This document shows positions 1 to 35,002 of a DNA stretch of 35,002 nucleotides, piece after piece (position 1 is the stretch's first letter; every line of letters starts with the position of its first letter). Location: NCBI GenBank assembly GCA_945787105.1, contig CALZGZ010000016.1, positions 1-35,002 on the forward strand, given 5' to 3'. A program made the translations under genes and the position numbers. Origin of the DNA: an uncultured Gammaproteobacteria bacterium. Lineage in GTDB: Bacteria; Pseudomonadota; Gammaproteobacteria; Arenicellales; JAANXG01. The notes beneath the pieces were generated by a model. The model worked only from the letters and a program-made list of their open reading frames with translations. It was not told the origin of the DNA and searched no databases.

Positions 1-1685
1 AAGGCGAGGCGCTTGCCCAATCAAACAACGCCCGTGAAACCTTGGTAGCGGAGCTTGCTACAAAAAAAAGCTTAAATGAAATAGCCGTCACGCAACAGCA
101 GTTCAAGGAAGAACAAACCGCGACACGGGGACAACTCCGGTCAATAGAAAAATCGCTGCAGGGGTTACAGACCGGCGGTCAAAGCCTTACTTCAGAGCTG
201 ACCAAGTTGGGTGAAGAGTTCGACAAGCAGCGTGAAGCCAACACTCAATCCGATGCTACGCGCAAGGCGCTTGTTGACGAGCTTGCCAATATTCGCAGCA
301 AGACCGTTATCGCTGACGAAGCGATAAAATCACAACAGGCGGGCCGTAAAAAGCTAGATTCCCAATTGGTCACCCTGCAACAGCAGATAGCGAGACAAGC
401 CGAATCCTTTACTAAGTCCGATTCCGAAATTGTAGCAATGCGAACCGAACTGGCATCTATTAGTGATCAGGTAAAGGTCTTACGCAAGGTCCAGCAGGAC
501 ACTCTCGAGCAGACAGCACAGGCACAAGAAAAACTGAAACAAGAGCTCAGCTTGGCGCGCGAAGAACTCGTAACAATCGCTAAATCGTTACAGCCTGCTT
601 CGGATGATACTCAAGATCTCGTGTCGGATCTGGAAAAGAAAATGGGGCAAGAGCTAGAAAAGCAACGCCAGCAATTTGCGCAGTCAGACAAGAATCGCCG
701 CAAACTCGAGTCCGAGCTTTACAAACTACGTAACAAGCTCGGCGCACTGGATGAAGCGGAACAAATTGCGCAAGTCAGCCGCTATAAACTAAGCACCGAG
801 CTCAATGCCCTGCGTCAAGAGGTGGCTGCGACTACAAGTTCGAACGTACAGTCAAGCCAGAAGTCAGCGATAGAGGGAGCCGAGATCACGCCCAAGCAGT
901 CCGCAAAGGTGGACCAACGGGACAGCGCGCCGCCAAAATCGGACGAGCGTCGGGATCTGCAGCTAGCGGCCGTGCCGTCCCGTGATGAGCGAGAGCCTGC
1001 CACGGCTCCACATCCGCCGACGCCCCGGACCCAGGCAGGGGCAAGCGGCACGTGGTTAATCACCCCTGGCCCGGAAGGTTCCGATGGACAGTTTACCCAT
1101 AGGGCATCCGGGACAATTATGCGGCTGCCTTCCCGCGTCGCTATCCCCAATACACCCGGTGGACCGAAAATATCGAGCGGGCAAACGCAAGCATTATCCG
1201 ACCGCAACCCTACCGATGAGACATCCAAAACAGTCGCTACCATCGACCTCCCTGCGGAGTCACCGGAACTACCCGTAAGTCCGCAAGTTGCCAACGTCAC
1301 GAACGTCGCGACTATCATGGATCTCAACACCTTGTCCGACTTCGACGCCATCGATCCCTTCCTGCAGGCCTGGACCGAAGATTGGGAGCGCAAAGACCTC
1401 GAGGCCTATCTGGCCCATTACTCCAGTGACTTTCAACCGTCTGGGGGTGTTAATCGCACGTCATGGCGTTATCAACGCCGCAATAGTCTTCTCAAGCCAG
1501 CATTTATCGATGTGGAAATCAACAATATTCAGAAACGGTCGACTGGCGCCGCAAGTGCGCAACTCACTTTTAACCAAACCTACCGTTCCAATCTCTATAG
1601 CGATCAGGTAGTCAAGACCCTCGATTTGCGGTGGGAAGATGAGCGCTGGAAAATTCTAAAAGAGCAGAGTCAGTCGGTCCAGTAA
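1..1685 (+). CDS. Coiled-coil protein with C-terminal NTF2-like (Cds6-type) domain, 5' partial
   Basis: The reading frame is open from position 3 and runs off the left edge, so the true start is outside the window. The first ~280 residues are a long Gln/Glu/Lys/Ala-rich coiled coil. It contains recurring SD-x-x-R/E-x-x-L-x-x-EL blocks, visible near residues 70, 127 and 215 counted from the TTG at 42, suggesting degenerate internal repeats. A Pro/Ser/Thr-rich linker of ~130 residues follows. The last ~120 residues, beginning near DAIDPFLQAWTEDWERKD, resemble the NTF2-like domain found at the C terminus of L,D-transpeptidases such as Cds6 (features W..W..KD..AYLAHY, S.W...R, TF.QTY.S..YSD...KTL.L). 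No transpeptidase domain is visible in the part seen. I infer an envelope-associated scaffold protein; the exact function is unknown. It converges on the oxidoreductase operon. Confidence 0.75.
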   Translation, partial: GEALAQSNNARETLVAELATKKSLNEIAVTQQQFKEEQTATRGQLRSIEKSLQGLQTGGQSLTSELTKLGEEFDKQREANTQSDATRKALVDELANIRSKTVIADEAIKSQQAGRKKLDSQLVTLQQQIARQAESFTKSDSEIVAMRTELASISDQVKVLRKVQQDTLEQTAQAQEKLKQELSLAREELVTIAKSLQPASDDTQDLVSDLEKKMGQELEKQRQQFAQSDKNRRKLESELYKLRNKLGALDEAEQIAQVSRYKLSTELNALRQEVAATTSSNVQSSQKSAIEGAEITPKQSAKVDQRDSAPPKSDERRDLQLAAVPSRDEREPATAPHPPTPRTQAGASGTWLITPGPEGSDGQFTHRASGTIMRLPSRVAIPNTPGGPKISSGQTQALSDRNPTDETSKTVATIDLPAESPELPVSPQVANVTNVATIMDLNTLSDFDAIDPFLQAWTEDWERKDLEAYLAHYSSDFQPSGGVNRTSWRYQRRNSLLKPAFIDVEINNIQKRSTGAASAQLTFNQTYRSNLYSDQVVKTLDLRWEDERWKILKEQSQSVQ

Positions 1686-1720
1686 TTGGATCTCCGCACC
1701 TAGAACACGGTGACAAACAC

Positions 1721-1830
1721 TAGCCCGTATTTCTCACCAGCATCCCGGATGCTGACGCAGGACTCGTGCAGCTGGGCCCCCTGCTGCGCCCCTGCTGTGC
1801 GGGGAACAGTCAGGGCCGGGATAGGCGTAA
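1721..1830 (+). repeat. Fragment of the ~310-bp MITE-like repeat (copy A)
   Basis: This segment begins TAGCCCGTATTTCTCACCAG and continues through a GC-rich part containing CCCCTGCTGTGCGGGGA. It aligns with the left ~85 bp of the full-length element at 32788-33099 and with the reverse complement of the right end of the element at 27020-27330. No matching right terminal repeat was found downstream, so the copy looks truncated. It lies in the convergent intergenic region, and no gene is convincing between 1686 and 2035. Confidence 0.65.
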
Positions 1831-1955
1831 CTACGGAAACATCCTGCAACCAGCAACTTCGACTCAATCCGTTTCGTGCTGCCAAGAACTCGAGGTTTTG
1901 GCACCGCCTGATGAGAAATGCAGGCTAGGTAACCCGCACGACGTCACCAAAGTTG

Positions 1956-1987
1956 TGCGCCGCGATATACAACGTATTCGCGGCGCA
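1956..1987. other. Strong hairpin in convergent intergenic region
   Basis: TGCGCCGCGA pairs with TCGCGGCGCA, and the inner ATAC pairs with GTAT around a three-base AAC loop, with one bulged T. On the plus strand it is followed by an A-rich stretch, and no clean T-run follows it on either strand. It is therefore a structural element, possibly part of a bidirectional stop between the convergent genes, rather than a canonical terminator. Confidence 0.45.
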
Positions 1988-2008
1988 ACAAAAATTATTT
2001 ATCTTATC

Positions 2009-2028
2009 CGTTGGCGAGTCCGCCAACG
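2009..2028 (-). terminator. Putative terminator of the OOR operon
   Basis: On the minus strand, seven bases after the stop codon of the beta subunit, CGTTGGCG and CGCCAACG form an 8-bp stem with a GACT loop. A T5 run follows only about 13 bases later. The position is right for the end of the operon, but the distance to the T-run makes it atypical. Confidence 0.4.
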
Positions 2029-2035
2029 ACGATCG

Positions 2036-3052
2036 CTACTCCCCGGTAAACGGAATCACCCCTGGAAGCAGCCACTTGTCCCACATCTCATCAATCTTTC
2101 CCTGAAAGTAATCGATGTCTTCTTTGGTGAAATGCGCGAAGCGTCCCTGCCTCAGCAAGTACTCGCTGACCGGTTTGCGCTCCACTCTTCGTTTCGCGAT
2201 GTGCTTGCTCTTTCCATACATCTTCAGCTTGCCTTCTTCCACCTCGTAGAGCGGCCAGATGCCAGTCTCCACTGCGAGTTCGCCGAGTTCATGGGAATAC
2301 TTCGGGTCGTAGTCCCAGCCTTTGGGGCAAGGATCTAGCGAATGGATGAACGTCGGCCCGCCGATGGTCAACGCTCTGCGCACTTTGTTAATCGTATCGA
2401 CCGCGTTCCCGGCAGAAACCGTGGCGACGTATTTACAGTCGGGATGGCCCGCGGCCAACATCGCCGCGGTGTTCTTCTTCCAGCGCTTGTGCATGATCCG
2501 ATGCACCTTGCCCGGGGGGCTGAACGTGGAGTTGGCGCCATACGGCGATAGACCAGACACCTGAATGTCGGTATTGGCGTAGGACTCGTTATCGTACAGG
2601 AAGATCAACAGGTTGTACTGCGTGTGTTGGAGCGCCGCCGAAATTGCCGACAACCCCATATCCGCACCGCCACCGTCGCCGCAAAACGCGATTACGTTGA
2701 TTGGCTCTTTCGTCATTTTGCCCTTGCGCATCAACGCCGTTAATGCGGCTGCAGTACCGGTGGCAGCTGACCCTGAGGACCCAAGCTGCGTATGCATCCA
2801 AGGCACCACCCACGGAGTGGAATAATACGTGGTGTTGGCCACGTACATACAACCCGTGGCGCCAAGGACAATAGTGCGCGGTCCCGCTGCCTTGATCATG
2901 AGACGCATGACTAGGGCCGACTCACAACCCTGACAGGTGCGGTGACCGGATGTGAAATACTCGTCGTGAGCGATCTTTTTGATGCCCTTCCAAGGTTCGA
3001 GAACTTGGGTTTCGAGATAGTCGCCCAGTGCATGTATGTTTATATCTTGCAT
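2036..3052 (-). CDS. Oxalate oxidoreductase-type 2-oxoacid:ferredoxin oxidoreductase, beta (TPP) subunit
   Basis: This is the TPP-binding subunit, 338 aa, of a 2-oxoacid:ferredoxin oxidoreductase. The GDGG motif at residues 125-128 and Asn155 form the Mg-TPP signature. Four cysteines (C40 and C43 in CQGC, C68 and C242) match the ligands of the beta-subunit [4Fe-4S] cluster in pyruvate and oxalate oxidoreductases. The ATG is preceded by GGGAG, and only five bases separate it from the alpha-subunit stop, so the genes should be translationally coupled. It is the last gene of the operon. Family membership is secure. The oxalate assignment rests on the alpha subunit and on the fused gamma/delta partner. 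It would act in the cytoplasm, decarboxylating the substrate on TPP and passing electrons to the iron-sulfur chain. Confidence 0.85.
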   Translation of the reverse strand: MQDINIHALGDYLETQVLEPWKGIKKIAHDEYFTSGHRTCQGCESALVMRLMIKAAGPRTIVLGATGCMYVANTTYYSTPWVVPWMHTQLGSSGSAATGTAAALTALMRKGKMTKEPINVIAFCGDGGGADMGLSAISAALQHTQYNLLIFLYDNESYANTDIQVSGLSPYGANSTFSPPGKVHRIMHKRWKKNTAAMLAAGHPDCKYVATVSAGNAVDTINKVRRALTIGGPTFIHSLDPCPKGWDYDPKYSHELGELAVETGIWPLYEVEEGKLKMYGKSKHIAKRRVERKPVSEYLLRQGRFAHFTKEDIDYFQGKIDEMWDKWLLPGVIPFTGE

Positions 3053-3057
3053 GATTG

Positions 3058-4314
3058 TTACTCCCGCACTCCAATCCAGTAGGTATCTTGATCATCAATG
3101 TCACCACCGTTCGCGGCTGCGAACACGCTATTGGTTATATCGATGACATTGTCGGTGCTCACTTCGCGTCCACCCAGGCCGGCAATGAATGAAACGACTT
3201 TAGGCCGGGTTGCCAAAGGATATAGAGCCGAACGCAGATCGTTGGCCAGCGCGCCGCTGTGGAAGCTGGAACCGAAGCTATAATCACGGTCGATGACACC
3301 CACCGCGTGTACCCCGGACAGTGCCTCCTGCAGCTCGAGAGTGGGAAACGGTCGAAACCACCTCACGCGAAGGAAGCCAACCTTCTTACCCTCCGCCCGC
3401 ATCTTGCGGACGGCAACTTTTACCGGCATCGCAAGGGTTCCCATTCCCACCAAGACGACTTCAGCGTCTTCCATCATGTAGCGCTCGATGAAAGGTTCAC
3501 CGCCGCGTCCAAACTTATCGTTAAAGTCATCGTAGGCTTCGATGATCACTTCTCGCGCACGGCGCGCGGCCATGTCACTCTGCCGGCGGATCTCCATCAC
3601 CCAATCCTCATTCGCCTGCGGGGCGATGGTAACCGGATTGTCCGGGTGCAACTGCTTGTCGCCACGATCGTAAGGCGGTAGGAAATTGTCAACCATCTCC
3701 TGACTGGGTACCTTGACGATCGACTGGGAGTGAGTGAGAAAGGCGCCGTCACAGCTGATCGCGCAGGGCAGGAAAACGCGCGAATCTTCGGCCACACGAT
3801 AGGCGATCAACGCGGTGTCTAACGCCTCTTGTGCGGTCGCCACCCAGGCAAGCATCCAGCCTAAGTCTCGCACCGACAGCGCATCGTTGTGCTCGACCCC
3901 GAATGCGCCCGGATCGTCGAGCGCCCGGTTGCCGACCATCGCCACCATCGGTAGGCGTAGCCCGGCGGTGACTGCCAGCGCCTCGAATGCGTACAACCAA
4001 CCGACACCACTGGAACCGCAAAACACGCGGGCGCCGACTGCCGATGCGTGCTTAACGATCTCGAACTGCGAGTGCTCGCTCTCGGCAACGATGTATTCGC
4101 AATCGAACTCACCGTCGGCGATCATCTGCGATACATACTGCATCACCGTATCGTAGGGACGTATCGGGTATGCGGTGATCACATCGACGTCGGCGAGTTT
4201 GACTGCATGGGAGACCGCTTCGCTGCCGCTGATTAGTTCTTCCGACTCACCGCGCGGCGCGCGTGCAGCCTGAATGTCTACCTTTTTCGCCGTAGCTGTT
4301 CTAGGAGGATTCAT
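3058..4314 (-). CDS. Oxalate oxidoreductase-type alpha subunit
   Basis: This is the substrate-binding alpha subunit, 418 aa from the ATG at 4314. That start has GAGGAG eight bases upstream and is preferred over the ATG at 4332, which has a weaker site. Pyruvate:ferredoxin oxidoreductases have Thr in the YPITP loop; this protein reads YPIRPY with Arg52. Further on, NRALDDPGAF supplies Arg130, Asp133 and Phe138. As I recall the Moorella oxalate oxidoreductase structure, the oxalate-contacting residues are Arg31, Arg109, Asp112 and Phe117 of alpha; all four are present here at a constant offset of 21. Substrate prediction: oxalate, giving two CO2 and two low-potential electrons without CoA. The start overlaps the end of the gamma/delta gene by 14 bases. 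The ~25-residue N-terminal extension before the pyrimidine-binding domain is unusual. Confidence 0.82.
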   Translation of the reverse strand: MNPPRTATAKKVDIQAARAPRGESEELISGSEAVSHAVKLADVDVITAYPIRPYDTVMQYVSQMIADGEFDCEYIVAESEHSQFEIVKHASAVGARVFCGSSGVGWLYAFEALAVTAGLRLPMVAMVGNRALDDPGAFGVEHNDALSVRDLGWMLAWVATAQEALDTALIAYRVAEDSRVFLPCAISCDGAFLTHSQSIVKVPSQEMVDNFLPPYDRGDKQLHPDNPVTIAPQANEDWVMEIRRQSDMAARRAREVIIEAYDDFNDKFGRGGEPFIERYMMEDAEVVLVGMGTLAMPVKVAVRKMRAEGKKVGFLRVRWFRPFPTLELQEALSGVHAVGVIDRDYSFGSSFHSGALANDLRSALYPLATRPKVVSFIAGLGGREVSTDNVIDITNSVFAAANGGDIDDQDTYWIGVRE

Positions 4315-5431
4315 GGGCAATCTCCTCGGCATATTGACCTATGTGGTGAAACCCGTGGGAACGGGCGGGTTGTGCAGAAATTTTTGCAGCCAACCACTCG
4401 GAATAGTTTTCCTTGTCGTTGGTCCACATTTCCCATTGGCTGGCGTTATCGGTGAACGCTTCCTCGTTGACCATAGTGATGCACTGGTCCACCGGACACA
4501 CCGCCTCGCACACCCCACAACCACAACAAGCCTCCATGTTGGCGTCGTAGTGACCATCAGGGGTGACATCAAAGCAGGTGTCGGGACATTGCAGCCAACA
4601 GATCGTGCACTTGGTACAGGTCTCGAAGTTGATCACCGGACGCATGGTGCGCGTTGTATACTTCTTGAAGGTAGGATTGCGCACCGGTACATAGCCACCG
4701 TCCCACCCGGGAACGTCGTGCTGCTTCTCCATGCCGCGAATCACCAGACACTCTTCCATGGTCGTGTAGCCCGGCAGATCAAACTCATAGGGCACCTCGT
4801 CGTTGCCCTGATCCACCGCCACCGGTACTGGCTCCACCATGTCGTAGGCCTTCCTGGCGGAGGCCTGCTTCACGGAATCGTCGATTCCTTCCAGGACGGC
4901 ATCCAGGCTCACAACCTCGGGCGCAACCTTCGCCAGCGCACCCAGTAGGCGAACATCGGTGTGATCGTCCTTGTACACCCACAGCCCGGAAAAGCTGGCC
5001 GTACCTTTGACAACGCCCAGTTCGTATGGCGCTCCCTTGCGATGGATGTCCCGGATCAAACCGTCCGCCAATCGCATCGACGTGACCAACAGTGTTCCAT
5101 TTGGCTTGAGCAATTTATTGATCGGCTGCAACCCGTACCAGGCCCAGGACTCCACACCCTTACACAGGGTGTCGTCCGCACAAATGGTGACGTCGTTGTT
5201 GTCGGGCTCATACCTTGAAAGGTACTCCTCCAACTCTTCTTCGGTATCCGACACTACAGCGAATTGCTTCGCGGGGATGCCGTTGCGCTCCGGGGAGTCG
5301 CTATAGCGACCAAAGGCAAGGCCGATTCTCCCTTGTGTTTTGGCAGCAAAAACGATGCCGCGGCAGATATTCTTCGCCAAAGTCTTTTGGAAGATGCCGC
5401 GGTATACAACTTCTACAGATCCGGTGCTCAT
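4301..5431 (-). CDS. Oxalate oxidoreductase-type fused gamma/delta subunit (two [4Fe-4S])
   Basis: This 376-aa protein joins the gamma domain of 2-oxoacid:ferredoxin oxidoreductases (about residues 1-200) to a linker and a two-cluster ferredoxin-like delta domain. C272, C275, C278 and C282 (CxxCxxCxxxCP) form the first cluster motif, and C302, C305, C308 and C312 the second. The same gamma-delta fusion occurs in Moorella oxalate oxidoreductase, whereas archaeal pyruvate enzymes keep the subunits separate. The chosen ATG at 5431 has an excellent GGAGGA seven bases upstream; an in-frame ATG at 5470 has no comparable site. It is the first large gene of the operon (gamma/delta-alpha-beta). The ~40-residue tail after the last cluster is not recognised. 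Its role is electron transfer from the beta-subunit cluster to soluble ferredoxin. Confidence 0.82.
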   Translation of the reverse strand: MSTGSVEVVYRGIFQKTLAKNICRGIVFAAKTQGRIGLAFGRYSDSPERNGIPAKQFAVVSDTEEELEEYLSRYEPDNNDVTICADDTLCKGVESWAWYGLQPINKLLKPNGTLLVTSMRLADGLIRDIHRKGAPYELGVVKGTASFSGLWVYKDDHTDVRLLGALAKVAPEVVSLDAVLEGIDDSVKQASARKAYDMVEPVPVAVDQGNDEVPYEFDLPGYTTMEECLVIRGMEKQHDVPGWDGGYVPVRNPTFKKYTTRTMRPVINFETCTKCTICWLQCPDTCFDVTPDGHYDANMEACCGCGVCEAVCPVDQCITMVNEEAFTDNASQWEMWTNDKENYSEWLAAKISAQPARSHGFHHIGQYAEEIAHESS

Positions 5432-5547
5432 AAGCAGTCCTCCTCTATTGCGGGCTGCAAACTTGCGCAACCCAAATTAACAACTTGGAACAGTTTCCGC
5501 CACTTCGCGTCGCGCTGGAACAGGTATCTGCACCCACCAACGTACAT
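5428..5547 (-). CDS. Possible 39-codon leader ORF overlapping the OOR gamma/delta start
   Basis: A short minus-strand frame starts at ATG 5547 and stops with TGA that overlaps the gamma/delta ATG as ATGA. It encodes MYVGGCRYLFQ, a basic middle and an acidic IEEDCL end. I recognise no family. Its own ribosome site is weak, but a strong AAAAGGAG lies just upstream (5572-5579), in front of a two-codon frame, Met-Glu-stop, at 5556-5564. It could be a translational leader or chance; the ATGA overlap is the main support. Confidence 0.25.
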   Translation of the reverse strand: MYVGGCRYLFQRDAKWRKLFQVVNLGCASLQPAIEEDCL

Positions 5548-5665
5548 GGCGTCGCTTATTCCATATATGGGCTCCTTTTAGTCAATCGTCCTAACGTTCA
5601 GTGTGATCCGTAAGCCCTCTATGTAACCTTCGTCTGTCACTATGTTTCATACGCAATGCGACGAT

Positions 5666-7063
5666 TCATCCTGCATCACTCCAGGTAGACTCCTGAAGTA
5701 CCGCCAACATCTCTGCCACCCGGGTGAACTTCTCCCGCGGTTTTCCCGTCGCCTCACCGCTTCGCACTTCTGCGGCATCAATCTTCTGCCAATCAGCATA
5801 GCTCACCACACGCACACCGCGGCCGGCCAACAACGGCTCCAGTCGTTCGGCACCCGGTTTCTTGTTGGCGTCCAGCTTTGGCAAGTCGTCCAGCAATGAT
5901 TGGACTGTGGCTACACTATCGGCCCGATTGGTGCCGATGATCCCGGTCGGTCCGCGCTTTATCCAACCGGCGACATACAAACCGGGAACCACTTCACCCT
6001 CGTCGACGATGCGTCCATCCTGATTGGGGATCACGCCGCGACGATCGTCGAACGGTATCCCTGGAATGGCAACACCCCGGTAACCGATGCTGCGAAACAG
6101 CACACCGCATTTGAGTTCTTCGAACTCGCCGGTCGGGCGTGCCACCTGATGCGACGGTTCCCCTTCCAGTCGATTTTTCACTAACACCACCCGTTCAAGG
6201 CTTCCCTCGCCTTTGAGCTCTACCGGGCTCTTGAGAAAGTGAAGATGACAGCGTCGGCGCCGGATCGGCGGCGGTCGAGCGGCAAACTGTTGTAACACTT
6301 CGTAGCTCTTGATATGGGCCCGGTTCCGCCGGTTGGTGAGTTCCTCGCGGCTCGCTGGATTCAATTCCAGGTCGTGAGGATCAACGACCGGCTCGCAGTC
6401 CGCTAGTTCGCCGAGTTCCCTTAATTCCTGATGGGTAAATTTGGCTTGCGCGGCACCGCGGCGGCCGATCATGTAAATGTCACGAACCCTGCTGTTTGCC
6501 AACACCTCCAAGGCGTGTTGAGCTATGTCCGAATGTTTGAGTTCGTCGACCGTCTTAGCGAGGATTCGGCAGACATCGACAGCAACGTTTCCCTGCCCGA
6601 TGACTACCGCGGTTGTATTAGACAAGTCGAAAGAGAGATCACGGTAATCAGGATGACCGTTGTACCAACCGACGAATTCCGTGGCGGTGTGGCTACCGGC
6701 TAGATGCTCCCCGGGGATGCCAAGTTGCCGATCAGTCTCCGCCCCACACGTGAACACAATAACGTGGTAGCACTCCTTCAACTCCGCGACGCTGGCGTCA
6801 CGCCCAACCGTAACGTTACCCAACAATTGAAACTCCGGCGACTCGGCAATCTGCTGATAGACGCTAATGGCTTGCTTGAGTTTAGGGTGATCCGGGGCAA
6901 CGCCACTGCGGACCAGACCAAACGGTGAAGGAAGACGTTCGTACATATCGACCAGGACTACGGGTTCTGCTCTGAGCAAGGCTTCGGCGGCGTAGAAACC
7001 ACTGGGCCCGCTACCGACGATCGCGGCGCGCAGTGGATTTTGTTGTGTGCCAAGGTTGCTCAT
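5666..7063 (-). CDS. fprA: Ferredoxin-NADP+ reductase, FprA/adrenodoxin-reductase type
   Basis: This 465-aa flavoprotein exchanges electrons between ferredoxin and NADP(H). The N-terminal FAD dinucleotide fold is seen as VGSGPSGFYAAEAL (from about residue 16), followed by the family's typical YERLPSPFGLVRSGVAPDH. The NADP-binding fold is VVIGQGNVAVD (about residues 152-162), with GRRG further on. WIKRGPTGIIGTNR near residue 365 matches the FAD-closing motif of adrenodoxin reductase-like enzymes. It sits between a ferredoxin gene and the oxidoreductase operon, so the simplest reading is that it recovers electrons from the oxidoreductase as NADPH. The ATG at 7063 is used; the upstream GATGGG is a modest ribosome site. 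The ~65 residues after the FAD domain are an uncharacterised tail. Confidence 0.88.
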   Translation of the reverse strand: MSNLGTQQNPLRAAIVGSGPSGFYAAEALLRAEPVVLVDMYERLPSPFGLVRSGVAPDHPKLKQAISVYQQIAESPEFQLLGNVTVGRDASVAELKECYHVIVFTCGAETDRQLGIPGEHLAGSHTATEFVGWYNGHPDYRDLSFDLSNTTAVVIGQGNVAVDVCRILAKTVDELKHSDIAQHALEVLANSRVRDIYMIGRRGAAQAKFTHQELRELGELADCEPVVDPHDLELNPASREELTNRRNRAHIKSYEVLQQFAARPPPIRRRRCHLHFLKSPVELKGEGSLERVVLVKNRLEGEPSHQVARPTGEFEELKCGVLFRSIGYRGVAIPGIPFDDRRGVIPNQDGRIVDEGEVVPGLYVAGWIKRGPTGIIGTNRADSVATVQSLLDDLPKLDANKKPGAERLEPLLAGRGVRVVSYADWQKIDAAEVRSGEATGKPREKFTRVAEMLAVLQESTWSDAG

Positions 7064-7116
7064 GTCGTACCCATCTTTGTCGTTACAATGCTGGCCGCAT
7101 CGAGTTCACGCTGTGC

Positions 7117-7425
7117 CTAATCCGCAAAACCCAGTTCTTCCTTCCGTTCCTCCGCACCCGGATAGGGATCTTGCTTGTCGCGAACCACCGGCAACCCGGG
7201 CGCGCGTTCCTCGTTGATTTCAATCCACTCTTCTTTGTCCTCTGGGATGGGATCTTCGTAAATCGCCTCGACTGGACACAATGGGATGCAGGCGCCGCAA
7301 TCAATACATACTTCATTGTCGATATAGAGCATCTCATCATCGCCATGAAAACAGGCCACTGGACATACCGTGACACAGTCGGTAAAACGGCAACGTTTAC
7401 AATTATCGGTTACGATGGTTGTCAT
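7117..7425 (-). CDS. fdxA: 7Fe (3Fe-4S/4Fe-4S) ferredoxin
   Basis: This is a 102-aa bacterial ferredoxin of the FdxA type. The N terminus reads MTTIVTDNCKRCRFTDCVTVCPVACF, in which C9, C17 and C21 follow the Azotobacter-type 7Fe spacing. It is followed by CIDCGACIPLCP, the normal 4Fe-4S motif. The C-terminal ~45 residues are acidic, as in FdxA. GGGAGGA lies just upstream of the ATG. The reductase gene begins 53 bases after its stop, so the two are probably cotranscribed. It is the likely electron carrier between the oxalate-type oxidoreductase and the reductase, although FdxA proteins have other partners as well. Confidence 0.88.
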   Translation of the reverse strand: MTTIVTDNCKRCRFTDCVTVCPVACFHGDDEMLYIDNEVCIDCGACIPLCPVEAIYEDPIPEDKEEWIEINEERAPGLPVVRDKQDPYPGAEERKEELGFAD

Positions 7426-7585
7426 TCTATCCTCCCACTATTACGCTTATTTTTAGAGACACATTTTTAAGATGCGTTCGCATGCATAACGTTTGCGTCA
7501 ACGTTTTGTTGCTCGAATCCTCCAATCACATATTCCTTTAGGCAATCAACCAACTCGGTTCTTGATAAATGTGGAATCGACATTA

Positions 7586-8473
7586 CTAGTTCACATTAGA
7601 CTCAGTTATGGTTCCGGCAAGTTCGAGGAGCGCCCGGGCACGCTTTACGACCGGAACATCGATGACGTTTCCTTCCAGTGATGTCGAGCCCCTACCTGAG
7701 CGCTCAGCCTGTTCGAACGCGGCCACCACACGCCGTGCGTGTTCGATTTCGGTCGGCGTTGGCGAGAATGCGCGATTGATTGGTGCTACCTGTGCAGGAT
7801 GGATGGCGAATTTTCCTTTGAAGCCACAGCGTTTCGCTGCGGCTACATTCCGCTCTAGGCCGGTTTCATCTTTGAATTTAAAATAAGGCGTATCCAACGC
7901 AAGAATACCGGCGGCCCGTGCCGCAATACACAAAGTGTTCCGCGCGAAAGCCAGCCCCGATTCCGACTCGTCCCCCAAACGCTCAATACCCATATCGTGG
8001 GTAAAATCCTCCGCACCAAAGGCGACCCCGATGATACGCGGACTGGCGGTACAGATTTCATGGCAGTGCACCACGGCCTGTGCAGTCTCGATCCAGGGTA
8101 TCAAGCTGATCTGCCCTGGCGCCATCTGCTGCTTCGATTCCAGGTCCGTGATCAGATCGGAAATTTCATGAATGTCCTGTGCTGTTCGAATCTTGCCTGC
8201 TGAGATACCATCAATCGACGCCCCCACCACCGCCGCAAGGTCCGCTTCGATCAAGCCTGACTGCAACGAATTCACACGCGGAATGACAAGCGCGCCGACT
8301 GCTTTCAGTTTCTGGAGGTGCGACGCGACGACATTGCGGGCGTTTTGCTTTTCCGACTCTGGTACCGAGTCTTCCATATCGGGCACATACGCGTCCGGAT
8401 CGAATCCCATCGCCTTGTCAAGCATATTGGGCTTGTTGCCGGGTATGAACAGCAGACTCCTAAGAATCCTCAC
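7586..8473 (-). CDS. HpcH/HpaI-family CitE-like lyase (malyl-CoA lyase-like)
   Basis: This is a TIM-barrel protein of the CitE/malyl-CoA lyase superfamily, 295 aa. The chosen start is GTG at 8473, preceded by AGAGG six bases upstream; it gives MRILRSLLFIPGNKP, the standard family N terminus. A longer frame to 8506 lacks that support. Family motifs are LLFIPGN, the PDMEDSVP acidic region, IPWIETA and GAEDFTHDMG with the metal-binding Glu/Asp pair. Members cleave or form C-C bonds in citryl-CoA, (S)-malyl-CoA or beta-methylmalyl-CoA. With a SucCD-like CoA ligase in the same cluster, cleavage of malyl-CoA to glyoxylate plus acetyl-CoA, or the reverse, is an attractive inference, but sequence alone does not fix the substrate. 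It lies 112 bases after the stress-protein gene and may be its own unit. Confidence 0.78.
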   Translation of the reverse strand: MRILRSLLFIPGNKPNMLDKAMGFDPDAYVPDMEDSVPESEKQNARNVVASHLQKLKAVGALVIPRVNSLQSGLIEADLAAVVGASIDGISAGKIRTAQDIHEISDLITDLESKQQMAPGQISLIPWIETAQAVVHCHEICTASPRIIGVAFGAEDFTHDMGIERLGDESESGLAFARNTLCIAARAAGILALDTPYFKFKDETGLERNVAAAKRCGFKGKFAIHPAQVAPINRAFSPTPTEIEHARRVVAAFEQAERSGRGSTSLEGNVIDVPVVKRARALLELAGTITESNVN

Positions 8474-8585
8474 GTTTACCTCTGTTAAAACCGATCTAGT
8501 CCACAAGCAACCTCAATAAGATCTGTCAAAATTCACACCGCAAGCAGCGAGATATCATCAACCGGATGCACTTGTTTCAATACAC

Positions 8586-9455
8586 CTAATGAACCATCAC
8601 GGTTACTATCTTAGAGTTAGCAAGCAAATAACGAGTAACACCACCGAATAACATCTCCCGGGCACGGGTGTGGCTAAACCCACCCACAACCAATAACTCG
8701 GCCCCCACTTTCGAGCACGCTTTGAGTATCGCCTCTTCAACCGACATATCTTTCTTTTGCAGCCACTCGATTTGGGCATCAATCCCGTGCCACGCGAGAT
8801 ACTCCACAAGCGTCGATCCACTCGCCTTTCGCTTTTTCGACGTCACCACCGTAACCGTCTTCATTAAACGCAGACACGACATCGTCATGGCCAGTGCACG
8901 GGATGCTTCCAGGCTGTCGTTCCAGCCGATGGCCGCGTGTTCAATCGGTTTTGCCTTCCACTTTGGCGGGACCAACATGATGGGGCGACCGGAATCAAGC
9001 ATCACCGCCTGCAGCGTGTCACCCGCCGGCGACAGCCGCACCCGAGACCGGCTCGGCCGCGGCCTGGCAACGATGATCATGTCCGCTAGACGCGCATGAT
9101 GCACCAACACTTCACTGGCATGCCCAAACGCTTCCCGCCACGTGGCGGTCACATTAGATGTAACCGTCGGCTTGCCCGTGATTGACACGTTGTTTTGTTC
9201 ACAACGCTCCTCGAAAACCATTCGTATCGCCGCCGCTTTTTCCCGCGCATCCTCCGCCACCTCGGTTTCGAAGGTCTGTTTCATCTTCGCCGACAAGCGG
9301 TCGAACATAAACGGCGCTACGTCGATGGGCTTGGGCAATACATGCAAGGCGTCGATATGCGCTCCAAACCGGTCTGCCACCACAAATGCGGTGTTCAGTG
9401 CGTCAGTGCTTGCCTTACTGCCGTCCAAGGGGACCAAAATCGTCTTGATCGTCAT
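8586..9455 (-). CDS. Tandem universal stress protein (UspA family)
   Basis: This 289-aa protein has two Usp folds. The first begins MTIKTILVPLDGSKASTDALNTA. The second, in the C-terminal half, has IGWNDSLEASRAL and ends with the ATP-loop-like GGFSHTRAREMLFGGVTRYLL, which corresponds to the G-x2-G-x9-G(S/T) region. It follows the acyl-CoA synthetase gene by about 50 bases and is probably in the same transcript. Usp proteins often accompany energy-metabolism operons in proteobacteria; no specific substrate role can be inferred. Confidence 0.85.
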   Translation of the reverse strand: MTIKTILVPLDGSKASTDALNTAFVVADRFGAHIDALHVLPKPIDVAPFMFDRLSAKMKQTFETEVAEDAREKAAAIRMVFEERCEQNNVSITGKPTVTSNVTATWREAFGHASEVLVHHARLADMIIVARPRPSRSRVRLSPAGDTLQAVMLDSGRPIMLVPPKWKAKPIEHAAIGWNDSLEASRALAMTMSCLRLMKTVTVVTSKKRKASGSTLVEYLAWHGIDAQIEWLQKKDMSVEEAILKACSKVGAELLVVGGFSHTRAREMLFGGVTRYLLANSKIVTVMVH

Positions 9456-9506
9456 ATCATCACCATATACTTGCGAGCATCAGTTGGGTTCAGTACACCA
9501 CTGCAC

Positions 9507-11639
9507 TCAGAGTAACCCCGCCGCCCTTGCCCACTGGTACTTCGCGCCCAACACCGCTACCGGCAGCTCTGTCGTATACGGGTAGGCCACTATGCCCCGT
9601 TCGTACAGATACTCCGAAGCCTGTTCAACTTCCACATCGCCCACCAAGGAAGCGACAATGGGCTTATTAATTCCGTTACTGCGTGCTTCCTCGACCACCC
9701 GGGCCGTCAACTCCGCAAACACCATAGGCGGCGTAATAATCGTATGCCAATAGCCCAGAATCAGCGCGTGAATCCGATCGTCCTCCAGGCCAAGCCGGAT
9801 AGTTTTTTCATAGGTGGTCGGCGGCTCACCGCCGGTGATATCGACCGGGTTACCGGAAGCACCGAACGGCGGGATAAATTTCTTAAACGCCTCATCCAGA
9901 TCTTCGGGAAACTTCATCAAAGACAAACTGTTGTCGACGCATGCGTCGGACAACAACACACCGGAACCGCCGGCGCCGGTGATGATCACGATATCCTCGC
10001 CTTTGGGGGTCGGTAATATCGGCAGGCCGCGCGCGAACTGCAACAGGTCATTCAGGCTCTTGGCCCGGATGACACCACTTTGGCGCAGCACGTCGTCATA
10101 GATCTTGTCGTTACCCGCCAGCGCCCCGGTGTGCGACGCGGCAGCGCGCGCACCCAGTTGCGTGCGGCCGGCTTTGAGCATCACTACGGGCTTTTCCTTT
10201 GACACGCGTTTAGCAACCTCGGCAAAGCTGCGGCCGTCTTTTAGATCTTCCGCGTGCATCGCCATCACCTCCGTGTTGTCGTCTTGCTCAAAGTACGTGA
10301 GTAGGTCGTCTTCATCTAAGTCAGACTTGTTGCCCAGCCCGACAATGGCCGATACCCCCATCTTGGTGGACCGGCTGAATCCAATAATCGACATACCGAC
10401 ACCGCCGCTCTGCGAAGACAACGCGACCTTACCCTTAACGTCGTAGGGGGTGCAGAAGGTGGCACACAACTTGGCGGGTGTGTAATAAAACCCATAAATA
10501 TTTGGACCCATGATGCGCACGTTGTGCTTACGCGCAACGGCCAATAATTCATCTTGCAGCCCCTTTTCACCGACCTCGGCGAATCCGGACGGAATCATCA
10601 CCGCCCCGGGAATAGATTTTTGACCGACCTCCTCCATCGCTGACGCGCAGAATTTTGCCGGTACCGCAAACACCGCTAGGTCCACGTCCCCAGGGATGTC
10701 AAGAACACTTTTGTAGACCTTCTTGCCTAGGATCTCATCGGCCTTTGGATTGATGGGGTAAATCTCGCCCGGGAAGCCGCCATTGATGAGATTCTTCATC
10801 ACCGAGTTGCCAATCTTCCCCTCGCCGTCAGAGGCACCAATCACCGCCACCGATCTTGGATTCATGATCGGTTTCATGGCGGCGACAATTTCTTCCCGAC
10901 TCGGCCGATACAGCTCTTGCGGTGGATCGAAATTGACTGATATCAATGCGTCCACAGCCGTCGCACCGTCGGCCCGGGCCATAATCGGATTCAAATCAAC
11001 TTCCTGGATCTGGGGAAAATCGTTCACCAAATTGGAGACATTCACGATGATTGATGCCAGCGCGTTGCGATTGACCGGTTGCGCGCCGCGAACGCCCCTC
11101 AAAACCTCCGCCGCCTGGATGCCATCGAGCATCGATAGCGCATCGCGTTCCGATGCCGGCGCTAATCGGAACGTGACGTCCTTTAGGACTTCCACCAGGA
11201 TCCCGCCGAGACCAAATGCGACTAACTTGCCGAAGCTCTGATCGGTGACTGCGCCGACGATCACTTCTTGAGCTTCGCCGGTCAACATTTGTTGGATCTG
11301 GACGCCGGACACCGAGGCGTCAGGTTTAAATCCACGTGCATTGTTGATAATCGTATCGTATCCGGACCGCACCGCATCCGCATCGGAAACGCCCACCAGC
11401 ACCCCACCGGCCTCGGTCTTGTGCAGGATGTCCGGGGCCACAATCTTCATGACCACTGGAAAGCCAATCTTCTGCGCAATCGTTACCGCCTCCTCCGGCG
11501 CGGTCGCCAGACCTTCCTCGGGTAACGGTATGTGATAAGCATCGCAAACCTGCTTACATTCCGGAGCGGTAAGTGAATCACGGCCCTCGCTCTTGACCTG
11601 CTCCAATACCGCACTGACGTCGTTTCTACGGTATGTCAT
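9507..11639 (-). CDS. ADP-forming acyl-CoA synthetase, fused beta-alpha order
   Basis: This 710-aa protein carries both halves of an NDP-forming acyl-CoA synthetase. An ATP-grasp (beta) domain occupies about residues 1-235, with FPVVMKIVAPDILHKTEAGGV. A CoA-binding Rossmann domain starts near MNPRSVAVIGAS (about residue 260), and succinyl-CoA-synthetase-like domains follow. The ASHTGALAG segment contains the phosphohistidine expected in this family. The order is ATP-grasp first, the reverse of the alpha-beta arrangement in Pat-type proteins. The reaction interconverts acid + CoA + ATP with acyl-CoA + ADP + Pi. The ATG has AAGGAG seven bases upstream and lies 84 bases after frc. In this cluster it could activate the imported acid or recover ATP from a thioester; the substrate is not deducible. 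Confidence 0.85.
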   Translation of the reverse strand: MTYRRNDVSAVLEQVKSEGRDSLTAPECKQVCDAYHIPLPEEGLATAPEEAVTIAQKIGFPVVMKIVAPDILHKTEAGGVLVGVSDADAVRSGYDTIINNARGFKPDASVSGVQIQQMLTGEAQEVIVGAVTDQSFGKLVAFGLGGILVEVLKDVTFRLAPASERDALSMLDGIQAAEVLRGVRGAQPVNRNALASIIVNVSNLVNDFPQIQEVDLNPIMARADGATAVDALISVNFDPPQELYRPSREEIVAAMKPIMNPRSVAVIGASDGEGKIGNSVMKNLINGGFPGEIYPINPKADEILGKKVYKSVLDIPGDVDLAVFAVPAKFCASAMEEVGQKSIPGAVMIPSGFAEVGEKGLQDELLAVARKHNVRIMGPNIYGFYYTPAKLCATFCTPYDVKGKVALSSQSGGVGMSIIGFSRSTKMGVSAIVGLGNKSDLDEDDLLTYFEQDDNTEVMAMHAEDLKDGRSFAEVAKRVSKEKPVVMLKAGRTQLGARAAASHTGALAGNDKIYDDVLRQSGVIRAKSLNDLLQFARGLPILPTPKGEDIVIITGAGGSGVLLSDACVDNSLSLMKFPEDLDEAFKKFIPPFGASGNPVDITGGEPPTTYEKTIRLGLEDDRIHALILGYWHTIITPPMVFAELTARVVEEARSNGINKPIVASLVGDVEVEQASEYLYERGIVAYPYTTELPVAVLGAKYQWARAAGLL

Positions 11640-11723
11640 GCTAGGTCTCCTTTGTCGTCATCATTGCCAATACTTTCAATCAAACGCACACGTACGTCTC
11701 GAAAGACTTTGGCAGCTCTCACG

Positions 11724-13001
11724 CTAAGCACGTAGCTCATGGTATTCCTCGATCTTGGGCGGCTCCCTGGTAAATGCACCTGAATCATGCAAGTGCTCGA
11801 TGTGTTCGCTGTCGTAACCGAGAATTTCCTGGAGGATGATTGCTGTATGCTCGCCGAGTAACGGCGATCGCTCCACCTCCACCGGCGAATCCGAGAGTTT
11901 GATCGGGCATCCGACATTTTGAAAATCTCCGCGCTCCGGATGCGGCACCTTGACGATCATTTCACGCAACGCAACGTGGGTGTCATGCGCCAGGTCCTTG
12001 GTACTCATAATAGGACCACACGGCACATTGACTTCGTTGAGGATCTCCATCAATTCCCATTTGGTACGGTTACTTGCGAATTCTCCGATAATGCGCCACA
12101 TATCTGTTTGATTCTTGCGCCGCCCCTTGATGTCGATAAAACGCGGATCCTTTGCAAGCTCATCACCGCCAATACGTTTGGCGAGCGGCTGCCATACGTG
12201 TTCCTGCACCACCACGTACAAAAAATCATTTGGACCGCCCGGCTTGCATGGCACGGCATTTCCAAGTTGCCCACCACCAGAATCATTGCCAGCACGCGGT
12301 GTAAAGTCGTCGAATTCCTGGATCGAATACTCCGGCATTGGACCGCGTTCGATGCGTTGATGGTCGCGGAATTTCACCCGGCACAGATTCATCACGCAAT
12401 CCATCATCGCGCATTCCACGAACTGACCTTTGCCAGTACGGTCCCGCTGAATCAGTGCCGCCAGGATCCCTGCCATCAGGTGGATACCGGTGCCCGAATC
12501 ACCGATCTGCGCACCGGTCGCCATCGGCGGACCATCGAACACCCCGGTAGTGCTCATCGACCCACCCATGGCCTGCGCAATATTCTCGTAGGCCTTGAAA
12601 CTCGCGTATGGACCCTCGTTGCCGAAGCCCTTTATCGAGGCCATGACAATCTTGGGATTGATCTCGTGCACGTGTTCCCAGCTAAACCCAAGGCGATCAA
12701 TTACGCCAGGGCCGAAGTTTTCCATCACCACATCACACGACTTGAGCAAATCGCTGAACACCTCTTTACCCATCGGGTTTTTGAGATTAACCGTTATCGA
12801 GCGCTTGTTGCAGTTGAGCATCGTAAAGTACAAGCTGTCTGTATCGGGTATATCTTGTAATTGCTTACGCGTGACATCCCCGGTCGGGGGTTCGAGCTTA
12901 ATGACATCGGCACCGAGAAAAGCCATGAGCTGGCTACAGGTGGGGCCGGCCTGCACATGGGTCATGTCCAGTACCCGGATTCCAGAGAGTGCTTTGTCCA
13001 C
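11724..13001 (-). CDS. frc: Formyl-CoA:oxalate CoA-transferase family (class III, CaiB/BaiF)
   Basis: This 425-aa class III CoA-transferase is closest, by memory, to Frc of Oxalobacter. It begins with GTG at 13001, with AAGGAG six bases upstream, 15 bases after the TPP-enzyme stop. Conserved features include Gln17 in THVQAGP, Arg103 in ENFGPGVIDRLGF, the catalytic Asp168 in GAQIGDSGTG and the glycine-rich loop NDSGGGQLGN. Frc moves CoA from formyl-CoA to oxalate. The position of Oxalobacter Trp48, a residue in the oxalate site, is Gln47 here (GDVTRKQLQD), so acceptor specificity may differ. The immediate TPP-enzyme neighbour would regenerate formyl-CoA, and the formate made here could go to the formate dehydrogenase of the same island. 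Confidence 0.82.
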   Translation of the reverse strand: MDKALSGIRVLDMTHVQAGPTCSQLMAFLGADVIKLEPPTGDVTRKQLQDIPDTDSLYFTMLNCNKRSITVNLKNPMGKEVFSDLLKSCDVVMENFGPGVIDRLGFSWEHVHEINPKIVMASIKGFGNEGPYASFKAYENIAQAMGGSMSTTGVFDGPPMATGAQIGDSGTGIHLMAGILAALIQRDRTGKGQFVECAMMDCVMNLCRVKFRDHQRIERGPMPEYSIQEFDDFTPRAGNDSGGGQLGNAVPCKPGGPNDFLYVVVQEHVWQPLAKRIGGDELAKDPRFIDIKGRRKNQTDMWRIIGEFASNRTKWELMEILNEVNVPCGPIMSTKDLAHDTHVALREMIVKVPHPERGDFQNVGCPIKLSDSPVEVERSPLLGEHTAIILQEILGYDSEHIEHLHDSGAFTREPPKIEEYHELRA

Positions 13002-13016
13002 GACTGTCTCCTTAAG

Positions 13017-14768
13017 TTACTTATACATTGTCTGCGCCTTGGTCCCCGGTGCGTATTCATTGGGGTCAACCCAGATATTGATCACCGCGGATTTCCCGGT
13101 ACCCTGTACCGCCTCGCGCGCCCGCTGCAACGCTGGGGCAATTTCACCGGGCTGTCGGACTTCTTCTCCATAGCCACCGAGCATCTCGGCAAATTTCGAG
13201 AACGGCACATCACCCAAAAGATTACCGACATCGCCGCGTTGTGTGCCGTACTTAGTAATCTGCCCGTAACGGATCTGATTCATGGCCGAGTTGTTGCCAA
13301 TCACCGCAATGTACGGGGCGCCGAACCGGTTGGCGGTCTCCATGTCAAATGCGGTCATCCCGAACGAGCCGTCACCGTAGTAACACAACACTTCTTTGTT
13401 CGGGTGCACGAGCTTTGAGGCCATCGCAAACCCAGTGCCAACACCGAGCGATCCCAATGCCCCGGGGTCCATCCAGTTCCCCGGTGCCCGCGGTTGTACC
13501 GCTTGGGCGCTGATGGTAACCACATCGCCGCCGTCACCGATGTAGATCGTATCTTCGGTAAGGAATTCGTTGAGTTCCCAAGCGACTCGATACGGATGGA
13601 TCGGCTCGCTGTCCGACTGGAAAAGCGGCATTAATTTCTCGGTCTTCTGTGCCTCCAGGGCACGTAGTTCCTCCAGCCATGCTTCGCGTTTTGTCGCACC
13701 GTTATCGCCGCTTGCGGTCGTGGCATCATGGACCGCTTTCAGGATCGCCCCCGGATCACCGACCAGACCCAAGGATACGTCGCGGTTTTTGCCCACCGTA
13801 CGGTAATCGAGATCGATCTGCACCACCGTAGCATCGGCCCGTAGCCGCTTGCCGTATCCCATGCGGAAATCAAAGGGTGTCCCGACAATGACAATCACAT
13901 CCGCTTTGTTAAACGCATCCCGTCGCGTGCGGTGATAGTGGTGGGGATCGCCCGGCGGCAAGATGCCACGTCCGGCGCCATTGAAGTAGGCGGGAATGTT
14001 CAAACTGCGTACCAAATCAATCGCCTCTTGGTGACCGCGGCTGGCCCATACCTGGGAGCCCAGTAAGATCGCGGGTCGCTCGGATTTCACCAGCAGTTCC
14101 GCCAACGTGGCGACATTAGCCGGATCCCCTATGGACTTGGTAGACGCCCGATAGGAACCGGCCTCGGGGATCATCGCTTTCTCGAATTCGATTTCGCGGT
14201 CGAGTATGTCACGTGGGATTTCCAGATACGCGGGGCCGGGCGCACCGGCAAAACACTCCCGCGCCGCCATCGAGATCATGTCGGCGACTCTTTCAGTTGA
14301 TCGCACACTCGCCGCAAACTTGGTGATCGGCGACAGGATGTTTACGTGAGGCAGATCCTGTAGCGAACCCATCTTGTGTTGAGTGAGCGCACCTTGGCCC
14401 CCAATGTGCAGCACCGGGCTTTCCGACCGGAACGCGGTGGCGACGCCGGTGATGGCATTGGTGCAACCCGGACCAGCGGTGGTAACGACGCAGCCGAGCC
14501 TTCCAGTCTGCCGCGCGTAGCCATCCGCGGCGTGTGCGGCGGTTTGCTCATGGCGCACATCGACAATGCGGATATCCTCATCGACACAACCATCATAGAT
14601 GTCAATAATGTGGCCGCCACAAAGTGTGAATATGGTATCGATGCCTTCGTTTTTTAGCGCCTTGGCAACCAGATGGCCGCCGGATATCACATCACCTGCC
14701 TGACTTTTCTTGGCAAGCGTGTCAGTCGCCGTATCTGAAACGTTTAAGTCTCTTGCTCGTGTCGACAT
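13017..14768 (-). CDS. TPP-dependent 2-hydroxyacyl-CoA lyase / oxalyl-CoA decarboxylase-like enzyme
   Basis: This 583-aa enzyme has the acetolactate synthase/oxalyl-CoA decarboxylase three-domain fold. Glu74 in RHEQ is the TPP-activating residue. GDGS...NN in the C-terminal third is the Mg-TPP motif. The C terminus, PGTKAQTMYK, aligns with the short CoA-covering tail of oxalyl-CoA decarboxylase and HACL1. The Oxalobacter decarboxylase active-site pair Tyr120-Glu121 is Leu136-Gln137 here, in MGSLQDLP, which is more like HACL1 MGAFQEFP. The Tyr of NNGGIYKG is also replaced (NNSAMNQIRYG). So cleavage of a 2-hydroxyacyl-CoA to formyl-CoA plus aldehyde or ketone is at least as likely as oxalyl-CoA decarboxylation. 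Both give formyl-CoA for the adjacent transferase. The ATG has AGGAG eight bases upstream. It lies 61 bases after gntR, probably in the same operon. The first ~25 residues are an extension. Confidence 0.75.
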   Translation of the reverse strand: MSTRARDLNVSDTATDTLAKKSQAGDVISGGHLVAKALKNEGIDTIFTLCGGHIIDIYDGCVDEDIRIVDVRHEQTAAHAADGYARQTGRLGCVVTTAGPGCTNAITGVATAFRSESPVLHIGGQGALTQHKMGSLQDLPHVNILSPITKFAASVRSTERVADMISMAARECFAGAPGPAYLEIPRDILDREIEFEKAMIPEAGSYRASTKSIGDPANVATLAELLVKSERPAILLGSQVWASRGHQEAIDLVRSLNIPAYFNGAGRGILPPGDPHHYHRTRRDAFNKADVIVIVGTPFDFRMGYGKRLRADATVVQIDLDYRTVGKNRDVSLGLVGDPGAILKAVHDATTASGDNGATKREAWLEELRALEAQKTEKLMPLFQSDSEPIHPYRVAWELNEFLTEDTIYIGDGGDVVTISAQAVQPRAPGNWMDPGALGSLGVGTGFAMASKLVHPNKEVLCYYGDGSFGMTAFDMETANRFGAPYIAVIGNNSAMNQIRYGQITKYGTQRGDVGNLLGDVPFSKFAEMLGGYGEEVRQPGEIAPALQRAREAVQGTGKSAVINIWVDPNEYAPGTKAQTMYK

Positions 14769-14829
14769 GATTCGGTCTCCTGAGGTAGTAATTTCGATTT
14801 AGCACTGAACGCCTTGCGTCACTGGACTA

Positions 14830-15522
14830 TCATTCCAGATAATCAGCATATTCCTTGACGTGCTCTGCCAGATTCAAAGCATGTTCACGCACCAGCCGCT
14901 CCGCTACATCGGTGTTTCGGTTCTCCAAAGCTTCGATGATACGCATATGGTCAATAATTGATTGAGAGACCCGATTACGTTCTTTAATTGATTGCGAGCG
15001 TATGGATCGCATGTGCATAAATAAACCATCCCCAATCTCTATCAGCAACTCGCACTTGCTTAACTTCATAATCGCCTGATGAAATTTAATATTGGTCTCA
15101 GAATATTCATCGATCTGCGCCCCAGTCTCATCGGAATCATCAAAGGTAGCGAATAACTTACGCAAACTTGCCAGTTCCTTATCCGTGGCATGTCTTGTCG
15201 CCAAGCGCGCCGCCATGCCTTCCAGGGCGGCCCAAACGCAAATCATCTCGAGGATTTCTCTTTTGGATTTACGCACCACAAACGCGCCCCGGCGTGGAAT
15301 GGTCTGCACCAGCCCCTCCTGTTCCAAACGCGATATTGCTTCGCGGACCGGTGTGCGACTGACGCCAAGCTCTTCCGCCAATTTGCGTTCATCAAGCTTG
15401 GGCGATTCCGCTGCGGAATAGATGTCCATTGAAGTAATCGCTTGTTTCAGCGCGTCATAGACCTTGTCCTTGAGCACGAAGTGGACATCCACCGGCCGCA
15501 CCGGAATCTTCAGATTCGACAT
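14830..15522 (-). CDS. GntR/FCD-family transcriptional regulator
   Basis: This 230-aa regulator has an N-terminal winged helix (about residues 15-85), with DERKLAEELGVSRTPVREAISRLEQEGLV and the PRRGAFV wing typical of GntR proteins. An all-helical FCD ligand-binding domain follows (about residues 95-225), with the conserved KFHQAI and H-x3-A-L motifs. Members usually repress catabolic operons until they bind an organic acid. A perfect 19-bp palindrome overlaps its own promoter, and the same palindrome occurs before tctC and fdhB. I therefore infer autoregulation and control of the transport and formate modules. A GGAGG lies 11 bases before the ATG. It heads the unit containing the TPP enzyme, transferase, acyl-CoA synthetase and stress protein. 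Confidence 0.88.
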   Translation of the reverse strand: MSNLKIPVRPVDVHFVLKDKVYDALKQAITSMDIYSAAESPKLDERKLAEELGVSRTPVREAISRLEQEGLVQTIPRRGAFVVRKSKREILEMICVWAALEGMAARLATRHATDKELASLRKLFATFDDSDETGAQIDEYSETNIKFHQAIMKLSKCELLIEIGDGLFMHMRSIRSQSIKERNRVSQSIIDHMRIIEALENRNTDVAERLVREHALNLAEHVKEYADYLE

Positions 15523-15555
15523 GTGGCGTTAATCCTCCGTTCCTGTATTCCGTAT

Positions 15556-15591
15556 TTGGTATACAATATACCAATGCTCGGGGCGCAACAA
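15556..15591 (-). promoter_or_regulatory. gntR promoter with GntR-type operator
   Basis: TTGGTATACAATATACCAA at 15556-15574 is a perfect 8-bp inverted repeat around CAA. Read on the minus strand, TATATT (15565-15570) is a plausible -10 inside the palindrome, and TTGTTG (15586-15591) lies 15 bp upstream as a -35. A repressor bound here would cover the -10. The site sits 34-52 bases before the regulator's start codon. Confidence 0.75.
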
Positions 15592-15661
15592 GCTCTGAAG
15601 ATAGGCCGCTCAACTCCTTGCTAGCCCGATGGGATTGGCAGCCCGTTCAGTTGCCGGCCCT

Positions 15662-17173
15662 TCACGTCGCCGCGCGTGACCAAAATTTGTCTTTCACCAG
15701 CTTCAATATCGGCAACAGGAACAACACCATCGCCGCCGCCATGATCGGCCCGGAGATCGGCCGCTCGAAGAACGTCAAAAAGCTGCCATTGGATATCAAT
15801 AATGCCTGGCGCATAGACGTCTCCGCCAACGGACCTAACACGATCGCCAATACCGCCGGCGCTAAGGGGTACTCGAGCTTACGCATCAGATACCCAACGA
15901 CACCAAAAATCAGGATCAACCATACGTCGTGCATGTCCTGGGTCGGTGCATAACCGCCTACGATGCACAACACGAAAATGATCGGCGCCAGAACCGTGAA
16001 CGGTAGCCGTAGCACCCAGATAAAAGCGGGAATAAAGGCGACGTTGATCAATAGCGAAAAAACATTGGCCACGTACAGACTGGCGATTAAGCCCCAGACA
16101 AATTCCTGGTGTTCGATAAACAGCATTGGCCCGGGCTCGAGTCCCCAGATCACCATACCACCCAACAAGATGGCAGTTGTCGGTGAGCCCGGGATTCCCA
16201 AGGTCAGCATCGGCAGCATCGATCCGGTGCTCGCCGCGTTATTGGCGGACTCGGGTGCCGCGACACCTTCCGGATTGCCTTTACCAAAGGATTCGGGATG
16301 TTTGGATATCGTCTTTGCCACGCCGTAGGCCATCAGCGATCCTGGGGTCGCACCCGCGGCCGGTAGGATACCTACGAAGTATCCGAGAATTGAACCCATG
16401 ACGATAGACTTGAAGGTGTCTTTCAGCGTGCGCAAATCGTCGATGATCCGACGCACCGTCACCGTGGCTTGAGAAATTTTTACATCTCCTTTGCTGCTCT
16501 CAATGGTCCACAGCATTTCGCCGATGCCATAAATGCCGATCGCCAACACCAGGAAATTGATGCCATGCAGAAATCCCGGAATATCGCCGAATACCAAACG
16601 CGGCTGACCACTGATGATATCGAGACCCACCGCGCTGAAAACCAGGCCGATAAATATCGAGAACAGGGTCTTGGGTATGTCGTCCCCACCCAGACCGATA
16701 AATGTGGCGAACGCCAACATCATCAGCGCGAATTCCTCCGCCGCGCCGAATGCCAGGGCTACTGCCGCCAATGGCGGCGCAAACAAGGTAAACAAGATCA
16801 CCGAAATCGTGCCGCCGATAAACGACGCAGTCGCCGCGGTAATCAGTGCTTTGTCGGCCAACCCCTGCAGCGCCATAGGCCGTCCGTCAAACGTAGTGGC
16901 GACCGCAGTGGAGGCGCCTGGAATGCCAAGCATTATTGAGCTGATGGCGCCACCGTACATCGCACCATAGTAGATCGCGGCCAAGAAAATGATCGCACCG
17001 GTGGGCGGGACCAGAAACGTCATCGGTAGCAGGATCGCCACGCCGTTTACCGAACCCAAACCCGGCATGGCGCCGATAAACAGGCCCAACGCACAACCAA
17101 AGATCACCAAACCCAGATTGAGCGGTTGAAATGCAATCGCGAATCCCTGCATAAGGTGATCGAGTATTTCCAT
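15662..17173 (-). CDS. tctA: Tripartite tricarboxylate transporter, large membrane subunit TctA
   Basis: This is a 503-aa multi-pass membrane protein of the TctA family. It has the family signatures IGAMPGLGSVNGVAILLP near the N terminus, YGAMYGGAISSIMLGIPG, and GILPAAGATPGS in the second half, followed by a C-terminal hydrophobic repeat. It forms the translocation channel of a secondary, binding-protein-dependent TTT importer. It is the last gene of tctC-tctB-tctA, nine bases after tctB, with no obvious ribosome site of its own, so translational coupling is likely. Known TTT substrates include citrate, tartrate and aromatic acids; the context suggests oxalate or a small hydroxy acid here, which is inference. 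Confidence 0.93.
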   Translation of the reverse strand: MEILDHLMQGFAIAFQPLNLGLVIFGCALGLFIGAMPGLGSVNGVAILLPMTFLVPPTGAIIFLAAIYYGAMYGGAISSIMLGIPGASTAVATTFDGRPMALQGLADKALITAATASFIGGTISVILFTLFAPPLAAVALAFGAAEEFALMMLAFATFIGLGGDDIPKTLFSIFIGLVFSAVGLDIISGQPRLVFGDIPGFLHGINFLVLAIGIYGIGEMLWTIESSKGDVKISQATVTVRRIIDDLRTLKDTFKSIVMGSILGYFVGILPAAGATPGSLMAYGVAKTISKHPESFGKGNPEGVAAPESANNAASTGSMLPMLTLGIPGSPTTAILLGGMVIWGLEPGPMLFIEHQEFVWGLIASLYVANVFSLLINVAFIPAFIWVLRLPFTVLAPIIFVLCIVGGYAPTQDMHDVWLILIFGVVGYLMRKLEYPLAPAVLAIVLGPLAETSMRQALLISNGSFLTFFERPISGPIMAAAMVLFLLPILKLVKDKFWSRAAT

Positions 17174-17182
17174 CGCGACGTA

Positions 17183-17680
17183 CTAGAAAAAAATGTCGTA
17201 CAAGGGGTAGAAAAGCGGTTCGGTCAGACCTTTGGGTAGCGTAATTTTCAACGAAATCTCGAAGAAGAAAAATGTCACGATCGGTGTCGCTACGGCAATA
17301 ACACCGGTTGGCAACCAGCGATGACCGCCCATGTACCGCATATAGAACAACATGAATAGGGGGATGGAAACGTAGACTCCGACTACGTGGATCAACCCGA
17401 TCATCACCGTCAGCGCACCCGCCACCAGGAAAAACATCCGTAACGTTGCAGCATCCATGTATTGGTCAGCGGAAGCCGACACCGTGCTGCTGCGTCTGAC
17501 CCAACGCACAATGATCCACAGGCAACAGATCAGCATCCCGGCGGCCAACCAAAACGGAAACGCCCCACCGCCTGGTCCCTCGTCGGGAATCCAGCCGATG
17601 GGGAGTTCCGCGCTTTTCCACATCAAGTAGGTCGAGAACAATCCCATCACCACCGCCATCAGCAGTTCGGCTTTGCGCAT
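17183..17680 (-). CDS. tctB: Tripartite tricarboxylate transporter, small membrane subunit TctB
   Basis: This TctB-type protein has four predicted transmembrane segments and is 165 aa from the ATG at 17680 (MRKAELLMAVVMGL). A longer frame begins with TTG at 17710 and would add ten residues; neither start has a strong ribosome site, and ATG is preferred. The conserved WIPDEGPGGGAFPFWLA loop after the first segment is the family signature. It lies about 40 bases after tctC. It is needed with TctA for uptake. Confidence 0.88.
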   Translation of the reverse strand: MRKAELLMAVVMGLFSTYLMWKSAELPIGWIPDEGPGGGAFPFWLAAGMLICCLWIIVRWVRRSSTVSASADQYMDAATLRMFFLVAGALTVMIGLIHVVGVYVSIPLFMLFYMRYMGGHRWLPTGVIAVATPIVTFFFFEISLKITLPKGLTEPLFYPLYDIFF

Positions 17681-17720
17681 GGTGCTCGACCTTGTGTAAT
17701 CGAAGAGCAAAACCTCGCGG

Positions 17721-18698
17721 TTAGATCTCGCCGATATCTTTCAGCATCTTCTGGTGATTGTCTTTCTCTCGCTTCCAGTACGCCTTTAAGTCATCGCCGG
17801 TCAAGAATTCGCCCTGCAGGCTTTTCTTTGTCATATAACCTTGCCATTCCTCGGTTTGGTACACCTTCTTGAAAACATCACGGTAGTAGTCTTCGGCCTC
17901 TTTACTCATGCCCGGCGCACCGACCACGCTGCGCTGCATGAAATATACGAAGTCCTTACCCAACTCGCGAAACGTCGGCGCATCTTTGAACAGCGGTAAT
18001 CGATCGGGGGTAAATGCCGCCAACGGAACCGTGTTCCCGGCTTCATAAAAGCCGAGTTGTTCCGACGGATTGTTAACCGTCGAATTGGCGTGTTTTCCAG
18101 CCAGTTCCTTAGCGACGCGGCCACCGCCCTTGAACGGTACGTATTTCATGTCCAGGCCATAGGCCTTGTTGAGAAAACTAGTAAGCAACTGGTCCTCTTG
18201 ACCCTTGCCGGTCCCTGCCATAATCCATTTGTTACCGGCCGATTTGGCGGCCTTGACGAAATCATTAATGTTGTTGATGCCTGAGTCTTTGTTAACCCAC
18301 AACAAGAACGTGTCTTCAGCCATGCGGCCGATCGGTGTGAAGGTCATGACGTCGACCCCCAAACCGGGCTGACGCAGCGGTGTGGTGTAGAAACTATTCA
18401 AGGTGACCATGATCGTATGGTCGTCGCCGGCTTTTTGCTTGAGATGCACCAGCGCTTCAGCGCCGGAACCGCCGGGTTTGTTGATCGGGATAAACGGTTT
18501 GGATGCAAGCTTGTGCTTTTCGATGACACTCTGCATCAAGCGTGCCATCTTGTCAGCGCCACCGCCCTTCCCCGCCATGATGACGAAATCAACAGGCTTC
18601 TTGGGCTCCCAGCCCGCCAGTGCGATTCCCGAAAAAGCGAATGCAGCCAACGCCGCTACCACAACAGGCGTGACTGCTGTTTTACATAGTGTCTTCAT
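17721..18698 (-). CDS. tctC: Periplasmic solute-binding protein TctC (Bug family)
   Basis: This is the substrate-capturing component, 325 aa from the ATG at 18698, which is preceded by AAGGAGGAG. A longer frame to 18797 adds 33 residues without signal-like character and is rejected. The signal peptide is MKTLCK followed by a hydrophobic core, with likely cleavage after ALA near residue 28. The mature protein has the Bug fold motifs: INKPGGSGAEAL, the phosphate-like loop region, and the YVPFKGGGRVAKELAG strand that lines the ligand site. The family binds carboxylates through main-chain atoms and ordered water, so the ligand cannot be read off the sequence. It heads the transporter operon, which has a GntR operator about 115 bases upstream. 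Confidence 0.9.
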   Translation of the reverse strand: MKTLCKTAVTPVVVAALAAFAFSGIALAGWEPKKPVDFVIMAGKGGGADKMARLMQSVIEKHKLASKPFIPINKPGGSGAEALVHLKQKAGDDHTIMVTLNSFYTTPLRQPGLGVDVMTFTPIGRMAEDTFLLWVNKDSGINNINDFVKAAKSAGNKWIMAGTGKGQEDQLLTSFLNKAYGLDMKYVPFKGGGRVAKELAGKHANSTVNNPSEQLGFYEAGNTVPLAAFTPDRLPLFKDAPTFRELGKDFVYFMQRSVVGAPGMSKEAEDYYRDVFKKVYQTEEWQGYMTKKSLQGEFLTGDDLKAYWKREKDNHQKMLKDIGEI

Positions 18699-18812
18699 TG
18701 TTCTCCTCCTTAGGGTATTGTCAGTAACCCGGCACATTGTTTCCGGATTAGGTGTGCCCCCGCACCCGATTCGAGGTGCAACAGCGGGGAATATCAAATA
18801 TCTTTCATTAGC

Positions 18813-18849
18813 TTGGTATAGCGTATACCAATATAAACCTGTCTAGCAA
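18813..18849 (-). promoter_or_regulatory. tctCBA promoter with GntR-type operator
   Basis: TTGGTATAGCGTATACCAA at 18813-18831 is a second perfect copy of the gntR-promoter palindrome; only the three central bases differ. On the minus strand, TATACG (18822-18827) can serve as -10, with TTGCTA (18844-18849) 16 bp upstream, the same arrangement as at gntR. The untranslated leader to tctC would be about 115 bases. Confidence 0.75.
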
Positions 18850-18915
18850 TAAAGTTATACGCGATCGCAAAGCTCATTGCGTTATACCGCCTATTATAAA
18901 TCAAATCTTGTTGGC

Positions 18916-19794
18916 CTAACCACGCGCCAAAGCTTGCGCCATGGTGGTGCCGATCGTAACCGGTGACTCGGCAATATGGACACCGGCATCTCGCAACGCT
19001 TCGAGCTTGGCCTTGGCACCTCCGGTCCCATGCTGAATGATCGCGCCCGCATGACCCATGCGCCGACCCGGCGGGGCAAATCGCCCCGCGACATAGGCGA
19101 CAACGGGTTTGTCACTGTGATTGGCTTTCAAATAATCAGCCGCTTCTTCCTCCGCCTCACCCCCGATCTCGCCGATTAGGATCACACCCTCGGTCTCATC
19201 ATCGTCCATGAACAACGCCAAACAGTCACAAAATGTCATGCCTTGTATCGGATCGGCACCGATACCAATACAAGTCGATTGACCCAAATTGACTCGGGTC
19301 GTTTGTTCGACGGCCTCGTAGGTAAGCGTACCGGTACGAGAAATAATACCGATCCTGCCGCGGCGGAAAATCTCTTGCGGCATAATACCGATCCGGCACT
19401 CGTCCGGGGTGATAATCCCGGGACAATTCGGACCGAGCAGTCGGGTGTTGGTTGATTCCAGGGCACGCTTGACGCCGACGATGTCCAACACCGGGATTCT
19501 CTCGGTGACGCACACAATCAATGGCATACCGGCGTCAATCGCTTCATGCATAGCATGGGCTGCATGGGCTGGGGGCACAAATATTACGCTGGCATCGGCG
19601 CCGGTCGCATCGACCGCGTCTTTCACCGTATCGAAAACCGGCAAACCCAGGTGCCTGGCGCCGCCCTTTCCAGGCCTGACGCCACCGACCATTTGGGTAC
19701 CGGAAGCGAGCGCCTGTTCAGTATAGAAAGTCCCTTGCTGTCCGGTAATACCCTGGCATATTACCTTTGTATGCGCATCAACCAACACTGCCAT
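18916..19794 (-). CDS. sucD: Succinyl-CoA-synthetase alpha-like subunit (SucD/MtkB type)
   Basis: This 292-aa protein is nearly collinear with E. coli SucD. The CoA-binding fold opens with [29 protein letters not shown] follows, and the phosphohistidine lies in [11 protein letters not shown] near residue 247. With the upstream beta-like gene (37 bases away) it should form an ADP/GDP-forming CoA ligase. Succinate is the default substrate of the family, but malate-CoA ligase (MtkAB) is very similar. The neighbours, a CitE-like lyase and C2-acid enzymes, make malate a reasonable alternative. It is the last gene of the fdh-qor-sucCD stretch. Confidence 0.82.
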
Positions 19795-19831
19795 TATGTC
19801 TTCACCTCAAAATCACGTCGTCCAATCATGC

Positions 19832-21079
19832 CTAACCACTTACCCCTCTCACCCGCTGCCACCATGAACGGCGTTGTATCTGTGTGGTCTGGTTCGCAGC
19901 CTTGATAGCTTTGTCCGCGGCATCGGCCAGATCGGTGGCAAAAATAATTCTCGGCCCCGCATCTTTGAGCCTACGGATTGCAAACGTCGCATTGGTCCCG
20001 GCAAGCCGGGCGACCAACGGCACCTTGAGGGGCGTCTCGCGATTCGCCATGATGATCGCATCAGCGATTGTGTCACAACGCATGATGCCACCGCCAAACA
20101 CGTTTACTAAAATGCTTGCGACGCCCGGATCTGACAATAACAGTCTTAACGCCTCCTTCACCCGCCCGACCTGAGCAACCGGCGGCACATCCAGAAAGTT
20201 GGCCGGCTCACCCCCCAGCAAATGGATGGCGTCAACGGTCGCCAGAGCAGTTCCAGCCCCACTTGCCAAACAGCCAATATTGCCGTCCAATTTGACGTAG
20301 TTGATTCCATGTTGCGCCGCTTCCAGTTCTCCGAAGTTCAACTCGGCTTGGTCACGCAGCGCCTGGATGTCTTGATGCCGGAATAGCGCGTTATCATCGA
20401 ATGTCAACGTTGCATCTAACGCGATTACCTCACCCGCAGCGGTGATCGCCAGCGGATTTATTTCGATGAGCGACGTATCCAACGCGATAAACATTTCATA
20501 CATGGTCTGTATGACCGTAGTGGCAACACTCGCCTGATCTTCGTCAAGAGCCAATTTAGAAACCAAGCTTTGGGCGGCTTCTTCTCCCAAGCCCTCGAGC
20601 GGGTCGATGGCGAGTTTAATGATCGACTCCGGATCTTTTTCTGCGATCGATTCGATATTCACGCCCCCCGCTGCCGATGCGATCAAGGTCACTCGACTGC
20701 TGTGGCGGTCAACCAACATGCCGAGGTAAAGTTCACGCTGCACGTCGCAGGCTTGTTCAACGTAAACACGTTCCACATCACTTCCCGACGGCCTGGTTTG
20801 CGTGGTGATGAGCGCATGGCCCAACATCTGCCCGGCATGCTTTTCAATATCGGCGACAGATTTCGCAATTCGCACACCACCTTCTCCCTGGGGCGCGTCT
20901 TCGAAATGACCGGCGCGACGCCCGCCGGCATGAATCTGTGCTTTGACTACCCAGCCACTACCATCGATCTTCCGCGCGATCTCTACCGCTTCATCGACGG
21001 TTGAAGCCACCTCACCCTTAGGTATGGGTATTCCATACTTGGCAAAAAGTTGTTTGGCCTGAAACTCGTGAATATGCAT
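19832..21079 (-). CDS. sucC: Succinyl-CoA-synthetase beta-like subunit (SucC/MtkA type), altered glycine loop
   Basis: This 415-aa ATP-grasp protein has the SucC start MHIHEFQAKQLFAKYGI, the lysine region VVKAQIHAGGR, the LIEINPLAIT metal site and GNIGCLASGAG. E. coli SucC and Methylorubrum MtkA have NFLDVGGGA; here the same place reads NFLDVPPVAQVGR. The DNA shows clean codons with no frameshift, so this is a real loss of the triple glycine. NVFGGGIMRCD nearby also carries an extra Gly. The C terminus is extended by a basic Arg/Trp tail. The ATG has GAGGGGAG upstream and lies nine bases after the quinone-reductase stop. It is a CoA ligase subunit working with the SucD-like protein. The changed loop argues that this is not simply the TCA-cycle copy. 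Confidence 0.8.
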   Translation of the reverse strand: MHIHEFQAKQLFAKYGIPIPKGEVASTVDEAVEIARKIDGSGWVVKAQIHAGGRRAGHFEDAPQGEGGVRIAKSVADIEKHAGQMLGHALITTQTRPSGSDVERVYVEQACDVQRELYLGMLVDRHSSRVTLIASAAGGVNIESIAEKDPESIIKLAIDPLEGLGEEAAQSLVSKLALDEDQASVATTVIQTMYEMFIALDTSLIEINPLAITAAGEVIALDATLTFDDNALFRHQDIQALRDQAELNFGELEAAQHGINYVKLDGNIGCLASGAGTALATVDAIHLLGGEPANFLDVPPVAQVGRVKEALRLLLSDPGVASILVNVFGGGIMRCDTIADAIIMANRETPLKVPLVARLAGTNATFAIRRLKDAGPRIIFATDLADAADKAIKAANQTTQIQRRSWWQRVRGVSG

Positions 21080-21088
21080 GACTCCCCT

Positions 21089-22099
21089 CTAAATACTCGA
21101 GCGCTGTTCCGTTACCTCGGCAGTCGATAACACCAACTTCCCAAAATGCGTGCTCGTCTCCATCGCCCGATGCGCGGCTTCCGCATCATGCAAACCGTAC
21201 ACCTTATCTATCACCGGCACAATCGTGCGGTCCGACATCAGCGGCAAAACGGTTTTCGAAAACCCGGCGATAATCGTTGCCTTCTCCGGCGCCGACCGCG
21301 ACCGTAGGACCGACCCCACTATCCGGTGTCGCTTCACCATCATCAAGGCCAGGTTCAACTCTGCCTTTACCCCGCCCATGACCCCGATGATCATCAACGT
21401 TCCATCCACAGCAAGGGCCTTCATATTGGACGCAAGATACGCGGCGCCGATGTGATCCAATATCACTTGGGCGCCCTGCTTGTTAGTGAAACTCCTGACC
21501 TCATCAGCAAAATCCCCGATAGTGTAGTCAATAACCAAATCAGCGCCGAGTTTTTTTACCCCCTCGATCTTCTTCGGGGAAGCGGTCACCATAACTTTGG
21601 CCGCCGGTGTCAGTGCCTTACATAGGTGGATAGCGGCTGTGTTGACACCGCCACCCCCGCCGTGAAGCAGCACTGTATCGCCATCTTGCAGGCCCCCGAT
21701 CAAGAATACGTTGAGATAAGCCGTGATGTAAGTCTCACAGACACACGCTGCCTCATTGAAACTCATTGATTCGGGGATGCGCATCACGTGACCGGCATGG
21801 GCCACTGCGAACTCCGCATACCCACCCCCGCCAACTAGGGCCATGACCCGGTCCCCCACTCGCCACTCGCTGACGTGGACGCCGACCTCCTCCACTACAC
21901 CAGCGACCTCGAGTCCCAATATTTCTGATTCTCCCGGGGGCGCAGGGTAATTCCCTTGGCGTTGAACGATATCCGGCCGATTAACTGAAGTCGCCATCAC
22001 CCTGATGAGCACTTGCCCCGCCTGAGGTACGGGTGTTTCCACGTCGCCGAGGTAAAGCACCTCCGGACCACCGAAATCGCTTATTAGCACCGCCCTCAT
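21089..22099 (-). CDS. Zinc-free MDR-family NADPH:quinone oxidoreductase-like protein
   Basis: This 336-aa protein is of the zeta-crystallin/QOR branch of medium-chain dehydrogenases. It shows the N-terminal GroES-like domain with NRPDIVQRQGNYPAPPG, the GDRVMALVGGGGYAE segment, and the NADPH-binding fold with HGGGGGVNTAAIHL (about residues 150-165). Zinc ligands are absent. It lies 105 bases after fdhA and nine bases before sucC. Family members reduce quinones or enoyl groups; the role here is unknown. Reduction of a reactive carbonyl product of the TPP lyase is possible but unsupported. Confidence 0.82.
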   Translation of the reverse strand: MRAVLISDFGGPEVLYLGDVETPVPQAGQVLIRVMATSVNRPDIVQRQGNYPAPPGESEILGLEVAGVVEEVGVHVSEWRVGDRVMALVGGGGYAEFAVAHAGHVMRIPESMSFNEAACVCETYITAYLNVFLIGGLQDGDTVLLHGGGGGVNTAAIHLCKALTPAAKVMVTASPKKIEGVKKLGADLVIDYTIGDFADEVRSFTNKQGAQVILDHIGAAYLASNMKALAVDGTLMIIGVMGGVKAELNLALMMVKRHRIVGSVLRSRSAPEKATIIAGFSKTVLPLMSDRTIVPVIDKVYGLHDAEAAHRAMETSTHFGKLVLSTAEVTEQRSSI

Positions 22100-22204
22100 G
22101 TTCTATTTCGCAGCTCGCGGATTGACTCCATCAGTATCTGTTCACCGTGTCTCACCGCCGCCGGTATTGTGCTGTTTGTTGGCGACCGGTCATTCCAATA
22201 TTGA

Positions 22205-24958
22205 TCATGCGGCATCGGCTGTTTCCACGCGGGCGGCGCAAAATTTGAATTCCGGTATCTTGCCGTAGGGATCGAGCGCGGGGTTGGTCAAAACATTCGC
22301 CGCTGCTTCCGCATAACAAAATGGGATGAAAATCATGCCTGGCGGAATGGCGGTATCCGCCCTGACCTTGAGCTCGATGACACCGCGCCGGGTCGTGACT
22401 TTGACCGGTGCGCCCGGTTGGATTTCGAGGCGGCGCAAATCGACGGGTGACAGACTGGCCACCGCTTCCGGCTCGATCTCGTCGAGGACGCTCGCGCGGC
22501 GGGTCATCGCACCAGTGTGCCAGTGTTCGAGTTGTCTCCCGGTAGTCAAAATCATCGGGTATTCTTCATCCGGGGTCTCATCTGGTGAGGTTAATGTTGC
22601 CGGGACTAATTTACCGCGGCCGTTAGCGGTAGGAAATCGCTCACCAAAAACGATGTCTTCGCCCGGCAGATCGGGCCCGCTGCAGGGATAGGTGACGGCG
22701 TCCTCCGCCTCCAACCGTTCCCAGCTAATGTTGTTCAAGGACGGCATGACCTGCGTCATTTCGGCGAACACATCGCGGGGATGGCTATAATGCCAGTCAC
22801 AGCCGATGCGTCTCGCCATCTCCTGGATGATCCACCAATCCTGACGCGCGTCTCCAGGCATCGCCAGCGCGCGCCTTCCAAGTTGAACCTGACGGTTGGT
22901 GTTAGTGACAGTGCCGTCTTTTTCCGGCCATGCGGAAGCAGGTAGTATCACATCGGCATAAAACGCGGTTTCGGTCAGAAAAAGATCCTGCACCACGAGG
23001 TGATCGAGCTCAGCGAGCGCTTCACGCGCGTGTTCCGCGTCCGGATCGGACATCGCCGGATTTTCACCCATGATATACATTCCCTTGATCTGTCCCGTGT
23101 GGATCGCCGTCATGATCTCCACCACTGTCAAGCCATTGTGCGGATCGAGGGCGCGGCCCCAAATGTCTTCGAAGCGGCCACGGACATCCGTCGCCTCGAC
23201 GGACTGATAGTCGGGATACATCATTGGTATCAGACCGGCGTCAGAGGCACCTTGAACGTTATTTTGACCGCGCAGCGGATGGAGGCCGGTTCCAGGCCGA
23301 CCCACTTGCCCGGTGATCAGCGCCAATGCGATCAAGCAACGGGCATTGTCGGTGCCGTGTATGTGTTGTGAGATACCCATCCCCCAAAATATGATCGCGG
23401 CGTTCGCCTGGGCGTAAGTACGAGCCACAGTGCGGATGGTCTCGGCCTCAATACCACACACAGGGGCCATCGCTTCAGGCGTATAGTCATTGATGTGCTG
23501 CCTTAAGTTGTCGAAACCTTCGGTGTGCGCATCTACGTATACCCGATCATAGAGTTGTTCTGCGATGATTACGTTGAGCATCGCATTGAGCAACGCAACG
23601 TCGGTTCCCGGATTGAACTGCAGCATATGCTTAGCATGACGTTTCAGCGCCTGCCCTCTGGGATCCATGACGATCAAGGTCCCCAGCTTGGCTGCTTGTT
23701 TAAAATAAGTCGCCGCAACCGGATGATTTTCCGTGGGGTTGGCGCCAATCACAACAATCACATCTGCATCCTTGACAGTGGTAAACGGCGCGGTGACCGC
23801 GCCCGAACCGATGCACTCGAGCAACGCCACCACCGAAGAGGCGTGACACAAACGAGTACAATGATCGACGTTGTTGGTGCCGAATCCCGTGCGCACCAGT
23901 TTTTGGAAAAGATACGCCTCTTCATTCGAGCACTTCGCAGAACCAAATCCGGCCAGTGCCTGATGACCGTCGCGGTCGCGAATCGTCGTGAGTCCCCGGG
24001 CCGCAGCATCCAACGCCTCCCTCCAACTCGCTTCCCGAAAATGGGTCAAGGGATGCGCCGGATCGAGGTCAAGACCGCCGTGCTTGGGCGCATCGTCACG
24101 GCGGATCAGCGGTTTCGCGAGACGATGCGGGTGGTGCACATAATCAAAACCAAATCGGCCTTTCACGCACAGACGATTCTCGTTTGCCGGACCGGCTCGA
24201 CCCTGGACTGCCGCTATCTGGTTGCCCTTGACCTGATAAGTGATCTGACAGCCGACTCCGCAATATGGGCAGATACTATCCACCGTCGTTAACGGATCAG
24301 TGTTACCGATACCGGTTGCATCAACCAGTGAGGCCTCCATCAACGCCCCGGTCGGACAGGCCTGAACGCACTCACCACATCCCACACAAGTGCTCTGCCC
24401 CATGGGATCATCAAAGTCAAACACAATCTTTGCATTATGGCCGCGGTATGCCATGCCGATAACGTCATTGACTTGCACCTCGCGACATGCGCGCACACAC
24501 AGATTGCAATGTATACAAGCGTCCAAAGCAACATGCATTGCCGGGTGGCTGGCGTCCGCAATCGGCGCGTCTCGAACCGGAAACCGGCTGTTATCAACGC
24601 CGAGGCGCTCAGCCCATTGCCAGAGCCGCGAATCTTTATCGTGAGCGATTTCTCGTCGCGGTTGATCCGCCATCAACAGCGCCATGACCATGCGCTGCGC
24701 GTGGCTGGCGCGCGCGTTGTCGGTGTGCACCACCATCCCTGGGGTTGGCGTACGCAGACAGGACGCCGCCAACACCCGCTCGTCTTCGATCTCGACCATA
24801 CACGCCCGGCAGTTGCCATCCGGACGGTAGCCGGGTGTCGGTAAATAACACAGATGGGGAATTTCAATGCCGCAGCGTTTGGCAACTTGCCAAATCGTCT
24901 CGTCAGGCATAGCCTCGATCTCGCGACCGTCGAGCATGAACTGTAGCGGTTTATCCAT
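22205..24958 (-). CDS. fdhA: NAD-dependent formate dehydrogenase, molybdenum/tungsten catalytic subunit
   Basis: This is a 917-aa catalytic subunit. Domains in order: a 2Fe-2S ferredoxin domain with C37, C50, C53 and C67; two 4Fe-4S sites at C148/C151/C154/C158 and C191/C194/C197/C201; the 4Fe-4S of the bis-MGD domain at C230, C233, C237 and C264; and the molybdopterin domains to the end. CTRLCHASS places Cys371-His372 as metal ligand and catalytic histidine, as in cysteine-type formate dehydrogenases; no selenocysteine is needed. Start ATGGATAA overlaps the fdhB stop by eight bases, so translation is coupled. It oxidises formate to CO2 and passes electrons through the iron-sulfur chain to the FMN subunit. 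In this island it would consume formate released from formyl-CoA. No FdhD maturation gene is in the window. Confidence 0.92.
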   Translation of the reverse strand: MDKPLQFMLDGREIEAMPDETIWQVAKRCGIEIPHLCYLPTPGYRPDGNCRACMVEIEDERVLAASCLRTPTPGMVVHTDNARASHAQRMVMALLMADQPRREIAHDKDSRLWQWAERLGVDNSRFPVRDAPIADASHPAMHVALDACIHCNLCVRACREVQVNDVIGMAYRGHNAKIVFDFDDPMGQSTCVGCGECVQACPTGALMEASLVDATGIGNTDPLTTVDSICPYCGVGCQITYQVKGNQIAAVQGRAGPANENRLCVKGRFGFDYVHHPHRLAKPLIRRDDAPKHGGLDLDPAHPLTHFREASWREALDAAARGLTTIRDRDGHQALAGFGSAKCSNEEAYLFQKLVRTGFGTNNVDHCTRLCHASSVVALLECIGSGAVTAPFTTVKDADVIVVIGANPTENHPVAATYFKQAAKLGTLIVMDPRGQALKRHAKHMLQFNPGTDVALLNAMLNVIIAEQLYDRVYVDAHTEGFDNLRQHINDYTPEAMAPVCGIEAETIRTVARTYAQANAAIIFWGMGISQHIHGTDNARCLIALALITGQVGRPGTGLHPLRGQNNVQGASDAGLIPMMYPDYQSVEATDVRGRFEDIWGRALDPHNGLTVVEIMTAIHTGQIKGMYIMGENPAMSDPDAEHAREALAELDHLVVQDLFLTETAFYADVILPASAWPEKDGTVTNTNRQVQLGRRALAMPGDARQDWWIIQEMARRIGCDWHYSHPRDVFAEMTQVMPSLNNISWERLEAEDAVTYPCSGPDLPGEDIVFGERFPTANGRGKLVPATLTSPDETPDEEYPMILTTGRQLEHWHTGAMTRRASVLDEIEPEAVASLSPVDLRRLEIQPGAPVKVTTRRGVIELKVRADTAIPPGMIFIPFCYAEAAANVLTNPALDPYGKIPEFKFCAARVETADAA

Positions 24959-26663
24959 CCAGGTCCTCGGGGAAATACTTGAGCACGCAATTGATGGGGT
25001 TACCGGCGGCCTGGCCTAGGCCACAGATCGATGCGTCCGCCATGGTTTGACTCAGTTCGGTCAACAGCGCCTGGTCCCACTTGGGTTGTGTCATCAGCAT
25101 CGCGGCCTTTTCGGTTCCCACCCGACAGGGCGTGCATTGTCCGCAGCTTTCGTCCTTGAAGAAACGCATCAAATTCACCGCCACATCCCGCATATTGTCC
25201 TGGTCACCGAAGATCACAATCGCGGCGGAACCGATCAGGCAACCGTGTTGTTCCAATGTCCCGAAATCCAAAGGTACATCACCCTTGGACGCCGGCAGGA
25301 TGCCACCCGATGCGCCCCCGGGTAAATAGCCCTTGAAGATGTGGCCAACCTGCATGCCGCCGCAGTATTCCTCTATCAATTCCTTAACAGTAATACCCGC
25401 CGGTGCAAGCTTTACGCCCGGTTGTTTGACCCGGCCCGAGACTGAATAGCTGCGCCAACCATTGCGTCCGTTCCGCCCCGCGCCAGCCCACCACGCGGGC
25501 CCTTTTTCCAATATGTCCCGCACCCAATAGAGGGTTTCCACATTGTTCACCAGCGTCGGACGATTAAATAACCCGATCTCGGCCACATAGGGAGGCCGGT
25601 TGCGTGGCAGACCACGTTTACCCTCGATCGACTCAATCATCGCGGATTCCTCGCCACAGATGTAGGCCCCGGCGCCGCGGCGTAATATCATAGACCCGTG
25701 GCTTACCAACCCTTCGCTTTCCACCCGTGAAAGTTCTTGCAATAGAATCTCGCGTACCGCCGGATATTCGTCGCGTAGATACAGATAACACTTGTCGGCA
25801 TCCACCGCCCACATAGCGATCAGCATACCCTCAATGAAACGATGTGGGTCATGCTCCAGGTAGTACCGGTCTTTAAAAGTGCCGGGTTCTCCCTCATCGG
25901 CATTCACCGCCAGTAGACGCGGCGCCGGTTGTCCGCGCACGATGCGCCACTTGCGGCCGGTGGGGAAACCCGCTCCCCCCAGGCCGCGCAATTCTGCCTG
26001 TTCCAAGGCGGCCATCACCTCGTCTGGTTTGTGTTTACCGGACAGGCATTCCTGCAACAGCTTATAACCCCCGTCCCGGAAGTACTGATCATAATTTGCG
26101 TAGTCCGGTAATTGGGGATGGGTTCGACCCGCATGAATCGCAGCGAGTACTGACTCAATGGTCGCGTGGTCTACGAAATTATGACCCACCTCGGCGATCG
26201 GGGCCGTGTCACAGCGCCCCATGCAGGGGCCCCGCACGATACGTACCTGCGTGCCGGATCGTTTCGTCAACTCGGTGACCAGGGACTGCGAATCCGCCAG
26301 TTCACAAGCAATGCTGTCACATACGCGGACGGTTAATGGCGGCGGCGGCGGCGCACCTTCCTTAACGACATCAAAATGCGCATAGAAGGTCGCCACCTCG
26401 TACACCTCGGTCTGTGCCAACCGCATCTCCTCCGCCAGCGCCGCTAGATGAGACGCGCAAAGGTGGCCGAAGCGATCCTGGATGAGGTGCAGATGTTCAA
26501 TGAGCAAGTCCCGCCGCCTGGGCCGCTCGCCAAGCAGCTGCTGAATCGTCTTCAGGGCATCGGGATCGGCTTGCCGACCCTTGGGGACGACCCCGGCAAT
26601 AGTTCGCCGTGCACCCGGATGGCCACGTTTCACAGCGAATTTGGCGTGACTCTTGTTCTCCAC
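24951..26663 (-). CDS. fdhB: Formate dehydrogenase NAD/FMN subunit, NuoE-NuoF fusion
   Basis: This is the diaphorase subunit, 570 aa from the GTG at 26663, which has GGAG five bases upstream. A longer frame to 26723 would run through the promoter and operator, so it is rejected. The N-terminal ~165 residues are NuoE-like, with the 2Fe-2S cysteines in VCDSIAC and GPCMGRCD. The rest is NuoF-like: GLGGAGFPTGRKW for FMN/NADH, GEESAMIESIEG, and the 4Fe-4S motif SCGQCTPC near the C terminus. It reduces NAD+ with electrons from FdhA. It is the first gene of its unit and is followed by fdhA with an eight-base overlap. It could be taken for complex I NuoEF, but the fusion and the FdhA neighbour exclude that. 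Confidence 0.9.
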   Translation of the reverse strand: MENKSHAKFAVKRGHPGARRTIAGVVPKGRQADPDALKTIQQLLGERPRRRDLLIEHLHLIQDRFGHLCASHLAALAEEMRLAQTEVYEVATFYAHFDVVKEGAPPPPPLTVRVCDSIACELADSQSLVTELTKRSGTQVRIVRGPCMGRCDTAPIAEVGHNFVDHATIESVLAAIHAGRTHPQLPDYANYDQYFRDGGYKLLQECLSGKHKPDEVMAALEQAELRGLGGAGFPTGRKWRIVRGQPAPRLLAVNADEGEPGTFKDRYYLEHDPHRFIEGMLIAMWAVDADKCYLYLRDEYPAVREILLQELSRVESEGLVSHGSMILRRGAGAYICGEESAMIESIEGKRGLPRNRPPYVAEIGLFNRPTLVNNVETLYWVRDILEKGPAWWAGAGRNGRNGWRSYSVSGRVKQPGVKLAPAGITVKELIEEYCGGMQVGHIFKGYLPGGASGGILPASKGDVPLDFGTLEQHGCLIGSAAIVIFGDQDNMRDVAVNLMRFFKDESCGQCTPCRVGTEKAAMLMTQPKWDQALLTELSQTMADASICGLGQAAGNPINCVLKYFPEDLDG

Positions 26664-26685
26664 CCAGGCTCCGGTGCGCTTAAAC

Positions 26686-26723
26686 TTCTGGTATACATTA
26701 TACAAGAAACACGGCGCATGCAA
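26686..26723 (-). promoter_or_regulatory. fdhBA promoter with GntR-type operator
   Basis: CTGGTATACATTATACAAG at 26688-26706 is a third copy of the palindrome with one arm mismatch; flanking TT and AA extend the symmetry. On the minus strand a perfect -10, TATAAT (26697-26702), lies inside the operator, and TTGCAT (26718-26723) is 15 bp upstream. The start codon at 26663 is about 25 bases from the operator edge. Confidence 0.75.
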
Positions 26724-27019
26724 GATTCACCCTCTGCCATCGGCACCGCGTGCGCAGCCCGCGGGCAGTTGCCACACTGCCGATTTTTCGTTCCGGTATC
26801 ACTCCGTTGGCCACCTACCGTCCAGGTTGCCAACCATGCCTGTGTAGTTCACTAGACTCGGTGATCGCGCTATAACTCAACCGCCACAAGTACTCGTTGG
26901 TGGTCCCAGGATTTCGACTCAGCGCAACTTTTTGCCCAACCAGGTTCATCGTTTTCTCCGGCCACTGGAGCATGCTGTATAGTCCCACAAAAAGGTTCGC
27001 GGATAAAAACCCTTGACCT
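26724..27019. other. Intergenic region without a gene
   Basis: No convincing reading frame is seen between the fdh promoter and the repeat element. A 6-bp hairpin with GATTTTT after it (26764-26786, plus strand) resembles a terminator but has no plus-strand gene upstream. A plus-strand promoter for the hydrolase gene was not identified. Confidence 0.4.
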
Positions 27020-27330
27020 TAGCCCGTATAATGCATCACGGTGTCCCGCCCCTATTCATGGCAATCCACCAGGGGGAACCGCAGCGACTGTTGTGGGAAA
27101 CAGCGACAGTCGGTGCTCCAGTTCGCTTGGCGCGAGTAAGGGCGGGACTATCCCGGCGCCGGCTTGGGCGCCAACGCCTGGGCTTGCGCTTCACTCAACG
27201 CATCGCCACGGCTGTGCATGTCGCTCCAGCGCGGCGCTTGTCCCCGCACAGCAGGGGAACGGCAGGGGAACTACGCACAGGACGAGTCCCTGCGCCATCC
27301 TCCGCGATTCTTGGTGGAATATACGGGCGA
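27020..27330 (-). repeat. Full-length ~311-bp MITE-like element (copy C)
   Basis: The ends are imperfect inverted repeats: TAGCCCGTATAATGCATCAC on the left, and on the right the complement of TCGCCCGTATATTCCACCAA. The reverse complement aligns with the element at 32788-33099, including a nearly identical stretch around CCCCTGCTGTGCGGGGACAA and GCGCCGCGC. Both copies are about 311 bp. It encodes no transposase. Small frames inside it are judged spurious. Confidence 0.7.
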
Positions 27331-27367
27331 GTGCGTACCAACACAGCACCTGTGAATACAGTTACCC

Positions 27368-28318
27368 ATGACAGCACAGTTCGTCGACTTTAACGACGGC
27401 ATCACCACTATTGACGCCCAATTCATCGAACCGGGCATAGCGTCGATACACCTTATTGAACAGGATGGTCACGTTGCATTTGTCGATACCGGAACGACAC
27501 ATTCATTACCGGTAATTCGCAAAGTCATGCAAGCCAAGAATATCTCCGCAGATCGGGTGACCTATGTGATCGTCACCCACGTACACCTCGATCATGCCGG
27601 CGGAGCCGGCGCCATGATGCTCGAGTTTCCGCATGCAAATCTCGTCGTCCACCCGCTTGGCGCACGACATATGATAGACCCGACTAAATTAATCGCCGGT
27701 ACTATTCAGGTGTATGGGGCAGACAAGGCGCGGCAACTCTATGGCGAGATTGTTCCCGTCGACAAATCCCGGCTGATCATCGCCGAAGACGGATTTCAAT
27801 TGGATTTTTGCGGCCGCCGGTTACGGTTTATAGATACACCCGGACATGCACGGCATCACTTTTCAATGCTCGATGAGCAATTCGCGAATGTATTCGCCGG
27901 AGACACCATGGGTATCTCCTACCGTGCGTTCGATTCCGACCACGGACCGTTCTTGTTTCCGACCACTTCACCAGTGCAATGTGAACCCGATATGTTGCAT
28001 CGATCGATCGATCGCATTATGCAAACCGAACCACGAGCGGTCTTTCTTACCCATTTTGGCCGCATCACACCAACCGCAAGACTGATTGACGGTCTGCACC
28101 GGCGTTTGACTGCCATTGTCGACATGGCGCTAGGCTTAGAAAGCCAACCAGACCGAGAATCCCGACTCATTCACCTGATCGGTGAATACCTCTTCCAGGA
28201 AGCCACGCAGCACGGAACATCGCTTACCGATGAGCAGATCCGTCGCCATCTTGCCATGGACACAACGTTGAACGCGCAGGGCTTGAATGTCTGGCTGCAA
28301 CGGCGCAAAAGACACTAA
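27368..28318 (+). CDS. Metallo-beta-lactamase-fold hydrolase
   Basis: This 316-aa cytoplasmic protein has the binuclear-zinc motif HVHLDHAGGAG (HxHxDH, near residue 75). A further metal-ligand candidate is HHFSMLDEQFANVFAGDTMG (GD motif), and LTHFGRI supplies the last His. The C-terminal ~80 residues are helical and of unknown role. Family members hydrolyse thioesters, lactones or phosphodiesters. It is the only plus-strand gene near the island and is convergent with acs, so it is not clearly part of the pathway. No strong ribosome site precedes the ATG. Confidence 0.85.
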   Translation: MTAQFVDFNDGITTIDAQFIEPGIASIHLIEQDGHVAFVDTGTTHSLPVIRKVMQAKNISADRVTYVIVTHVHLDHAGGAGAMMLEFPHANLVVHPLGARHMIDPTKLIAGTIQVYGADKARQLYGEIVPVDKSRLIIAEDGFQLDFCGRRLRFIDTPGHARHHFSMLDEQFANVFAGDTMGISYRAFDSDHGPFLFPTTSPVQCEPDMLHRSIDRIMQTEPRAVFLTHFGRITPTARLIDGLHRRLTAIVDMALGLESQPDRESRLIHLIGEYLFQEATQHGTSLTDEQIRRHLAMDTTLNAQGLNVWLQRRKRH

Positions 28319-28374
28319 CCCGAAATGGCACCCACCTTGGAACGATTCATTCGTCCGCAGTCAAGCGCGGACCA

Positions 28375-30312
28375 TCAGGCGTTCAACCGATTTTCAATCA
28401 GATCGTCGACCACCGAGGGATCGGCAAGGGTACTGGTATCACCGAGATTGCTAATTTCATTCTCGGCAACCTTGCGTAGAATACGCCGCATAATCTTACC
28501 GGAGCGCGTTTTCGGTAAACCCGGCGCCCATTGAATAAAATCCGGCGTGGCAATCGGGCCAATTTCAGTACGCACGTGTTGTGCCAATTCCCTGCGCAAC
28601 TCCTCGGATGGTTCGACACCGACCATGAGGGTGACATAGGCATAGATACCTTGCCCTTTGATGTCGTGAGGACAGCCCACCACGGCGGCTTCGGCCACCG
28701 CGTCATGCAACACCAGCGCGCTCTCGACCTCGGCGGTGCCCATTCGGTGACCGGATACGTTGATCACATCATCGACGCGGCCGGTGATCCAATAGTATCC
28801 GTCTTCATCCCGCCGGCAGCCGTCGCCGGTGAAGTAGTAACCTGGGTACATCTTGAAATAGGTGTCAAAAAAGCGCTGATGGTCACCGTACACGGTACGC
28901 ATTATTCCCGGCCACGGACGCGTAATCACCAGGTTACCCGAGGCGGGGCCTTCCAAGATGTTGCCTTGTTCATCCATCAGCGCCGGCGTCACGCCAAAGA
29001 ACGGTTTGGTCGCTGATCCAGGCTTTAGCGGGATGGCCCCGGGTAACGGGGTGATGAGAATACCGCCGGTTTCCGTCTGCCACCAGGTATCCACAATCGG
29101 GCACCTTTGTTCGCCAACGACACGGTAATACCATTCCCACGCCTCAGGATTGATCGGTTCGCCCACCGTCCCGAGCAGTTTGATACTTTTACGGCCGGTG
29201 CGGGCCACAAAGTCATCGCCCTGCGCCATCAATGCGCGAATTGCTGTTGGCGCGGTGTAGAAGATATTGACCTGATGCTTGTCGACGACATCCCAAAAAC
29301 GGCCGGCATCTGGATAAGTGGGTATCCCTTCGAACATCAGCGTGGTCGCGCCATTGGTCAGCGGACCATAAACAATATACGAATGACCGGTTACCCATCC
29401 CACGTCCGCGGTGCACCAATATATATCGCCTTCGTGATAATCAAAGACGTATTTGTGAGTCATTGCGGTGTAGACGTTATAACCACCGGTGGTATGGCAT
29501 ACCCCCTTGGGCATGCCGGTGGAACCCGAGGTATACAAAATAAATAGTGGGTCTTCGGCGTCCATTTCTTCGGCCGGGCAATCCGCTGACACCGCATCGC
29601 AGATGTCTTGATACCAAACGTCACGGCCCTCATTCCATTCAATCTCCATTCCTCCGTGCCTCACCACGACGACCTTTTCGATGCTTGGTGCATTTTCCAG
29701 CGCCTTGTCGCCGTTGGCCTTGAGCGGCACCGGCTTGCCGCCTCGCAATCCCTGATCTGCGGTGATCAGCACTTTGCACTCGGAGTCGTTGATGCGGTCC
29801 CGCAGTGAATCCGGAGAAAAACCACCGAATACTACGGAATGAATAGCGCCGATCCGGGCGCAAGCCAACATTGCCATTGCCACCTCCGGGATCATCGGCA
29901 TATAGATGCATACCCGGTCACCCTTGGTCACTCCCAAGTTTTTTAATGCATTGCCAAATTTGCAAACCTGTTCGTGTAACTCGCGATAGGTGATCTTTTT
30001 ATCGACACTGGGATCATCTCCTTCCCAAATAATCGCCACCTGATCGCCGCGGGTCTCCAAGTGCCGGTCCAGACAATTGTATGCGACGTTCAGCTTGCCG
30101 CCTTCGAACCAACGGATATTGGCTTTGTGAAAGTCACAATCCATGACCCGGTCCCATTTCTTGAACCAGTCAACGAATTCTTCCGCCTGCTCGCCCCAGA
30201 ATCCCTCGGGGTCTTCCACCGAACGCTTGTACATTTCATTGTATTTGGCCTCATCGATGTAGGCGCGTTTGGCTGCCCCCGAGGGGACCGGATACACTTT
30301 ATTTTCTGACAT
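28375..30312 (-). CDS. acs: Acetyl-CoA synthetase, AMP-forming
   Basis: This 645-aa Acs has the full length of the family. The N terminus has [17 protein letters not shown], the ATP/AMP loop is [10 protein letters not shown], and [15 protein letters not shown] and the acetylation-site motif [11 protein letters not shown] (catalytic Lys near residue 610) are all intact. It activates acetate to acetyl-CoA through acetyl-AMP. AAGGAGA lies at good spacing before the ATG. It is separated from the fdh promoter by a repeat and an opposite-strand gene and lacks the GntR operator. It is probably a housekeeping acetate-assimilation gene rather than part of the island. Confidence 0.95.
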
Positions 30313-30604
30313 GACGTTCTCCTTCGGTGAAGTCGTATATCTCTGCCCGAAGCGGCCGGACCCAGTCAGCGCTGATTATAATGCTGGCAGGGACCCCATC
30401 GTCCCCGTGCTGATCCGCCCGAACCGCTCTCGATACCCGCAGCCAGCTTCGCTGGATTGCCGCGAAGGTGTTGATTTTAAAGCGTGACGGCTAGCTGTCA
30501 ATTCTTAACCGCCATTACGCACACGCCGAAATCGGCACGACGCGCATAATCGCCCCAATGGAACCAGATTTAGATCTCACGGTCTCATCAGCTACGCTTG
30601 GATC
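30313..30604. other. acs upstream region
   Basis: This stretch has no gene. A palindromic ATTATAAT at about 30373-30380 could supply a -10 for acs on the minus strand, but no good -35 was found. No GntR palindrome is present. Confidence 0.35.
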
Positions 30605-30655
30605 TAACCCGCATTTCTCACCAGGCGGCCGTCGCCCGTATAGTGCACCAAGGCG
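30605..30655 (+). repeat. Two adjacent MITE-type end sequences (fragment D1)
   Basis: TAACCCGCATTTCTCACCAG at 30605-30624 matches the terminal repeat of the 312-bp element. Immediately after, GCCCGTATAGTGCACCAAGG repeats the other version of the end, in the same orientation. The remainder of the element is absent, so this looks like a remnant or nested insertion. Confidence 0.5.
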
Positions 30656-30791
30656 GCGAAGACCACAGCTAGAAATATGTTTGGAACGAGAAATTCGATC
30701 AAAATCTGGCTTAACCCTTTGTGGTTAACTAGGTGGCTATCCCGGTATTGGCTCGGTCTCGAACCCCCACACTTGCCCTTCACGCAACAAC

Positions 30792-30827
30792 AACAAGCGG
30801 TCGGAGCTGTGACTCCGACCGCTTGTT
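30792..30827. terminator. 15-bp perfect hairpin, possible bidirectional terminator
   Basis: AACAAGCGGTCGGAG and CTCCGACCGCTTGTT form a perfect 15-bp stem with a CTGTGA loop. Short T-rich runs flank it on both sides (GTTTC on plus, GTTGTTGTTG on minus). No gene clearly ends here, so the terminator reading is tentative. Confidence 0.4.
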
Positions 30828-30923
30828 TCATCGCTCCAGTACCGCGCCAAGCCGCCCGAATCCCGTGTCATCGTCCGCGGTCCACATGACCAATGCAGGC
30901 CATAGCCCCCGGAGAGACTCGGT

Positions 30924-31376
30924 TTGAAGCCTAAGACGTCTGCCAAGTCTCGAAGCGCTATCGAATACTTCAACCGGCACATCGATGCCGACATTGTCGC
31001 CATTCTTGACGCTTCGTCGGTATTGGAGATTACCGAATTTCAGTTTTTCGAGCTTGCCTATCGCGATTGGCACGGCCATAAGGCAAGCGAACAGCAAATA
31101 GAAAAATATTTCGCCGCCTATATGTTTGCCGAGCGTATCCCCAGTTGGGTGCGCAGCTTCGCGCGCAAGATCATGCAATTACACGCAAACGGACGTCTGG
31201 ATCCAAAAACCTTCGGTATCTGGCGGCGGCTTCCCAGCACCCGCATGAGATTTTTTGCCAAGGCGTATGCGGCGGTACTCATAGTGATTTTTATAGCGAT
31301 CACACTGTCAGTGTACTCGCTCCCCGAAGAGGTGATGGCTGTGTTCCGCCAATGCTACTTCCCGCCTTGCTACTAA
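30924..31376 (+). CDS. Hypothetical protein with one C-terminal membrane segment
   Basis: This 150-aa frame starts with TTG at 30924, preceded by GGAGAG nine bases upstream. Residues 1-110 are soluble, mixed helical and rich in aromatic and charged residues. Residues ~114-132 (YAAVLIVIFIAITLSVYSL) form one membrane segment, and a short tail ends CYFPPCY. I recognise no family. A strong rho-independent terminator lies eight bases after the stop, which supports a real transcribed gene. Confidence 0.6.
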   Translation: MKPKTSAKSRSAIEYFNRHIDADIVAILDASSVLEITEFQFFELAYRDWHGHKASEQQIEKYFAAYMFAERIPSWVRSFARKIMQLHANGRLDPKTFGIWRRLPSTRMRFFAKAYAAVLIVIFIAITLSVYSLPEEVMAVFRQCYFPPCY

Positions 31377-31384
31377 GAAGATGC

Positions 31385-31417
31385 GGCCAGAGTTGCAGAC
31401 TCTGGCCCTATTTTTTC
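31385..31417 (+). terminator. Rho-independent terminator
   Basis: GGCCAGAGT (31385-31393) and ACTCTGGCC (31399-31407) form a perfect 9-bp stem with a TGCAG loop. CTATTTTTTC follows on the plus strand. It ends the hypothetical gene at 30924-31376. Confidence 0.85.
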
Positions 31418-31426
31418 TTCCGTTTT

Positions 31427-31615
31427 TTATTCACCAAATACTTTGAGTAAATCGACGAAGAAAAAACGCATACAGAAAATTAACGCGATACAGCCAAACA
31501 GCAGATGTCCGATGTCGCTGTCTCCATTCTCGTCGCGATATGTGATGCCGTGATACGCGATGAATGCGGTCACCGCAACCAATACAATGCTTTTCAGGGT
31601 GTCTAGCTCACCCAT
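31427..31615 (-). CDS. Small hypothetical membrane protein
   Basis: This is a 62-aa frame from the ATG at 31615 (MGELDTLKSIVLVAV). It has two hydrophobic segments, at about residues 8-22 and 36-56, separated by ITYRDENGDSDIG. The frame stays open upstream to 31816, but that part is MITE-like repeat sequence, so the shorter start is preferred. No ribosome site is clear. The family is not recognised. It converges on the terminator above. Confidence 0.45.
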   Translation of the reverse strand: MGELDTLKSIVLVAVTAFIAYHGITYRDENGDSDIGHLLFGCIALIFCMRFFFVDLLKVFGE

Positions 31616-31622
31616 AGGCGTT

Positions 31623-31769
31623 GACCCGTATAGTGCAGCAAAGATCCCGCCGGCCAGGGCCGAGATAGGCGTGCGTGCCGTAACAACCGTAATCCGTAAC
31701 TTTTGCTCAATGCGGTGTATACTCCCGCGCACTTGGAATTTGGCGCCGTCTGGTGAGCAATGCGGGCTC
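31623..31769. repeat. Short (~147-bp) element with MITE-type inverted ends (D2)
   Basis: The left end GACCCGTATAGTGCAGCAAA and the complement of the right end TCTGGTGAGCAATGCGGGCT are the two versions of the terminal repeat seen at the 311-312-bp copies. The interior is shorter and not clearly homologous. It is probably an internally deleted derivative. Confidence 0.5.
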
Positions 31770-31963
31770 GCCGTTCGCGACCGAGCCAACGCCGGGATAG
31801 GCACATACTCTGGCACAAAGCGTCACATCGAACATTGATCGCATTCATTAATTACAGACAACATTGGCTCTTTTGTTTGCCGCCTTGGTGCAATATAGGG
31901 ATCAAGACCCCGTTACGCTCGGTTGGGGCATCCGTTCGGCGCTGTACCCGTTCTGTGCCTGCT
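31770..31963. other. Region without a confident gene; possible decayed membrane-protein fragment
   Basis: On the plus strand a frame open from 31852 reads LALLFAALVQYRDQDPV. This resembles the start of small TMEM220-type membrane proteins (FALVQYNDPDP), but there is no ATG, and the frame then runs into the opposite-strand TPR gene. It is either a remnant or chance. Confidence 0.25.
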
Positions 31964-32542
31964 TCACTGCTTGTAGGTTCTTTGTTTGGCGTCTATTTCC
32001 GGCACCCGCAACACCCGCTGGTCGGCGGGTTTCTCTAATTCCTGCTTGAGGTACTCGGCGCGTTGCTTGATAGACGGCGGTTTTTCCGGCTGATTGCGCA
32101 AGAACCGTATCAGCCAGTGCGGGCCCTCGGCGACCTTTTGATCGAGCTGTAACGCCTTCTCGTAATCCGCGATCGCCAGCTGATACCGGCCCATGCGATC
32201 GTACAGGATACCGCGATTGGCGTAAGCGCCCCCGAAATACGGTTGCAGCGCCACCGCTCGATCGAACCATGCCAGCGCTTCGTCGTAGTGGCCCAGCTGC
32301 ATCAAGGTGCGGGCCTTGGCGCGGACGTAATGCGTGGCCTCGGGTTGTTTCGCCAGAGCATCTTCGTATTGGCGCAGCGCTTGCTCATAGTCACCGTCTT
32401 CGAACAGGGTATTGCCTTGCAGGTAGGCGATGTTTCCCGGGGTTTTTTCGACAAAGAAAGATTCCCAGATCATTACACCTATGACGATCGCCACGATTGC
32501 GATCGCGACATACTTTAAAAATCGATATAGCGTTTCATCCAC
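31964..32542 (-). CDS. Membrane-anchored TPR protein
   Basis: This 192-aa protein has an N-terminal membrane anchor (about residues 9-27), then three consecutive tetratricopeptide repeats at about residues 38-70, 72-104 and 106-138, with typical W/Y-G-A-P positions such as GDYEQALRQYEDALAKQP and YANRGILYDRMGRYQLAIADYEKAL. A charged tail follows. TPRs mediate protein contacts, so this is probably an inner-membrane scaffold. The start ATGGATGA overlaps the stop of the upstream small gene by eight bases, indicating coupled translation. No specific partner is deducible. Confidence 0.85.
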   Translation of the reverse strand: MDETLYRFLKYVAIAIVAIVIGVMIWESFFVEKTPGNIAYLQGNTLFEDGDYEQALRQYEDALAKQPEATHYVRAKARTLMQLGHYDEALAWFDRAVALQPYFGGAYANRGILYDRMGRYQLAIADYEKALQLDQKVAEGPHWLIRFLRNQPEKPPSIKQRAEYLKQELEKPADQRVLRVPEIDAKQRTYKQ

Positions 32543-32768
32543 CGGTGGGCAATCCCAAGCGTGCGATGTTGTACAGCACGGAAAAGAAAAAACACATGAT
32601 TACGGAAATGAAGCGGGCACGTTGCTTCTCCGCCGTCAGTTCCTGCTCGTTCAGCTCTTTTTGCAATTTTCGTTGCATGCGGCGCACGCTGACCACCCAG
32701 ACCAATTTCGTAACGGGATAAAACAACAGGGCCGCCAACACAAACACCCAAAACCAGAACATCAACAT
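32535..32768 (-). CDS. Small membrane protein, operon partner of the TPR gene
   Basis: This 77-aa protein has a first hydrophobic segment at residues ~2-24, then a charged helical stretch (RRMQRKLQKELNEQELTAEKQ) and a second, weaker hydrophobic segment around residues 54-68. No family is recognised. The overlap with the TPR gene (ATGGATGA) makes it likely to be real. No clear ribosome site is visible before the ATG at 32768. Confidence 0.65.
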   Translation of the reverse strand: MLMFWFWVFVLAALLFYPVTKLVWVVSVRRMQRKLQKELNEQELTAEKQRARFISVIMCFFFSVLYNIARLGLPTGG

Positions 32769-32787
32769 GACGCCGATTGTAGCCGTT

Positions 32788-33099
32788 TAGCCCGCATTTC
32801 TCACCAGGATCCCGGATGCTGGCGCAGGGCTCGCGCAACTGAGCCCCTGCTGTTCCCCTGCTGTGCGGGGACAAGCGCCGCGCCTGGAGCTAAGAACAAG
32901 GGGTCTGAATTCGATTCAGACCCCTTTTCTTTCGCGTGCAGGCCAAGCGCAGAGGTGCGAGCACCAGCCAGGCCCGGGATGGTCCCGCCCCTATTCTTGC
33001 CAACCAACAATGTCGCCATTTCTTGGAAGAAACGCTACGGGTTTCCTCGCTGCACTGTGCATGAATAGGGGCAGGGCGCCTGGTGAGCAATGCGGGTTA
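32788..33099 (+). repeat. Full-length 312-bp MITE-like element with ~21-bp inverted ends (copy B)
   Basis: The left end starts TAGCCCGCATTTCTCACCAG and the right end is the complement of TAACCCGCATTGCTCACCAG, agreeing at about 19 of 21 positions over the full repeat. The interior contains CCCCTGCTGTGCGGGGACAA, a perfect hairpin at 32900-32924 (GGGGTCTGAA / TTCAGACCCC) and two copies of a CCCCTATTC-type motif in opposite orientation. No transposase is encoded. No obvious target duplication was found. Confidence 0.75.
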
Positions 33100-33141
33100 G
33101 GACCGATGGTAAAAAACTTTTTGATCGCCTGATGGAGCCAA

Positions 33142-33169
33142 TAAAAAGGGGGAGGGTGACCCCTCCCCC
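33142..33169 (-). terminator. Rho-independent terminator of the symporter gene
   Basis: On the minus strand GGGGGAGGG pairs with CCCTCCCCC around a short loop and is followed directly by TTTTTATT. It lies about 26 bases after the symporter stop codon. Confidence 0.85.
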
Positions 33170-33194
33170 ATAACGTCTTGCATTACCGAAACAG

Positions 33195-35002
33195 CTAAAC
33201 TTCGTCGCTTGCTTCGTGGTAATCGCCGATGTCTTCGTACAGCACCTCGATTTCTTTATCGGGTACTGTGGACATCTCCATCTTGTAGGCCAGGAACCAC
33301 ATCATGAACACACCCAGTGCCCACCACAACAGTTGCCAGGCCCAAATCGACGGCATACCGAAGGTCCACGTGGCGAAGTCGTTCGGATTACCGAAAATGG
33401 TATTGCCGATAACCGCGCCCGGGCCGATGCCGAAGAAGAACCACACCAGTACGATAATCCACGCGATCGGCACCAGTCCGCGTTTGGACTCGGGCAGCAT
33501 CGCGTGCTCCCTCAGGAAGTTGTGGAACTTCATCTTATGCTCCAAATCCGCCTTGTTCTGGGTGAACGAGGAGATGATGATCGCCAGCCCGAGGTTGAAG
33601 ATGATGCCCCACCCCGCGGAGTGGATGGTCCACGGCCAACGGCCCCACGGAAAGAACTGCGCACCAATCTTCTCGGTGATGGTTACCACGATGAGACCCG
33701 CCGCCAGGCCGACGGTGATACCCGCCCGGGTAAACCACGGGAAGTAGCACACCGACATCAACGACGGCCACATCTGGAAGCCGTAGGCCACCGCTAGACC
33801 GCCCAGCAACACCAACGCGTCGGTTGCGGTGGTGGCTACCACCAACGCCGCCAACACGATCACCAACACACCGACACGGCCGAAGAACTTCTGCTGGCCA
33901 TGGCTGGCTTGTGGCATGATGAAGTGCTTGAGCAGGTCGCGGGTCAGCATGCCGCCGGCGGTGGACATATACGCCGCACCGGTAGACTGCATCGCCGCCA
34001 GGGCACACACCGATAACAGACCCACCAACCACGGCGCGGTATCGCCCATCAGGTGTATGAGCTGCGGCACCAGCATGCCTTGCTTGCCCGCCGACTCCAT
34101 CAGGTCCTTGCCGCCAAGCGCCTCGCCCATGACGTTGTTGACCAACTCGGGATGGGCCGCCGCGAATGCGACGTCGGCGCCGAGGAAGTGCCCCCCCAGT
34201 CCCTGCATGGCGGTGAAAATGAACAAGATGATGCCAATGCCGAACGACGAGGCCCACACCTGTTGCGGCGCGAATGGACGCGGGTCGGTGTTGGAGAACG
34301 CCCACATGGTGAACGCCGGCGCGGAGTGAATACCCATCAGCGCGAACATGTAGGTGAGAATCATGATGCCGGTCCAGGCGCCGCCGACCGGGTTCTCGAC
34401 ACCCAGACCCGCGACAAACTGAATCACACCGGGAATGGCGATGTAGTGGCTGTAGCCGTCCGCTGTCTTCTTGGGATCATCCAGGGCCAGCTGCGCGATG
34501 CTCTTGTTCAGGCCTTCCCAACCACCCGGAACAAAGCTGATAGCGATGATTCCGAGGGCCACGATACCGCCGGCCAACAGGACACATTGCACCGTATCCA
34601 CATACGCCACCGCGCGCAGACCACCGGACGCCACGTAGATAAACACCACCGCGGACAACAGCCACATTCCGACCTCGACGCCCAACAGACCATCGGTCAA
34701 CACGTTGAACAAGAAACCGGACGCGCGTAACTGCAGTCCGAGATACGGCACGGAAAAACACAACGCCACCAGCACCACCAGCAAGCGGATGACATCCGAC
34801 TTGAAATAGTGTGACAGCATCTCACCTGGCGTGACAAATCCGAAACGTTTACCCAGCATCCACTGGCGCTTCAGGAACATCACCCCGGTAAACGGAATAG
34901 TAATGGCATAGAACGATGCATAGGCGTACTGAAACCCGTCGCGATACAACAGGCCCGGATGGCCCATGAACGTCCAGCCCGAGAAGGATGTTGCGGTTGC
35001 CG
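33195..35002 (-). CDS. Sodium:solute symporter family protein, 5' partial
   Basis: The frame runs off the right edge of the window; within it, ATSFSGWTFMGHPG at the edge is the typical SSS N-terminal region. About 600 residues are present, with more than ten hydrophobic segments, including the family's AALAAMQSTGAAYMSTAGGMLTRDL-like sodium-site region. The C-terminal part after the core has a charged loop and two further membrane segments, then an acidic tail. The substrate is not identifiable; acetate, pyruvate or other monocarboxylates are common for related proteins. It is not linked to the island by operon structure. Confidence 0.88.
   Translation of the reverse strand, partial: ATATSFSGWTFMGHPGLLYRDGFQYAYASFYAITIPFTGVMFLKRQWMLGKRFGFVTPGEMLSHYFKSDVIRLLVVLVALCFSVPYLGLQLRASGFLFNVLTDGLLGVEVGMWLLSAVVFIYVASGGLRAVAYVDTVQCVLLAGGIVALGIIAISFVPGGWEGLNKSIAQLALDDPKKTADGYSHYIAIPGVIQFVAGLGVENPVGGAWTGIMILTYMFALMGIHSAPAFTMWAFSNTDPRPFAPQQVWASSFGIGIILFIFTAMQGLGGHFLGADVAFAAAHPELVNNVMGEALGGKDLMESAGKQGMLVPQLIHLMGDTAPWLVGLLSVCALAAMQSTGAAYMSTAGGMLTRDLLKHFIMPQASHGQQKFFGRVGVLVIVLAALVVATTATDALVLLGGLAVAYGFQMWPSLMSVCYFPWFTRAGITVGLAAGLIVVTITEKIGAQFFPWGRWPWTIHSAGWGIIFNLGLAIIISSFTQNKADLEHKMKFHNFLREHAMLPESKRGLVPIAWIIVLVWFFFGIGPGAVIGNTIFGNPNDFATWTFGMPSIWAWQLLWWALGVFMMWFLAYKMEMSTVPDKEIEVLYEDIGDYHEASDEV

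Follow-up and report, generated by a model that had tools for sequence, protein, structure and literature searches.

Can an uncultured gammaproteobacterium oxidize oxalate with a ferredoxin-linked enzyme like that of the anaerobic acetogen Moorella thermoacetica? The question is raised by a three-subunit 2-oxoacid:ferredoxin oxidoreductase encoded on the minus strand at 2036-5431 of the window, the 35,002-nt stretch analysed here (CALZGZ010000016.1 of GCA_945787105.1, uncultured Gammaproteobacteria bacterium, forward strand 1-35,002). The first-pass annotation had described gamma/delta-alpha-beta genes with a gamma-delta fusion, and these were found in that order (Table 1). Our best explanation, to which we assign a probability of roughly two in three, is a TPP-dependent oxalate:ferredoxin oxidoreductase with three [4Fe-4S] clusters, belonging to a new clade sister to the Moorella oxalate oxidoreductase (OOR). 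Judged from sequence, oxalate would be brought in by carboxylate transporters and oxidized to two CO2 independently of CoA, with electrons passing to ferredoxin and probably on through FdxA and FprA to NADPH as the end product.

Table 1. Features of the oxidoreductase locus and its surroundings in the window.
Feature	Coordinates	Strand	Details
Beta subunit	2036..3052	-	TPP domain and four cysteines for proximal [4Fe-4S]
Alpha subunit	3058..4314	-	POR_N and PFOR_II; 418 aa; alternative start 4332
Switch loop RALDDPGAF, alpha residues 136-144	3901..3927	-	Arg109, Asp112, Phe117 kept; Pro113->Asp, Asp116->Ala
Arg58 codon (Moorella Arg31) in YPIRPY	4159..4161	-	
Gamma-delta fusion subunit	4301..5431	-	376 aa from ATG; TTG alternative start 5470
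Gamma-delta domains	4301..5431	-	Domain III and two-[4Fe-4S] ferredoxin domain V
FprA/adrenodoxin-reductase-type NADPH:ferredoxin reductase	5666..7063	-	Top PDB FprA 1lqt, 394 bits
FdxA-type ferredoxin	7117..7425	-	Likely electron carrier; NF045490 107 bits (cut-off 135)
CitE/HpcH-type lyase	7586..8506	-	C2 island, putative role
ADP-forming acyl-CoA ligase-like	9507..11639	-	C2 island, putative role
Formyl-CoA:oxalate CoA-transferase family (frc)	11724..13001	-	TIGR03253 585 bits vs cut-off 504; top PDB YfdW
2-hydroxyacyl-CoA lyase-like TPP enzyme	13017..14768	-	Atypical for oxalyl-CoA decarboxylase
GntR/FCD regulator	14830..15522	-	
TctA, TctB, TctC tripartite carboxylate transporter	15662..18797	-	Possible oxalate uptake
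SucD/SucC-like acid-CoA ligase	18916..21079	-	C2 island, putative role
NAD-type formate dehydrogenase	22205..26723	-	FdhA 22205-24958; NuoEF-like FdhB 24951-26723

The top PDB sequence match was Moorella OOR (5c4i) for alpha (1.8e-100; second, the Methanosarcina pyruvate:ferredoxin oxidoreductase (PFOR) 9bt4, 5e-71), for beta (5e-89; second, 5e-61) and for gamma-delta (5c4i_B, 3.5e-24 across residues 19-339). The alpha/beta TPP core and the gamma-delta subunit with its two [4Fe-4S] clusters reproduce the OOR architecture (5c4i, 5exd, 5exe) down to the TPP domains and cluster cysteines, whereas alpha is 44% identical to the Moorella protein and the gamma-delta C-terminus differs in length by an extra ~50 residues. 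Structural searches ranked OOR first by E-value for the alpha and gamma-delta models, and the top eight fold matches of the gamma-delta model were all OOR chains. In overlays, suggested earlier as a check, the alpha model fitted OOR and PFOR 9bt4 equally by TM-score (0.85); pLDDT was below 50 in the switch loop (131-141).

The arginine of the alpha YPIRPY motif (R52 in the first-pass numbering, R58 from the upstream ATG) aligns with Moorella Arg31, and R130/R136, D133/D139 and F138/F144 align with Arg109, Asp112 and Phe117, at the single constant offset claimed earlier. PMC5020499 gives Arg31 of YPIRP and Arg109 as OOR residues and names Arg31 and Asp116 as important for the OOR bait-and-switch. 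Of the 83 alpha-cluster proteins encoded at 81 loci, 82 have all four aligned residues, which argues against a chance match; the lone exception is a YPITP paralogue (L116, 12658-13731). Asp112 and Phe117, listed with the two arginines by the first-pass annotation, are presumed to have roles in Moorella OOR as well. Two substitutions had been overlooked: Moorella Asp116 is Ala143 in the window protein, and Pro113 is Asp140. Glu119->Val and Thr122->Asn are further differences from the Moorella enzyme. Alanine occupies position 116 in 81 of the 83 proteins, the other two being the L116 paralogue and one from L095, a locus bearing both loop types. The loop RALDDPGAFG marks the window's clade (Ala-type), as against RTLDPPGDFG in Moorella-type OOR (Asp-type; also L095, L170, L172 and L173, from Acidobacteriota and Chloroflexota), with which it shares the Arg residues. 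The switch acid may have moved three residues along the loop, with Asp113 perhaps acting in place of Asp116, and such a relocated Asp would make these natural variants useful for testing the bait-and-switch mechanism.

Neighbouring genes were surveyed in 61 of the 81 loci, each with at least 3.5 kb downstream of alpha; the window falls below this length and was excluded. Genes were called by codon usage (calling by ORF length had lost real genes where loci were GC-rich), and taxon labels were assigned by hand from record titles. Of the 15 usable Acidobacteriota loci, 14 have a gene for an OxlT-like OFA antiporter no more than 6 kb away, and Tct, which is not oxalate-specific, lies equally close in all 11 usable Rokubacteria loci; neither was seen in the 22 usable Chloroflexota loci, beside Ala-type L175 and L178 (the latter with only ~3.5 kb downstream) or beside Asp-type L172 and L173. 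An antiporter scored beside one Ala-type set reached 480 bits against an oxalate/formate antiporter cut-off of 335, with OxlT as its top structure (223 bits, compared with 139 for a lactate transporter); that of L091 narrowly passes the lactate-transporter model too (334 vs 320). The binding residues of these antiporters are only partly OxlT-like: Arg272 and Lys355 are present wherever readable, Gln63 is replaced by Ile or Val, Trp352 by Tyr (15/15), and Tyr150 and Tyr328 by Phe in 11/16 and 10/15, respectively. Because Arg272 and Lys355 are conserved OFA-wide, and all family members except OxlT are uncharacterized (PMC10070484), they are no proof of oxalate transport. Asp-type L170 has a GntR regulator, an oxalyl-CoA synthetase-like ligase and an OFA antiporter, which shares 79% identity with the antiporter of Ala-type L112. 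Taken together, gene context favours, rather than proves, oxalate as the substrate.

These data also bear on an unlikely though serious alternative, that the clade has moved to another small 2-oxoacid, either glyoxylate (with CoA, to formyl-CoA) or mesoxalate (to oxalate or oxalyl-CoA). Clade-wide loss of the acid at 116, with the change at 113, would give space for such a substrate; formyl-CoA made from glyoxylate would supply the adjacent frc; the two subtypes on L095 could mean differing substrates; and the antiporters resemble OxlT only in part. Moreover, an FMN alpha-hydroxyacid oxidase/dehydrogenase, kin of glycolate oxidase/HAO1, whose product would be a 2-oxoacid, lies within 6 kb in 20 of 22 usable Chloroflexota loci. 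Glycolate-oxidase-type enzymes also produce oxalate out of glyoxylate, however, so these neighbours fit oxalate too. Retention of Arg31, the presence of frc, an OFA antiporter whose top structure is OxlT, and the similar setting at an Asp-type locus (L170) all speak for oxalate.

The preferred assignment, an oxalate-oxidizing sister of Moorella OOR, was further weighed against an ordinary pyruvate or 2-oxoglutarate:ferredoxin oxidoreductase (PFOR/KOR) with an OOR-like motif arising by chance, for which the PorA_Arch match of alpha (367 bits) and the shared PFOR fold could be cited. Trees were built for alpha (omitting 12 long-branch rows, including the L116 paralogue, and 10 near-duplicates; L172-L174 added) and beta (omitting six near-duplicate loci). 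In both, Ala-type and Moorella-type enzymes group together as sister clades, each subtype at 100/99, outside the PFOR-type enzymes sampled and apart from 24 (alpha) and 27 (beta) non-OOR rows, which include no named KOR, VOR or IOR. Placement of alpha inside a PFOR/KOR clade, named beforehand as the outcome that would overturn an OOR assignment, was not observed in this sample, and the window alpha has neither a YPITP-type motif nor a grouping with PorA. Methanosarcina PFOR (9bt4) shares fold and cofactors but is CoA-dependent, carries YPITP, has gamma and delta as separate chains and lies outside the clade; YPITP- and YPV-type paralogues are separate genes in the source genome. On the strength of the two trees PFOR/KOR identity was rejected, and it now seems very improbable.

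The window subunits fall short of the NCBIfam OOR equivalog cut-offs (NF045790/91/92), scoring 95/230 for delta (NF045790), 398/500 for alpha and 351/590 bits for beta. These cut-offs are narrow, since the Asp-type enzyme of L095 passes on alpha only (580 bits; L172, 579 bits) and stays below them on beta (442/590) and delta (179/230); in both L095 and L170 the delta is short and a GltD-like flavoprotein is present. The OOR-type identity proposed at first pass is favoured by the nearest solved relative of all three subunits, the trees, the residues and the neighbours, while the loss of Asp116 in a rebuilt switch loop, the sub-cut-off scores, with PorA_Arch close behind on alpha, the equal TM-score to PFOR and the patchy occurrence of OFA, Tct and FprA count against it. 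What stands is a sister clade, probably OOR-like in function and distinct from characterized OOR.

Ferredoxin, ferredoxin-NADP reductase and formate dehydrogenase, noted earlier as neighbours, belong to those families. FdxA and FprA precede the window enzyme, which suggests an oxalate-to-NADPH route. The order FdxA-FprA-gamma/delta-alpha-beta recurs in G003, L047 and L050 (L184 and L185 are the same places as the latter two), and the pair lies directly downstream of the enzyme in L052 and L055; FprA/FdxA were not seen in L048, L049, L051 or L054, and the FprA cluster occurs in just 6 of 81 loci, all proteobacterial. Reverse running, with two CO2 fixed into oxalate, is hardly credible, for although superfamily reactions are commonly reversible, oxalate synthesis from CO2 is strongly uphill for a respiring cell and the neighbours belong to uptake and degradation families. 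A promoter/terminator scan gave fewer sites than shuffles, and neither tRNA genes nor Rfam matches at the gathering threshold were found.

The locus shares frc with the CoA route of oxalate degradation. The TPP enzyme beside frc was rejected as an oxalyl-CoA decarboxylase: it scores 221/739 bits with TIGR03254, and its stretches around Tyr120, Glu121 and Ser553, residues listed in PMC10192776, are unlike those of the G339 decarboxylase. The carriers differ from that route in that, among 18 handles representing 17 distinct genomes, a single one has a decarboxylase above the TIGR03254 cut-off, the next being G336 at 537/739 bits.

The gammaproteobacterial setting stressed at first pass proved too narrow. 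Ala-type enzymes span several phyla: SAR202-type Chloroflexota, Acidobacteriota and Rokubacteria carry them, as do some Proteobacteria, the carriers being bacteria known mainly from metagenomes. Every one of the 18 carriers tested (17 distinct genomes) has haem-copper-oxidase-family genes (PF00115), a difference from Moorella. We tentatively suggest, with rather less confidence than in the enzyme assignment itself, that the clade is a second oxalate-oxidizing branch with its switch acid shifted three residues, and an oxalate sink that yields ferredoxin/NADPH and is widespread among respiring, mainly metagenome-known bacteria (Rokubacteria, SAR202-type Chloroflexota, Acidobacteriota), replacing the frc/oxc route targeted by oxalotrophy surveys. 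Oxalate turnover is usually followed through oxc, frc, oxdC and oxlT; if the suggestion is true, a ferredoxin-linked enzyme in these groups would escape such tracking, and respiring cells would gain low-potential electrons from oxalate. One survey studied those four genes and alludes to acetogens, and the word 'oxidoreductase' is absent from its main text (PMC10192776). A search of the open-licence PMC literature found no assay of a sister-clade enzyme in print. Plasmid carriage was rejected, matches lying at 24-36% identity in 13 records (34-35% in two records with an Asp-type query). By identity alone, 49 of 95 Rokubacteria genomes carry relatives of the enzyme.

Moorella oxalate oxidoreductase (OOR; PDB 5c4i) is the top solved-structure sequence match for each of the three subunits of the window enzyme, which carry the Pfam families POR_N and PFOR_II (alpha), TPP_enzyme_C (beta) and 4Fe-4S dicluster (gamma-delta). 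OOR is also the best NCBIfam family of alpha, beta and gamma-delta alike, with scores (398/500, 351/590 and 95/230 bits) under the curated cut-offs. These cut-offs are narrow, since the Asp-type set of L095, an Acidobacteriota locus with a Moorella-type loop, passes on alpha only (580/500, 442/590 and 179/230). The first-pass annotation had matched alpha residues to Moorella Arg31, Arg109, Asp112 and Phe117 at one constant offset, and our alignment agrees. The annotation omitted Asp116. According to passages of PMC5020499, Arg31 lies within the unique YPIRP motif of OOR and is important, as is Asp116, for a bait-and-switch mechanism. In the window alpha, position 116 (Moorella numbering) is occupied by Ala and position 113 by Asp, its loop reading RALDDPGAFGVEH whereas that of Moorella reads RTLDPPGDFGEEH; we call these loops Ala-type and Asp-type.

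Confirmed relatives from a contig scan numbered at least 334; we retained the 80 best, all with record titles starting with MAG. Among the 83 alpha-cluster proteins in the window and these best 80 of at least 334 loci, 82 have all of Arg31, Arg109, Asp112 and Phe117, and the 83rd is a paralogue. Ala116/Asp113 occurs in 81 of those 82, the remaining one being the Asp-type alpha of L095. The scan patterns partly select the loop itself, and loci from a whole-protein search were therefore checked; this set is not wholly independent, because it shares some loci with L045-L124. Of its 35 YPIRPY loci, 31 have an Ala-type loop and 4 an Asp-type loop; none is intermediate. Further loci were Asp-type (L172, L173) or Ala-type (L175, L178 and L174, the last with RAVDDPGAFG), and two OOR-like Chloroflexota alphas (L163, L168) have an Ala-type loop without the exact YPI motif.

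In a careful maximum-likelihood alpha tree of 71 rows, 40 Ala-type and 7 Asp-type sequences, Moorella included, form one group (100/99) from which the other 24 rows stand apart; each type is itself one group (100/99 each). The beta tree gave the same picture (Ala-type 30, 100/99; Asp-type 5, 100/99; others 27, 98/95), and an earlier quick tree of 90 rows agrees with the alpha tree. Some long branches, Moorella alpha included, were flagged by the tool. The phylogeny proposed by the first-pass annotation thus places the enzyme with OOR, in trees built without characterised KOR, VOR and IOR as named rows. In the structural comparison it also proposed, the alpha model (mean pLDDT 78.9) matched OOR first by E-value, with an equal TM-score, 0.85, to PFOR 9bt4. 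The first eight matches of the gamma-delta model (74.6, pTM 0.55) were all OOR chains, with low global TM.

The window enzyme is most likely an oxalate:ferredoxin oxidoreductase with a relocated switch acid; the chief rival is a substrate shifted to glyoxylate or mesoxalate. Neighbouring transporters bear on the substrate. The window and the best 80 of at least 334 relatives make up 81 loci, at which gamma-delta was found 77, alpha 81 and beta 76 times; of the nine missing subunits, seven fall at locus ends and two, at L111 and L117, are gene-calling gaps. Downstream sequence of 3.5 kb or more was available at 61 of these loci. Among these 61, an OFA-family antiporter lies within 6 kb in 14/15 Acidobacteriota, tripartite carboxylate transporter (Tct) genes occur in 11/11 Rokubacteria, and 20/22 Chloroflexota have an FMN alpha-hydroxyacid dehydrogenase and 0/22 OFA or Tct; OFA or Tct is present in 32/61 overall. 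Outside this set, OFA was seen at Ala-type L183 and Tct at Ala-type L174 (Chloroflexota), and neither at L175, L178 (Ala-type), L172 or L173 (Asp-type). Against the oxalate/formate antiporter model (cut-off 335) the L091 antiporter reaches 480 bits, and it narrowly passes the lactate-transporter model as well (334 against 320); OxlT is its best structure. In 18 antiporter proteins, Arg272 (16/16 readable), Lys355 (15/15 readable) and Gln34, Tyr35 and Tyr124 (17/17) are present; at other OxlT positions, Gln63 is replaced by Ile/Val, Trp352 by Tyr in 15/15, Tyr150 by Phe in 11/16 and Tyr328 by Phe in 10/15. Passages of PMC10070484 state that Arg272 and Lys355 bind oxalate and are conserved across the whole OFA family, link transport loss to changes at Tyr150 or Trp352, and describe members other than OxlT as uncharacterised. 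The antiporter therefore favours oxalate, short of proof.

Among Gammaproteobacteria, 16 of 60 genomes (own genome and near relatives) had a match, OOR-type in the own genome, G003 and G005 (94-96%) and G017 (91%), the remainder at 37% or less; a class-wide sample of 274 gave the own genome only, other matches being at most 42%. Alphaproteobacteria had 2/289, one of them the centre. This patchy distribution suggests horizontal transfer in Proteobacteria. Matches occurred in 17/297 Acidobacteriota (Ala-type 9, Asp-type 4, one genome with both; YPITP enzymes 5), 19/301 Chloroflexota (17 at 54-72% identity, Ala-type in 11/11 loops read; 2 Asp-type) and, by identity alone, 54/95 of the Rokubacteria/Methylomirabilota phylum (49 at 64-70% and 6 at 43-46%, with one genome in both ranges). 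PF00115 haem-copper oxidase-family genes were over cut-off in 18/18 carrier handles (17 distinct, G017 and G341 sharing the same coordinates); as PF00115 includes nitric oxide reductases too, we only infer that carriers are aerobic.

At the Acidobacteriota Asp-type locus L170, GntR lies in one region with the enzyme, as do an OFA antiporter (454 bits), separated from the rest by one opposite-strand gene, and a ligase that matches oxalyl-CoA synthetase and oxalate-CoA ligase best among solved structures; the other three such loci (L095, L171, L181) stop short of the corresponding antiporter position. L095 has an Ala-type set, then an Asp-type set. In L170 and L095 delta is short and is separated from alpha by a GltD-like NAD(P)-binding flavoprotein, an arrangement that suggests a pyridine-nucleotide-linked OOR.

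In Proteobacteria, electrons from the predicted oxalate:ferredoxin oxidoreductase would pass to FdxA and FprA, which lie upstream of gamma-delta in the window. The same order occurs in G003 (L176), L047/L184 and L050/L185; FdxA-FprA is downstream of beta at L052 and L055, FprA is at the contig end at L045, and neither was seen at L048, L049, L051 or L054, of which L049 and L054 start close to gamma-delta. A single G003 contig spans the quinone-oxidoreductase gene to OOR beta, and G005 has the island on one contig and FprA-OOR on a second, short one, so an assembly accident confined to the window does not account for the run. The window TPP enzyme was rejected as a typical oxalyl-CoA decarboxylase, which is over the TIGR03254 cut-off in only 1/18 carrier handles. 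The formyl-CoA:oxalate CoA-transferase gene (frc), lyase-like enzyme and formate dehydrogenase could serve formyl-CoA-recycling alpha-oxidation of 2-hydroxyacids.

Features of the window and of two Acidobacteriota loci
Source	Position	Strand	Feature
Window	2036-5431	minus	gamma-delta, alpha and beta subunit genes, 2-oxoacid:ferredoxin oxidoreductase
Window			beyond FdxA/FprA, in order: CitE-like lyase, acyl-CoA ligase, frc (over cut-off)
Window			after frc, in order: 2-hydroxyacyl-CoA lyase-like enzyme, GntR, TctABC, SucCD-like ligase, formate dehydrogenase
Window	11724-14768 and 22205-26723		frc, 2-hydroxyacyl-CoA lyase-like enzyme, formate dehydrogenase; typical oxalyl-CoA decarboxylase absent
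Window	28375-30312 and 33195-34967		far contig end: acetyl-CoA synthetase (over cut-off), sodium:solute symporter-type permease (below cut-off)
Window	42-1685	plus	ORF, 547 codons
Window	27368-28318	plus	metallo-beta-lactamase-fold hydrolase, under all NCBIfam cut-offs
L095	8875-10086		Asp-type alpha
L095	6364-11261		Asp-type set with flavoprotein
L170	3643-17665		Asp-type region with flavoprotein

Our search of the open-licence literature, with subscription papers and preprint servers outside it, recognised no description of the Ala-type clade. An Elbe estuary study (PMC13098242) names 'oorAB', citing Moorella work, among its particle-associated indicator genes; the name may refer to the Ala-type clade or to 2-oxoglutarate OorAB. 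A glycolate-oxidase-type FMN enzyme is encoded after the OOR-like genes at L057, L059, L060, L062 and other Chloroflexota loci, and glycine-oxidase-like DAO and TenA genes lie close by; a chain from glycine/glycolate through glyoxylate and oxalate to CO2 is possible in SAR202-type bacteria. Eight Rokubacteria loci (L085, L096, L101, L109, L111, L114, L117, L123) have a PdxR-like regulator upstream of the OOR-like genes together with PdxS and/or PdxT, and in several of them pyruvate phosphate dikinase lies downstream.
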